Of a stretch of 64,000 nucleotides of DNA, positions 1 through 64,000 are shown one piece after another. The translations under genes were made by a program, and so were the position numbers. The stretch covers positions 1-64,000 of the forward strand of contig JAQMWT010000088.1 of NCBI GenBank assembly GCA_029834535.1, given 5' to 3'. Source of the DNA: Chrysophaeum taylorii (Eukaryota; Sar; Pelagophyceae; Pelagomonadales; Pelagomonadaceae). Position 1 is the stretch's first letter. Each line of letters opens with the position of its first letter. The notes beneath the pieces are model-generated. The model ran no database searches. It was not told the DNA's origin and saw only the letters and a list, made by a program, of their open reading frames with translations.

Positions 1-900
1 TACGTATTGCTCGTTCAATCGCAGCTCGCTCTTCGGAAGCATCAACATCAGGAAGCCCCAGGTGGCAGAGTTGGCCGGACGAATGACATGCGGCACCGCC
101 GCTTTGATCTGCTTACGGAGACAAATCGAGCCGCAGGCGTCAATCGGTAGGGCGTCATCTTAATCGGTCGTAGTTCGCGTCTTTGAATCGTAGAGACACA
201 GGAGGTGAGTCCACAGGTCTCATAATCGGGTCGAAAAAGGGCCCAAGAATATTGCACACAGTGACGGAGCATCGGATTTCGCCTCGTCATCTGGTGCGGA
301 TTGTCAGAATTCCCACTCCTGAACAACCTGTCGCTTCTTTCCTTTCGTAGGAATTGAACTTTCATGGCTCGTTATCCTTGACATGGCAGGAGTTTGCGGC
401 AGCGGTGCACCCTCAGCATCGCGCGGCGCATCTTTCCATGGCACATCAAACTTTTCTTATTTTAGTCTCACTTCCGGGTGGCTTTGTTGATCCTCTCGCC
501 TTTGACACGAACACTCGGCTCGCTCTTAATCTTCGGTTCCCGATCTCGCTCAGGATCTGGCGGAACGTCCAAATTTGGTTGTGGGGGGCAGCAGAAGCAT
601 GAGACGTCCCGGGTCATCTGTTGCAGGCGGGATCAACGGTACCTCTGGAGGTTTCCATTTGGTGCGATCTTGGAGATCATCAGTCGTACCCATCTTACAC
701 ACGGCGTGCGTGTGCAGCGGAACTTGTACGTGACGAAGGGTGGTTTCATCAATTTGCAAATAATAATCAAACGGTCGGTCTGCAGGACTCAACGCTGACG
801 GCAACTTCGCCGCTCAGGTGAAAATCCTTGGTCACAGAGTTGTGCAGATCAGAGTACTAATAAGGTCATCGTGTCTGGTGGCACGACGGACGAAGGTGTT

Positions 901-2215
901 TCAACGAGGTCCTGGAGAAGCCGGCCCAATCAAATCAAGGGGCATCGTCAGCAACTCCGAAGTCATTTCAGATTCAGAGATCTGTAATCGGAACGGTGCG
1001 GTCCTACGCGAAGCGGGACACGCGTAACGGTATAAGCTGCGTCTGTCGCGGCTCGTGATGATCCTAAATTGTTCATCTGAAGTAAATGTCGTTCGTCGGC
1101 GTAGCCAAGCGCAGCGGCGAACTCTTGTTGCATATTCTTGCAAGTCATTGGAACTGCGCGCAAATGGAGCGGATGGCTGGAAACCAACAATCGCACGCGA
1201 CAGCTCATCAAACTGGGCGTTATGTCGTAAAAATTGACGACGTACACGCAAGGGTGCAAACGTGCAACGTAAGAAATAATCGAGGCCTCCTGCTCTATCA
1301 ACCACATGAAGAAACCAGCCATCTTGCATAATTTCATCGTCCAGTGGGTAGCGGTGACTCCCTTGCCAACATCTCTGGAAGTCAAATTGCACAGAGCGGA
1401 GTGTACGCAGGGTGGCGACGCGACATCGACGACGACCATTCCGCGTAGGGTAAATAAGATTCGATCAACCGTAAGGTTGTAACATAGCGACCACAGTGTG
1501 CTGCACCACAGGAATGTTCGGAAAATTCTTGGTGGATTGGTTGGCGGTGTCCGACGCATCGAGTGCTAGCACGACTCGAACGACGTCCCACATTTCCCGT
1601 TGGCTCTTTGGAGACCTAAAGTACTGCCTCCGCTCCACTGAACAGCATCACCTTTGCGATAAGGTTGGAAGCCATTGAACCTCGTATCGGCGGCGGATCT
1701 CCGCTTCGGTGATCTCGCGGCACTTTCTATCTTCTTCCGACCTTCGAGCGAAATCGTCGCTGCCTTCGGGTCGTTTGAGGGTGGACTTGTCGCCATAGCG
1801 GTCGTAGCGTCCTTCTGCGCCGTGCTCAGCAACATCGGCGGGCGTATAATGCGTCAAAATGACTAGCGACAAACGGTGAAAGAAAGGTTCCCCTTCGTAT
1901 CCTTCTTCACATTCTTTCGTAAGTTCGTTGATCGTAGAGACGTTCAACTCATCTTCGTACCGAACGATATCGCCAATCGCGGGACTGCCTAGTGACGACC
2001 GTCGGCACTTCTTCCGCGGCAGTAACCGCAACCCGAGCAGCGGACCGGTCGTGCTCTTCGCAAGAAGAACACATTCCTTCGACAACTCCCAACTGCTCGT
2101 TCTCAGCAAACGTAGCGACGAAAACCTGTCCCATTTCCATAGGTTTCGACAAAATAACCGGTAGATTGTAAGTTCGACCGGGCTCGATTTGAAGCGCGCG
2201 CGCAGCGTAAGCCAC
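901..2215 (-). pseudogene. Broken coding-like frames, possible retroelement pol remnant
   Basis: Several short minus-strand frames overlap here and none is intact. The frame around 2215-1950 has a coding look and follows the possible protease remnant at 2917-2433, as a linker would in a gag-pol element. The frame near 1400-1280 has His and Cys residues spaced a little like an integrase zinc finger, but the match is weak. No reverse transcriptase motif was found. Any pol gene would continue left of the window. The function is a guess. Confidence 0.2.
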
Positions 2216-2432
2216 TACCTCGCGCGTCTTCTCCCGGAGCTGGGAGAAGTTGGTCGTAGCGTCCCCGCGTAGCCAAGGCTACCGTACGTTCCGGCGGCGG
2301 GCTTCGGAGATCTTTAATCGTGCTCAAACGAGCGTAAACTCGAGTCTTGACCAGGTCGAGACTCTTGAAAAATCGTTGTTGATGATTGTAAATCGGCGGT
2401 TATCGGATCTCGATCGTAAATAGATCGAAAGG

Positions 2433-2917
2433 TCACGATTGGTGCATCGTTCGTCCATCCTTGAACTTAATCTTCTTGCGCCCGTAGACGACTTGGGTTC
2501 GATAAAAACAGAATGGATCGTGGGGGTAGTCCACGACGGCTCCTAAAACTCGTATATCGCGCCCTCCCAACAGGAACAGATAGTTCGTATCGGCCACAAT
2601 AGCGACAATGGGGGCAGCGATGTTGTCGGCGAGGCGACCCGAATCGCGATCCAACGAAGGTCGTCGTATTCAACCCGATCCGTACAGCGTTAATCGGAAG
2701 TTCGCCTTCATCGAAAATCAACTGATCTTTGGCCAACTTTCTGACCATTTCTCGGCAAATATAAAAACATCTGCCATTCCATCGACACCGATGGTCGTCG
2801 AGAATTTCGGTCCGTCACGATTTGTATGATGGACAGGCCATAAACGTAAAAGTACCCGTATCTAAACAACAGGGTAACCAAATCATCTTCGATCGTCTTG
2901 CCATCTCGCGGCGTCAA
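2433..2917 (-). pseudogene. Possible retropepsin (aspartic protease) remnant
   Basis: Two minus-strand frames joined by a frame slip read like a retroelement protease. The upstream part (about 2800-2690) resembles the region just after the catalytic Asp-Thr-Gly, with the sequence ADVF in place of an intact active site. The downstream part (about 2600-2500) contains FLLGGRDIRVLGAVVDY, similar to the conserved C-terminal LLGRD segment of retropepsins. It lies downstream, on the same strand, of acidic and coiled-coil gag-like frames, which fits a gag-protease order. The missing active site and the broken frame mean it cannot be functional. A profile search would be decisive. Confidence 0.3.
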
Positions 2918-3137
2918 CGAAGTGTGAGCATCGGGCTCTGACTCGCTCGTCTCCGGGGTTGGGCATCGATACCGCGGCAGGCTTTCGTATCATTCGTTGT
3001 TGGCGTCATCGACATAACGCTCGCGGCAGCCTCTTTATCTGGCGGCTTCCGCTCTTCCTCAAGACAATCTCGGAGGGAATCAACGCTGGTAGGGATCCTG
3101 GTCTTCGTAGTTCTTGGAAGCAAAGGACCCCCCATAA

Positions 3138-3803
3138 TCATTCATTTCGTCTTTCCAGAATGCATCGAAATTCATTCGTCATCGGTTGATCATCACCATC
3201 ATCGGCGATCGGTTCCGTGTCGGCTGCAGCTTCGAGTACGCAGCTGAGCGGTTCTGGTGGCTTCTTTAGCAAGAAGTTCCGAGTTCTCGTCCACCAATCC
3301 TGCAGGTTCCACGTCGGCTCGTCTTCGTCCCCGTCCCAATTCAGAACGCTGCTAATCTTCTTCTTAAATATATCCTTTTTTTCCGGCGGCGTGTCCATGG
3401 CTCGATCCGTAGTGACCGAAACCGACCGGGGTCCGCAGGAAAAGATGGCGTCGTCCCCGACGTCAACTCTATCGTAAATCGTCGTCTCTGCACACTCGCG
3501 CTGGTCATCGTCCGTTCGTCGAATGATCACACGGCGCATCACTGCAGAAACCATGTCTGGCTCACAGCCAGTTTGGTCGAAAGGTCGTCTCTGGAGGGTC
3601 CAAAGATAAGCCGATGGCGTCGAGGGCTTCCTCGTCAAAAACAAACGGTGCGTCGTCCGTGGACGACTCGTCAAATAGCGTAATCGCGGACACTGGTTCA
3701 CAAGGTGTAGCTTCTTCTTCTTCGAGTCTGAATCGCCTTCCCAGTATCGTGGAGCTTCGAGGTCATCGCTCGAATCTTCGAGTTCATCGCTCAACATCTT
3801 CAT
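3138..3803 (-). CDS. Hypothetical acidic protein, part of a broken gag-like region
   Basis: This is an open frame of 221 codons beginning with an ATG and rich in Asp, Glu and Arg. It has no recognised domain. An internal segment VDVGDDAIF closely resembles VGDDAFFF in the next frame upstream (around 4740), and the underlying DNA shares an exact 18-bp stretch (3448-3465 and 4751-4768), so the two frames contain a diverged direct repeat. It sits in a run of minus-strand frames from about 5.7 to 2.4 kb. It could be gag of an old retroelement or an unrelated decayed gene. Confidence 0.3.
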   Translation of the reverse strand: MKMLSDELEDSSDDLEAPRYWEGDSDSKKKKLHLVNQCPRLRYLTSRPRTTHRLFLTRKPSTPSAYLWTLQRRPFDQTGCEPDMVSAVMRRVIIRRTDDDQRECAETTIYDRVDVGDDAIFSCGPRSVSVTTDRAMDTPPEKKDIFKKKISSVLNWDGDEDEPTWNLQDWWTRTRNFLLKKPPEPLSCVLEAAADTEPIADDGDDQPMTNEFRCILERRNE

Positions 3804-4173
3804 AAATCTGTGCTAAAGACCGACGATTGGTCAGCGTCGTTGGTGGCTCGTCCATCGGCGGGCGAGCAAGATCTTCGAATGCGGCCGCGGCAAGGGCGTC
3901 GGCTGCGTCGTCGGGGCGGGTGTCCGTGTTCGGGTACACCATCACTCCTAATGGTAACTGTTGACCGCAAGGGGTCGTAAACGCGAGCGTTGCGCTCGAA
4001 AAACCCAAATTATATTGGTGTCGGCCTCCGTCGTATTCGTGATCGCGCGATCGGCGTCGTCTGTGCCGGCGCGAACTTCGACTGGGGCTCTTGTTATCTT
4101 TGTCTCTCTCTGGCGTCAGTTCGGCAGGTCCTAGTACCTCTGGATCGTCCCTGTAGGCGACTGGCGCTCCCAA
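3784..4173 (-). CDS. Hypothetical basic/RS-rich frame
   Basis: A 129-codon minus-strand frame overlaps the start of the frame at 3138-3803 in another phase. Its first third is an Arg/Ser/Asp-rich low-complexity stretch (around 4120-4040), followed by a more ordinary segment. No domain is recognised. Its place between two acidic frames on the same strand suggests that all are pieces of one gene broken by small indels. The initiating codon is not certain. Confidence 0.25.
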   Translation of the reverse strand: MGAPVAYRDDPEVLGPAELTPERDKDNKSPSRSSRRHRRRRSRDHEYDGGRHQYNLGFSSATLAFTTPCGQQLPLGVMVYPNTDTRPDDAADALAAAAFEDLARPPMDEPPTTLTNRRSLAQIYEDVER

Positions 4174-4649
4174 GCCTATCCGAACTGCGTGTTTTCTCGT
4201 CTATTGGAACATCGACACAGCGTCGTCTTCTTGACAAAACTCCGACCAAACGTAAATTAACTCTCCGTTGGCGAATAAATCATGCCTCGGGGTCGGATTA
4301 CGCTTTCCCGCTCTGGCGGTTTCTTCCTCGGAAACAGACCTCGTATCCATATCGTCGGTACGCTCATCTTCCTCTTATCCATGCTGATCGTCCCATCCAA
4401 ATTCGATTCCGGGCGGCAGCTATACTCATCCCTCATGGTATGTTCGGGATCTTTCTTTATCGACCATCATCATATGCAGGCTGAAAATTTGCGAACTCTT
4501 CGTTCGTGGTAATACGCCAGGGCTTTCACTGAGCTCAAAAGGCAGCTCATGCGTTATAAGATTCTTTCTGGCTTCGTATGAACTTTCTCGGCCGTTTCAC
4601 TCGGCCTATCATCCACTCCATCGCTGGGAATATCGGCAATCGCCCGTCA

Positions 4650-5681
4650 CTAAAGTTGTGGCACACGAAATGTCTGCCCATCATCAAAGGGAATAAAACA
4701 TCTGCAAAAACGTCGGCAGTCGGTTCGTCGAGCCCTGCAAAAGAAGAAGGCGTCGTCCCCGACGTCATACGTTTTCAAGAAATGGCCAGCAAGGGGCACG
4801 TGACGTTCGATGGGCGTGTAAACAGGTGCGCGCTTATCATTCGAGATAATCCTCTGCGACGCATCGTCGATCGACCGTGGAGACGAAGTGTCATCCACTT
4901 GAATGTCCGGAGGTAGACTCATAGCATCGAGCGTAGCAGCGGCGGGTCCATTCCGTTGGGCGTCATCGGCTGCACGGGGCTCGTAAATCGGATTCACACA
5001 TAACTCCGGCGCGTCGTCAAAACCGAGGGTTGTGTCAGCTGACGACAAATCATATCGTGCCACCAACGGTGACACCGGGTCAGAAGCGGTTGTCGGCTTC
5101 GGCCCGTAGTTACACGACGTTTCGGTCAGATTCTCCGATTCTGTGGGTATTTTGGTTTAGGTGAGCTCCTTCAACTTGGATTGCTCTTGCTCGTAGTTTA
5201 ACGACGTTTCGGTCGTTAACGACTCGTCGTCGTCGTCGCGCGGCTTCCTAACTTTCGCTCGCGTTCGCGTGGGCGGCGGTACCTCCGAGGGTCGGAATTC
5301 TCCCTCAAGACTGGTCGCTCGCCTCGAGCGACTCGGCGTACGCAACTCATCCCTCTCGCGGGTCAACCATCGTACTTGCTCGTGTATGTTATCTAATCGA
5401 GCGTGTTCGTGCCGCATTTGCTCTTGCATTGGATTATTTTTCTCGGCGTATCTCGCGTAAATGGGCTTTGTAAATCTTCGCAACGTTCGGTGGTTCATCA
5501 TCGCGCACGTTCTGGATGGGCTGCCGGTTGTCTCGCCGGCGGCCCTCGGCAGTTCGCCGTTGTAGTTCAGTTTCTTCCTCATCATCATAATCAGTATCAT
5601 CATCATCGTTCCCTCGCTCGTCTCATCCTGACGGCGGTTCGTCATATCGCGTAGCTCGACGGCAGCATCATCGTCTTCCAT
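4650..5681 (-). pseudogene. Broken acidic/coiled-coil gag-like gene
   Basis: One minus-strand phase stays open from 5681 to 4650 apart from a single in-frame TAA at 5157-5159. The upstream half (174 codons) begins MEDDDAAVELRDM and contains a heptad-like segment around 5370-5320 (RLDNIHEQVRWLTRERDELR) typical of a short coiled coil. The downstream half is acidic and holds one copy of the VGDDA repeat. A coiled coil followed by a disordered, charged tail upstream of a protease-like remnant would suit a gag protein. This is an inference; no capsid or zinc-knuckle motif was found. Confidence 0.3.
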
Positions 5682-5730
5682 CGGCTCTGGCTCGTTCTAG
5701 TCGGCCGAGATCAGAGCGGGTCCAAAATGG

Positions 5731-6482
5731 TTGAGTCATCGTCGTTCTCGTGCTTGCGTGCGTCTTCCACCGACAAAACTATCAGTCCGGTGGGCGGCAG
5801 AATTCGTCTCTGCCCGGCAATCAATGCCTTATCGCACCGATCGCGCGTCGTCACTTCCGACGACTAACGTCGGCCGGGGGACTTTCCCACGGCAGTGGTC
5901 CTCTGGAATTCCTTGTCGGCGCGCTTGATCAGGGCGCGCACGCGTCGGACCGTGTAGAGAATGCAAGATGCAGTTCGCTGCGACCGATATAGTGCTCAAT
6001 CTCGTATTCCTCCACCACCTGTGGCGTAAGGAGAATTTAGGGGCTACCTGGCGTGCCTTCGATCCTGGCGCCGCTCGCGTCCGTGCCCTGGTGGAGTCAC
6101 GGACGAGGATGGCCGTTCTCCCGCCACACAACCACAAACAAGCGTGCCTGGTCCTCACAACGAGGATCGGCTGTTGCTATGATTAAGAACACGGAATCAC
6201 AGAAATGGGGAAGATGATATCATATGAAAACTGACATCATCAGAACGGATAGGGTGCCTGTGATAAGGGCCCTAGGAGGGGCCAGGGAGGCGGGAGTTAC
6301 CGCCACAAGTGGCGTTGGCGTGTGGAGATTGTGAGGATGATGATATGGAAGGGCGGTGATGGGTAATACGGTTGTTGTTGTCACCCTCATCGAGCAGCCA
6401 AATACTTAAGGCCTCCGCTCTCTCTTCTTAACTACTAGTACTAATCGACAGATGTTTGTCTGTCTGTTTGTTTGTCTGTCTG
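5731..6482. other. Unassigned sequence left of the first Helitron-like copy
   Basis: Minus-strand pieces between 6160 and 5830 look coding-like in alternating frames (for example EEYEIEHYIGRSELHLA, then VRALIKRADKEFQRTTAVGK) but are broken by slips and match no family I recognise. From about 6187 to 6430 no coding or repeat structure is seen. At 6431-6482 there is a partial extra copy of the Helitron-like 5' end (ACTAATCGACAGATG plus TGTC/TGTT repeats), in tandem with the full start at 6483. Confidence 0.4.
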
Positions 6483-7586
6483 TCCTAACTACTAATCGAC
6501 AGATGTTTGTCTGTCTGTTTGTTTGTCTGTCTGTTTGTCCCTCGATTTAGGGTAAGGATCAGGTAGGCGCGAGAGTAAGGATCAGGTAGCCGCGAGAGCC
6601 AGACAGTGATCCTCCAAGCCGTCTACGGCGACCTCGCAGACTATTTCCACGACCCGCGGCGGCTCTTTCAGCGCGCCATTCTCACGCCCCGTTGAAACGA
6701 TGTTGTCGATGCTGACAACGCGCGCATGACTGCGGCCTTTTTTTCCCGGAGACGAGGCGTCGGAGTTGTTTTTGGGGAGACTAGGTTGGGTCGGAAGACG
6801 ACGCCTCGCTCTTTACAGTAGAGTTTTCAACTCCCTGACAACCAACGGCATGCTGACTTTGATCGCGAGCTTAAAGTCTTCGCGACCTCGACCCGTCGCA
6901 CGGCCACTGCAACGGTACCAGATACATGATCGATCGTGTCGTTGTCACCGAGGCTCCTCCAACCTGTATCGCTTAAGGCCCACCTACGCCAAACGATCAA
7001 CAAGAGCCAGGGCCAGACGCCCCGCGAGGTCGGCGTCCTCTTTCCGAAGCCCGTCTTCTGCCACGTCCAGCTCTACGTGGCTCTCTGTCGATCGGCAACC
7101 CCGAGAATATCCTCTTCTGAGTCAACGACTCCACCCTACCCCACACGTGCTGCGCAATACCGATAAGCCCCCTCCCGGCGTCTACACGCGCACTGTAGGT
7201 GAACTTACTGGGACCAGGTGAACTTACTGGGGTTTGAGATTGGGACTAGGTGAACTTAGTGACCAGGTGAACTTACTGGGACCAAGTGAACTTACTGGGG
7301 TTTTTAGAGTGAACGCAAAGGCTAGCGGCGTGTACGGATCAAAGCAGCTTAGATTGGCGGAGGTGAGAGCGACGAGCTCGAAGGAGAGTGGGGTGAGTGG
7401 ATGTGAGCACGAGTGGCTTACGCCGAACTTACTGGGGTTAGAGATTGGGACTAGGTGAACTTACTGGGACCAGGTGAACTTACTGGGGTTAGAGATTGGG
7501 ACCAGGTGAACTTACTGGCGAACTTACTGGCCTGCACTTGAACTTACTGGGGTTAGAGATATGTGAACTTACTGGCCTGCACTTGT
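6483..7586 (+). mobile_element. Helitron-like element copy 1 with decayed Pif1 helicase C-terminus
   Basis: The element starts TCCTAACTACTAATCGACAG, followed by TGTC/TGTT repeats, and ends in GGCCTGCACTTGT; five other copies in the window share all or most of this outline. Its middle (about 6606-7165) encodes, across several frame slips, the C-terminal part of a Pif1/Helitron helicase. Visible blocks are a segment with RAILTPRRNDVVDADN, NSLTTNGM, CNGTRYMIDRVVV and TINKSQGQT followed by VFCHVQLYVAL. The last third is noncoding and contains many copies of the ~19-bp unit GTGAACTTACTGGGACCAG. Rep nuclease and helicase N-terminus are absent, so the copy cannot be autonomous. Confidence 0.7.
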
Positions 7587-7632
7587 CTGTCTTTAAATGT
7601 CGACTGCTAAGAGGAGGGGGTGTGTATGGGTA
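7587..7632 (-). mobile_element. LINE-like 3' end fragment between Helitron-like copies
   Basis: Read on the minus strand this short block ends CTCTTAGCAGTCGACATTTA, the same 3' end as the longer LINE-like insertion at 15165-15704 and the fragment at 22932-23000. Only about 45 bp are kept. It lies exactly between the 3' end of Helitron-like copy 1 and the shortened 5' end of copy 2. A shared 3' end with different 5' cut points is what target-primed reverse transcription leaves. Confidence 0.45.
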
Positions 7633-7633
7633 G

Positions 7634-8654
7634 TCTGTCCCTCGATTTAGGGTAAGGATCAGGTAGGCCCGCGAGGCCAGGCATTGATCCTCCAAGGCGT
7701 CTACGGCGACCTCGCAGACTGTTTCCACGACCCGCGGCGGCTCTTTCAGCGCGGCATTCTCACGCCCCGTCGAAACGATGTTGTCGACGCTGACAACGCG
7801 CGCATGACCGCGGCCTTTTTTTCCCGGAGACGAGGCGTCGGAGTTCTTTTCGGCCGACTAGGTTGGGTCGGAAGACGACGCCTCGCTCTCAAGAGTCGAG
7901 TTTTGAACTCCCTGACAACCAACGGCATGCTGACTTTGATCGCGAGCTTAAAGTCTTCGCAACCTCGACCCGTCGCACGGCCACTGCAACGGTACCAGAT
8001 ACATGATCGATCGTGTCGTTGTCACCGAGGCTCCTCCAACCTGTATCCCTTGAGGCCCGCCGACGCCAAACGATCACCAAGAGCCAGGGCCTGACGCCCC
8101 GCGAGGTCGGCGTCCTCTTGGCGAAGCCCGTCTTCTGCCACGTCCAGCTCTACGTGGCTCTCTGTCGATCGGCAACCCCGAGGATATCCTCTTCTGGGTC
8201 GACGACTCCACCCTACCCCACACGTGCTGCGCAATACCGATAAGCCCCCTCCCGGCGTCTACACGCGCACTATAGGTTAACTTACTGGGACCAGGTGAAC
8301 TTACTGGGACCAGGTGAACTTACTGGGGTTAGAGATTGGGACTAGGTGAACTTAGTGACCAGGTGAACTTACTGAGACCAAGTGCGAACTTACTGGGGCT
8401 TTTAGAGTAAACTAAAAGGTTAGCGGCGTGTGCGGATCAAAGCCGCTTAGATTGGCGGGGGTGAGAGCGACGAGCTCAAAGGAGAGTGGGTGTGAGTTTG
8501 CGTCGAACTTACTGGGGTTAGACTCTAACTTAGAGAGTGGGTTTACGCCGAATTTGCTGGGGTTAGAGATTGGGACTAGGTGAACTTAACAGAAACAGGT
8601 GAACTTGCTGGGGTTAGAGATTGGGACAAGGTGAACTTACTGGCCTGCACTTGT
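7634..8654 (+). mobile_element. Helitron-like element copy 2 (5' end missing)
   Basis: This copy begins within the 5' region at GTCCCTCGATTTAGGG, without the TCCTAACTAC terminus, and runs to the family 3' end GGCCTGCACTTGT at 8642-8654. The Pif1-type blocks are present in the same order and with the same frame slips as in copy 1 (about 7684-8245). The 3' third again consists of GTGAACTTACTGG repeats. Head-to-tail placement with copy 1 suggests tandem insertion or amplification, as reported for some Helitrons. Confidence 0.65.
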
Positions 8655-8965
8655 TACCACTAATCCCCAATGCCTCTCGACAATAATAATTGTCCAAGAA
8701 ACCTACATTTGGGATTGTACAGCATTGTAGGCTGAACGTCAATTTAGCCAAACGCGGCATATATTGTTAGATTTAGGCGGAGGTTTTGGGGGAGTGTTAG
8801 GGGGTACTGTGAATGACGTCATCCATCTTCGGACCCTATCGACAAGCATCCTTTAGGAGAGTTCGAACAACCACCACCGCGATGTTCTGTCCTTCGCCGC
8901 GACCATCGAAGAACATCAGGGCTCTATCGAAGAAGAACAGCAGAACCGGAAAAACGGCTCTCTCT
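8655..8965. other. Spacer downstream of the EF-hand gene
   Basis: This covers the stretch between the Helitron-like 3' end and the stop codon of the minus-strand EF-hand gene. It probably holds that gene's 3' untranslated region. No conserved frame, repeat or RNA structure was recognised. Confidence 0.4.
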
Positions 8966-9861
8966 CTAGCAAGCGGCGAGGAAAGCCCGGATAGAGACGC
9001 GGTGCGAGGCGGCCCACCGGACGACGAAGTCCTTGAGCTCGGCTTCTTGGATGGTACCGTCTCCGTCTCCGTCGATCTGCACCCTAAACTTGTCGCGGCC
9101 CGCCTTGTCCAACTCGTCCTCCTCGATCCCGAAGTGGCGGGCGAATGCGGCAACGAAAGCATCGTTCCACTCGATCGAGGTGCGCTTCTTCAACCCGAGT
9201 TCCTTTTTGAGTCCCTCGTAAACGGAGGCGGCGTCGCCAACGAGGAACGTACTGAACTCGCCGAGGACAGTCACGTAGTTGGTCTTCTGGTGCGGCGGAT
9301 CGAAGGAAAAGTAGACGAAGCCTCCGCTCTTGCGGTTGTTGAACAGGCACGAAATCTCAAACATTTCTGGGGCCGTCTCCTTGAAGTAGTCGTACTCGCC
9401 GTCCCCGCTAAAGGTGTGCGACAGAAGCTTGGAAAAGTCTGAGACGCCGCCGGTGGGGGTGACACCGTGGGTCTCGAGTCTTTGGAGCCTGCCGTGGCTC
9501 TCGTCCGCGGCAAAATCCGAGCCGATCAAGATGGCGGCGCCAGCGCGATTGTTGCTCGCTCCGCCGGCGAAGCGCCCGCTCGACAACATGCATACGTAGT
9601 CGCGGTCCTTGATTCGCGCCGTCATGGCCACGCACGCTTGCGACGCGTACGACGACACGGTGCCGAGCGAGAGCGAGGCGTATACGTAGGGTCCCGACGT
9701 CAGCTCGACGTTATAAAAACGCGTTCACCCGCTTCGACGCCGGTTCGGCACTTATGCTCCATCTCCTCGCTCACTTTGCGAAACCGACCGCATCCCGCGG
9801 TCGCTGCCTTGTGCTGGAGCACAAGGCCGTCGACGTTGTTCGTGATCACCACCTTATACAT
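8966..9861 (-). pseudogene. EF-hand protein gene with one frame slip
   Basis: The minus strand has an ATG at 9861 followed by about 48 codons, then continues in the next phase for about 245 codons to a TAG at 8966-8968. Changing phase once, at a run of five T residues (minus strand, 9715-9719), gives an uninterrupted protein of roughly 295 residues. Near its C-terminus is a canonical 12-residue EF-hand loop, DGDGDGTIQEAE (9038-9073), with acidic residues at positions 1, 3, 5 and 12; it is a predicted calcium-binding site. A second EF-hand is not evident. The rest of the protein matches no family I can name. The slip is either a real mutation or a homopolymer sequencing error. The apparent plus-strand frame over the same DNA is a shadow. 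Confidence 0.6.
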
Positions 9862-9915
9862 AACTAAACTTAGTATATAATTTTTTTTTGGGGGTCGTCG
9901 TCGTCGTCACAATGA
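9862..9915. other. Spacer between the EF-hand gene start and the copia element
   Basis: The short A/T-rich interval contains a TATATAAT-like stretch about 10-20 bp from the ATG of the EF-hand gene, too close for an ordinary TATA box, and a T homopolymer. The copia element has inserted within about 55 bp of the start codon, so it probably separates the gene from any more distant promoter sequence. Confidence 0.35.
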
Positions 9916-9920
9916 CTTAG

Positions 9921-10117
9921 TGTGAGGACACAGGGGTATATATAGCCCCGGGCACTCGCATACACCAGGACCGGCATACCTACCCTCACCTTTTGGTTAT
10001 GGGCCCTTAAAGCGCTCGAGGTGGGAGGAAGCTATGACACTTACCCCTGCACCACGTATCTAGTATCCCTACGTCATTCCCTTATCGCTAGTCTAACGCC
10101 CCATTCCAGTTGTAACA
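9921..10117 (+). repeat. 5' LTR of copia copy 1, with an internal 101-bp insertion
   Basis: The LTR begins TGTGAGGA after the target duplication and ends TTGTAACA. Compared with the 96-bp 3' LTR it carries 101 extra bases after position 8 (9929-10029), bounded by a repeated GAGGA. The extra piece contains TATATATAG at 9937-9945, so it may supply a TATA-like promoter. Outside the insertion the two LTRs differ by one base. Confidence 0.75.
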
Positions 10118-10130
10118 TGGTAGCAGGTGC
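10118..10130 (+). promoter_or_regulatory. Primer-binding site of copia copy 1
   Basis: The sequence TGGTAGCAGGTGC follows the LTR end directly. It starts with the TGG expected to pair with a tRNA 3' CCA. The first nine bases fit an initiator methionine tRNA acceptor end of the animal type; the algal tRNA was not available for checking. The related copies carry TGGTACCAGGTG at the same place. Confidence 0.6.
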
Positions 10131-10227
10131 AGCGTTCGTTCGTTCCGATCGAACCTGTGCTTGACTTCGTGGCGACTCCTCCTCGGCTTCAGTTCATTGC
10201 TACGTGTTCGGTTCGTTATCGTCTAAC

Positions 10228-12712
10228 ATGTCCTCGATCGAAATTAAAGATAGCAAGCTTTCGCAAAAACAAACTTGATGCCTTCAGTGGTGAGCGACAT
10301 CTTTTTCATCAATGGACCCGGCGCCTGGAAAACATGATCATTTCCACCGGTGATCGCATTATCTTGACCAATGACACTTGGACTAGCATTTCCGCCTCTG
10401 GCTGCTCTGAAGAAGAATTTGGTGTTAAGCAGCAACGTTGGTACTCTGCACTGTTCATGGCGCTACCAATGCATGATACTGATCGTGCGGATATCCGTGA
10501 AAACCGCGATATGAACTTCACGCGGCTTTACAAGCGCATTACCGATGTTTACATGGGCCATGGAGATCGTGTCGCTCAGTCTGCAATTGCTTCCTTGCAT
10601 TCCTTGGTATGCAACAATATCGATGAACTTGAGTCTTTTCTTAACAAGTTCATCACTGGTGTTCAAGTTGCTCGGCATCATCAAGATTTCCCTGACACTC
10701 TTGCATTGCAATTGCTTCAGACGAAAATCCGCGACTCGATCTTGTCTAAGGATCTCATTGCACTTGACCCTAAACTGCGCACATATGATGGTTTCGTTGA
10801 TCGCCTCAACAGTAAAGTTTTCGATTATCTTCAGACCAAGTCTGCGCTTGTCCATGCTACGTTCCGTGAAAGTCCCCGCCATCGTGAACGTTGCAACTTT
10901 TGCGGTCGTACCAACCATCCTTCTGATAAATGCCTTCATCGCCTCAATGCTTTGCGCTCCCAACAACGTTCTACATCTTTTCGCCCATCTTTCCGTAACC
11001 GACCTTCGTCTTCATTTTACCGTGGTTTCCATCGCAAGCGCCCACGCCCTACTGACCTTTGTCACTTTTGTGGTGTTCCTGGCCATCACCAGAAAGATTG
11101 TCGTAAGCGCCAGCGCTATTTGCTCTCACAAGCCACCGCCCGCCCTCGCCCTCGGCCTCAATACCCACCTCGGTCCAATCCCCAACACCCACCTCGGTCC
11201 AATCCCCAATACCCACCTCGGCCCCATCCACCATTCTACCAAAACTATCTTTCCGCCCCCATCCCACTCTTGCCTCCATCTCAACCCTCTCCGCCGCTTC
11301 TTGCTTTGCCACCCTCCACCACACCCCCTGTCCCACCTTCCACTGCCATCTCCCGTCCGGACCCATCTCTTTCTGCACCCACCTACCCGTCTTTCAATTA
11401 CCATCTTCTTTCTATCTCCCCCTCCATGCATCAAGTTCTTTCCTCCACCAATGCTCTTACCGCTCTGCTCACCGCTCCTGAGCGCGACTACCTGCACAGC
11501 AACAACCTTCGCCTCGTCGTCTACGATACCGGCGCAAACGTCAATCTCTTCAATTCTTCAGCTGGTTTCACTGACCTTGACAATACTCAGCAGCACTCCA
11601 TCACTTCTGCACTCGGCACTGGCTCTGTTTCTGGTTCTGGCACTGCTCACTTAACGTTTCCTTCAATTGGTCCTCTCGACAATCGTGGTCTTCCTTCTCC
11701 TCCACCCACTCTTTCCGCCCCTCATGGTATCCATGTCGCGTTCCCGCATACCCTCATTTCTCCTGGCCTTGGTGACAAACGGATTCTTTCGGATCATGCC
11801 CTTGAGCAAGTTGGTTACGATTGCCACACAATTCAGGCTGTTGGCCCTGCTCATCCGCAACGCATTTTACGTCACCGACAAACGCATCACGTTATTCCCC
11901 TGCTTCGTCGCTGTGGTCTTCTTTTGATCGTCTGTTGGATCGGCAATACGACCGCTGCGCCCTACGCGGACTTCGTTTCACCTTTTGTGGCATTTTCTTC
12001 TTGCCCTCGCGTCCATGACCCTTGTGCGTTTCCCGCTGTGTCTCAACGCACTCACCTTACCTTCGACCTTTGGCATGCTCGTCTTGGTCACTACAGTTCC
12101 TCTTATATCCGACGTTTGTCTTCTCTCGCTGTTGGCGCACCGCTTTTCCCGAGCTCCGCGTCTCTTTCTTTTTGTCCTGCTTGTGCTCTATGTAAAATGC
12201 ATGCTGCGCATGTTGGCCAACGTAAAGCACATGCTTCCACTTCCACTTCGCTTCCTGCCTCCGAGCCTTTGTCTCGTCCACGTGCCGTTGCGCCCTACCT
12301 TATTATCCACGCCGATCTCATGTTTGCAGGCGTCCCATCCTTCATTTGTCAAGACCGCGCGGTCCTCACGTTTGTCGATGATCATACGCGCCGCCGCACA
12401 CGTTACTTTGCTCCACGACACGATGCACTTACGAACGCTCGTCAACTCGAACTTTTTCTGTCTACCGTGGTTCGCCCATTTGGATATCGCATTGCCCTCA
12501 TCCACACCGATCGTGACCGCTCTCTTATGGGCCAATTCGAAACCTTCTGTCTGGGCAACAACATCGCTCTCAAACGTGCTCCTGCAGCTCAGTCCAAAAC
12601 TTCACAGGCGCACGCTTTTTCTGGTGTTGCGGAACGCTCTCATCGCGCAACTGCTGATATTACTCGCACTCTTTTGGTGCATGCGCACCGTCCACCTGAT
12701 TTTTGGCGTTAG
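10228..12712 (+). pseudogene. copia copy 1 gag-protease-integrase frame
   Basis: The likely native start is the ATG at 10228 (MSSIEIKD...), but that phase closes after 16 codons because of a 4-bp insertion near 10266-10276 that is absent from the copy at 51.4-55.9 kb. The main phase then runs open to a TAG at 12710-12712. Domains in order are a gag core; two CCHC zinc knuckles (10892-10933 and 11060-11101); a Pro-rich linker with short repeats (11157-11225); a protease with DTGA at 11525-11536; a GAG-pre-integrase motif HARLGH near 12075; and an integrase with Asp (12314), Asp (12509) and Glu (12632) in the expected D,D,E spacing. This matches a normal copia layout. Confidence 0.85.
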
Positions 12713-15112
12713 GCCATGGAAACGGCTGACTTCATCTCTGAGCGCATGCCAAGCGCCTCTAACCCTGGATATATGACGCCATATGAAATGATACATGAAA
12801 CTCTCCCTCGTGTCGATTTTCTTCGTGTTTGGGGCTGTCCTGCTGCAATTCTTACTGGCGACAAATAGCCTACCAAAGCTATAACAGGTATCTTCATTGG
12901 GTATCCCTCTGCAGGCCCTGGATATCGCATATTGCTTCAACGCACCACTGGTCCCGTCATCCACACCTCGATTGACGTTGTTTTTGACGAAAATTTTGCT
13001 CTGCGTAAGTCTCTGTCCTCTCAACCCCTTCCTCCGCCTTTTGTGGATTCTCGTTTTCCTGACTTATTTTATTACGACCCTCGTTTATCTTCCGCAGTTG
13101 CTCCCTTGTCTTCTGTTTTTGATGCTCAGGAGCCGGCCTTATCGGGACTGATCACCCCTGAAACAATACCACAACCGTCAACGGACAATACGAAACGTGC
13201 ACCATTACGTCGAGCCAAACGGGGCCGACCGCGCAAAGTCGACCAAAGCGCATTACAACAACCAACAAACTTTCATACTGGCGTTTGTCAACAACGCAAT
13301 GTCGATTCTGTTTCATCCCGTCACAATGTCGATTCTGTTTCCTCTGTCGCTTCTGTTTCCTCCTGTAACTCTTTGTATGTCTCTTATGCTAGCTTTCGTT
13401 TGTTAGTTCATTATGTCTTCCTTCCCCTTTGTTTAGCTAACACCCTTGTTGATCCCCATGCACATGTTTATTACTCTGCTTCCGAAGAAACCTCTCAGTA
13501 TTCATACATTGACGAGACCACCGTTACTTCCACTCATTTACGTGAAGCTTTCGCTCAGACCAATCCTGAGCGTCCTGGCTGGTTGCAAGCCATCGCCAAA
13601 GAGTATCACTCCCTTGGTCAGCTTGGTTGCTGGGATGTTGTTCGCCTTCCTTCGACTTTTTCTGGCAACATTTGTACCCTCAAGTGGATCCTCCGCAAGA
13701 AGCATGACTCTGGCCGCTTCAAATCGTACAAGGCTCGCCTCGTTGTCCGCGGTTACACCCAAGTTCACGGCATTGATTATCACGACACCTACTCGCCGGT
13801 TGCTAACATCGTCGCGATCCGTTTCTTTCTAACCTTTGTCGCTGTTCATGACTGGGATTTGCACAAGCTGGATGTCAGCTCCGCTTTTATCCAAGCTCCC
13901 ATTGACGAAGACATCTATGTCTGGCCACCCGAAGGCTATGCTCCTCGCCAACCCACCGATGGTTCCAAAATCGTTTACAAGCTCCGTCGCTCTTGGTATG
14001 GTTGCAAACAAGCTTGTCGCAATTGGTGGCTTTATTTGGATCGCTTCCTTATCAATGATTGTGGCTTCGTCCGCGGATCTGGTGACACTTGCAATTACAA
14101 GCTCGTGCTCAATTCTACCGTTGTCCTACGTCTCGTTCTTGTCGTTGATGATCTTCTTGTGGCGCACCCTCGTCATTGCATTGGCCATTACCAAGCCTTC
14201 TTCCTCCGTTTCAAAACCTTCGCTGACGTCAATGAGCTTGATCTCACCACTTACGTTGGTCTTCGCATTACGCGTGATCGCCCTCGGAGAACCCTCACTC
14301 TTGACCAATCCCATGCTGTCCGTGAAATCCTTACCGAACATCGCTTCATCAACAGTAAACCTGAACCGACTCCCGCTCCCAAAGGTCTTCATCTTTCTGC
14401 GGCTGATTGTCCTACTCCTGGTTCTCCAGATCACATCTTCATGGCGCGCATCCCTTTTCGTCGTATTGTTGGCTGTGTCCTATTTATCTCCATCATGACT
14501 CGCCCTGATATCACTTGGTCCGTCAATCAGTGTGCGCGTTTTTCCCACAATCCTGGTAAACCTCACTGGCACGCTTTATCTCACACTCTGCGTTATCTCA
14601 ACGGTTCTCAGGATCTTGCCCTTATTCTTGGTCGCGATTCTACCCTTCGTCTCTGTAGTTATTCCGACTCCAGCTGGGCCGACGATCCTGATGACCGCCA
14701 CTCCACAACTGGTATTTGTTTTCTCCTTGCAGGCTCTATGATCGCCTACTGCTCCCGCTCGCAGTACTTACTTGCTCGCTCATCTTTTGAAGCTGAATTG
14801 CTCGCTCTTTACGCCGCTACTGCTGAGCTCTCTTGGCTTCTCAAACTTTTTGATGAGTTTGATCTCCCTCGTCACAGGGTACCAATGTATGTCGATAATA
14901 GCACCACCGTCACCCAAGTCCGTCTCCAATGTCTCACACGGCGCACCCGCCATATTGACATTCGCTTTTACAGCACCGCCGAATATCATCATCGCAACCA
15001 CATCATTGATCTCCAACACATTCCTCGCCTTGACAACCTTAGCGATATCTTCACCCGCAGTACGGAAGCTCCTTCCTTCCTCCGGCTTCGTGCTCGTTAC
15101 CTCACCTCGTGA
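12713..15112 (+). pseudogene. copia copy 1 integrase C-terminus, reverse transcriptase and RNase H
   Basis: The same phase continues after the TAG at 12710 and meets a second TAG at 12866-12868, then stays open to a TGA at 15110-15112. Aligned by eye with the copia pattern, both TAGs sit where a residue (plausibly Gln, one base change from CAG) would be expected. The reverse transcriptase begins with WLQAIAKEY near 13580 and has the catalytic VVDD at 14141-14152, a variant of the usual YVDD. RNase H shows YSDSSWADDPDDRHSTTG near 14655-14710 and the C-terminal RHIDIRFY segment near 14953. Function needs readthrough of two stops, so I treat it as inactive. Confidence 0.85.
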
Positions 15113-15164
15113 CTTCGCCCTGATCTCTCCTGTTTCTTTCTGCCACACTGCCTCTATTGACGTC

Positions 15165-15704
15165 TCTAAATGTCGACTGCTAAGAGGGGGGTGTGTGTGG
15201 GGAGCATGAAGGATGTGGGTGGGTTTGTGGAGTATGAGGGATGTGCCTGACGGGCAGAGATAAGTACGCGGGACCTAGTCGGGGTCATCGCCGAGGCGTG
15301 GGGCAGGCGAAGAGAGGACGGGCCCCGCCCGTAGGTCGTACGCATGCTGCCGCCGGACGTATGTGCGACGAAGGGTGACGTCCTGCTGGGATCGGGCGGC
15401 CTGGGTGGGGTTCCCCGCGGCGGCGACATGGGTGAGGGCGGTGAGGGCACAGCGAGCCCGGCCTAATGCGTTGGCGATCCCCCACTCACGGTAGATGCGG
15501 CGAGTTTGGGCCGCCTTTGCCTCTGTGAAGTTGGCGCAGCCGCTTGTCACCCAGGTTCGCGCAGCGATGCGCTCTGCGCATGTTTGGGCGAGAGCGTGGC
15601 ACGCCGCGCTGGCCTCACCGAAGGCACCAAAGACGAGGCCGGCGACGGTGCCGTAGCTACGTAGCCGCTGTTCGACAGGGTCCAAGAAGCCAGGCGTGCC
15701 TCGT
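15165..15704 (-). mobile_element. LINE-like fragment nested in copia copy 1, 5'-truncated
   Basis: Relative to the copia copy at 51.4 kb, copy 1 carries about 540 extra bases here. On the minus strand the insert reads as the end of an open frame (15685-15275) followed by a pyrimidine-rich 3' tail ending CTCTTAGCAGTCGACATTTA. The same tail, cut at other 5' points, recurs at 22932-23000 and 7587-7632, with a minimal trace at 41405-41422. A common 3' end with variable truncation is the signature of non-LTR retrotransposition. No reverse transcriptase domain is present in the piece. Confidence 0.5.
15275..15685 (-). pseudogene. C-terminal ORF fragment of a probable non-LTR retroelement
   Basis: The 136-codon minus-strand frame contains VAGLVFGAFGEAS followed by Cys/Ala-rich sequence with RRIYREWGIANALGRA. 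I associate GAFGE-type segments with retroelement proteins of algae and dinoflagellates, but this is from memory of pattern only. The upstream end is cut by the copia 3' region at about 15704, so the start is missing. The frame ends about 110 bp before the shared 3' terminus, giving a short 3' untranslated region. Confidence 0.35.
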
Positions 15705-15724
15705 TTTCCTCAAAGCTTCTCCTC

Positions 15725-15834
15725 TGTGAGCATCTCACTTACCCCTTTTTTTTTCCTTCTTCCTTTTTCTTTTCCAGCACCTGTGTGAGGACCTCACTTA
15801 CCCCTTTTTCCTTTTCTTTCTTTTCCAGCACCTG
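15725..15834 (+). repeat. Tandem partial LTR starts before the 3' LTR
   Basis: Two units of 59 and 51 bp (15725-15783 and 15784-15834) each start TGTGAG, continue CTCACTTACCCC and end in a pyrimidine run plus CCAGCACC. Their first ~20 bases resemble the start of the LTR itself, as if the LTR edge had been duplicated repeatedly. The tract is pyrimidine-rich on the coding strand, so the usual purine-rich primer for plus-strand synthesis is not seen at this position. The same arrangement occurs in the copia copies at 51473-51575 and 56141-56250. Confidence 0.65.
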
Positions 15835-15930
15835 TGTGAGGAAGCTATGACACTTACCCCTGCACCACGTATCTAGTATCCCTACGTCATTCCCTTATCG
15901 CTAGTCTAACGCCCCATTCCAGTTGTAACA
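15835..15930 (+). repeat. 3' LTR of copia copy 1 (96 bp)
   Basis: The LTR runs from TGTGAGGAAGC to GTTGTAACA, with TG...CA ends. It matches 10030-10117 plus the first eight bases of the 5' LTR, with a single G/T mismatch in the third base of the 5' repeat's second edge. It is followed by the CTTAG target duplication. At 96 bp it is very short for a copia LTR. Confidence 0.85.
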
Positions 15931-16089
15931 CTTAGTTACATCGATTTTTTGTGTGCTTAGTTAGAACCATTTGGTTTTGTATGATACTAACCCTTAAGTT
16001 GATTCTAACTTAGGTTTGTGATGCTGCATCAAATTAAGCTGCTAAATAGGTCACACTTAAGTCGTTGTTGTCAGCGCGGGGTAGCTGGC

Positions 16090-16590
16090 TCCCTTGCCCT
16101 GGTGGCTATCTGCATGGTTGCTGTGGTGGACGTACGCCTTGCGCAGGCATCTGTCCCTTCGGCGTAGGTTGTCACCTGTTCGCCTCCCGGGCGATGGTGC
16201 ACCTACGCCTTGAGCTGGCATCGGTCCCCCCGGCGTAGGTTTGCACCTGTTAGCCTCTCGGGCGATGGTGGACCTACACCTTGCGCAGGTACCAGTCCTC
16301 CCGGCGTAGGTTGGAACCCGTTCGTCTCTCGGGAGATAGTGGACGTACACCATGCGCGGGTACCAGTCCTTCCGGCGCACATTGGCACCTGTTCGCCTCC
16401 TGAGCGGGCCGGTTGGAAGCCGGAACGTTAGCAATGGGACGGGTTATGGCCGGGGGACGCCTAAGGAAAAGTTATCGACGCGATGGTTGTCAGCCAAATC
16501 GTGGTCTCCGTGTCGCATGGCGACAGGCGTCAACTCTCCCCCAACGCTCCTTTCAGCGCCTCTCGTCTGAAAAAATCCCTGGCGATTCTG
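16090..16590 (+). mobile_element. (TTAG)-tail retroposon family, copy A, with expanded VNTR and lost tail
   Basis: This copy begins CCCTTGCCCTGG near 16090, like the copy at 39.88 kb, includes a 71-bp tandem block, and continues with GGGCCGGTTGGAAGCCGGAAC into a body shared with the copies at 21599, 39881 and 40377. The last part of the family body and the TTAG tail are not recognisable after about 16575. The family looks like a non-coding, SINE-like retroposon. Open frames read through it in the other copies are not conserved proteins. Confidence 0.55.
16130..16413 (+). repeat. 71-bp tandem repeat inside retroposon copy A
   Basis: Three full 71-bp units start at 16130, 16201 and 16272, and a fourth from 16343 grades into the retroposon body. 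Each unit contains CGGCGTAGGTTG, CACCTGTTCGCCTC and ACCTACGCCTTG or close variants. The copy at 39.88 kb has only about one unit, so the block expanded in this copy or shrank in the other. Confidence 0.8.
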
Positions 16591-16615
16591 ATCCCGCGCG
16601 CTTCGGCGTTGGGAT

Positions 16616-16697
16616 TATTCTACGCCTCATGCACTGCGCTAGCCTATCGTTAAATCTATTCTACGCCGCACGCACTGCGCTGGCCTCTCGTTAAATC
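16616..16697 (+). repeat. 41-bp tandem duplication
   Basis: Two adjacent 41-bp units (16616-16656 and 16657-16697) share TATTCTACGCC, GCACTGCGCT and CGTTAAATC, with a few substitutions. It lies between the retroposon copy and the MULE gene and has no coding role that I can see. Confidence 0.75.
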
Positions 16698-17130
16698 GTT
16701 AGTCGGGGGTCCACAAGGCGATCAGGGAAAGCGGGCGCGAGAACCTAGGGTCTAGGCGTCGACGGCCGGCATTGGCGGCAGGGGCAGCCGCCAGTAATGG
16801 CCATAGAGGTCGTTGACATTACGACGCGCCGGTACGCGGCGAGCTCGTCGTAGTCGGGAGCGCGACGAGCTGCCATTGCGATGGTTTCACTGGGACGGAT
16901 GTGGTTTAACTCTCCCCAGCTGCCTACCCGCCAGCGAAGCTCCATGCCGTAGCGGGATTCACCGTGATGTTGTTGTCGGGGTCGCCCGCCGTTCTTGGTC
17001 GTTAACGGGCCGTCGGCGGGCAGAAGTCGGTGGATGGAGTCGGACGGGCAGCCCCAGCGCAAGTCCCAGAGATTCAAAGGAAGAGCGTCCTTGCGTGGGG
17101 CTTGGGGGTCTAGTTCTCGAAGTAGCAGGT
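16698..17130. other. 3' flank of the MULE gene
   Basis: Short frames exist on both strands but none is conserved or recognisable. The stretch probably includes the 3' untranslated region of the minus-strand MULE gene and a transposon end. A terminal inverted repeat could not be found by eye. Confidence 0.35.
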
Positions 17131-18257
17131 CTACAGGAGGAGGCTCGGCGTAGTCGAGCAGTTTGCATCGGGCTTTTCGCGGCGAAGGCTGCAGCGAGAA
17201 GTCGAAGGGGCCACCGCCGGCGGCTGTGCCATGAGCACGGATTTGCCGAAGGGGTAGTGGACCTGCAGAAGCCAGTTAGTAAGCATCGGCTGACGGTCAA
17301 TCGTCATCCTGGGCTTACCTTGTCTACCGGCGCTTCCTAGAAGGATTGGCAGACGGCTTGGCAGACGGCTTGGCAGACAGCCAAGTTGCATGCGATTTCT
17401 CGGCGGCGGCGCGAAGCGAGCGCGTGCGTCCGGCGGCCTAGTGAGCTGCGAGGTTGTGGAGAATTCGATGACAGTCCACTCACGGATCCAATATAGCCGT
17501 CGGCTGGTCCTGCAAAAGGGTTTTACCCAAACGACATATTGCCTGAGACGCACATTGGAAGGTAGGTAGTAGCCCATGGCAATCTCGCTGGTGATGCAAC
17601 GGTCGCCTCCCCATTCGTGGGAGTCGGCAGTGGAGCCGTCGTCGTACTCGACGATGACGTACGTATTTGACTGGCGGTGCTCGACCTTCGCAATACCCGC
17701 GACATAGTCGCTTGGGGACTTGTGCTCCATGAAGTTCTTATCGGTGGCCATGACTCGGACGGAATCGCGCTGCTCGTTGATGAGCTCGTCGATCAAATTC
17801 TGCAGTTTGGCTTGGGCAGAGTGCTTGGCAGAAGTGGTCGTGGGAAACCAAGAAGAAGCAGCGCTGGCTTCTTGAGACACCGCAGGACCCTGCGCGTCTC
17901 CAACAAGGCGGGGCATCGAAACGGGCTGGTCACCATATTTACGGAGTTGTCCAGCGTCCGCCTTCTTCCGAAAGCGCAAGCTGGACCAGGGAGGGTCTGC
18001 AGCCGGACGCTTGCATGCGCGCGCGCGTGCCTTGTTGTTTGAAGCGCCATCGTCGATCACGTCGGCATCGCCGATATTGAGAGTCGGGATCGCACGGACG
18101 GAGTTGGCGTTGAGCTCGGCCTCCATGTCCTCCTGGACGGAGTTGGCGGCGAGCTCGGCCTCCATATTCTCCTTCTCATGATCCAGTTGATCCTGCGCTA
18201 GCGCCGCTGCTGCTTCCTCATCCGCTTCCTCTACCTCGTCCTCCTCGTCCTCCACGC
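17131..18257 (-). CDS. MULE gene, C-terminal exon (acidic tail)
   Basis: After a 41-nt intron (18258-18298) the MULE frame continues in phase as an acidic region (VEDEEDEVEEADEEAAAAL) with two copies of a MEAEL-ANSV unit (around 18190-18100). A segment follows near 17705-17610 (AKVEHRQSNTYVIVEYDDGS) that looks like a small beta-rich, Tudor- or chromo-like fold, but this is only an impression. The exon runs to a stop near 17131. It may be the transposase tail or a downstream protein joined by my choice of intron. Confidence 0.5.
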
Positions 18258-18298
18258 CTGTGGAAACAGTAAGAGATGTTCCAGACTGAGCTCTGCAC
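18258..18298 (-). other. Predicted 41-nt intron in the MULE gene
   Basis: On the minus strand the interval starts GTGCAG and ends TTTCCACAG, with a pyrimidine-rich 3' part. Removing it joins QQKGS to GVEDEED in phase and avoids a frame that otherwise ends at 18231. Confidence 0.6.
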
Positions 18299-18927
18299 CT
18301 GAGCCTTTCTGCTGCGACGGGACACCAGCAAGTCCGCTGATTATGCCCTTCCTTGCTTTCTGCGTTTTGCGCTGCGACTTTTTAGAGTCCTGGCCTCGTC
18401 CACGCTTGGTCTTGACAATCTGCGCTCGAGCAGGGTCCTCGAAACGCTGATGCTTCTTAGGCCGCCCTGATTGCTTCGGCTTGATACAGGGTGGCAAGAC
18501 AGAGTCCTGCAAGTCGCCACTTTCGAGTCGCCCCTGATATGCGGCTTCGACGTCATCTTTGTCCAGAATTCGAAGTGGCTCCAGGCCTTCGTACTGCAAA
18601 CTATGGTAGTTGTTGGTGCACCACCTCGGATAGAGGCTGGCGGGATCCTTAGCTCGCGATTCCTGGGCGATGATCATGCACCCACATGGCAGTCCCGTAG
18701 TTGAGAAGCGGCCGCAAGCGCAGCTGAAATTCACAGATGCCTGGCCTCCATAGTCAGCTTCGTTAATGAAGTCTCGGGGGCCAATGATGACCGAGTAAAT
18801 CTTCTCGCGAGTATTGTCGGCCAAGGGCCATTTAATAGCAAAACGACCTTCGTCTTCGCTGACCATACGCACAGTTGCACGCGACGCGGCTGCGCGCCGT
18901 GTCACCAGATCCTCGTAGGCTGCCGTT
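18299..18927 (-). CDS. MULE gene, SWIM zinc finger exon
   Basis: The exon follows a ~215-nt intron (18928-19142; GTAAGTG...CTTCGCAG) and keeps phase with the exon before it. It contains CACGRFSTTGLPCGCM (around 18735-18690), which fits the SWIM pattern CxC...C-x-H of MULE transposases except that the final His is Cys. After about 90 residues comes KQSGRPKKHQRFEDP, the basic GRPKK motif found at the C-terminus of many MULE and FAR1-like proteins. SWIM fingers bind DNA or protein. The Cys could still hold zinc. Confidence 0.7.
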
Positions 18928-19142
18928 CTGCGAAGTTCCACGCGGAGGTGTCACGTGGCTAAGTCCAGTCACAAAAAAAAGTGTTTCTTCGATCATAATA
19001 AGCTCAGATAGATGTCCTGGCTGCGACTTTTTTTATTCAAATGTAACTTTGTTTGATTCAAATGCAATTTTGTTTGATACAAAACAAATTACTTTGATAC
19101 AATAAGACTTAGTTTGATACAGTTACACTTCATAGCACTTAC

Positions 19143-19402
19143 GTCAGACGCATCGAGCTTTTCTTCGCCTCAGCTGCGGCAGCGAGTGGTTGGTTGAAAC
19201 GCTGGCTTGTTTCCTTGATGGCGACGAACAGCGACCTCGGCATGTTGGTCAGCCGGGCATTTATGTTCATGTTGTTGTGCGACTCGGCCATGTTTGTCGT
19301 CGTCTTGCCCATGAGGTTCTTCCCCGCGTTTAGAGCGCTGAAGGTGATATTGGCTCGGTGCTTCGAGGCGGTGTCGTTGGCGGTTTTCAGGCGGTGTGCG
19401 AG
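19143..19402 (-). CDS. MULE gene, exon with TTTNMAESHNN motif
   Basis: The exon begins LAHRLKTAND after a 40-nt intron and ends SSMRLT before the GTAAGTG donor at 19142. Its middle reads TTTNMAESHNNMNINARL (around 19300-19250), the equivalent of the TSN-AES-N block that lies between the catalytic core and the SWIM finger in MULE transposases. Phase is kept across both splice junctions, which supports a real spliced gene. Confidence 0.7.
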
Positions 19403-19442
19403 CTGTAGAAGCGGAGTGAGCAGCACTTTGGTTGACACTTAC
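19403..19442 (-). other. Predicted 40-nt intron in the MULE gene
   Basis: The interval reads GTAAGTGTCAACC at its start and CCGCTTCTACAG at its end on the minus strand. Splicing joins AKEW to LAHRL in phase 0. At 40 nt it is near the lower limit of known spliceosomal introns. Confidence 0.65.
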
Positions 19443-20336
19443 CCATTCCTTTGCCAGTCTTGACATCTGGGCACGAGCCCGATCCATCTCGTGGATTGTC
19501 GTTGCCGTCGCGCCCACTCGCGGTAGTTCTCGCCGTCACCCGGCTTGCCTGACTTGGAGCAGTTCTCTCCGCCGTGGTTTCCTGCACAAGAGCACTGTCA
19601 GATGGCGCCGCCTTTCGGTCTAGGGCATACTGCAGCCAAGAAGCTCTGCCGCCGGCATGACCTACGGCGCGCGCGAAGCTGAGGATGCTGAAGGTTGTAT
19701 TCCATCGTACCTTTACATGCGCAGTGATGCCGCCCTTTGCAGCATCGGCGACGGAGATGTGGCGGCGGCTCTTGAGCTCGGGCATGACGCTTGCGCAGAA
19801 CTTGTTGAACATAGTCGCCGTCGTGGCATTTTCAGTGTCGCTGAATAGTGCCATTCCAAGCGTGACGATACGATCATTGGCGTCGGCGGTGACCCGGGAA
19901 AAAAGCGTGTCGTCTAGCATGGTGTGCGCAGCGTCGACTTCCGTCCGCAGGCTCCAAAGGCCTGCTTTGGTGAATCGATCCGCGTGCGGCACAGTTATTA
20001 GCCAGCCTGACACAAACTTGACATCTTCGAACTCGGGGTCAATGAGCTGCTCCGGCGAAAGTCCGCTTGCTTTTCGTCGAAGTTCGAAGCCTGGTTTTCC
20101 GCCTTCGCGAAGTCCTTCTTGCACCGATTAATGAAGCGGGCCTTGAGTTCCTGCTGTGTCGAGAGGAGGATCTTGACGCGGAAACCTTGATTCTCGGCGA
20201 GATCCTTGAAGACGAAGATCCGATCCTGCGCAAACACCGCGTATACATGCATGAATGGTACAGCATGGCGATGTTTCAACATAGTATTCGATAGGTCGAA
20301 ATTGACGTAGTTTGACGGCTGAAACCGGCTAAACAT
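19443..20336 (-). CDS. MULE transposase core (broken)
   Basis: Two overlapping minus-strand frames joined by a slip near 20060 cover this part. The downstream frame contains LRTEVDAAHTM, then TADANDRIVTLGMALFSDTE, then ISVADAAKGG (around 19925-19715). These correspond to the first catalytic Asp region, the conserved strand with the E, and the second Asp region of the MULE DDE domain. A further intron may remove the stretch after HVK (GTACG... near 19712), since that part loses similarity. The exact boundaries there are uncertain. Confidence 0.6.
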
Positions 20337-20369
20337 GGCTGAAAAGAATGAACACTGGATTGTTACGGC

Positions 20370-21070
20370 CTAGTACTCCCCATCCCCGACCCAGTTCTTG
20401 TACACTAATTCTTTGATGTTCTGAGCACGCTTCGGACATACTCCGCAGTACAAATATGGCTTGAGAATCGCGGCGAGCACCTTGTTCGTGACGTCGATCT
20501 CGGTCTTTTTCTCGTGGTTGCCGCCTTGCTGGCCGTCGATGGATGCTAGGACGGCGTCCTTGAGAATATTTTCAAGGTGCCTGGCCGAATAGTTGGACTT
20601 GGCCTGGGTGGCCATCGGCTTGAAATCCCCAGAAATGCAGGTGTGAGGTACGGCGGCCGTGCACGTGCCGGCAGGGCCGTCACACCCGCGTGGCACCTGG
20701 AAGACGCGCAAGAACTCGCAGTCTTTGGCCTTGCAGACAATGTCCATCCGCCGCTTTGTGGACCTGGAATTCTCGAGAGAAGGTGGCCGTCTTTCTCGGC
20801 TTCCTCCAGGACGTGTAACTGAAAGTCCCACTTTGATTTGAAGCCATTCCCCACGGTCACCACCTCGTGGTCGATCTCCCTCAGATGAGCCAATTTCCGC
20901 GGCTCGCGGCCTTCGTAAGTTTCGGTGCAGTCGCGAGACGTGCCTGTCCTCCTAACGGGCCTTTTCCTTCGGTCTTCATCCACAGCCTTCTCGAATGCCA
21001 ATTGAATGTCATCTTCGTCGCTGTCCCCGAACTCCATCGTAGACCCGAGGGACTCCCGCCGTGCCTCCAT
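20370..21070 (-). CDS. MULE gene, N-terminal zinc finger region (frame slip)
   Basis: The frame beginning MEARRESLGSTM is acidic, then reads NGFKSKWDFQLHVLEEAEKD. After a slip near 20790 another phase continues with CKAKDCEFLRVFQVP and VPHTCISGDF. The Cys-x4-Cys ... His-x-Cys arrangement is the WRKY/GCM1-like zinc finger found at the N-terminus of MULE transposases. The phase ends with a stop at 20370 after KNWVGDGEY; a splice donor there was not convincing. It is upstream of the catalytic core, as expected. Confidence 0.6.
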
Positions 21071-21082
21071 GGCGCTCCCACA

Positions 21083-21598
21083 CCTCCCTGACCTGTCAGC
21101 CTCGCGAACAGGCTACCGTTGTCGTGGACAATCCAGGGTTAATGCGCGGTGCCGCTCATCGTCGCGTCTGAAGACTATGCAAAGAACACGACATTCTCGT
21201 CGTATCCCGCGTGAATCGCGAGTCCATCGAATAAGCCCGCGCGCAGTACGGACATCTCCTGCGCGGGCGCCTCAAGAAAACGTCGGAGATCCCCTCGGAA
21301 CCGAACGGAGAGCCACCACCCGAAGACCTATAACAAGTGCGCGTGGGCGGCCTAGCGATTTTAGTACATAACTTCTGTGACCGTGCCATGCAGCTTTCAG
21401 GGCGGCACGGTTTCACCATGCCGTGCGGATGTGACGGGTGGCATGGCACGGAAACTGGCGTGCGGGTTATTTTGGTCCCAACGCTCCAGCTTAGTTTGAA
21501 CCACTTGGGCTTAGTTTGATATCATCATTTGAATCAAACAAAGCCATCGACTTTCCTCCAACTAAGTCATGATGAAGCTCTAATTACACCACAGAATA
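21083..21598. other. 5' flank of the MULE gene, ending in a target duplication
   Basis: No gene is recognised. A short inverted arrangement (GTGCCATGC... and GCATGGCAC, around 21383-21446) could form a hairpin. The last 13 bases (21586-21598, ACACCACAGAATA) are repeated exactly at 21875-21887 and flank retroposon copy B. Confidence 0.4.
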
Positions 21599-21874
21599 AC
21601 TAACTAACTAACTAACTTCAGACCTCTCCCGAGCATGGGAGCCAGGCCGGACCGACAGGAGCCTGTCCGGAATCACGGGCCTGTAGACGAGGGGCGCCGA
21701 AAGGTGGGTCGGCGGAGAGTGATCATCAAGCTTGTCGCCATGCGACGAGGAGACCGCGATGTGACTGACAACCAACTCGTCGATAACCTTCCGTCTGCGC
21801 CCCCCGGCCATACCCCGTCCCACTACGAACGTTCCGGCTGCCAACCGGCCCGCCCGGGAGGCGAATAGGTGCCA
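21599..21874 (-). mobile_element. (TTAG)-tail retroposon family, copy B, with 13-bp target duplication
   Basis: On the minus strand the element runs from GGCACCTATTCGCC to GGTCTGAAGTTAGTTAGTTAG, ending in a TTAG simple-repeat tail. Exact 13-bp direct repeats ACACCACAGAATA lie at 21586-21598 and 21875-21887. A simple tail plus a 13-bp duplication is typical of a retroposon mobilised by a LINE. No polymerase III promoter box was confirmed, so SINE is a description of form only. Confidence 0.7.
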
Positions 21875-21908
21875 ACACCACAGAATAGTTGGATCTAACT
21901 AATCCATA

Positions 21909-23041
21909 ACAAGTGCAGGCCAGTAAGTTCACCTAGTCCCAATCTCTAACCCCAGTAAGTTCACCTGGTCCCAATAAGTTCACCTGGTCAGTAAGTTCAC
22001 CTAGTCCAAATCTCTATCCCCAGCAAGTTCGGCGTAAACCCACTCGTGCTCGCACCACTCCTTCGAGCTCGTCGCTCTCGCCTCCGCCAATCTAAGCTGC
22101 TTTGATCCGCACACGCTGCTTTGATCCGCACACGCCGCTAACCTTTGAGTTTACTCTAAAAATCCCCGTAAGTTCACCTGGTCCCAGTAAGTTCACCTGG
22201 TCACTATATTCACCTAGTCCCAATCTCAAACCCCAGTAAGTTCACCTGGTTCCAGTAAGTTCACCTACAGTGCGCGCGTAGATGCCGGGAGGGGGATTAT
22301 CGGTATTGCGCAGCACGTGTGGAGTAGGGTGGAGTCGTCGACTCAGAAGAGGATATCCTCGGGGTTGCCGATCGACAGAGAGCCACGTAGAGCTGGACGT
22401 GGCAGAAGACGGGCTTCGCCCAGAGGACGCCGACCTCGCGGGGCGTCTGGCCCTGGCTCTTGTTGATCGTTTGGCGTACGCGGGCCTTAAGCGATACAGG
22501 TTGGAGGAGCCTCGGTGACAACGACACGATCGATCATGTATCTCGTACCGTTGCAGTGGCCGTGCGACGGGTCGAGGTTGCCAAGACATTAAGCTCGCGA
22601 TCAAAGTCAGCATGCCGTTGGTTGTCATGGAGTTGAAAACTCTACTGTAAAGAGCGAGGCGTCGTCTTCCGACCCAGCCTAGTCAGCCGAAAAGAACTCC
22701 GACGCCTCGTCTCCGGGAAAAAAAGGCCGCGGTCATGCGCGCGTTGTCAGCATCGACAACATCGTTTCGACGGGGCGTGAGAATGGCGCGCTGAAAGAGC
22801 CGCCGCGGGTCGTGGAAATAGTCTGCGAGGTCGCCGTAGACGGCTTGGAGGATCGCTGTCTGGCTCTCACGCCTACCTGATCCTTACTCTCGCGCGCCAC
22901 GTGATCCTTACCCTAAATCGAGGGACAAACAAACACCCACCCACATCCTTCATGCTCCCCACACACACCCCCCCCTCTTAGCAGTCGACATTTAAAGACA
23001 AACAAACAGACAAACAAACATCTGTCGATTAGTAGTTAGGA
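21909..23041 (-). mobile_element. Helitron-like element copy 3
   Basis: The minus-strand copy has the family 5' end (TCCTAACTACTAATCGACAG, at 23041) and 3' end (CCTGCACTTGT, at 21909). The Pif1-type blocks, including TINKSQGQT and VFCHVQLYVAL, lie at about 22860-22297 with the same frame slips as the other copies. A LINE-like 3' fragment (22932-23000) is embedded in its 5' region, between the TGTC/TGTT repeats and the CCCTCGATTTAGGG block. Confidence 0.65.
22932..23000 (+). mobile_element. LINE-like 3' end fragment inside Helitron-like copy 3
   Basis: About 65 bp match the end of the fragment at 15165-15704, from CCCACCCACATCCTTCATGC to CTCTTAGCAGTCGACATTTA. Here the piece is followed by AAGACA. 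It is cut at its 5' side well short of the copy in the copia element. Confidence 0.5.
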
Positions 23042-23111
23042 AGATTGCGATTTCCCCTTGTTTTTTTCTGGGCAGCAGCACCAGCAGCGTTGTGAGGGCA
23101 GCAGAAGAAGA

Positions 23112-23954
23112 ATGGCGCCGCGCGGTCCGCGGTCGGCGCGGACTGCGACGAGCGCCCGCGGGCCGCAGTCCTCGCACCTCGTCGTCGACGGAAGCCACGT
23201 TCCCGGCGGCGCGACGCGCAGCGCCGCCTCGAGCAGCCTGGTGGGCGTGAGTACGCGCGATTTCGCGTCGACGAGTGTCGAAGTCTCGTCGCACGCTGTC
23301 CTGGAGCTCATGCGGACGCACCCGTGCTGGGTCGGCAGCCTGGAAGATCCCGAGCTCGACAGGGTCTTCGCAGCGGTCGCCGACCTCGTTCTCGCCGGCG
23401 CGGGCGTCGGTCTAATCGTGCTCAGCGCCGGGGCGTCGGCACCCGCCGTCGTCGTCGTCGCGGCGGCGGCGGGCGGCGGCGCGGCGGGGGGCGCGATCGA
23501 CGGGGCCTTTTACGCCGCCTCGGTCCCCGTCTCGCAGTTCTCGCTTCGACGCTGGGCGAGCGCGGTCGCGCGCGGTGCCGCTCGAGGCGCCGTCGCCGGC
23601 GCCGCCGGCGGAGCTTTCGAAGCCCTCGAGTTCGGCGAGAAGGCGGCTACGCTCATTTCCAAGGTTCTTCACGGCGCGGTCGAGGGCGCCGCCACGACGA
23701 CGGCGGCGTCGCTCGCGACCGCCGCGACCGGCGCCGTATGCGGCAGCGCGTCTACGGGCGCGTCTAGGCGCGCGATCGTCCCCGATGCTGCCAAAGGGGG
23801 CCTGGAGGGGGCCGGCGAAAAAGGTATGCAGGAGGGGGTCGAGTTCGGCAAGTTTTTGTTCGTCGACTCAACGCCCCCCGACGTCGCCTACGACATCGCT
23901 GACAAGGACAAGGTTGTCGACATCTTCTTCAAGGTCGCCGGGGCGTTTTCGTAG
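23112..23954 (+). CDS. Gly/Ala-rich protein of unknown function between Helitron-like copies
   Basis: An uninterrupted 280-codon frame starts at the ATG at 23112 and ends in two TAG codons (23952-23957). An upstream non-ATG extension exists but has no support. The N-terminal 35 residues are Arg/Ser-rich. The middle has long Gly/Ala/Val stretches with small-residue spacing (about residues 95-125 and 150-200) that could pack as membrane or glycine-zipper helices. The C-terminal part (VAYDIADKDKVVDIFFKVAG) is more ordinary. I do not recognise a family. Its GC content is much higher than that of its neighbours, and it sits between Helitron-like copies 3 and 4, so it may be captured cargo or simply a host gene at a favoured insertion site. 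Confidence 0.5.
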   Translation: MAPRGPRSARTATSARGPQSSHLVVDGSHVPGGATRSAASSSLVGVSTRDFASTSVEVSSHAVLELMRTHPCWVGSLEDPELDRVFAAVADLVLAGAGVGLIVLSAGASAPAVVVVAAAAGGGAAGGAIDGAFYAASVPVSQFSLRRWASAVARGAARGAVAGAAGGAFEALEFGEKAATLISKVLHGAVEGAATTTAASLATAATGAVCGSASTGASRRAIVPDAAKGGLEGAGEKGMQEGVEFGKFLFVDSTPPDVAYDIADKDKVVDIFFKVAGAFS

Positions 23955-23979
23955 TAGATGACAAAGGCCTAGAGTTAAT

Positions 23980-24999
23980 ACAAGTGCAGAGTTCACCTAG
24001 TCCCAATCTCTAACCCCAGTAAGCTCACCTAAACCCAGTAAGTTTCATATAAGTTCACCTGGTCAGTAAGTTCACCTAGCTCTAACCAACTCCTTCGCTC
24101 TCGCCTCCGCCAATCTAAGCTGCTTTGGCCCGCACGCGCCGCCAACCTTTGAGTTTACTCTAAAAACCCTTTACTGTGAAAACCCCAGTATGTTCACCTG
24201 GTCCCAGTTTCACCTGGTCACTCAGTCCACCTAGTCCCAATCTCAAACCCCAGTAAGTTCACCTGGTCCCAGTAAGTTCACTTACAGTGCGCGTGTAGAC
24301 GCCGGGAGGGGGCTTATCGGTATTGCGCAGCACGTGTGGGGTAGGGTGGAGTCGTCGACTTAGAAGAGGATATCCTCGGGGTTGCCGATCGACAGAGAGC
24401 CACGTAGAGCTGGACGTGGCAGAAGACGGGCTTCGCCAAGAGGACGCCGACCTCGCGGGGCGTCTGGCCCTGGCTCTTGGTGATCGTTTGGCGTCGGTGG
24501 GGCTTGAGGGATACAGGTTGGAGGAGCCTCGGTGACACGACACGATCGATCATGTATCTGGTACCGTTGCAGTGGCCGTGCGACGGGTCGAGGTTGCGAA
24601 GACTTTAAGCTCGCGATCAAAGTCAGCATGCCGTTGGTTGTCAGGGAGTTGAAAACTCGACTGTAAAGAGCGAGGCGTCGTCTTCCGACCCAACCTAGTC
24701 GGCCGAAAAGAACTCCGACGCCTCGTCTCCGGGAAAAAAAGGCCGCGGTCATGCGCGCGTTGTCAGCATCGACAACATCGTTTCGACGGGGCGTGAGAAT
24801 GGCGCGCTGAAAGAGCCGCCGCGGGTCGTGGAAATAGTCTGCGAGGTCGCCGTAGACGGCTTGGAGGATCACTGTCTGGCTCTCGCGCCTACCTGATCCT
24901 TACTCTCGCGCCTACCTGATCCTTACCCTAAATCGAGGGACAAACAGACAAACAGACAAACAGACAGACAGACAAACATCTGTCGATTAGTAGTTAGGA
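23980..24999 (-). mobile_element. Helitron-like element copy 4
   Basis: The copy runs on the minus strand from the 5' end at 24999 to the CTGCACTTGT end at 23980. It has one of the longest readable helicase parts: the frame at 24872-24360 carries RAILTPRRNDVVDADN and continues through NSLTTNGM before slipping. Its 5' end directly abuts the 3' end of copy 5, sharing at most one base. Confidence 0.65.
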
Positions 25000-25978
25000 C
25001 AAGTGCAGGCCAGTAAGTTCACCTAGTCCCAATCTCTAACCCCAGTAAGTTCACCTGGTCCCAGTAAGTTCACCTTGTCCAAATCTCTAACCCCAGTAAG
25101 TTCGGCGCAAACCCACTCGTGCTCACATGCACTCACCCCACTCTCCTTCGAGCTCGTCGCTCTCACCTCCGCCAATCTACGCTGCTTTGATCCGTACACG
25201 CCGCTAGCCTTTGCGTTCACTCTAAAAACCCCAGTAAGTTCACTTGGTCCCAGTAAGTTCACCTGGTCACTAAGTTCACCTAGTCCCAATCTCAAACCCC
25301 AGTAAGTTCACCTGGACCCAGTAAGTAGGGGTAGGGTGGAGTCGTCGACTCAGAAGACGATATCCTCGGGGTTGCCGATCGACAGAGAGCCACGTAGAGC
25401 TGGACGTGGCAGAAGACGGGCTTGGGCAAGAGGACGCCGACCTCGCGGGGCGTCTGGCCCTGGCTCTTGTTGATCGTTTGGCGTCGGCGGGCCTTACGGG
25501 ATACAGGTTGGAGGAGCCTCGGTGACAACGACACGATCGATCATGTATCTGGTACCGTTGCAGTGGCCGTGCGACGGGTCGAGGTTGCGAAGACTTTAAG
25601 CTCGCGATCAAAGTCAGCATGCCGTTGGTTGTCAGGGAGTTAAAAACTCTACTGTAAAGAGCGAGGCGTCGTCTTCCGACCCAGCCTAGTCAGCCGAAAA
25701 GAACTCCGACGCCTCGTCTCCGGGAAAAAAAGGCCGCGGTCATGCGCGCGTTGTCAGCATCGACAACATCGTTTCGACGGGGCGTGAGAATGGCGCGCTG
25801 AAAGAGCCGCCGCGGGTCGTGGAAATAGTCTGCGAGGTCGCCGTAGACGGCTTGGAGGATCACTGTCTGGCTCTCGCGCCGACCTGATCCTTACTCTCGC
25901 TCCTACCTGATCCTTACCCTAAATCGAGGGACAAACAGACAAACAGACAGACAAACATCTGTCGATTAGTAGTTAGGA
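24999..25978 (-). mobile_element. Helitron-like element copy 5
   Basis: The copy has the same outline as copy 4, in perfect head-to-tail tandem with it. The helicase blocks lie at about 25860-25300, and the segment between them and the GTGAACTTACTGG repeats is slightly shortened (around 25325). The tandem junction at 24990-25010 reads CCTGCACTTGT then CCTAACTAC on the minus strand, giving a clean view of both element ends. Confidence 0.65.
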
Positions 25979-26039
25979 AGATTATTATTAGAGTACGTTT
26001 TTCACACACTACCACATCTGATTCGTGAGCCAAGTCGAC

Positions 26040-26460
26040 CAATCAAATTGTTCGACGCGCTGGGCTTAGTCTCTGGACGATGTCTGCGCGTTACAGACCC
26101 CGCATGCGACGGCCGGGCCATGGCGATGGCCAGGATCGCCGGCCCGGCCGACGCGGAGCAGCCGCCTCCGGTGGCGTGCCACGACGTGGAGGATGAGATC
26201 GAGGGTAGTAGTACTGAAGAAAACGGTGAGGAGGATGACGGCAAGATTCTTCGTGCCTAGGAAGGAAGGAACCAGTGCGGCGACGACGCGCCAAGAAAGG
26301 AGGAGGAAAGAAGGTTTAAGCCATTCCGCAGCCCGAGGAGCAGCAGTAAGCTGGACAATCGGAGGAGGCAGTGCCGGACTTCAAGGTGGAACGCGCGTCT
26401 TCGTGAAGTGGGTCCAGTACGCGCGCGTAGCTCGCGGAATCTCCTGACGACCGCTTGGAT
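26040..26460 (+). pseudogene. hAT-like transposase relic, copy A (internally deleted)
   Basis: The plus-strand frame from 26048 (ADAEQPPPVACHDVEDE) matches the minus-strand frame near 34690 (ADAEQSPPVACHNVEDE) in the longer relic at 33.0-34.8 kb. Shortly after, VFVKWVQYAR (around 26397) matches VFLKWVQYAR of the other copy near 33390. About 1 kb that separates these two blocks in copy B is missing here. The DNA around 26100-26200 is also similar between copies. The assignment rests on copy B. Confidence 0.45.
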
Positions 26461-26825
26461 TTCTCCTGCACCACTCAAGCTCGTGGACCTGAACGCGCGA
26501 ATCGAAGGCAACCAGGAGTACGGCTGCCCGTGTGTGGCTGAGAGTCCCGTGACCTGTCGGGGACCGTAGCGAGTGGCTGAAACGCCTTCAAGTTGGTCGC
26601 TCAAGTCGTACGGGAATGCTCCGGTAGTGTCAGCTTTGCTGCGAAATAGGGTACCGGCACAAGATTCGGGTCAAACCAGCGAGCGTCGTAGTTTGACAAT
26701 TCGGTCGCGAGGATGATTCCAGATTTGGTCTCGCTTTGACAATGTGCGACGACTATCGATGCGGTATCACAGTGTTTGAAGTTTGGGGAGGAAAAATTGC
26801 ACTATTCAGCTTGTTCCCAGAGTTA

Positions 26826-27500
26826 TTAATGGCGCTTGAGATGTCGCCCAGGGGTGCTGTGGGTGATCGGATTGCGGGCCCAGTCGATGCCCCCGCCAAC
26901 CTTGAAGTGGGTGGTCCTTTTCTTTGTGTTGGTGGTGGCCTCGTGCGTCGCGGGAACTGCGAGATTGTGCTTGGCCCTGAGCTTTTCGTGTATCATCCAA
27001 ATGATGGGAACCTTTGTTTCGTAACGCTTTTCTATGGCGACGAGCATGAGGCCGACCTTGGCGTCGTCGGCGGCGTTACGGTAGGTTTGAGGTTGAAGTC
27101 GCTGCAGCGACTTCTTTGAGGTCCGTGGCGTTCTTGTGTCCTCATTGAAGCCTGGGACGAACTCGAGGCCCTCCTCCGAGTTCGCTGGCACGCCAATCTG
27201 CTGCTGGTCGGCCGAGCTCAGCCGCGCGCCGGTCTCGTTTTTTGTAAACTCCCAACGCCGAGAATTATCACCATTTCTGAGAGGGTGATAATGATTCGGC
27301 GTTGACTCCTCCGGCCTGGTGTAGTGCGTGGTTGATGACGGCGCCGACGTCAATGGGAGAAGAAGGCGACGCGCTGAGAGCGCGAACGCGTCGCTTCCAA
27401 GACGCGGCGTTTGTTGGTCGAGATTTGTTCCAGATACTCGCGGGCTCGGCGTTCAAGTCGAGCAGCAGCGCCGTCGGACCTCCCTCCCTCGTCGTCGCCC
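26826..27500 (-). pseudogene. Unrecognised broken minus-strand gene
   Basis: Two minus-strand frames overlap: 27456-27268 (SPIDVGAVINHALHQAGGVN) and 27353-26826, which includes AKVGLMLVAIEKRYETKVPI and a basic stretch. They look like pieces of one protein separated by a frame slip near 27290. No family is recognised. The nearby hAT relic may own it, but there is no direct evidence. Confidence 0.25.
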
Positions 27501-29150
27501 AAGGTGGTCACTGAAAAGAGAGTCGTCGTGATGACTTATCTTATCAAAGTCCCCAATGGTCAGGCCCTCGCCGTGTCGGGGGGTGTTTGTTCGGGCGGAG
27601 AGTGCGGAGTCGTCGTTGTCTACGCTCTGTGTAATTTGGAGAAGCCTGCTGCTTGAAATTTTCGGTCTGACTAGCTTCCTCTTAATGGTATGGACGTAGT
27701 CTCCCAAACAGGAACCAACATAGCACCTTCGAACTCAGGCATTCATTCTCCTGTTGGTCATCATCATCTACGTTTACTGAGAACGCACTATAAGCTATTT
27801 CTGAAACTATTTTGTTGTTGAGCACAACTTCAATGCCGACACCTTCGTTTTGGCCTCGCATAGGCCACCAAACAAGACACGCTGGCTCTCCACCTTGATT
27901 TCAAATAAATCTTGAACACCTACCCCTTAATTAAACGATTGTTCGCGCACATGTAAGGAACACTCGCATTATTAAAGCCACCTCATTCCAGTGCGTCCTT
28001 ACTCTGCTCATGGATCTGCGGCTTGAAAACATTGCGGTTTATCATGCTCGTCCCTTCTCAGTACCGGATGATATTAACCTTTCCGTATATGCTCCCGAAG
28101 ACGACTAAGGGAAAACTTCAGATGTTTGAAAACCTGCCTGAAAAGCAAACTTATTCTCATGCCGTGGCGACAGAAAGAAGCGTCGTCGTTAAACTACCCT
28201 GGGACACTCGAGAGCAAACACGACGATGATGATTATGAAAATAATCCAATGTTCTATAACCGCTCTTCACGAAAAAGTCGTTAATCTAACCGTTGTAATG
28301 CAAGAGACACAGAAGCAAGTGCAAGCACAACAGATTAAATCGAATTCCCTTTCTGCCCGGAAAAATACTCGTGTACATACGGAGATCGTTCATCTGACTC
28401 AGAACATATTCAAACTCCCCTGCTTTCATTTTACAAAACCAGCGAGTTGTCATCTCGCATCTGTCTTCATTTGGAGCCTGTTCACCGTCAGACCCACAAG
28501 ATACAAGATGAGCGGTTGCGGTTGCTTCGACAGAAAATTTACGACTCTTTACACAGCCCTGCCTCATAAATGAAAAGGTTAATAACGATCCCTTCATGGA
28601 TCCACAATATTCTTAAACCGTCTCAAGGAACTAGACCTAGGTGTCTTGGCTCCCAAACTCTAGGACGACGACGACAAGTTTTTTACCCGCTCTGACTGAC
28701 TCATCGCCTAATTTCTACGTCCATTAGCAATTTATTGATGATCTTAAAACGACGAACGCTGGACGCCGTTGATGATGTCACTGACTCAGCTGACTCTCCT
28801 GGGCCTGGTACGCAGCCGGATCACACGGACGCGCATGTGACCTCAGTACGTTCGCCTGTTCCTGCCTTGCCTACTCCTGAGATCGTCAAGACCTTCAAGA
28901 TCAAGCCTTTTTTGAAAAGATGGCCCAAAATTGCTATGATGACTCTTGCTCAAGACGAACTGCAAGACGTAGACGCAGACGACAACATGGGTGTTGTGTG
29001 CAGATCTGATTTGCAACAGCGTCTTCGCATGGGCTTTTCCGTGTGTTTTTCTTTGACACTCTAGACACCACAAACCGAGGGATTTATTATCCAATTTTCT
29101 CCGTCCGTTGAGAAGGACATCTCTCCATTCGTCCCCTCTTAAAAAAAAAA
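27501..29150. other. A/T-richer unassigned region
   Basis: Only short, unsupported frames occur (for example plus-strand 28226-28573 and 28735-29064). The first has a Gln-rich heptad-like piece (VVMQETQKQVQAQQIKSN) that may be a coiled-coil remnant. A poly-A run is at 29143-29155. No gene, RNA or repeat could be supported. Confidence 0.4.
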
Positions 29151-30816
29151 AAAAATGTCGATGTTTCTAGTGCATTAAGCTCAGTCAATGATGTAGCGCG
29201 CCCCGTCGGTACGTATTTTTATCCGTAAGCTCAGGTGTAAATCTATGTATGTCTGTCGCGCGCTGTGGCGACGGGGACCTAACCTTCCTTGCGTTCTCCG
29301 AACTTAACCCGCGAGACTCACACGGTGAGGCGGGATGGTTCTTCTTACCCCTTACCACTGCACTTCTTTGACATCCTCCTGGACTAGTACCACAAAGACG
29401 AGCAAAGTTAGCACTAAGTAGTATTTGCAGTGTTGAAGCAATATGGGCGCGTAAGACACGGTGATATCACGGGGAAATCCATACGTATTGGACGATCCAC
29501 AGTGCCGATTGCTTTGGGATTATTCCCGTGTGCGATTGGTGGTGGTTTATGCTTAACACCAATAGATAGACCATAGTAGTTAGCATTGTTTTGGGCGACG
29601 CGGTAGCGTGAAAGTCAATACTAGCTAAAATCGGGCGAGAAACCCTCGAGCAACTAAACGGGCTTAGAATGACGATCGGGCTTTTTTTTCAATCAGCGAA
29701 ACGTTTGATTTTGAGCACTAGCTTTGTAGAGATTGATGCCCAATCTGGCGGGAGCACCTCTAAAATTTCTGTGAGAACAGAGGATTTCCTTGCAAATAGA
29801 CTCTCGATATGCTCGACTTCATGTTCGGGAGCTAGAGATCTTTGAGTTTGACAATATTCTCGGGCTTGTACTCCACATTATCTGACGTGATGAGCTGCAA
29901 TACGACATGGTTAATGTCGTTGTCGAGATCCCAATTCACAATTTCCTGCATGATGGATCGCTTTGACTCAGAAATTTTAGGTATCAAATTAAACATGTTT
30001 AGAAACGAGATGGTAGTGCTCGTGAGCAGTGATATCCGAAATGAGTGATGAACTCATGCAGCAGAACTCTAGGTTCCATTGACGACGAGCGTGATACTCT
30101 GAAACTCAGTGATCATCATGACACACATAGCCGTCGAACATGTCATCATCATCATCATCATCGAGCATATTGACATGGACCGGTATGGGTGGCGAGGGTA
30201 CTCGATCATGCTATGTTGCCGCTAGCTAGATTTTTCTGGAGGTCGTAAGCTGTGCCTCCTGTTGAGTCGTAGATAGAATTTGCAAGCATACATCTCTTGG
30301 GTATACCTTTACTCGGGTATTAGCAGCTTCTGCGAATGTTTAAATCGGCTGCGATACTTTACCTTGGGCGTGGCCTTGGTGAAGAGCACCTACATGACCA
30401 TGAGTGAACTAGGCACGAGGTGAAAATATGGACGGCTGATCTGTATTGTACTTCCAAGCGGGTCCACATTCTGACGCTAAGATTTGTCGGGCGGCTAAAA
30501 AGTAGGTTGTCGTTGGAACGGGGGACAGCGCCGGTCTCTAGGGCTACGAAATCCACGACCCTCTTTTAACGCCGGTCTCTAGGGCTACGAAATCCACGAC
30601 CCTCTTTTAAGTCCGCCTCGAACTAACTTATCGCTCTGAATGCGGTGTGGACTATGACAGGGGTGAAGCCGGAGTCGTCGAAAAAAACCTGTAGCTGGTC
30701 ATTTCGCTGAGGTATATCCATCGGGAAGTCGTGGCCGGTTTAGAAATGAGAAATCCGGAGGGGATTGATTCTCTTATCCTGTTGTACAGCAGTAGGCTGC
30801 TGCGTAGTATATATAG
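29151..30816. other. Intergenic region without recognised genes
   Basis: No conserved frame is visible on either strand. A short CAT trinucleotide run occurs near 30139-30160. The only clear structure is the 41-bp tandem duplication at 30530-30611. Confidence 0.4.
30530..30611. repeat. 41-bp perfect tandem duplication
   Basis: The unit GCCGGTCTCTAGGGCTACG... ending CCCTCTTTTAA occurs twice in direct tandem, with a period of 41 bp and no difference seen between the copies. It looks recent. Confidence 0.85.
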
Positions 30817-31900
30817 TCAGCAGGAGACTGACGACTTATCATCATACAAGTAAGAAGATGACTGTTTGTCAGGAGTTATTGGAGCTTCTGCATCGTTAGG
30901 GAACGACTGTCGTTGGTAACACACTAAGTAAAAAGCTAACTGGGACTCGAGAGTCTCGATGTACTCGTTTTGGCGGTATATCAACTCGTACGTGTCTTCG
31001 GTCGGGGATATATATTCGTCTTGGTCGTCAAACAGTAGACCAGCGAGGCCTTCAGGTCCGGCAGTTTCATCTTGTTCTTCCTCCTCTTCTTCATCACCCG
31101 GAGCGCCTTCGGTGTTGAAAATTTGCCGCAGGAAATCGACGGCTTGGGCTTCGACATCCACGCAAGCAAAGTTTCGTCTGCAATCGTGGCGATCCTAGAC
31201 ATTGATTCTCGAGAGACGGGCCGCCGGGTCCGTCGTCTTCTTGTTGCGTTAAGAGAGAGGTGCTTGACGGTGGCGATTTTACGAGAGAGAGAGAGTGAGC
31301 GTCTTGGAGGAGGAGGGCCTTGAAAATGACCTGGTGGAATAGCTTGGTTGGACTTTCGTCGCGGGAAGCTCGAGACTTGGCGGCGGAGGTGAGAGGGTGT
31401 TTGGTATTCTTTTTGTCTGGCGTAACTTGGGGCGCTTTTGAAGGAGGCTTAGAAGAAGAGTCCGGATGGTCGTCGTAGTAGGACTGGGACTGCGGAGGAG
31501 GTGGCTTGGTGTGTTTCTTGGTGGTGTGGCCATTGCCCTTGTCGCCATAGCCTTGGGCTCGTCGTTGTTTGAACGCATCGAGATGGCCGACGATGTCGGG
31601 ATCGAGCTGGGCGATAAGAATGTCAGGTGTGGAAGTGACGGCGTCGTCCGGGGTATCCGACTAAGCGTCTCGATCTTCGGTGAGGTGGAGGTGCTGGCGG
31701 TCGCGAGTGGCGTGTCGAGGAGCAAGCGAGTTTCTTGGGTGGTGGCGGTCGTAGAGCTCGAGCCTCGTGAATTTGGCGTCGTTGCCGTGGGTCTTGCGAA
31801 GATCTGGGTCTTTCTCGTACTCTTCAACGCGCTTTGAGCGTGCAGTGCACCCGAGAAGGAATTTTGCTGCCGCGAACGAGGGAGTCGTAGCCATTTAGGA
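30817..31900 (-). pseudogene. Broken acidic protein gene, downstream copy of a duplicated module
   Basis: The minus-strand frame 31161-30817 has DVEAQAVDFLRQIF followed by a Glu-rich tract and an acidic C-terminal part. Upstream, a phase running from about 31894 to 31320 is broken by a TAG at 31661 and contains LDAFKQRRAQGYGDKGNG followed by Pro/Ser/Lys-rich sequence, reminiscent of a disordered gag tail. The DNA at 31090-31235 is a diverged copy of 32520-32645. The long overlapping minus-strand frame at 32202-31279 is judged a low-complexity shadow. Confidence 0.3.
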
Positions 31901-32012
31901 TGTACTGACGCGGCGCGGCCTCGCATACGATGTTTTTTGTTGCTAAAGAGTGACAAGATGTACAAAGGAACAAGCAATACGGGTCCGACCTGTACGACGT
32001 TGTCGAGCGCCT

Positions 32013-32750
32013 TCATGGTCGTGTTCGATGAGGTGCGGAAGGTGGCCGTAGGAGTGGTCCTTGGCATTTGAGTCTTGAGGTGGGCGAGCAGTGGCGGCTG
32101 CCACCGCCGGTGCGCGTACCCCTGGTGGCAGTGGTTTGGAGCCGTTGAATCGTTGCTTCTCCTGTCTGCATGCGCGCTCGAGTGTCGGTGAGCTCTTGCC
32201 ATACAGCTGCGGCTTCCTGCTGCGCATGTGTCTCAGGTCCTTGAGGTGGCTGAAACATCATCTTCTTCTTTGGAGTCTTCGACTTAGTGATTGCGATTCG
32301 CTCGCGCGCGTGTGGCGTCAACAAAATTCTCGAAGATCGGTGGCGAAGAGAAAGTTGCCTTTCATGATGGCCTTGTCTCTTCAGGATGTCGGCACGAAGA
32401 GTTGATGATATCCGAGGCGAAAAGTTGATTCCGAGTGCCGGCGGGGTCCTAACGCGAAGGACCAGCAACACCGCGAGTCCCGTCGGCGTCATCTACCTCG
32501 TTCTCCTCTCCGTCAGTACCGGGACAGCGTTGGTGGTGAAGAGTTGCTGCAAAAGCTCGTCCGCTTGGGCTTCGCCATCGGCCAAGAGCGTTTCGACGGC
32601 ATCGCGGCGATCGTAGACATTCTCTTCGAGAGGCGGGTTGCTCCCTCGACACCCTCGCAGATCAAACGTGGTGTGATCTGGACAAGACAACATCAAGAGT
32701 CGGCGTCGTGTAAGGCAGCAAAATAAAGAGGATTTTGCAGGGTCGTGCAT
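32013..32750 (-). pseudogene. Upstream copy of the duplicated module
   Basis: The frame 32750-32493 contains ENVYDRRDAVETLLADGEAQ then ADELLQQLF, matching (with changes) the module near 31.1-31.2 kb. Downstream, a minus-strand frame near 32260-32100 reads AVWQELTDTRARMQTGEATI, a likely short coiled coil. The pair of modules about 1.4 kb apart suggests a tandem duplication of part of a gene, possibly a gag-like one. No named family was recognised. Confidence 0.3.
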
Positions 32751-32999
32751 TTACTCAAAACATTGAGTTAAGTAACAACATTTTTTGCCTGACGTACATT
32801 TTGAGTATAGTGATTCGCAAAGTAAAGATCGGGCATTCCCCCCGGGGTGCCGCGAAAAGTAAGGGTAAAGGCTGCTCGGGCAGAAAATTTAGTTTTGCCG
32901 CATCACTTCAATTCCAGCGCCAACCTTTTCACAACAATTTGATGAGCGAATGGGATTAGTTTTGATGGTTAATCCTCGTCTTCTTTGTTTTCATCGAGG

Positions 33000-34760
33000 G
33001 GAATGATTTTTTTTCGGACTTGAAACTTGAACTTCTTGAGGATGTGGCTTGTTTCGAGCCCGCTTAATAAATTCCTTGTTCATGCGCAGGGTCACCAGCA
33101 TGTCCAGCTCCTCGTCGCTCATGAGGGTGTTGCCCTCGGTCATGACGATCGATGTTGACAGCTGAGACGATGCAGAAGCTCTCAGCAGGCAGCGCGCCGA
33201 TATTGCGTATCGAACCTCGTGCCATGTCCGGAAGGTGGTTGCCTTCGTTTCGCGTGTAGAGCTTGCCGACGTTGAGCATCATCAGGTCCAAGAGCTTGGG
33301 GATCCTGGAGGTTTTGGAGAACTTCTCCGAGAGGTCGTCAGGAAATAATAAATACCTCGAGCGAATCGATGCTGCGAGCGTACTGGACCCACTTCAGGAA
33401 GACGCGTTTGAACTCTGCTTTGGAGTCCGGCATCGCCTCCTCCGATTCCATAGCTTGATGCTGCTGCTGCTGCTGCTGCTGCTCCACGGGCTGAGGAATG
33501 GCTTCAGCCCAGCAGTCGGGCTCGACGTCGTCATCATCATCTGAGTCGGACGCCGGTGCCGTCGCGGATGCAGCCCGTTCCGGCGCCTCCAACGATGCCG
33601 CCACCATCGCTGCCACGGCTGCAGAGTCAGCTACGTTGGCTACCTTTGCCCGGTGGTATCAAAATGCGGTCGAAGCATATTCCACGTATATCTTCTCGAG
33701 GATGGCCTTGGCCTTGTCCGACTCGTCTTGATTGTCCAGAGGTTTACAAACCAGCCGCTGGTCCAAGAGCATGGCGGCCTATACTCTTCACTCACTCAGG
33801 ACGTGACAAAAGAAGAAACCCGGCGGCCAGGCGCTTAGTCTTGTCCGCGATGGTACCGCCATCATGAAGGCCCTGGCCGAACTGGTTGTCGTGGGCCTTG
33901 TCAAAGCAGATGTTGATGACGTGAGTCAGGAGCTCGACAAAGTTCGTGAATTCGCCCCGAACGTGGTAGGTGAGTGCCCTGCGCGTCAAGTAATTGCACT
34001 AGCCGCGCCCCGCACCAGCATCGTAGTGCCCGACGAGGACGTCCCGGAGGAACTCGTCCTCAAAGTTTGACCTCGAGACATGGCATTTGCCGTAGATGTA
34101 GAAGTGTGCCGTCTTGCGAGCGCCATCATGTCGTTCTTCCCTTTCAGCACAAACGAGTCGAGCGTCCCCGGACGTACCCTCGCCGCGATCACTCTGCTAG
34201 CCGCGCTCGCGTCACCGGCTGCGATGTTCAACGCCTCGTGGATCCCCGTCTGCCTCTCATGGACCTGCTTGCACTTTTTCCGGCCGATGTCCGACTGCGG
34301 GTGCTTCTTGGCGATGTGCTCGATAGCCTCGGTCGTGTTCCAGCACCTTTTCTTTTTGTTGTACTGCAGCCTCAGCAATGCGTAACACATGCCGGTGTCG
34401 TCCTCGTACAAGCACGCGCGCGTCTTCTTGGAATTGTTGGCGTGCGGCTTCAGGCACTCGGGGTGGTCGCCCTTGAGGCGCTTTTCCACGCCCCAGACGC
34501 CGCTCTTCTGGCCCCGCTTATCGTTGCCCTCCTTTCTTGGCGTGTTGTCGCCGTACTGGTCCCTAGCACGAAAGCGTTACCGTCCTCCTCTTCACCGTCG
34601 TCATCAGCACCACCCTCGCTCTCATCCTCCACGTTGTGGCACGCCACCGGAGGCGACTGCTCCGCGTCGGCAGGGCTGGCCGTCGCATCCGGGGTCCGTA
34701 ACGCAGACATCGTCTACAGGCTTAGCCCAGGCATCGATTGGTCGACTTGGGTGAAGCACC
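33000..34760 (-). pseudogene. hAT transposase relic, copy B
   Basis: The minus-strand frame 34489-33986 has a BED-finger-like stretch (CWNTTEAIEHIAKKH), usual at the N-terminus of hAT transposases, preceded by the acidic ADAEQSPPVACHNVEDE segment in another frame. Near 33240-33060 the sequence reads DMARGSIRNIGALPAES and, after a slip, TLMSDEELDMLVTLRMNKEF. This corresponds to the hAT C-terminal dimerisation region, in which short residues precede ER-F and an LRMN-like end. A poly-Gln run is at about 33460-33485. Several slips make it inactive. Confidence 0.55.
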
Positions 34761-35110
34761 CGACGGTTTTCGTAATGTAAAAATAGTACTTTACCATCGC
34801 TTTGGCGCAACAGTAAAGTCATAATAAAATAAAGTAAAATAGTAAATACAAAAGTAAAGAAAATTGGATATTTATTTTTACTAACGTTTGAGTAAATGCA
34901 AAACTCTGAGATTTAGTTATGAGGTGAAAGTAGGTAGTCAGATGCTTCAAAAATATAAAGTGGTGAAAGTTAAAGGAGCACCATAGGCTGTGCGATAACA
35001 ACTTTGATTATCTGGCATATCGATTGTAGCTACCATTAAGGGTGTAATGAAGAGGAAGTAACAAGATCGGGCGAAAGCCTAGAAAATACCCCAAAGATTA
35101 CTTGCATAGA
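34761..35110. other. A/T-rich spacer left of the light-harvesting array
   Basis: The stretch is strikingly A/T-rich (AAATAAAGTAAAATAGTAAA-type sequence at 34780-34900) compared with the array. No gene was seen. The first recognisable array-unit sequence starts at about 35110. Confidence 0.5.
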
Positions 35111-35306
35111 AGCACAAACGCGCGCTTTCTTGCACATCGACAGTGGACCCGAGATGAGATAGCGGTAGGCCCTATAGCAGGGTAGCCAAAAGATTCGGTT
35201 GCGGATCTCTTTTCCTAAAAAATAATATGCGTGCAAGATCGCGCGAAACTTAAACCCTTGCCCCAAAGATCGCGTGTCGAGAAGCGTTCAAAACACAAAC
35301 GAAAGG

Positions 35307-35918
35307 ATGTTCTCCAAGGTCGTCGTCGCGCTCTGTCTCACCTCGGCTGCTGCCTTCGCGCCCGTGGCCTCCCACGCAGCCCCCAAGACCGTCGTCAAGG
35401 CCTTCGAGACCGAGCTTGGCGTCCAGCCTCCGCTTGGCTTCTTTGACCCTCTCGGCCTCCTCGCGGATGCCGACCAGGAGAAATTCGAGCGCCTCCGCTA
35501 CGTCGAGATCAAGCACGGCCGCATCTCGATGCTTGCCGTCCTCGGCCAGATCGTGACCAAGGCGGGGATCTTCCTCCCAGGTACCATCGACTACTCGGGC
35601 ACCAAGTTCTCCGACGTCCCGACGGGCTTTGGTGCCTTCTCCGCGATCCAACCGGCAGGCATCGCCCAGATCGTCGCCTTCGTCGGGTTCCTCGAGCTCT
35701 TCGTGATGAAGGACTCGGCCAACGGCGCCGCTCCCGGCGAGTTCCCGGGCGACTTCCGCAACGGCGCGCTGGACTTTGGGTGGGACTCGTTCTCGGCCGA
35801 GGAGAAGCTGAGCAAACGTGCGATCGAGCTCAACAACGGCCGCGCTGCCATGATGGGCATCCTCGCGCTCATGGTCCACGAGGAGCTCGGTGTTTCCCTC
35901 TGGCCGGGCGGCATCTAA
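35307..35918 (+). CDS. Fucoxanthin chlorophyll a/c-binding protein, array copy 1
   Basis: The gene encodes a 203-residue light-harvesting antenna protein of the thylakoid, expected to bind chlorophyll a, chlorophyll c and fucoxanthin and pass energy to the photosystems. I chose the ATG at 35307 because it opens with a signal peptide (MFSKVVVALCLTSAAA) followed by FAP, the ASAFAP-type motif that directs proteins across the membranes of red-derived secondary plastids; the upstream extension is not conserved in form. LHC helix 1 carries ERLRYVEIKHGRISMLAVLG (about residues 59-78) and helix 3 carries ELNNGRAAMMGILALM (about 178-193), with the Glu/Arg pairs that hold chlorophyll. No intron. Copies 1-4 encode identical proteins. 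Confidence 0.92.
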   Translation: MFSKVVVALCLTSAAAFAPVASHAAPKTVVKAFETELGVQPPLGFFDPLGLLADADQEKFERLRYVEIKHGRISMLAVLGQIVTKAGIFLPGTIDYSGTKFSDVPTGFGAFSAIQPAGIAQIVAFVGFLELFVMKDSANGAAPGEFPGDFRNGALDFGWDSFSAEEKLSKRAIELNNGRAAMMGILALMVHEELGVSLWPGGI

Positions 35919-35960
35919 GTGCAATCCCAGCAGCATCGCTGCTGCCGCGACGGCCGCGCC
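35919..35960 (+). other. 3' hairpin after each light-harvesting gene
   Basis: Eight bases after the stop codon, CAGCAGCATCGCTGCTG can fold into a 7-bp stem with a 3-base loop, followed by GCGACGGCCGCGCCTTTTT. It recurs after every array copy; copy 4 loses the last pair through a G-to-A change. It may stabilise the mRNA or aid 3' end formation; that role is inferred. Confidence 0.5.
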
Positions 35961-36494
35961 TTTTTGCTTGCGCGTAGACCCAAGAGTACAATGTGAACCG
36001 AGGTAGATAATAATGATGTGGCTCATATAACTGGCCGCCCACGGGTAGTTTGAGTAAGTCGGATTTCCTCTGTCGAACAGGGATGTTATTCGTGAGGATG
36101 AGCACGACGTACGCGGCACTACAAGCTCAAGACGCGAGGAGCTTCGACGCACGAGAGAGCGAGAAAATGGCATTCCGGCATGCTGCGCGGGGGGTCAAAG
36201 ACAAGCGTGATCGGCAGCCGCTTTGATTCTACTGCATGAAACTACGGTGTGGAACGCCGTGCGGCAATCAGCTTTGCGCTTTCTTGCTTCTTCTTAGCCG
36301 TCCTCCTTGACGCGTTCTTGCACATCGACAGTGGACCCTAGACGAGATAGCAATAGGCCCTATAGCAGGGTAGCCAAAAGATTCGGTTGAGGATCTCTTT
36401 TGCTAAAAAGTAATACACGTGCAAGATCGCGCGAAACTTAAACCCTTGCCCCAAAGATCGCGCGTGGAGAAGCGTTCAAAACACAAACGAAAGG

Positions 36495-37106
36495 ATGTTC
36501 TCCAAGGTCGTCGTCGCGCTCTGTCTCACCTCGGCTGCTGCCTTCGCGCCCGTGGCCTCCCACGCAGCCCCCAAGACCGTCGTCAAGGCCTTCGAGACCG
36601 AGCTCGGCGTCCAGCCTCCGCTTGGCTTCTTTGACCCTCTCGGCCTCCTCGCGGATGCCGACCAGGAGAAATTCGAGCGCCTCCGCTACGTCGAGATCAA
36701 GCACGGCCGCATCTCGATGCTTGCCGTCCTCGGCCAGATCGTGACCAAGGCGGGGATCTTCCTCCCAGGCACCATCGACTACTCGGGCACCAAGTTCTCC
36801 GACGTCCCGACGGGCTTCGGTGCCTTCTCCGCGATCCAACCGGCAGGCATCGCCCAGATCGTCGCCTTCGTCGGGTTCCTCGAGCTCTTCGTGATGAAGG
36901 ACTCGGCCAACGGCGCCGCTCCCGGCGAGTTCCCTGGCGACTTCCGCAACGGCGCGCTGGACTTTGGGTGGGACTCGTTCTCGGCCGAGGAGAAGCTGAG
37001 CAAACGTGCGATCGAGCTCAACAACGGCCGCGCTGCCATGATGGGCATCCTCGCGCTCATGGTCCACGAGGAGCTCGGTGTTTCCCTCTGGCCGGGCGGC
37101 ATCTAA
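36495..37106 (+). CDS. Fucoxanthin chlorophyll a/c-binding protein, array copy 2
   Basis: The protein is identical to copy 1, including signal peptide, FAP motif and both LHC helix motifs. At the DNA level it differs by a few silent changes, for example GAGCTC for GAGCTT near codon 34. It is preceded by the same ~230-bp upstream segment as copies 3 and 4. Confidence 0.92.
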   Translation: MFSKVVVALCLTSAAAFAPVASHAAPKTVVKAFETELGVQPPLGFFDPLGLLADADQEKFERLRYVEIKHGRISMLAVLGQIVTKAGIFLPGTIDYSGTKFSDVPTGFGAFSAIQPAGIAQIVAFVGFLELFVMKDSANGAAPGEFPGDFRNGALDFGWDSFSAEEKLSKRAIELNNGRAAMMGILALMVHEELGVSLWPGGI

Positions 37107-37690
37107 GTGCAATCCCAGCAGCATCGCTGCTGCCGCGACGGCCGCGCCTTTTTGCTTGCGCGTAGACCCAAGAGTACTACACATGAACCGAGGTAGATAA
37201 TAATGATGTGGCTCATATAACTGGCCGCCCTTCGCCACGGGTAGTTTGAGTAAGTCGGATTTCCTCTGTCGAACAGGGATGTTATTCGTGAGGATGAGCA
37301 CGACGTACGCGGTACTACAAGCTCAAGACGCGAGGAGCTTCGACGCACGAGAGAGCGAGAAAATGGCATTCCGGCATGCTGCGCGGGGGGTCAAAGACAA
37401 GCGTGATCGGCAGCCGCTTTGATTCTACTGCATGAAACTACGGTGTGGAACGCCGTGCGGCAATCAGCTTTGCGCTTTCTTGCTTCTTCTTAGCCGTCCT
37501 CCTTGACGCGTTCTTGCACATCGACAGTGGACCCTAGACGAGATAGCAATAGGCCCTATAGCAGGGTAGCCAAAAGATTCGGTTGAGGATCTCTTTTGCT
37601 AAAAAGTAATACACGTGCAAGATCGCGCGAAACTTAAACCCTTGCCCCAAAGATCGCGCGTGGAGAAGCGTTCAAAACACAAACGAAAGG

Positions 37691-38302
37691 ATGTTCTCCA
37701 AGGTCGTCGTCGCGCTCTGTCTCACCTCGGCTGCTGCCTTCGCGCCCGTGGCCTCCCACGCAGCCCCCAAGACCGTCGTCAAGGCCTTCGAGACCGAGCT
37801 CGGCGTCCAGCCTCCGCTTGGCTTCTTTGACCCTCTCGGCCTCCTCGCGGATGCCGACCAGGAGAAATTCGAGCGCCTCCGCTACGTCGAGATCAAGCAC
37901 GGCCGCATCTCGATGCTTGCCGTCCTCGGCCAGATCGTGACCAAGGCGGGGATCTTCCTCCCAGGCACCATCGACTACTCGGGCACCAAGTTCTCCGACG
38001 TCCCGACGGGCTTCGGTGCCTTCTCCGCGATCCAACCGGCAGGCATCGCCCAGATCGTCGCCTTCGTCGGGTTCCTCGAGCTCTTCGTGATGAAGGACTC
38101 GGCCAACGGCGCCGCTCCCGGCGAGTTCCCTGGCGACTTCCGCAACGGCGCGCTGGACTTTGGGTGGGACTCGTTCTCGGCCGAGGAGAAGCTGAGCAAA
38201 CGTGCGATCGAGCTCAACAACGGCCGCGCTGCCATGATGGGCATCCTCGCGCTCATGGTCCACGAGGAGCTCGGTGTTTCCCTCTGGCCGGGCGGCATCT
38301 AA
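37691..38302 (+). CDS. Fucoxanthin chlorophyll a/c-binding protein, array copy 3
   Basis: The protein is identical to copies 1, 2 and 4. The coding sequence looks the same as copy 2, and the downstream spacer shares the ACTACACATG variant with it; it has one extra T in the run after the hairpin. Copies 2 and 3 therefore appear to be the most recent duplicates or the most recently homogenised. Confidence 0.92.
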   Translation: MFSKVVVALCLTSAAAFAPVASHAAPKTVVKAFETELGVQPPLGFFDPLGLLADADQEKFERLRYVEIKHGRISMLAVLGQIVTKAGIFLPGTIDYSGTKFSDVPTGFGAFSAIQPAGIAQIVAFVGFLELFVMKDSANGAAPGEFPGDFRNGALDFGWDSFSAEEKLSKRAIELNNGRAAMMGILALMVHEELGVSLWPGGI

Positions 38303-38887
38303 GTGCAATCCCAGCAGCATCGCTGCTGCCGCGACGGCCGCGCCTTTTTTGCTTGCGCGTAGACCCAAGAGTACTACACATGAACCGAGGTAGATAATAA
38401 TGATGTGGCTCATATAACTGGCCGCCCTTCGCCACGGGTAGTTTGAGTAAGTCGGATTTCCTCTGTCGAACAGGGATGTTATTCGTGAGGATGAGCACGA
38501 CGTACGCGGTACTACAAGCTCAAGACGCGAGGAGCTTCGACGCACGAGAGAGCGAGAAAATGGCATTCCGGCATGCTGCGCGGGGGGTCAAAGACAAGCG
38601 TGATCGGCAGCCGCTTTGATTCTACTGCATGAAACTACGGTGTGGAACGCCGTGCGGCAATCAGCTTTGCGCTTTCTTGCTTCTTCTTAGCCGTCCTCCT
38701 TGACGCGTTCTTGCACATCGACAGTGGACCCTAGACGAGATAGCAATAGGCCCTATAGCAGGGTAGCCAAAAGATTCGGTTGAGGATCTCTTTTGCTAAA
38801 AAGTAATACACGTGCAAGATCGCGCGAAACTTAAACCCTTGCCCCAAAGATCGCGCGTGGAGAAGCGTTCAAAACACAAACGAAAGG

Positions 38888-39499
38888 ATGTTCTCCAAGG
38901 TCGTCGTCGCGCTCTGTCTCACCTCGGCTGCTGCCTTCGCGCCCGTGGCCTCCCACGCAGCCCCCAAGACCGTCGTCAAGGCCTTCGAGACCGAGCTCGG
39001 CGTCCAGCCTCCGCTTGGCTTCTTTGACCCTCTCGGCCTCCTCGCGGATGCCGACCAGGAGAAATTCGAGCGCCTCCGCTACGTCGAGATCAAGCACGGC
39101 CGCATCTCGATGCTTGCCGTCCTCGGCCAGATCGTGACCAAGGCGGGGATCTTCCTCCCAGGCACCATCGACTACTCGGGCACCAAGTTCTCCGACGTCC
39201 CGACGGGCTTCGGTGCCTTCTCCGCGATCCAACCGGCAGGCATCGCCCAGATCGTCGCCTTCGTCGGGTTCCTCGAGCTCTTCGTGATGAAGGACTCGGC
39301 CAACGGCGCCGCTCCCGGCGAGTTCCCTGGCGACTTCCGCAACGGCGCGCTGGACTTTGGGTGGGACTCGTTCTCGGCCGAGGAGAAGCTGAGCAAACGT
39401 GCGATCGAGCTCAACAACGGCCGCGCTGCCATGATGGGCATCCTCGCGCTCATGGTCCACGAGGAGCTCGGTGTTTCCCTCTGGCCGGGCGGCATCTAA
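38888..39499 (+). CDS. Fucoxanthin chlorophyll a/c-binding protein, array copy 4
   Basis: The protein is identical to copies 1-3. The upstream segment matches copies 2 and 3, but the downstream spacer carries the ACAATGTGAACC variant of copy 1 together with the TTCGCC insertion of copies 2 and 3, so it is a mosaic. The hairpin after the stop has one unpaired end base. Confidence 0.92.
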   Translation: MFSKVVVALCLTSAAAFAPVASHAAPKTVVKAFETELGVQPPLGFFDPLGLLADADQEKFERLRYVEIKHGRISMLAVLGQIVTKAGIFLPGTIDYSGTKFSDVPTGFGAFSAIQPAGIAQIVAFVGFLELFVMKDSANGAAPGEFPGDFRNGALDFGWDSFSAEEKLSKRAIELNNGRAAMMGILALMVHEELGVSLWPGGI

Positions 39500-39880
39500 G
39501 TGCAATCCCAGCAGCATCGCTGCTACCGCGACGGCCGCGCCTTTTTGCTTGCGCGTAGACCCAAGAGTACAATGTGAACCGAGGTAGATAATAATGATGT
39601 GGCTCATATAACTGGCCGCCCTTCGCCACGGGTAGTTTGAGTAAGTCGGATTTCCTCTGTCGAACAAGGATGTTATTCGTGAGGATGAGCACGACGTACG
39701 CGGTACTACAAGCTCAAGATGCGAGGAGCTTCGACGCACGAGAGAGCGAGAAAATGGCATTCCGGCATGCTGCGCGGGGGGTCAAAGACAAGCGTGATCG
39801 GCAGCCGCTTTGGTTCTACTGCATGAAACTACGGTGTGGAACGCAGTGCGGCAATCAGCTTTGCGCTTTCTTGCTTCTTC

Positions 39881-40254
39881 TTACCCTTACCCTGATCGCC
39901 GACCGCATGGTTGGGATGGAGGACGGTGCCTCATGAATCCTGAGCCTTGCGAGGGCATCCGCCCTCCCGGCGTAGGTTGGCACCTATTCGCCTCTCGTTC
40001 GGGCCGGTTGACAGCCGGAACGTTCGCAGTGGGACGGGGTATGGCCGGGGGGCGCAGACGGAAGGTTATCGACGAGTTGGTTGTCAGTCACATCGCGGTC
40101 TCCTCGTCGCATGGCGACGAGCTTGATGATCACTCTCCGCCGACCCACCTTTCGGCGCTCCTCGTCTACAGGCCCGTGATTCCGGACTGGCTCCTGTCGG
40201 TCCGGCCTGGCTCCCATGCTCGGGAGAGGTCTGAAGTTATTTAGTTAGTTAGTT
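39881..40254 (+). mobile_element. (TTAG)-tail retroposon copy C, in the array spacer
   Basis: In units 2-4 the spacer reads CTTCTTCTTA then GCCGTCCTCC; here about 370 bp separate these. The insert begins CCCTTACCCTGATCGCC, passes through about one 71-bp unit and the shared family body, and ends GAAGTTATTTAGTTAGTTAG. This is the best full-length copy in the window: 5' region, one VNTR unit, body and TTAG tail. The target duplication cannot be separated from the tail (TTA). Confidence 0.7.
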
Positions 40255-40376
40255 AGCCGTCCTCCTTAACGCGTTCTTGGACATCGACAGTGGACCCTAG
40301 ACGAGATAGCAATAGGCCCTATAGCACGGTAGCCAAAAGATTCGGTTGAGGATCTCTTTTAACTAACTCGGTTGAG
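40255..40376 (+). repeat. Displaced array spacer with 26-bp duplication
   Basis: This is the normal upstream segment of the light-harvesting units, from GCCGTCCTCC to GAGGATCTCTTTT, now cut off from copy 5 by a second retroposon. The segment CGGTTGAGGATCTCTTTT is present twice, each followed by AACTAACT, which is the complement of the TTAG tail. This looks like a tail-only retroposon insertion with an 18-bp target duplication. Confidence 0.6.
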
Positions 40377-40596
40377 GATCTCTTTTAACTAACTATTTAA
40401 CTTCAGACCTCTCCCGAGCATGGGAGCCAGGCCGGACCGACAGGAGCCAGTCCGGAATCACGGGCCTGTAGACGAGGAGCGCCGAAAGGTCGGTCGGCGG
40501 AGAGTGACCATCAAGCTTGTCGCCATGCGACGAGGAGACCGCGATGTGACTGACAACCAACTCGTCGATAACCTTCCTTCTTCGCCCCCCGGCCTT
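40377..40596 (-). mobile_element. (TTAG)-tail retroposon copy D, 5'-truncated, upstream of array copy 5
   Basis: The minus-strand copy starts inside the family body at GGCCGGGGGGCGAAG and ends with GAAGTTAAATAGTTAGTT. Normal array sequence (TTTTGCTAAAAAGTAATACACG) resumes at 40597, about 95 bp before the copy 5 start codon. It therefore lies within the probable promoter region of that gene. The 5' truncation is typical of LINE-type reverse transcription. Confidence 0.65.
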
Positions 40597-40691
40597 TTGC
40601 TAAAAAGTAATACACGTGCAAGATCGCGCGAAACTTAAACCCTTGCCCCAAAGATCGCGTGTGGAGAAGCGTTCAAAACACAAACGAAAGG

Positions 40692-41303
40692 ATGTTCTCC
40701 AAGGTCGTCGTCGCGCTCTGTCTCACCTCGGCTGCTGCCTTCGCGCCCGTGGCCTCCCACGTAGCCCCCAAGACCGTCGTCAAGGCCTTCGAGACTGAGC
40801 TCGGCGTCCAGCCTCCGCTTGGCTTCTTTGACCCTCTCGGCCTCCTCGCGGATGCCGACCAGGAGAAATTCGAGCGCCTCCGCTACGTCGAGATCAAGCA
40901 CGGCCGCATCTCGATGCTTGCCGTCCTCGGCCAGATCGTGACCAAGGCGGGGATCTTCCTCCCAGGCACCATCGACTACTCGGGCACCAAGTTCTCCGAC
41001 GTCCCGACGGGCTTCGGTGCCTTCTCCGCGATCCAACCGGCAGGCATCGCCCAGATCGTCGCCTTCGTCGGGTTCCTCGAGCTCTTCGTGATGAAGGACT
41101 CGGCCAACGGCGCCGCTCCCGGCGAGTTCCCTGGCGACTTCCGCAACGGCGCGCTGGACTTTGGGTGGGACTCGTTCTCGGCCGAGGAGAAGCTGAGCAA
41201 ACGTGCGATCGAGCTCAACAACGGCCGCGCTGCCATGATGGGCATCCTCGCGCTCATGGTCCACGAGGAGCTCGGTGTTTCCCTCTGGCCGGGCGGCATC
41301 TAA
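40692..41303 (+). CDS. Fucoxanthin chlorophyll a/c-binding protein, array copy 5
   Basis: The 203-residue protein differs from the other four by Ala24 to Val, just after the predicted signal cleavage region (SHVAPKT instead of SHAAPKT), so the mature antenna domain is unchanged. About 95 bp of normal upstream sequence remain before the retroposon in the spacer. The 3' hairpin is kept; farther downstream the unit is interrupted by a small duplication containing GTCGACATTTAAAGACA at about 41406-41422. Its expression may differ from its siblings because of the altered upstream DNA. Confidence 0.92.
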   Translation: MFSKVVVALCLTSAAAFAPVASHVAPKTVVKAFETELGVQPPLGFFDPLGLLADADQEKFERLRYVEIKHGRISMLAVLGQIVTKAGIFLPGTIDYSGTKFSDVPTGFGAFSAIQPAGIAQIVAFVGFLELFVMKDSANGAAPGEFPGDFRNGALDFGWDSFSAEEKLSKRAIELNNGRAAMMGILALMVHEELGVSLWPGGI

Positions 41304-41380
41304 GTGCAATCCCAGCAGCATCGCTGCTGCCGCGACGGCCACGCCTTTTTTTTGCTTGCGCGTAGACCCAAGAGTACAAT

Positions 41381-41932
41381 GTGACAGAGTAGTAAAGACA
41401 AAACCAGTCGACATTTAAAGACAAAACCAGAGTAGTACAATGTGAACCGAAGAATAATTTATATAAGATGTGGATATGATCCGGTGCTGTATTCAGGTCG
41501 TGTGTGACTTGCTAGGGCGTTTTTTTTTCTTTTCTTGGTACAGAATGGAGATGTGCGAACGCGTGAGCGATGTGTGCGGTACGAAAAGTTCAAAAAAGAG
41601 CTATGGTGAAGTAGACGGGCCTTCCTCTTCCGTTCAAGCGGCGGGATCGGCAGCACCTCGCCTGATTTTATGTGGTAGAAAGTTGAGTTACTCGAGTAGG
41701 TTTGTGGCAGTTGTGTTGTGAACCTGGCAGATGCGAGCGCCCGAATATCCGAAGAATGTCGACTAGATGCTGGCGACCTCGACTAGTATTCTAGGACGCA
41801 GCGTGGTTTCTTGGCTCCACTAAATCGCGGACGGGTGTTGTCGGCGGCAAACGCGCAGCCCGCCTCGTCAGCTACGTCGGCGAGTGCGAGGCGGCTCGCG
41901 AGGCGGCTCGTGAACACTGTTTGCACACTGCC
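41381..41932. other. Spacer right of the light-harvesting array
   Basis: The spacer begins with a small duplication around the LINE-like end motif (41405-41422; AGAGTAGTA on both sides). No gene is recognised between about 41430 and 41930. The long plus-strand frame that begins at 41811 has no family features and overlaps a better-looking minus-strand gene. Confidence 0.4.
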
Positions 41933-42900
41933 TTACGGATTTCGGCCGTTGCGGGTAGCTGCAGTTGCGGGTGACCAGCGGGTGCAGGTGCAGCTACCCC
42001 GTGCACGCGACTCGAGGCTACGGTTGAGGCGCGGTAGAAGTTGGCCGCGGTCCGAAGACAGCGAGTGGTGCGACTCTATGCAGTCTTGCGGCTCAGAAAT
42101 ACGCAATCCCACAAATCTCATCAAGCGACATTCAGTCGACGTGGCGACCAACAGAGTGGCGGCGCGCTCGATGGCGTCGAACCCGATCCGCACGGCCAGA
42201 GCGCGTGGCCAGAGACGATCGTCGACAGCTGCCGACGACGGCGCAGCGCGAGTGGCGTCGCCATCGCTTTCCTCCTCTTCCGAGCCGCCGTCGCTTCGCG
42301 GACCGGAAAACCGATGGTATGCGGCTCGATACGTCGTGTCGGTAGGGACCGGGAGCGCGATGTCGTTGTCTTCGTTCTCCTCCTCCTCGATGATCTCGGG
42401 CATTTTGAGGACGCGCGCGGCGAGCGATCGGTTGAGTTCCTACGACAACGGAGAACGTCCACGCTCCTTTTTTCCAGCGGCCGAGCGCTTGGCGAAGGCG
42501 GCTTCCAGCTGGTCGACGGAGCGTTCGAGGCCTTGGATCTCAAACCAAATCGTGCTGCGTCGATGCAGCTGCTCGGCGGCGGCGGCGGCGGCGCCCGGGT
42601 GGTCGTCGAGCTGCCAGCGACCTCCTGCTCGAAGGCGGCGGAGAACGTTGAGGTCACGCCCCTGCTTTTTCTTGACACCGGCCTGTTTCTGCTCAACGGT
42701 TGCCTTGGCGGCTTCCCAACTCTTAGTCTTTCGAGTAGTCTTTCTTCGACGCCATCGTCGGAAAAAAGCACGCTGCGAGTCGCCCGGGCGCGAGCCTGTC
42801 AATGTCGCGCATCACCTCGATGTCGCATCGTCGCCCATGACCCCGAAGGCGTACCGATGCCTCGATTAAGCTCCTCTCTCTTGCCGGCCGGCCGGCGGCC
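41933..42900 (-). pseudogene. Broken gene for an acidic, partly coiled-coil protein
   Basis: The minus strand shows MASKKDYSK at about 42760, then after a slip SWEAAKATVEQKQAGVKKKQ and a heptad-like stretch IQGLERSVDQLEAAFAKRSA. A TAG at 42437-42439 interrupts this phase, which then stays open as ELNRSLAARVLKMPEIIEEE and an acidic region to 41933. The two halves share the same phase. No family is recognised. It could be one protein broken by a slip and a nonsense change, or two adjacent genes. Confidence 0.3.
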
Positions 42901-42939
42901 AGCGCGTGCGAATCCCGAGCAAAGCACGTATGAGCCACC

Positions 42940-43460
42940 GAGCCGAAGGACTGGTGGTATCTACTATCTATCCATCGTCGGGGAGAGTGTCCTTCGCCTT
43001 AATTAACGCACCAATATTTCAAAACCAACAGCTACTCGCCTACCCCCGATTCGCGGAACAACAAACAGACAGACATACCTTTTTCCGAAGCACGTGTTAT
43101 TACTACAAGTAATAAAAGGTGGTTTGGGTTTTTTTTTTGGGGTGTCGTCGACTGGACTGCTAGGGGGGGGCTCGAGGTTTTGTAGAGGTCAACTGCTAAG
43201 AGGGGGTGGTGCGAACGGGGACTGGGCTTTCTGGTGGTGGGTTGGTTGAAGGGGGTTTCTAGCATATCTCTCGAATCCGGCAGTGCGGGAATCCGGGGCG
43301 CAAGTAGCCCGCTTTCCGGGAGCTATAATCTCGATTAATTTGGCGATCCCCCTTTTCCCGCGAGTTGTCGCATTTTCCGCCGGGCGGCGACGAAGTCGAC
43401 CCCCTCGCGAGGGGGGAAAAAATTTAACTAGATATCCTGCTTGAAAATCTGGATAAGGGG
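42940..43460. other. Spacer with G-rich runs
   Basis: The stretch contains a T/G homopolymer-rich section (43128-43175) and a fragment resembling the LINE-like end on the plus strand (CAACTGCTAAGAGGGGG, near 43190). No gene or RNA was recognised. Confidence 0.35.
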
Positions 43461-43463
43461 ATT

Positions 43464-44296
43464 TTGCAGCTACTTTTCAAAAACCCCGATTCCAGCCCAG
43501 AAACGGCGTATATCGGCGAGGAGGGGGCGATAAGAAAACGTGGAGCAGGAAAGTCTCGAGCGGCAAATGGGCTCACATTGTCAACGAAAAATTATACGAC
43601 GGTCAAAATTACGCGATATCACCTTTTCGACCATTCACAAAGGTCGTCTGTGTGAATTCCGAGGCAAAAGAATTCAGAATGTCACAGTTGTGCAAATCGA
43701 ATGGAGTTGCGAATGACTTTGGGTGCGGACCCAAAGTAGGCGCAGACGTGGTGACTGCAGATCCTCGGCGGTGGTAGAGGTGTAGCGGACGTGGATAGTC
43801 TGCGGCGGCTGGTGGTTGCGCGTACCTGGTGCGGGTAGTCTGCGGTGGGCCATCGAACGCAGCTGCGAGAGGTACCTCGGGTAAGAACGAGAATGTCTTA
43901 GCAGCCGGTATCTGGCAGAACACCCGACGAAGCCCAACAAAAAAAACTATTGGCCTGATCGCTCTCGTTCGCAGCATCGGCTGCCACGCCCAGACCCGAC
44001 TCGAGGCCAAACAAAACCCGACGCTGGGGCAGTATCTCCTGTGGCTTGGGGAAGCAAAACGGACTGTCGACGTGACAACAACCCCTCGTCTCGAGGAATC
44101 TCGAGGAATCTCACGTTCGTACCGCGTCTTGATCCGCCGAGCAAGCGGTACCGAGACAGGCCGCGAGGCTGCCACCACTCGCGTCGCCGTCGCACAAGTC
44201 TGCGCCGCCCGCCAGGCTCTATCCAATGCTGTCCACCAATACATCGTGTTTGCGTCATCATTTGGGTGTCCTGACTACTGTACTATGTGTTCATAA
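43464..44296. other. Unassigned region with competing frames
   Basis: Frames of 155 codons (plus, 43829-44296) and 211 codons (minus, 44244-43609) overlap, and neither shows a domain. The DNA near 43740-43860 has a short imperfect duplication (GGTAGTCTGCGG or GATAGTCTGCGG, twice). I cannot decide which strand, if any, is coding. Confidence 0.3.
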
Positions 44297-44571
44297 AGCT
44301 CCACAAAATAGAGTTAACGCTACATATATCACGAAAAAGAACATATAGTCTACATTTGAAAAAAAAAAAAAAAAAAAGTCTGCGCCTCGTTTACGTTAAT
44401 TTACGGTTAAAGAAATAGTATTGCACAAGCGGGAGAAAAAAAGCAGCACCACCAGCCCCGAAAATAAAATAAAAGAAAATAAATCGGTGGCGGCGACGGG
44501 TCCCTTATCATGGCGGGAGGCAGGAGAATGGATGGACGTGTCGTGGCTGCTGAAATACCCCGCGCGCGGGA
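44297..44571. other. Upstream region of the DUF3556-like gene
   Basis: An A/T-rich interval with a poly-A run at about 44359-44377. No conserved promoter element was found. Confidence 0.4.
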
Positions 44572-46181
44572 ATGAAGGTGCCACCGGAGGTTCCGAGAGG
44601 TGGCGGGTTCCTGGACGTGATGGACGCGTGCGTTCGACGGATGCACGCTCGCGACGGTGGATTGGAGATCCCTTATAGCATTTTGTATTGGCATTGGGGA
44701 ATGGTCGTCGTGTTCGTCGTTAGTTCCGGCACGGTGTTCGCATTGACCTCGGTGTTCACTTGGGTGAATTTCATTCACAAACTCCTCGTAGCGTTCAGCC
44801 TTTGGGAATCGCTGGGGCGTGATCCACGGACCGCTCCATCAAAAATTCAAGCCACCGTTCCAGGATTGGTGGTACCGGATGACACCATCAAGTACGGCAC
44901 GACGCCTCTTTGGACGTTTTGGTCGAGGGATATCTGACCTACGCGTTCTCTGCCGCGGCTCTTCTCAGCCCAGAGGCGGGCTGGTGGATAGTCCCTATCA
45001 CGCTCTGCTCGCTCGACGAGTTTATTTTTGATTACGGCCAGCACCTTCACAGCTACGGGAACCTCCACATGTTTGCGTGCGCCAGCTTCGGATCGATTAC
45101 GGGGATAAGTTGTTTTGGACGTTTTTTTACGTCTGCGGCGGTGTCTGCGAGATCGGCCCCACCTTCCAATACTTTTTTACGAGCAACTTGTTGACCGCCA
45201 AGTTCATGGTCGACGTGCCGTGGGCGGGGTGGTTTCGCAGCACCTTTTTTGTTGACTGCGAAGAAGGAAGGAGACGACTACCGTTTGAAGCCGACCGGCC
45301 GCGAGGTAGGTACCTGGCTACTACTTTGGCGGCGGTGATCGAAACGATCGTCCCCGTTGCTGCTTGGATCGTTCCGAATTTTGCGTGTGCCGTGTTCTTT
45401 TGCATGCACTTGTTTATCGTCTCCACCCTCGTCATAGACGTCTTCGTATGGAACGTCTGCGACTTGGTTTGGTTTTTCGTGCTGTTTTCGCGCCTCCGGA
45501 ACGACGACGACGACGACGACGTCCCGGCGCCGTTGTTGGTGGTTTGGCTCGTCGCCCATGCCTGCTACGCGATCTACGGTCATCTCGTCCCGGACTCGAT
45601 GCCCTACGTCGTGGCGCACCGCCATTCCGCCGGCAATTTCAGCCAGGGCGTTCTCGTCGTAAAGAAAACGGCCGCGGAGAAACTGTCTCGCCTACAGACT
45701 CACGCGGGCTTCCCGCAGCAATCCCCCGGCTGGCTTGGCGAATACCTGAGCTTCCACGCCTTCTTCGCCTACGTTTGGAACTGGAACCTGCCTTCGCGAT
45801 TGCTGCCGGCACTCCTCGTCGAGAACTTCCGGCAGCTTAAATCGACATTTCGCGACGAGGGCGACTGACTACCTCCTCGTCCACAGCGTCTTGTTCTTCG
45901 ACGCGCTCGTCGCCCACCTTCGCTTCGACGGTCTCTCGAACGTGGACCTCGTCAAGCAACTCGCTGCGGTCTGTGGTTTTGAGGAGGGCGACTGCGTCCT
46001 CGCGTGGGTTGGCGCCTTTCCCTCCTTTGTATTGGAAGCTTCCAGGAAGCTCGTCGACTCGGCGAGGGGGGTAATCAAACAAGGAAAATACAAGGCCTTC
46101 GACCTCATGGACCCCCGCTACAAAAATCCCTCCGACATCCCGAAAACCAACATCCCGGCGCTCGTCAAAAAGGCCGACTGA
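44572..46181 (+). pseudogene. DUF3556-type multi-pass membrane protein with four frame slips
   Basis: Successive frames read as one protein of about 530 residues resembling the DUF3556 transmembrane family (bacterial and algal, function unknown). Recognisable parts in order are MVVVFVVSSGTVFALTSVF (membrane helix); HGPLHQKFKPPFQDWWY; DVLVEGYLTYAFSAAALLSP (helix); KLFWTFFYVCGGVCE; several hydrophobic segments to about 45500; an Asp run; and SMPYVVAHRHSAGNFSQGVL near 45600, which matches the family's HRH-AGN motif. Phase changes occur near 44817, 44900, 45090 and 45863. Translated similarity continues across each slip without loss of residues, which suggests very recent decay or uncorrected indels rather than introns. 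The ATG at 44572 is the first in phase. Confidence 0.6.
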
Positions 46182-47059
46182 CGGCTCCTCTCATCCCATC
46201 AGAGGCCGGGATATCGACTTTTGTTGCACGGCCTCCATCCAGCCCCTCGAGTTGCTTTTTCCAGTTTGATGAGGCAGGAGGACCTGTGAAGACAAGACTT
46301 CGTCTTCTGTTCTTGTTGACAACCACCAAAACCGAAATTCCCGGATCTGCAGCGACGTGCCATCGCTGATGCTTCTCTGGACGATGGCCGCCGCCTTTTA
46401 TAGAAAAAGTAAAAAGTTTGCGTTCTAGGTGGTGTTTATTTGTTTGTTTAAACAGCCAACGGCGCTTTGCGCGACGTACCGTCCGAGAAGCGGACGCCGC
46501 CAGATGCCCGCGCCAAAGAATATCAGTTCGCCAAAGCATACGGGATGCTCATTCCTGCTTCAAAAACCACGAGCAACATCCTCCCAGCGTGTCTCAAGGT
46601 CGTCCTCGGCCCCGTCCTGTTCTTCGTGCTGTCGCCGTGCACCCGCGTCGCGCGACCCGGAAGTACACCTGGCTGCACCACATCTCGACGGAGACTCTGC
46701 TGCGGCGCCTCGCGGCCTCGAGAGTCCATCGACGTCACGCGCCGCAAGCGGAGTCACGTCGCCCGCAAGCCCTTCTCCCGACTCCCACGCAAGATGCTCT
46801 CGCCTTGGCTCCAACCGCCCACCGCGGGCTCCGCAGATGTGACGTACTCCCGGGGAGGATGCTCGCCAAAAGCGCTCCGGAAATGCGACATTCCCTTCAA
46901 CTCGTGGCACGACCTCGCACGAGACCAAGACCGCGGTCCGCAGTGGCGGTCCGCCATCAACTCTTTTGCCTACAGCACTAAAAATCAAGGCCGCCAGAGC
47001 CAAGCCGAAGGTGGGTCTACGCGCCCCAAGGCATGGAAGGAGCCTGGGCGGGCCCCTAT
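46182..47059. other. Unassigned region before the (GACA)n repeat
   Basis: A plus-strand frame (46467-47207) runs through the region into the GACA repeat, but its translation is Arg/Ser/Pro-rich and domain-free, and other phases are equally open. Nothing can be assigned. Confidence 0.35.
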
Positions 47060-47160
<101 letters not shown>

Positions 47161-47332
47161 CCCGCGAGAAGCGAGAAAAAACGGCCCCGAAGCCAGTTTT
47201 CGACTAGAAAACGGCTGCGTTGGGCGCGGAAAAGAAACGCCAGCAGCAGCAGCAGCAGCTGAAAGTTTTTCTTCTTCGCGGAGGGAGGCCTTAGCGTATT
47301 GCGAGAAGGAAGGAGTAGGGGCCAAGAAACGC

Positions 47333-48420
47333 ATGACTGACCGCCCAGAGTGGATTGAGCTCATCATCACCTGGAGGAGACAGTTCGACGATCGACTGAA
47401 GGAGCGTGTTTTGTGTGATGAAACAGCCGTGACGCACACTCCTTCGGACCGGACGTTGCTCACGCCGAAGGAGGAGCAGGCGCTTGTTGTGAAACGGATC
47501 GTCGAGAGCAAGCAACAAGGCCCGCGCCAAGCTGCGAAGAGATTATTGGAGTCAAAGTGCGCCATATTTTACTCCGCTCAATCGTCGACTCGAGAACCGG
47601 CGCGGCGGACGCATGAAAGTCCCGTTCAACAACAACGTCAACTACAAACTTGTATGCGGCCATTCGCCCTCGGAAGAATTCTTCATAGGTTTCTTCGCCC
47701 GCAACTCGCACCGGATCAGCACGAAGATCAAGCAAAAAATGCTCGATCTTACCGCGAACTGCGACGAGATGGTCGAGGAGTAAATTGCGGGCATCCACAG
47801 AGTTCGCGCCGAGCTCTCGAGGTGGCGGGGATTATATTATGGACGAGCACGGCGCCATATCGGACCCCCGCCTTGTCGTCCTGAACCTCGACGACGAGAC
47901 GCCCCAGTTTTTTTTTTCGTGGACTACGCCGATAACAACAAAGGGAACGCCAAGACCGAGGCTTACGACTACCGCGAGTGCAACACTGTCATGATGTGCT
48001 GGGGCCTGTGCGGGCCGCGATTTATACGCGGCTTTTTTCTCGGCACAGGCGTGGCAGCGCTGCAAGGGCGGCTGCGTCTGCGGCCTTGAGAAAAGCGCTT
48101 TCTGCGACGCCAGCCAAACTCGATTATTTATGACGAGATCAGCGGGGACCTCAAACGGAAGCGATGCAAAAAGGCGGTGGAGGATCTTGCATTTGCCTTG
48201 CCGGATGATGCTGAATATGAGGAGGAAGAGGACAGCGACGACGCCGAATTCGAGATCGAGATCGGTCGTCGCCGCCGTCGGCGACCCCGGCCACGAACCA
48301 ACCAGCTACCTCAGACGCAGCTCCCAGGGATGGACCCCACCGACGCTCCGGGAGCTCATGCTTATTTCGACACCTATAGTATGGCTCGCCATCCTCACCT
48401 TCCTCATGGCTTGTAATTTT
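47333..48420 (+). pseudogene. pogo/Tigger-like DDE transposase relic
   Basis: Across several slips the plus strand gives a helix-turn-helix-like segment (TLLTPKEEQALVVKRIVESK, about 47455-47515), then EEFFIGFFARNSHRISTK (about 47670-47725) like the W-x-F-x-R block of CENP-B-type domains. It continues with VVLNLDDETPQ (about 47877), which resembles the NxDET motif holding the first catalytic Asp of pogo/Tigger transposases, and DYRECNTVMMCWGLCGP (about 47970-48020), like the following TV-x-x-x-x-x-G segment. An acidic tail follows (48215-48265). The order and spacing support the family; the frame is clearly broken. Confidence 0.45.
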
Positions 48421-48988
48421 AAGCGTCGGGTAACTGCTAGACATTACCCCGCACCATACCACGATCACGTTAAAAAACTGGGGTATGGCGTGCCCCAGGT
48501 CCGAAAGGAGAGTGGTCTCGGGAGTGCGCCTGACTCTCTAACGTCGCTCGTTCGGTCCATGGTACGGCCCTGGCAACAAAACTGTAATTTTTTCGTGTCT
48601 CGGCCGGCCTGTACCGTTGTTGTTGTTTCCTCCAACAAAAGTGTTCCGTTGCAACAACTCGGGTAAGCTGCGGACCAAGGGAGTACGACAAGCAGTTTGG
48701 AGCCGCCGGTGCTATGCTGATGATGGCGAGACAACAACAACAACAACAAGCACGTCCTCGGGGGTCGCGAGCCAAACCACGATGCTCCTCCTCCTCCTCC
48801 TCCTCCTCAGAAAAGTCAAGAATGATATTGTTGTGAAAAATAGTGGCTCCTCGTAGACCCTCATCACTCATAAGACCAGCCAGCCCGAATAACCGCACAC
48901 ATTGATATCAGGAACATTTGTTGTGCGGCGCAGGAGAACGCACCCCGCTCCTTCATTTTCAAACAAAATAATCAGAGTCATAACGTCG
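48421..48988. other. 3' flank of the ARM gene, with trinucleotide runs
   Basis: No gene is recognised. An ACA run (48731-48749) and a CTC run (48785-48809) occur. Part of the stretch is likely the 3' untranslated region of the minus-strand ARM gene. Confidence 0.4.
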
Positions 48989-50149
48989 TCAGCTAAAGCC
49001 CAGCGTCCGCAAGGCCAAGGTGGCCTCGTGCTTGGCCACGGGATTGTCGTCCCTCGCGAGGTCGAGAAGCACGGGCACAACGAGCCCCGTGATTTGGGGG
49101 TTGTTGACAGCGAGATTCGCCAGCGCCCAGGCAGCCTCGACTTTTGCGCCGTCCGTTCCGCGAGTCGCGAGGTCGACGAGGGCGTCGGGGTGGAAGAATA
49201 CGTCGTCTTGCAGTGCGAGATTGGCCAGAGCCCCCGCCGCGAACTCTTTCGCTTCGTCGGTCCCGCACGCCACGATGTCCAGGAGACCCGGGATCGCCCC
49301 AGATTCGAGGATGATGCTCCGGTTGTCTTCGAGAGCGGCGAGATTCGCGACTGCTCCCGCCGCGATTTCGCAAGCGTCCTTCGATGCGAGGAGCTCGACC
49401 AGCGCGGGGATCGCGCCCGCCGCGGCGATCGCCTTTTGATTGTCGGCGTTGTTGTGCGCGAGGTTCGCGAGAGCGCCGACGGCGTCCTTGTTTCCTCGCT
49501 CGGACAAATCCACGAGCGTCGGGAGCGCCCCCGCGTCAACGATCATCTTCTGGTTGTCCGGGTTCGCCAGCGCAAGACTCTGGAGCGCAACCGCCGCCTG
49601 GTCCCTCGAATCTCTCAAGAGATCGACCAGCACAGGGATCGCAGAAGAGAAGTCGCCCGTTTCGGCGCCGACATGCGCGAGCGCGTCCGCCACCAAGTCG
49701 CGAGCCCTCGAGGATTCGCCTGTCTTCGCGAGGTCTAAGAAGGCCGGCATCGCATCAATAGCAACCCGGGAGTCGTTGAAGGCGAGAATCGCCAGAGCGC
49801 GCGCTGCCTCGACCCGAGCTTCTTCGTCTCTACCTTCCAAAGCGAGTTTCGCGAGCCCCGGAACTGACGCCTTCATGTCTATCGACGCGTTCACAGCCAG
49901 ATTCGCCAAAGCCCACGCCGCCTCGACGCGCGCCTCGCTTCCCAACAAATCGACGAGCACCGGAATCGCGCCGGCGGCCACCATGGCAACCTGGTTCTCA
50001 TCGTTTTCGAAAGCGAGGTCAGCGAGCTCCCGCGCGGCCGCCTCGCTCCCATCCCTCGCGCGCTCCACTAGCACAGGAATCTTCGATCGCAACATCAGCC
50101 GCAGCTTGTTGGGGCCAACGACTTCCTTCGCGATCGTTGTCACAGCCAT
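48989..50149 (-). CDS. Armadillo-repeat protein
   Basis: An uninterrupted 386-codon frame starts at the ATG at 50149 and ends in TGA. It consists almost entirely of about nine armadillo-type repeats of 38-42 residues, each with the GAIPVLVDLL and AAGALANLA signatures (for example residues 60-100 and 225-265). ARM repeats stack into a right-handed superhelix that binds peptides or proteins, as in importin alpha, beta-catenin and plant ARM proteins. No F-box, U-box or importin-beta-binding segment is present, so the partner is unknown. There is no signal peptide or membrane segment, suggesting a cytosolic or nuclear location. It is intronless. Repeat-only ARM proteins of this kind are numerous in ochrophyte genomes. 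Confidence 0.85.
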   Translation of the reverse strand: MAVTTIAKEVVGPNKLRLMLRSKIPVLVERARDGSEAAARELADLAFENDENQVAMVAAGAIPVLVDLLGSEARVEAAWALANLAVNASIDMKASVPGLAKLALEGRDEEARVEAARALAILAFNDSRVAIDAMPAFLDLAKTGESSRARDLVADALAHVGAETGDFSSAIPVLVDLLRDSRDQAAVALQSLALANPDNQKMIVDAGALPTLVDLSERGNKDAVGALANLAHNNADNQKAIAAAGAIPALVELLASKDACEIAAGAVANLAALEDNRSIILESGAIPGLLDIVACGTDEAKEFAAGALANLALQDDVFFHPDALVDLATRGTDGAKVEAAWALANLAVNNPQITGLVVPVLLDLARDDNPVAKHEATLALRTLGFS

Positions 50150-50330
50150 CCCGCAGCCTCCTCAACCATGGATTCAATAATGGATCCTTTTTTCGTTCAT
50201 TCACAGAGAGAAGAATCTTCTTCTGCGTCTTTTTATGTATTTTCTTTTGACACCTAAGAAGAACAACGGCATTATTTTCGCGGTTTACAAACAATTGTGA
50301 TGCTGCCTTGAAGAAAGAAAGAAAGAAATA
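50150..50330. other. Upstream region of the ARM gene
   Basis: About 180 bp separate the ARM start codon from Helitron-like copy 6. The part next to the gene is A/T-rich (TTTTTTCGTTCATTCAC); a GAAA run (50311-50328) borders the Helitron-like end. No defined promoter motif was recognised. Confidence 0.35.
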
Positions 50331-50355
50331 TCCTAACTACTAATCGACAGATGTT

Positions 50356-50386
<31 letters not shown>

Positions 50387-51330
50387 TTGTCCCTCGATTT
50401 AGGGTAAGGATCATGTAGGCGCGAGAGTAAGCATCAGGTAGGCACGAGAGCCAGAAAGTGATCCTCCAAGCCGTCTACGGCGACCTCGCAGACTATTTCC
50501 ACGACCCGCGGCGGCTCTTTCAGCGCGCCATTCTCACGCCCCGTCGAAACGATGTTGTCGATGCGGACAACGCGCGCATGACCGCGGCATTTTTTTCCCG
50601 GAGACGAGGCGTCGGAGTTCTTTTCGGCTGACTAGGCTGGGTCGGAAGACGACGCCTCGCTCTTTACAGTAGAGTTTTCAACTCCCTGACAACCAACGGC
50701 ATGCTGACTTTGATCGCGAGGTTAAAGTCTTCGCAACCTCGACCCGTCGCACGGCCTCTGCAACGGCACCGGATACATGATCGATCGTGTCGTTGTCACC
50801 GAGGCTCCTCCAACCTGTATCCCGTAAGGCCCGCCTACGCCAAGCGATCAACAAGAGCCAGGGCCAGACGCCCCGCGAGGTCGGCGTCCTCTTGCCCAAG
50901 CCCGTCTTCTGTCACGTCCAGCTCTACGTGGCTCTCTGTCGATCGGCAACCCCGAGGATTTGCTCTTCTGGGTCGACGACTCCACCCTACCCCACACGTG
51001 CTGCGCAATACCGATAAGCCCCCTCACGGCGTCTACACGCGCACTGTAGGTAAACTTACTGGGACCAGGTGAACTTACTGGGGTTAGAGATTGGGACTAG
51101 GTGAGCTGAGTGCCCAGGTGAACTAACTGGGACCAGGTGAACTTACTGGGGTGTTTAGAGTAAACTCAAGGGTTGGCGGTGCGTGCGGATCAAAGCAGCT
51201 TGGATTGGCGGGGGTGAGAGCGACGAGCTCAAAGGAGAGTGGGGTGAGTGGGTGTGAGCACGAGTGGGTTTACGCCGAACTTACTGGGGTAAGAGATTGG
51301 GAGTAGGTGAACTTACTGGCCTGCACTTGT
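50331..51330 (+). mobile_element. Helitron-like element copy 6
   Basis: This 1.0-kb copy starts TCCTAACTACTAATCGACAG directly after GAAATA and ends GGCCTGCACTTGT before ATCAATC. Helicase blocks lie at about 50461-51017 with the same slips as the other copies, and a few private substitutions (for example GCGGACAAC for GCTGACAAC). It is the only copy that stands alone, so its flanks show the clearest single-insertion junctions: A before the TCC start and A after the final TTGT. Confidence 0.7.
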
Positions 51331-51376
51331 ATCAATCAAAGCAGCAGGTATCTACTACTATCCTATCCTATATACG

Positions 51377-51472
51377 TGTGACGAATGGTATGAGGCGTTA
51401 GACTAGCGATAAGAGAAAGACGTAAGGATACTGGATACGTGGTACAGGGGTAAGTGTCACAGCTTCTTCACA
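51377..51472 (-). repeat. 3' LTR of copia copy 2
   Basis: The 96-bp repeat runs TGTGAAGAAGCTG... to CATTCGTCACA on the minus strand. It is followed (51473-51575) by the same kind of tandem partial-LTR, pyrimidine-rich units seen before the 3' LTR of copy 1. Confidence 0.8.
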
Positions 51473-51668
51473 CAGGTGCTGGAAAAGAAGGAAAAGGAAA
51501 AAGGGGTAAGGTGAGGTCCTCACACAGGTGCTGGAAAAGAAGGAAAAGGGAAAAAGGGGTAAGTGAGACGCTCACAGAGGAGAAGCTTTGAGGAAGACGT
51601 CACATTTGAGGAAGACGTCACAGAGGCATTGTGGCAAGAAAAAGAGACAACAGAGATCAGGGCGAAGA

Positions 51669-53091
51669 TCACGAAGTGAGGTAACGAGCACGAAGCCGGA
51701 GGAAGGAAGGAGTGTCCGTACTGCGGGTGAAAATGTCGCTAAGATTGTTAAGGCGGGGTATGTGCTTGAGATCGATGATGTGGTTGCGATGGTACTCGGC
51801 GGTACTGTAAAAGCGAATGTCAATATGGCGGGTGCGCCGTGTGAGACATTGGAGACGAACTTGGGTGACGGTGGTGCTATTATCAACATACATTGGGACC
51901 GTGTGACGAGGGAGATCAAAGTCATCAAAAAGTTTGAGAAGCCAAGAGAGCTCAGCAGTCGCAGCGTAAAGAGCAAGCAACCCAGCTTCGAAAGAAGAAC
52001 GATCAAGTAAGTATTGCGAGCGGGAGCAGTCGGCTATATAGAGCCAGCAACAAAAGAAGAGCGAGCAAGTAAGTACTGCGATCGGGAGCAGTAGGCGATC
52101 ATAGAGCCAGCAGAGAAAACAAAGAAACAGTCGTGGAGTGGCGGTCATCAGGGTCGTCGGCCCAGCGGGAGTCGGAATAACCACAGAGACGAAGGGTAGA
52201 ATCGCGACCAAGAACAAGGGCAAGATCCTGAGTACCGTTGAGATAACGCAGAGTGTGGGATAAAGCGTGCCAAGCGTGCCAGTGGGGTTTACCAGGATTG
52301 TGGGAAAAACGCGCACACTGATTGACGGACCAAGTGATATCAGGGCGAGTCATGATGGAGATGAAGAGGACACGGCCAACAATACGGCGAAAAGGGACAC
52401 GCGTAATGCGAAGACCAACGTAAGAGGTGAGATCGAGTTCATTGACGTCAGTGAAAGCGCGGAAACGGAGGAAAAAGGCTTGGTAATGGCCAATGCAATG
52501 ACGAGGGTGCGCCACAAGAAGATCATCAACGACTAAAACAAGACGGAGGACCACGGTAGAATTGAGGACGAGCTTGTAATGGCAAGTGTCACCAGATCCG
52601 CGGACGAAGCCACAATCATTGAGAAGGAAGCGTTCCAAATAAAGCCACCAATTGCGACAAGCTTGTTTGCAACCATACCAAGAGCGACGGAGCTTGTAAA
52701 CGATTTTGGAACCATCGGTGGGTTGGCGAGGAGCATAGCCTTCGGGTGGCCAGACATAGATGTCTTCGTCAATGGGAGCTTGAATAAAAGCGGAGCTGAC
52801 ATCCAACTTGTGCAAATCCCAGTCATGAACAGCGACAAAGGTCAGAAAGAAACGGATCGTGACGATGTTGGCAACCGGTGAGTAGGTGTCATGATAATCA
52901 ATGCCGTGAACCTGGGTGTAACCGCGGACGACAAGGCGAGCCTTGTACGATTTGAAGCGGCCAGAGTCATACTTCTTGCGGAGGATCCACTTGAGGGTAC
53001 AAATGTTGCCAGAAAACGTCGAAGGAAGGCGCATAACATCCCAGCAACCAAGCTGACCAAGAGAGCTGTATTCTTTAGCGATGGCTTGCAA
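51669..53091 (-). pseudogene. copia copy 2 reverse transcriptase-RNase H
   Basis: The frame 53091-52099 encodes copia RT from QAIAKEYSSLGQLGCWDV through VVDDLLVAHPRH and into RNase H (WADDPDDRHST). Compared with copy 1, 177 bp (59 codons) are missing, exactly in phase, between RITR and PFRRIVG (at about 52393). A second frame (52316-51669) carries the end of RNase H (HIDIRFYSTAEYHRNHIID). Between them a stretch of about 60 bp is tandemly duplicated (51990-52110), causing the frame change. Confidence 0.8.
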
Positions 53092-53227
53092 CCAGCCAGG
53101 ACGCTCAGGATTGGTCGGATAGTCGTTTCGTCAAGGTCTGATACTGAGACATTTCTTCGGAAGCAGAGTAATAAACGTGTGCATGAGGATCAACAAGGGT
53201 GTTAGCTAAACAAAGGGGAAGGAAGAC

Positions 53228-54590
53228 CTAATGAACTAACAAACAAAAGCTAACAGAAGAGACATACAAGGAGTTACAGGGAAACAGAAGCGACAGAGGA
53301 AACAGAATCAACATCGTGACAGGAGGAAACAGAATGGCCCGTATCGACATCAGAATGGCCCGTATCGACATCAGAATGGCCCGTATCAACATCAGAATGG
53401 CCCGTAAAAAAGTTTGTTGGTTGTTGTAACGCGGGTTGGTCGACTTTGCGCGGTCGGCCCCGTTTGGCGCGACTTTGTTTTGCACTTTCTGTTGTTTTCT
53501 CTCTTTTGCACTTTCTGTTGTTTTCTCTCGAGCTCGTAGAATGGTCGGTTCACGTGATGGGGTGATCAGTCCCAGTGAAACCGGCGCATTCTCATCAAAC
53601 ACAGGGGGCAAGGGGGCAACAGCGGACAAGGGGGCAACAGCGGAAGAACAGCGGACAATGGGGGAACAATAGACGAGAGCTTGGAAGCGTGATTCGAGAA
53701 AGTCAGAACAACGTTGAAGTTCCTTCGGTGGTTGACATTGCAGGAAATCGGGTAAGTGAAACTGTCAGCAAAATCGAGGTCTGAAGAACAATAGCGACAA
53801 AAGTGCCTGGGATGACGTGCGTTAGACGATTGTCGCAGCGGGGCAAAGATAGCGGAAACACAGGCTGGTACATATGATGGCGGTGTACCAGACGTCTGAT
53901 GAGAACGTTGCCTTTGGGCAGATAGGTTGCATGGTGCATGGTGACCAGGTTATGACGATGGTTGGAGTCGACAGAAGCAAAAACAGGCGTAAGCAGGTTT
54001 GATACGAACGTGGGTGTTTGGTTGTTGTGGTGCGAGCAAGTTGCCATGGGCACGACCGCGTCCTGTACGCGAAAATGGAAGACTTCGGACGCGCCTGCGG
54101 TGTAAGGAACGAACACAGGTAGACCAGGCTGCTGTATGCCAGCCTGCTGTGACAGATAAGAAAGTGGCCCGTTTTCGCATTCGCAAGAACGAAGTTGCCA
54201 TATGGGCCAACGTTGGAGGAGCAAGCGGCGAGCTTCGCTCGTCATACTCGAATAGACTGCGGTAGAAGTTGGCGACAGTGGCAAAACAGTTGTGGCACGT
54301 AAGAACGTTGCAGATAGCTTGCAGATAGCGTCGCAGTGGCACGTAAGAACATTGCAGATAGCGTCGCGGGTGCTGAGCACGGAATTCACGTCGATAGCAA
54401 AACCGAATTTTAAAGGTCAGAAAAACGGCGAAAAAGTGCGTGAAGGAGAACCACAAATCACACAGCAAAGAAGTGTCTGTCCAGGATCCCGAAGATGAGC
54501 GATCCAACCACATAGGAAGCACGAAAACTGCGCACGCGAAAAATTGACAGGCACAGCTCAGTTGTGGCAGGTGAAATGAGCGATGGAACG
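53228..54590 (-). pseudogene. copia copy 2 central region, integrase core not recognisable
   Basis: The left part contains LGLITPSREP and the VSSVSFCLLVH segment, equivalents of the integrase-RT linker of copy 1 (around 13130-13410). A four-fold 21-bp repeat (AGAATGGCCCGTATCGACATC) is at 53330-53405. The rest (53700-54590) does not match copy 1 protease or integrase in any frame that I can read. It is nevertheless conserved with the palindrome arms at 56.6-57.5 and 61.2-62.1 kb, so it belonged to the amplified element. Confidence 0.45.
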
Positions 54591-54599
54591 TGATTCGCT

Positions 54600-54790
54600 G
54601 GTTTTACCAAAACCGACAAGCACAACGAGGAGTGGATCGACGAATAGCTGAAAATGCACAACGGGGAGTGGAGCAACGAATAGGCGAAATACAGAACGAG
54701 GAGGGGAGCAACGACGAGGTGAAAAGACAGAACGAGGAGAGGAGCAACGAATAGCGGAAAATACAGAACGAGGCGCCTGTGCAATGGGAG
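54600..54790 (-). repeat. ~36-bp minisatellite, copy in copia 2
   Basis: Units of about 33-37 bp built on CTCGTTCTGTATTTTCCGC and TATTCGTTGCTCC repeat five times on the minus strand. The same block occurs at 56365-56580, 62190-62380 and 63820-64000. It follows the gag remnant of each copy. Confidence 0.75.
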
Positions 54791-54959
54791 CTAAAAACAA
54801 AAACGAGGGGCTTCCGTGGGATGGGGCTGTTGATGTGCTTGCATCAGACATTCGGCGGTACACACGCTGACTTGGAATTATCTTGAAAGTGCTGCGCTGT
54901 TGAGAAGAACGGCGATGGTGGGTAGGGCGTTGTCGTGGAATAGCTAGGAACTTTGAAAC

Positions 54960-55730
54960 TTGCGGCAGTCCCCCTTAAAGTGATCCTTGCAGCCGCCAAA
55001 AGGACATCGGGTAGTGCGTCGGAATCGAGTAGAGCCAGGTTGTTGGGAAAGGGGAGCGTCTAGGGTAGGTCAGTTGGAAGAGTCTGAAGTCGTGGCTGAC
55101 GACGCGGCGGATAGCGCGGCGGAAGTGGTTGTGCATGCCATCGAAATTGGTTGTTGTTGAACTTCTCAAGGGTAGAACCACATTCATCGGTACGAAACGC
55201 AAGACGATAAAACAAAGCCAGTAAGGCTTGAAGCACGATGCACGTAGTCAAATGCGAGGACACACTCGAGGGTGCGTCGGATCAGGTACAATGCCGAGCA
55301 ACTTGAACTCCGGTGATAGGTAAAATGCCGAGCAACTTGAACGCCGGTGATAGGTACAATGCTGAGCAACTTGTATACTCCGATGATGAACTTGTTGAGG
55401 AAGTTCACTACGCAATCCCCACGGCCCATGTAGACATCGGTAATGCGCTTGTAAAGTCGCGTGAAGTTCATGTCGCGGTTGTCATGGATATCAACGTTGT
55501 TGCTTGACGCGAAAGTCTTCTTCAGAGCAGCCAGAAGCGGAAATGCTAGTCCAAGTGTCAGTGGTCAAGATAATGCGATCACCGGTGGAAATGATCATGT
55601 TTTCCAGGCGCCGGGTCCATTGGTGAAAAAGATGTCGCTCACCACTGAAAGCATCGAGTTTTTGCGAAATCTTGGTATCCTTAATTTCGATCGAGGACAT
55701 GATAAACGATAACGAACCGAACACGTAGCA
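54960..55730 (-). pseudogene. copia copy 2 gag remnant
   Basis: The native gag start is intact here (ATG at about 55702; MSSIEIKDTKISQKLDAFSG) and stays in phase past the point where copy 1 has its 4-bp insertion. It continues through WTSISASGCSEED. Later pieces are deleted or slipped. A zinc-knuckle-like stretch (CPFGDCKDHFKDC in the related copy near 63630) corresponds to about 54970-55010. Confidence 0.6.
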
Positions 55731-55817
55731 ATGAACTGAAGCCGAGGAGGAGTCGCTGTTGTCCGTGAAGTCAAGCTCAGGGCGTTCGACCTTGGACACC
55801 TGGAACACCTGGTACCA

Positions 55818-55913
55818 TGTGACGAATGGTATGAGGCGTTAGACTAGCGATAAGAGAAAGACGTAAGGATACTGGATACGTGGTGCAGGGGTAAGTGTCA
55901 TAGCTTCTTCACA
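55818..55913 (-). repeat. 5' LTR of copia copy 2
   Basis: The 96-bp repeat reads TGTGAAGAAGC to TTCGTCACA on the minus strand and is followed by the primer-binding site TGGTACCAGGTG (55806-55817). It is nearly identical to the LTR at 62829-62923. Confidence 0.8.
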
Positions 55914-56270
55914 GCACGAGTAGAGGGTTGTATTTGAAAGTCCGACTTTGGTGGTTAAGGGCTCTTTGTTAAGCGGCGCACCCCCAGAAGTACGAATAAT
56001 GGACCACGCGGAAAAACGGAGGAGTTATGTGAGAACTGAAATGAGGATGTGAGAACTATAATGGGGACCTCACTAGCGATAAGGGAATGACGTAGGGATG
56101 CGGGATACGTGGCGCAGGGGTAAGTGTCATAGCTTCCTCACACAGGTGCTGGAAAAGAAAGAAAAGGAAAAAGGGGTAAGTGAGGTCCTCACACAGGTGC
56201 TGGAAAAGAAAGAAAAGGAGAAAGGGGTAAGTGAGACGCTCACAGAGGAGTACCACCAATTTTCTTCCGC
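55914..56270. other. Junction region with a partial copia 3' end
   Basis: After unique-looking sequence (55914-56066) there is a minus-strand LTR fragment without its last ~20 bases (56067-56140) and the partial-LTR tandem units (56141-56250). At about 56252-56270 the orientation switches to plus-strand gag-tail sequence. It is mirrored at about 62480-62828. Confidence 0.6.
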
Positions 56271-56339
56271 AAACACATCAACAACCCCATCCCATGGAAG
56301 CCCCTCGTTTTTGTGAAGGAAAAATGTTTTTGTGGAAGC

Positions 56340-59158
56340 CCCTCGTTTTTGTTTTTAGCTCCCATTGCACAGGCGCCCTTCGTTCTGTATTTTCCGCTAT
56401 TCGTTGCTCCACCCCTCGTTCTGTATTTTACCCTCGTCGTTGCTCCTCTCCTCGTTCTGTCTTTTCACCTCGTCGTTACCCCCTCCTGGTTCTGTATTTC
56501 AGCTATTCGTTGATCAACTCCCCGTTCTACATTTTCTGCTATTCGTTGATCCACCTCGTTGTGCTTGTCGGTTTTGGTAAAACCAGCGAATCATGTTCCA
56601 TCGCGCATTTCACCTGCCACAACTAAGCTGTGCCTGTCAATTTTTCGCGTGCGCAGCTTTCGTGCTTCCTATGTGGTTGGATCGCTCATCTTCGGGATCC
56701 TGGACAGACGCTTCTTTGCTGTGTGATTTGCGGTTCTCCTTCGCGCAAAAACTCTCGCCTTTTCGCCGCTTTTCTGACCTTTAAAATCCGGTTTTGCTAT
56801 CGCAGTGAATTCCGTGCTCAGCACCCGCGACGCTATCTGCAATGTTCTTACGTCTGCGACGCTATCTGCAACGTTCTTACGCGCCACAACTGTTTTGCCA
56901 CTATCGCCAACTTCTACCGCAGTCTATTCGAGTATGACGAGCGAAGCTCGCCGCTTGCTCCTCTAACGTTGGCCCATATGGCAACTTCGTTCTTGCGAAT
57001 GCGAAAACGGGCCACTTCCTTATCTGCCACAGCATGCTGGCATACAGCAGCCTGGTCTACCCGTGTTCGTTCCTTACACACCGCTGGCGCGTCCGAAGTC
57101 TTCCATCTTCGCGTACAGGACGCGGTCGTGCCCATGGCAACTTGCTCGCGCCACAACAACCAAAAACCCAACGTTCGCATCAACCCTGTTTACGCCCGTT
57201 TTTGCTTCTGTCGACTCCGACCATCGTCATAACCTGGTCACCATGCAACATATCTGCCCAAAGGCCACGTTCTCATCAGACGTCTGGTACACTGCCATCA
57301 TATATACCAGCCTGTGTTCCCGCTATCTTTACCCCGCTGCGATCCTCAGTGGCAACAATCGCTTAACGCAAGTCTTCCCCGGCACCTTTTGTCGCTATTG
57401 TTCTTCAGACCTCGATTTTGCTGACAGTTTCGCTTATCAGATTTCCTGCAATGTCAACCACCGAAGGAACTTCAACGTTGCTCCGACTTTCTCGAATCAC
57501 GCTTCCAAGCTCTCGTCTACTGTTGCCCCATTGTCACCTGTTCCTGCTGTTGCCCGATTGTCACCTGTTCTTCCGCTGTTGCCCCCTTGTCCCCTGTGTT
57601 TGATGAGAATGCGCCGGTTTCACTGGGACTGATCACCCCATCACGTGAACCGACCATTCTACGAGCTCATGCACTCCGCCGAACCAAAGAGAGAAAACAA
57701 CAAAACGTGCACAACAAAGTCGAGCCAACCAGAGCCGACAAAACATCAAGCATGCAAAACAAAAAGCGTGCATAACAAAGTCGAGCCAAACGGAGCCGAC
57801 CGCGCAAAGTCGACATTATTCAGAAACAAATGGAGAACCAACTCAAACCCACAATACTGGCGTTTTACCACGCACTGTCGATTCTGTGTCATCTTGTCAT
57901 TCCCTTCGATTCTGTGTCATCTTGTCCTTCCCTGTACGTTAATTATTCTAGCTTTCGTTTGTTAGTTCATTATGTCTTCCTTCCCCTCTGTCTCGCCCAG
58001 CCCATCCAAATCCTGCACGTCGGTTACAAGCCCTTGCCACAGAATATCATTCCTCGGTCAGCTCGGTTGCTCGGATGTTGTTCGCGTTCCTTCTACTTTT
58101 TCTGGCACCATCTGCCCTTTGAAGTGGGTCCACCGCACGAAGTATGAATCTGGCCGCTTCAAATCGTACACTACTCATCTCGTTGTCCGCGGCTACACCC
58201 AGGTTCACGGCATTGCTTACCACGACACGTACCGTCCTGTAGATGTCATCTCTGCTTTCATACAAGCCCCTGTCTGGCGTTGCTGCTCACGACTGGGATT
58301 TGCATCAGTTGGATGTCAGCTCCGCTTTTATCCAAGCTCCCATTGACGAAGACATCTATGTCTGGCCACCCGAAGGTTATGCTCCTCGCCAACCCTTCGA
58401 TGGTTTCAAAAATCCTTTACACGCTCTGTCGCTCTTGGTACGGTCCCCCGCAAGCATGTCCCCACTGGTGGCTTTACTTAGAACGCTTCCTTGTCCATGA
58501 TTGTAGCTTTGTCCGCGATTCTGGTGCCACTTGCAGCTACACACTCATGCTTAAGTCTACTGTCGTTCAGCGCCTTGTTCTCGTCGTTGATGATCTTCTT
58601 GTGGCGCACCCCCGTTCTTGCATTGGCCATTACCAAGCTTCCTTTTTTGCGTTTTTCAACGCCTTCCCACTTCCGTTGGTCTCCGCCTTACGCGTGCTCG
58701 CGCACGTCGCACGCTCGCTATCTACCAATCCCATGCTATCCGTGAAATCCTCGCCGAACATCGCTTCATCAACAGTAAACCAGAGTTGACTCCCGCTCCC
58801 AAAGTTCTTCCTCCTCTTCTGCGGCTGCTTCTCCTGCACCTGGCTCCCCTGCTCACGTCTTCGTGGCACGCAGCCCTTTTCGTCGTATTGTTGGCTGTGT
58901 TTTATTTATTTCCATCATGACTCGCCCTGATATTACTTGGTCCGTCAATCAGTGTGCGCGTCTTTCACACAATCCTGGTAAATAAACCCCACTGGTACGC
59001 TTTGTATCCCACTCTGCCTTATCTCAACGGTTCTCAGGGTCTTTCCATTTTTTTTGGTCGCGATTCTACCCTTCGTCTCTGTGGTTATTCCGACTCCAGC
59101 TGGGCCGACGACCCTGATGACCGCCACTCCACTACTTGCTTTTGTTTTCTCCTTGCTC
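56340..59158 (+). pseudogene. copia copy 3, 5'-truncated, plus strand
   Basis: The copy begins at the minisatellite (56365-56580), passes through the same unassigned central region as copy 2 and the LGLITPSREP linker (about 57625), and ends with RT and RNase H. RT pieces include GYTQVHGIAYHDTY, LHQLDVSSAFIQAPIDEDIY (58295-58357) and VVDDLLVAHP. RNase H has GYSDSSWADDPDDRHST near 59080-59130. Between HDTY and SGVAAHDW a second SAFIQAP segment replaces the normal sequence. It is heavily slipped and has no LTRs of its own. Confidence 0.7.
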
Positions 59159-59608
59159 TCGCTGCTAGAAGACTGAATTTCGCAGCATCTCGCTGCTCGA
59201 TATCTTTTGAAGCGAAGTCACGACTTGAGGTAACTGAGCTCACGAAGCCGGAGGAAGGAAGGAGCTTCCGTACTGCGGGTGAAGATATCGCTGAGTTGTC
59301 AAGGCCGGTCCAATGTCTCACGGAGATCAATGCCATGTGGATTGCGATGATTTTCGGCGGTGCTGTATCATCGCAACCACATCATTGATCTCCAACACAT
59401 CACCCGCCTTGACACATTGGAGATCGGACTTGGGTACGGTGGTTCTGTTATCGACGTACGTGGTAGTACCGTGTGACGAGGGAGATCAAAGGCATCAAAA
59501 AGTTTGAGATGCCAAGAGAGTCAGCAGTAGCAGCGTAAAGAGCGAGCAATTCTTCAAAAGATGAGCGGGCGAGGAGGTACGCTGCGAGCAGTAGGCTATC
59601 ATAGAGCC
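59159..59608. other. Scrambled centre of the palindrome
   Basis: Short blocks of the copia 3' end appear in alternating orientation. 59215-59345 is minus (CACGAAGCCGGAGGAAGG), 59366-59410 is plus (CAACCACATCATTGATCTCC), and from 59412 the sequence is minus again and runs into the right arm. Several template switches or an end-joining event are needed to explain it. Confidence 0.65.
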
Positions 59609-62480
59609 AGCAAGGAGAAAACAAAAGCAAGTAGTGGAGTGGCGGTCATCAGGGTCGTCGGCCCAGCTGGAGTCGGAATAACCACAGAGACGAAGGTAGA
59701 ATCGCGACCAAGAACAAGGCAAGAGCCTGAGAACCGTTGAGATAACGCAGAGTGTGGGATACAAAGCGTACCAGTGGGGTTTATTTACCAGGATTGTGTG
59801 AAAGACGCGCACACTGATTGACGGACCAAGTGATATCAGGGCGAGTCATGATGGAAATAAATAAAACACAGCCAACAATACGACGAAAAGGGCTGCGTGC
59901 ACGAAGACGTGAGCAGGGGAGCCAGGTGCAGGAGAAGCAGCCGCAGAAAGAGGAGGAAGAACTTTGGGAGCGGGAGTTAATTCTGGTTGACTGTTGATGA
60001 AGCGATGTTCGGTGAGGATTTCACGGATAGCATGGGATTGGTAGATAGCGAGCGTGCGACGTGCGCGAGCACGCGTAAGGCGGAGACCAACGGAAGTGGG
60101 AAGGCTTTGAAAAACGCAAAAAAAACTTGGTAATGGCCAATGCAAGAACGGAGGTGCGCCACAAGAAGATCATCAACGACGAGAACAAGGCGCTGAACGA
60201 CAGTAGACTTAAGCATGAGTGTGTAGCTGCAAGTGGCACCAGAATCGCGGACAAAGCTACAATCATGGACAAGGAAGCGTTCTAAGTAAAGCCACCAGTG
60301 GGGACATGCTTGCGGGGGGGACCGTACCAAGAGCTACAGAGCGTGTAAAGGATTTTTGAAACCATCGGTGGGTTGGCGAGGAGCATAACCTTCGGGTGGC
60401 CAGACATAGATGTCTTCGTCAATGGGAGCTTGGATAAAAGCGGAGCTGACATCCAACTGATGCAAATCCCAGTCGTGAGCAGCAACGCCAGACAGGGGCT
60501 TGTATGAAAGCAGAGATGACATCTACAGGACGGTACGTGTCGTGGTAAGCAATGCCGTGAACCTGGGTGTAGCGCGGACAACGAGATGAGTAGTGTACGA
60601 TTTGAAGCGGCCAGATTCATACTTCGTGCGGTGGACCCACTTCAAAGGGCAGATGGTGCCAGAAAAAGTAGAAGGAACGCGAACAACATCCGAGCAACCG
60701 AGCTGACCGAGGGAATGATATTCTGTGGCAAGGGCTTGTAACCGACGTGCAGGATTTGGATGGGCTGGGCGAGACAGAGGGGAAGGAAGACATAATGAAC
60801 TAACAAACGAAAGCTAGAATAATTAACGTACAGGGAAGGACAAGATGACACAGAATCGAAGGGAATGACAAGATGACACAGAATCGACAGTGCGTGGTAA
60901 AACGCCAGTATTGTGGGTTTGAGTTGGTTCTCCATTTGTTTCTGAATAATGTCGACTTTGCGCGGTCGGCTCCGTTTGGCTCGACTTTGTTTGCACGTTT
61001 TTGTTTTGCACGCTTGATGTTTTGTCGGCTCTGGTTGGCTCGACTTTGTTGTGCACGTTTTGTTGTTTTCTCTCTTTGGTTCGGCGGAGTGCATGAGCTC
61101 GTAGAATGGTCGGTTCACGTGATGGGGTGATCAGTCCCAGTGAAACCGGCGCATTCTCATCAAACACAGGGGACAAGGGGGCAACAGCGGAAGAACAGGT
61201 GACAATCGGGCAACAGCAGGAACAGGTGACAATGGGGCAACAGTAGACGAGAGCTTGAAGCGTGATTCGAGAAGTCGGAAGCAACGTTGAAGTTCCTTCG
61301 GTGGTTGACATTGCAGGAAATCTGATAAGCGAAACTGTCAGCAAAATCGAGGTCTGAAGAACAATAGCGACAAAAGGTGCCGGGGAAGACTTGCGTTAAG
61401 CGATTGTTGCCACTGAGAATCGCAGCGGGGTAAAGATAGCGGGAACACAGGCTGGTATATATGACGGCAGTGTATCAGACGTCTGATGAGAACGTGGCCT
61501 GTGGGCAGATATGTTGCATGGTGACCAGGTTATGACGATGGTCGGAGTCGACAGAAGCAAAAACAGGCGCAAACAGGTTTGATGCGAACGTTGGGTTTTG
61601 GTTGTTGTGGCGCGAGCAAGTTGCCATGGGCACGACCGCGTCCTGTACGCGAAGATGGAAGACTTCGGACGCGCCAGCGGTGTGTGGAACGAACACGGGT
61701 AGACCAGGCTGCTGTATGCCAGCATGCTGTGGCAGATAAGGAAGTGGCCCGTTTTCGCATTCGCAAGAACGAAGTTGCCATATGGGCCAACGTTAGAGGA
61801 GCAAGCGGCGAGCTTCGCTCGTCATACTCGAATAGACTGCGGTAGAAGTTGGCGATAGTGGCAAAACAGTTGTGGCGCGTAAGAACGTTGCAGATAGCGT
61901 CGCAGACGTAAGAACATTGCAGATAGCGTCGCGGGTGCTGAGCACGGAATTCACTGCGATAGCAAAACCGGATTTTAAAGGTCAGAAAAGCGGCGAAAAG
62001 GCGAGAGTTTTTGCGCGAAGGAGAACCGCAAATCACACAGCAAAGAAGCGTCTGTCCAGGATCCCGAAGATGAGCGATCCAACCACATAGGAAGCACGAA
62101 AGCTGCGCACGCGAAAAATTGACAGGCACAGCTTAGTTGTGGCAGGTGAAATGCGCGATGGAACATGATTCGCTGGTTTTACCAAAACCGACAAGCACAA
62201 CGAGAGTGGATCAACGAATAGCAGAAAATGTAGAACGGGGAGTTGATCAACGAATAGCTGAAATACAGAGGAGGGGTGACGAGGTGAAAAGACAGAACGA
62301 GGAGAGGAGCAACGACGAGGGTAAAATACAGAACGAGGGGTGGAGCAACGAATAGCGGAAAATACAGAACGAAGGGCGCCTGTGCAATGGGAGCTAAAAA
62401 CAAAAACGAGGGCTTCCACAAAAACATTTTTCCTTCACAAAACGAGGGGCTTCCATGGGATGGGGTTGTTGATGTGTTTG
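59480..62480 (-). pseudogene. copia copy 4, 5'-truncated, minus strand
   Basis: This is the mirror image of copy 3: minisatellite at 62190-62380, central region, linker with LGLITPSREP (about 61110), RT with LHQLDVSSAFIQAPIDEDIY (60486-60405), and RNase H at about 59700-59640. It keeps the normal RNase H continuation (SMIAYCSQ) that copy 3 has lost. Copies 3 and 4 share the truncation and the SAFIQAP replacement, which shows that the palindrome formed after those changes. Confidence 0.7.
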
Positions 62481-64000
62481 CGGAAGAAAATTGGTGGTAC
62501 TCCTCTGTGAGCGTCTCACTTACCCCTTTCTCCTTTTCTTTCTTTTCCAGCACCTGTGTGAGGACCTCACTACCCCTTTTCCCTTTCTTTCTTTTCCAGC
62601 ACCTGTGTGAGGAAGCTATGACACTTACCCCTGCGCCACGTATCCCGCATTCCCTTATCGCTAGTGAGGTCCCCATTATAGTTCTCACATCCTCATTTCA
62701 GTTCTCACATAACTCCTCCGTTTTTTTTTTTCCGCGTGGTCCATTATTCGTACTTGGGGGTGCGCCGCTTAACAAAGAGCCCCTTAACCACCAAAGTCGG
62801 ACTTTCAAATACAACCCTCTACTCGTGCTGTGAAGAAGCTATGACACATTACCTGCACCACGTATCCAGTATCCTTACGTCTTTCTCTTATCGCTAGTCT
62901 AACGCCTCATACCATTCGTCACATGGTACCAGGTGTTCCAGGTGTCCAAGTCGAACGCCAAGCTTGACTTCACGGCAACAGCGACTCCTCCTCGGCTTCA
63001 GTTCATTGCTACGTGTTCGGTTCGTTATCGTTTATCATGTCCTCGATCGAAATTAAGGATACCAAGATTTCGCAAATATGCAGTGGTGAGCGACATCTTT
63101 TCACAATGGACCCGGCGCCTGGCATGATCATTTCCACCGGTGATCGCATTATCTTGACCACTGACACTTGGACTAGCATTTCCGCTGCTTAAGAAGACTT
63201 TCGCGTCAAGCAACAACGTTGATATCCATGACAACCGCGACATGAACTTCACGCGACTTTACACGCATTACCGATGATGCCCATGGGCGCCGTGGTATCC
63301 TCAACAAGTTCATCATCGGAGTATACAAGTTGCCAGCATTGTACCTATCACCGGCGTTCAAGTTGCTCGGCATTGCCGGGATCGGCATTGCTTTTGTTGT
63401 CCTCGATCACTACTCTTCGTATCGTGCTGCTTTGTTTATCGTCTTGCGTTTCGTACCGATGAATGTGGTTCTACCCTTGAAAGTTCAACAACAATTTCGA
63501 TGGCATGCACAACCACTTCCGCCGCGCTATCCGTCGTCAGCCACGACTTCAGACTCTTCCAACTGACCTACCAGACGCTCCCCTTTCAACAACCTGGCTC
63601 TACTCGATTCCGACGCACTACCCGATGTCCTTTTGGCGACTGCAAGGATCACTTTAAGGACTGCCGCAAGTTTCAAAGTTCCTAGCTATGACGACATCAC
63701 CGTTCTTCTCAACAGCGCAACAAGATAATTCAAGTCAGCGTGTGTACCGCCGAAAGTCTGATGCAAGCACATCAACAGCCCCATCCCACGGAAGCCCCTC
63801 GTTTTTGTTTTAGCTCCCATTGCACAGGCGCCTCGTTCTGTATTTTCCGCTATTCGTTGCTCCACCCCTCGTTCTGTCTTTTCATCGTCGTGCTCCCTCC
63901 TCGTTCTGTATTTCGCCTATTCGTTAACTCCACTCCCCGTTGTGCATTTCAGCTATTCGTCGATCCACTCGTTGTGCTTGTCGGTTTTGGTAAAACCACC
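59609..64000. repeat. Right arm of the large palindrome (runs off the window)
   Basis: Inverted counterpart of 54598-59158. The match still holds at the last bases of the window (GTCGGTTTTGGTAAAACCA, mirrored at about 54598-54618), so the palindrome continues beyond it. Confidence 0.8.
62829..64000 (+). mobile_element. copia copy 5, 5' part (continues past the window)
   Basis: A 95-bp LTR (62829-62923; TGTGAAGAAGC...CGTCACA) is followed by the primer-binding site TGGTACCAGGTG and a degenerate gag. MSSIEIKDTKIS (from 63038) is followed by a ~30-bp deletion relative to copy 2, and the zinc-knuckle-like stretch CPFGDCKDHFKDC is at about 63630-63670. The minisatellite starts at about 63820. It mirrors the 5' part of copia copy 2. 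Confidence 0.7.

Follow-up and report, generated by a model that had tools for sequence, protein, structure and literature searches.

SINE-1, a LINE-derived mosaic retroposon of the alga Chrysophaeum taylorii that seems to have exchanged its 3' tail and changed its LINE helper

SINE-1 is a retroposon of about 369 bp that occurs at about 1,235 places in the 70.8-Mb genome of the pelagophyte alga Chrysophaeum taylorii, carries (TTAG)n at its 3' end, and is frequently flanked by target duplications. Judged from its sequence, it is a non-autonomous retroposon built of LINE sequence, specifically a mosaic of a SINE-B-like body and a SINE-2-like 3' tail. The element seems to have exchanged its 3' tail, so changed its LINE helper, and then amplified. 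The genome contains two related LINEs, LINE-A and the more decayed LINE-B, and all five family names (SINE-1, SINE-2, SINE-B, LINE-A, and LINE-B) were coined in the present analysis. The window referred to below is the whole stretch of 64,000 nucleotides that was analysed (contig JAQMWT010000088.1, positions 1 to 64,000, of assembly GCA_029834535.1).

The sequence-only reading of the window had proposed a SINE-like retroposon family with a (TTAG)n tail. This holds: the family is of SINE size, codes for nothing, ends in TTAG repeats, makes target duplications, and has copies throughout the genome. With up to 3 mismatches allowed, a 48-base internal piece of SINE-1 matches 1,235 times, and the reversed pattern 0 times. 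The consensus 48-mer matches exactly at 757 of the 1,235, a count free of the youth bias that affects the 30 copies tested for target duplications, which were those most like copy C. Exact duplications of at least 8 bp flank 14 of these 30 copies versus 2 of 868 mismatched flank pairs. A wider search tolerating one mismatch finds at least 8 bp in 17 of 30 copies (3 of 235 control pairs); with the length raised to 10 bp or more, 13 of the 30 still qualify (0 of 235). A duplication of at least 8 bp is absent in 13 of the 30 even by this search. When SINE-1 flanks are joined, 5 of 17 pairs align along their full 120 bases with an uninterrupted paralogous site, at 93-97% identity, in a search covering the window and the loci fetched by then. 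A DNA transposon or MITE was considered and rejected: the ends, CCCTTACCC at the 5' side and (TTAG)n at the 3' side, have no inverted repeat when read by eye, and the duplications vary from 3 to 57 bp rather than being fixed in length.

Three copies in the window represent the family. Copy C (39884-40252, + strand), earlier described as full length with about one 71-bp unit, is indeed a full-length SINE-1, with a LINE-B-like head and body, a LINE-A/SINE-2-like 3' tail, and (TTAG)n; the unit is single in the SINE-1 consensus. Copy B (21599-21874, - strand) is 5'-truncated, starting at SINE-1 position 96, and ends in (TTAG)4; the exact 13-bp target duplication already noticed for it, ACACCACAGAATA, lies at 21586-21598 and again at 21875-21887. 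Copy D (about 40382-40593, - strand) is likewise 5'-truncated, starts at SINE-1 position 163, has a TTAG tail, and is adjoined by a 26-bp tandem duplication of flank and tail sequence (40342-40394, by TRF). Copies B and D are 96.8% and 96.7% identical to copy C, respectively. The tandem gene array of the window has three further spacers with empty paralogous sites, for copy C near 36294, 37490, and 38687 and for copy D near 36397, 37593, and 38790, and these show short junction overlaps of 3 bp for copy C and 5 bp for copy D. As a separate observation, the closest PDB chains of the one light-harvesting protein tested are named fucoxanthin chlorophyll a/c proteins; the best entries are from diatoms.

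The mosaic structure is evident when SINE-1 is compared with the other short families in segments. Over positions 61-285, it is 70-92% identical to three SINE-B copies and 75-87% identical to copy A, a further element of the window; over the last 64 bases, the corresponding figures are 55-58% and 50%. Two SINE-2 copies have the reverse profile, with 47-71% over positions 61-285 and then 92-94% in the last 64 bases. Positions 1-60 do not separate SINE-B (74-76%) from SINE-2 (69-74%). The crossover is probably at the shared motif GTGATTC, which adjoins the tail hairpin. The head was traced through the LINEs themselves: in 5 of 5 fetched LINE-B copies the 5' end is 80-85% identical to the SINE-1 head, which scores 240 against the head of LINE-B copy C624 (shuffle maximum 40) and, with the same scoring, 159 against LINE-A (shuffle maximum 44). 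These LINE-B heads overturned an earlier reading in which SINE-1 came from LINE-A alone, and a supposed link of positions 237-290 to the LINE-A coding end is weak, being equalled by 38 of 500 shuffles. SINE-B is an older family with a LINE-B head and a LINE-B tail. The LINE-B 3' end was taken from C624 only; in C316, the other LINE-B 3' region fetched, similarity is lost before any end can be recognised. Three dispersed SINE-B copies (L080-L082) have this LINE-B tail, and two of them reach into the head with one unit each.

LINE-A, the source of the other module, is about 3.45 kb long and has about 1,113 codons open. Its frame matches RVT_1 at 4e-25, a 90-residue piece matches Exo_endo_phos at E=0.005, below the cut-off of that family, PF14529 has zero matches in the genome, and the closest named PDB chains of the protein are LINE-1 ORF2p and R2. 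The 3' UTR is short and ends in a TTAG simple-repeat tail. The SINE-1 3' end is present, over about 69-81 bp, in 26 of 26 fetched LINE-A loci (L037-L062, including at least two pairs that are probably haplotigs), whose own tails are 77.6-88.5% like it; the three LINE-A copies read to both ends by eye all have a target duplication and the same tail. The window holds a decayed fragment of the LINE-A 3' coding end (46647-46959, + strand; two overlapping matches of 81.7% and 85.9%). SINE-2, found at 616 places in the genome, is about 93% identical to the LINE-A head over 218 bp and 80.8-86.8% identical to the LINE-A 3' end over 166-182 bp in 24 of 26 loci, with shorter pieces in the other two. By these alignments SINE-2 is a simple internal deletion of LINE-A.

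The explanation that, taken as a whole, we regard as probable is that SINE-1 is a SINE-B-derived mosaic that acquired a LINE-A-type tail and was then moved by the LINE-A protein. The SINE-B ancestor would have arisen by internal deletion of LINE-B with both LINE ends kept, the 5' end with its putative start site and promoter and the 3' end on which the reverse transcriptase would land. Later, a SINE-B RNA would have gained a new 3' tail from LINE-A, or from SINE-2 as the derivative of LINE-A; the probable route is a template switch at GTGATTC, which the two share. The shared 3' tail points to mobilisation of SINE-1 by LINE-A proteins, which would recognise the tail hairpins and (TTAG)n on SINE-1 RNA. 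The RNA would then be copied by target-primed reverse transcription, a process that leaves the 3' end sharp while 5' truncation and target duplications vary.

It is unlikely that the exchange took place between LINEs rather than SINEs, giving a third, unseen LINE that began like LINE-B and ended like LINE-A and from which SINE-1 arose by simple internal deletion. Recombination between LINE lineages is possible in general, and the LINE-A and LINE-B 3' ends may be distantly related, the SINE-1 3' half scoring 40 against the C624 3' end when the maximum of 300 shuffles is 37. However, among the 82 matches listed to a 90-residue piece of the LINE-A start, those longer than 40 residues stand at 80-100% or at 31-58% identity with none between, in a survey that scored 150 of 378 candidates and may have passed over an unscored copy. 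Over the SINE-1 body (181-285), the short element SINE-B is a far closer match than SINE-2, and the SINE-1 tail is closer to SINE-2 (57/61) than to LINE-A (52/61).

For the SINE-B-derived mosaic, the tail hairpin has modest covariation support: two pairs change on both sides, a number reached by 95 of 500 shuffles, and the covariation score is reached by 1 of 500. Compared with shuffles, the tail folds have z values of -2.37 in SINE-1, -1.69 in LINE-B, -0.70 in LINE-A (hardly better than shuffles), and -0.57 in copy A. The 5' head folds no better than shuffles in SINE-1 (z 0.10) or LINE-A (z -0.89). It is very improbable that SINE-1 is instead a classical SINE, its polymerase III head having lost every recognisable trace of the parent gene. 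A sequence resembling an A box, TGGTTGCGATGG (11 of 12), does occur at SINE-1 position 25 and LINE-A head position 28, but the proposed check of tRNA, 5S, and 7SL ancestry and of polymerase III boxes was negative, with no match up to E=10 in SINE-1 or SINE-2 and with A plus B boxes that 18 of 100 and 11 of 100 shuffles equal. What forms the head is the 5' end of a LINE that codes for protein, and the tRNA, 5S, or 7SL head with polymerase III promoter of a canonical SINE was not found in SINE-1.

The sequence-only reading had joined copy A to copies B, C, and D as one family with an internal 71-bp VNTR of SVA-like form; the grouping holds for the latter three. Copy A (16090 to about 16700, + strand) is only 79% identical to copy C, across positions 65-287, and has a different 3' tail, of LINE-B type (about 16591-16652). 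It is an old SINE-B relative and a passenger inside a larger repeat, of which at least 15930-17068 is about 90-97% identical in four relatives. These four, among seven fetched, have both window flanks in common, and the others share the left flank only (L069), share the right flank only (L071), or are rearranged (L072). A Mutator-like element around copy A is unsupported, five open frames within 17,131-21,070 having no Pfam match. The SVA elements of hominids are non-autonomous composites with a VNTR; SINE-1 is also non-autonomous and composite, but here the VNTR is untypical, poly(A) is absent, and head and tail are LINE-derived. That SINE-1 is an SVA-like composite with a functional VNTR is scarcely credible: the array of about four 71-bp units in the copy A head is real (16124-16400, + strand), but the junction between units is confined to 9 places on 8 contigs, all of the copy-A group, against 1,235 family matches, and self-comparison shows no tandem units in 5 LINE-B heads.

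The closest parallels are the RIME, NARTc, and TvRIME elements of trypanosomes, described as short, non-coding internal deletions of long autonomous LINEs (helpers ingi and L1Tc) that share a 5' signature with them and are thought to be moved by them (PMC3820030). They belong to the ingi clade, their tails are poly(dA), and their 12-bp duplication is conserved. The algal short elements are similarly LINE-derived by internal deletion. Both ends are of autonomous LINE origin and the coding middle is gone: SINE-2 takes its ends from LINE-A, and SINE-1 has a LINE-B head and a LINE-A/SINE-2 tail. SINE-1 also has its 3' tail in common with a helper that may still be active, and 17 of 30 copies have duplications of at least 8 bp. 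In contrast to the trypanosome elements, the algal tail is (TTAG)n, duplication length is widely variable, and SINE-1 is a mosaic of two LINEs. In anatomy the algal LINEs may resemble lepidopteran RTE elements, whose single open frame encodes endonuclease and reverse transcriptase, whose 3' end region is extremely short, and which have 3' simple repeats and few full but many partial copies; the latter are described, in the portion of the source available, as partial elements with intact 3' ends rather than as fixed internal-deletion families or mosaics (PMC2887409). Recombination of SINE modules is on record, since the putative chimera HaSE3 of Helicoverpa armigera shares its body and tail with the RTE-tailed SINE HaSE1 (PMC3272025). 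There, tRNA and 5S rRNA genes supplied the heads, and the head is the swapped module, whereas in SINE-1 all modules are LINE-derived and the tail is swapped.

In general, SINEs depend on LINEs and should die with them. Tail exchange has been suggested as a way out, largely on the basis of comparing SINEs with tRNA heads. In C. taylorii, donor, recipient, mosaic, and both helpers occur together in one small algal genome, the crossover region is narrow, and the empty sites are clean. It is fairly likely that the stages of a helper switch survive side by side in this genome: a decayed LINE-B, an old SINE-B, a younger LINE-A, SINE-2, and a mosaic SINE-1 that left a failing helper by taking the tail of a young one and became the most numerous of these families as judged from the present pattern counts. 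The position of the crossover, at GTGATTC beside the tail hairpin, suggests that the choice of LINE that moves an RNA depends on about 65 bases of 3' tail, and with all participants in one genome and so narrow a crossover, this minimal tail for helper choice is testable.

Three of the elements in the window belong to SINE-1, a (TTAG)n-tailed retroposon of about 369 bp: copies B (21599-21874, minus strand), C (39884-40252, plus strand), and D (~40382-40593, minus strand). The sequence-only reading had placed these in one family with copy A (16090-~16700, plus strand); the grouping stands for B, C, and D, and copy A is a distant relative. The SINE-1 consensus has 369 bases, with its tail clipped after 16 bases. 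In the 70.8-Mb assembly (697 contigs, including contig C88, which holds the window), copy C has at least 41 matches, all but one with an identity of 97% or higher; this list represents the most similar end of SINE-1, because scoring covered the best 40 of 1,809 first-look candidates. An internal 48-mer occurs 1,235 times in the genome with three or fewer mismatches (reversed pattern, 0), and its consensus form has 757 exact matches.

SINE-1 is an insertion. Target duplications were assessed in 30 clearly anchored copies on 29 of 30 loci, leaving out hits shorter than 340 bases and both copies at locus L008. The duplications expected at the flanks of many copies are present: 14 of the 30 copies have an exact duplication of 8 bp or longer that fits the element ends, versus 2 of 868 flank pairs from different loci. 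With a broader search that tolerated a single mismatch, 17 of 30 copies have a duplication of 8 bp or more (control, 3 of 235) and 13 of 30 have one of 10 bp or more (control, 0 of 235). The 13-bp duplication described earlier for copy B is likewise borne out. The L022 copy has a 57-bp duplication with one mismatch; the other 16 duplicated copies have 8-20 bp. L019 and L021, probably one site on two haplotigs, both lack a target duplication. When the joined flanks of the 17 duplicated copies are compared with the window and the fetched loci, five (L003, L005, L006, L018, and one L030 copy) align along their full 120 bases with an uninterrupted paralogous site (93-97% identity), and the others have lower-identity or partial matches.

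A tandem array at 35310-41303 holds at least five nearly identical genes for fucoxanthin chlorophyll a/c-binding proteins, the first four spaced about 1.2 kb apart. Copies C and D occupy the spacer that separates unit four from unit five of this light-harvesting gene array, with copy D about 100 bases ahead of the start codon of the fifth gene. The other three spacers lack both copies and agree at 97-99% in pieces; the junction overlap at the empty sites is 3 bp for copy C and 5 bp for copy D.

The assembly has at least 152 matches to the reverse-transcriptase family PF00078 (150 of 611 candidates scored). Thirty such loci were fetched; four on contig C696 were set aside, and the 26 kept (L037-L062, probably including the haplotig pairs L041/L042 and L057/L058) represent LINE-A, a non-LTR element. 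The SINE-1 3' end is present in all 26, with LINE-A's own tails 77.6-88.5% identical to SINE-1 and termini of GAAG plus TTAG repeats that show some variation; L045 and L039 have a SINE-1 and SINE-2 copy close by in addition. A LINE-A copy read end to end spans 3,449 bases up to the start of the tail and contains a stop-to-stop open frame of 1,113 codons, and target duplications occur in all three copies read to both ends. The reverse transcriptase is a clear domain match (4e-25), and LINE-1 ORF2p and R2 are nearest to it among named solved structures. On the short piece tested, the endonuclease gives a weak match (E=0.005). Judging from its sequence, we think that LINE-A is RTE-like, given its single frame, very short 3' UTR, simple-repeat tail, and LAQDRAQWR-like C-terminal motif, which we take to be a feature of RTE elements. 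Contig C696 has several strong reverse-transcriptase matches, and, judged by its text, at least the L033 reading frame resembles the maturase of a group II intron; for these reasons C696 may be an organelle genome.

By sequence comparison, SINE-2 (L031, L032) is an internal deletion of LINE-A: its 5' part corresponds to the first ~218 bases of LINE-A (~93%), and its 3' part to the last 166-182 bases (80.8-86.8% in 24 of 26 loci). With patterns of unequal length, each allowing up to three mismatches, the SINE-2 junction has 616 genome matches (control, 0), the LINE-A 3' end (34 bases) has 327, part of them at SINE-2 places, and the LINE-A 5' head has 67 (27 with at most one mismatch).

As a query, the LINE-A start (90 residues) has at least 82 genome matches (150 of 378 candidates scored). 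Among the matches listed, 20 have 31-58% identity to it, eight with an internal stop; the eight best of these (47-57% identity, five with an internal stop) were named LINE-B. All five fetched LINE-B 5' regions match the SINE-1 head at 80-85%. The LINE-B copy on C624 differs at its 3' end, which has a TTAG tail and a predicted hairpin of its own, and the copy on C316 diverges ahead of any recognizable 3' end. The 3' end of copy A (~16591-16652) matches the LINE-B 3' end with a score of 62 (shuffle maximum, 35); its scores against SINE-1 (15) and LINE-A (20) are not above shuffles. Five further partial matches that apparently extend past the body (L080-L084) were examined: L080-L082 carry the LINE-B tail, and L083 and L084, both old copies of SINE-1, have a tail of LINE-A type. 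The LINE-B tails on copy A and L080-L082 therefore identify SINE-B as an older family composed of a LINE-B head, the body, and a LINE-B tail. For this tail type, a 28-base core taken from SINE-B has 194 genome matches (control, 0).

The 71-bp array, earlier regarded as a VNTR of the whole family, does not hold as a family feature: a genome search finds the unit-unit junction nine times on eight contigs, all of the copy A group (two, C179 and C537, are not among the fetched loci). None of the five LINE-B heads has tandem units; two of L080-L082, whose sequence extends into the head, have one unit each, and L081 begins within the unit. Local expansion within a larger repeat accounts for the array better than membership in the mobile family. 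The larger repeat that carries copy A is multi-copy; in the window it has its left boundary at 15930 and extends at least as far as 17068, and four other copies share sequence farther upstream.

SINE-1 was compared in a single alignment with three SINE-B copies, copy A, and two SINE-2 copies. Over positions 61-120, 121-180, 181-240, and 241-285, its identity is 87-92%, 80-87%, 83-88%, and 70-72% to SINE-B and 75%, 87%, 85%, and 76% to copy A, versus 67-68%, 69-71%, 47-49%, and 47-49% to SINE-2. Over positions 290-353, it is 55-58% to SINE-B and 50% to copy A, versus 92-94% to SINE-2. Positions 1-60 are non-discriminating (SINE-B 74-76% versus SINE-2 69-74%). The switch point adjoins a GTGATTC common to both parents, and template switching is the probable route to this mosaic.

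The tails of LINE-A, SINE-1, and SINE-2 have a predicted fold of two successive hairpins, the first of 9 bp and the second of 5 bp. Pairing holds in 93.6% of cells across 10 distinct rows, versus 31-51% in slid controls, and 1 of 500 shuffles matches the covariation score; support is modest because the two pairs with changes on both sides are a number attained by 95 of 500 shuffles. Ancestry from tRNA, 5S, or 7SL and polymerase III boxes, proposed for testing, gave a negative result: Rfam has no match in the whole window at gathering cut-offs and none to these RNAs in SINE-1 or SINE-2 up to E=10, and A and B boxes fit no better than in shuffles.

Short LINE-derived elements of trypanosomes are thought to be mobilised by their parent LINEs (PMC3820030), and in L1Tc the 5'-terminal 77 bases of these elements act as a polymerase II promoter (PMC4748587). 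RTE elements with microsatellite tails are on record in moths (PMC2887409), and so is a SINE, putatively a modular chimera, that has an RTE tail (PMC3272025). The available portion of a microalgal transposon survey lists L1-type LINEs and 14 potential SINE sequences for a haptophyte and leaves RTE unmentioned (PMC5963040). Listings of open-licence papers yielded no account of this kind of family from diatoms or other stramenopile algae, and none that combines the same features.

Other repeats in the window include frames resembling copia-type LTR retrotransposons by their text (10127-15112, 51669-53091), a perfect (GACA)25 array (47060-47160), and dispersed short arrays of the 19-base unit AGGTGAACTTACTGGGACC (7197-8397, 21920-22266, 24180-24271, 25041-25288, and 51048-51150). 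In the assembly, contigs C10/C297 and C25/C521 have similar matches at almost equal coordinates, which suggests that they are retained haplotigs; these pairs are of use for studying insertion polymorphism.
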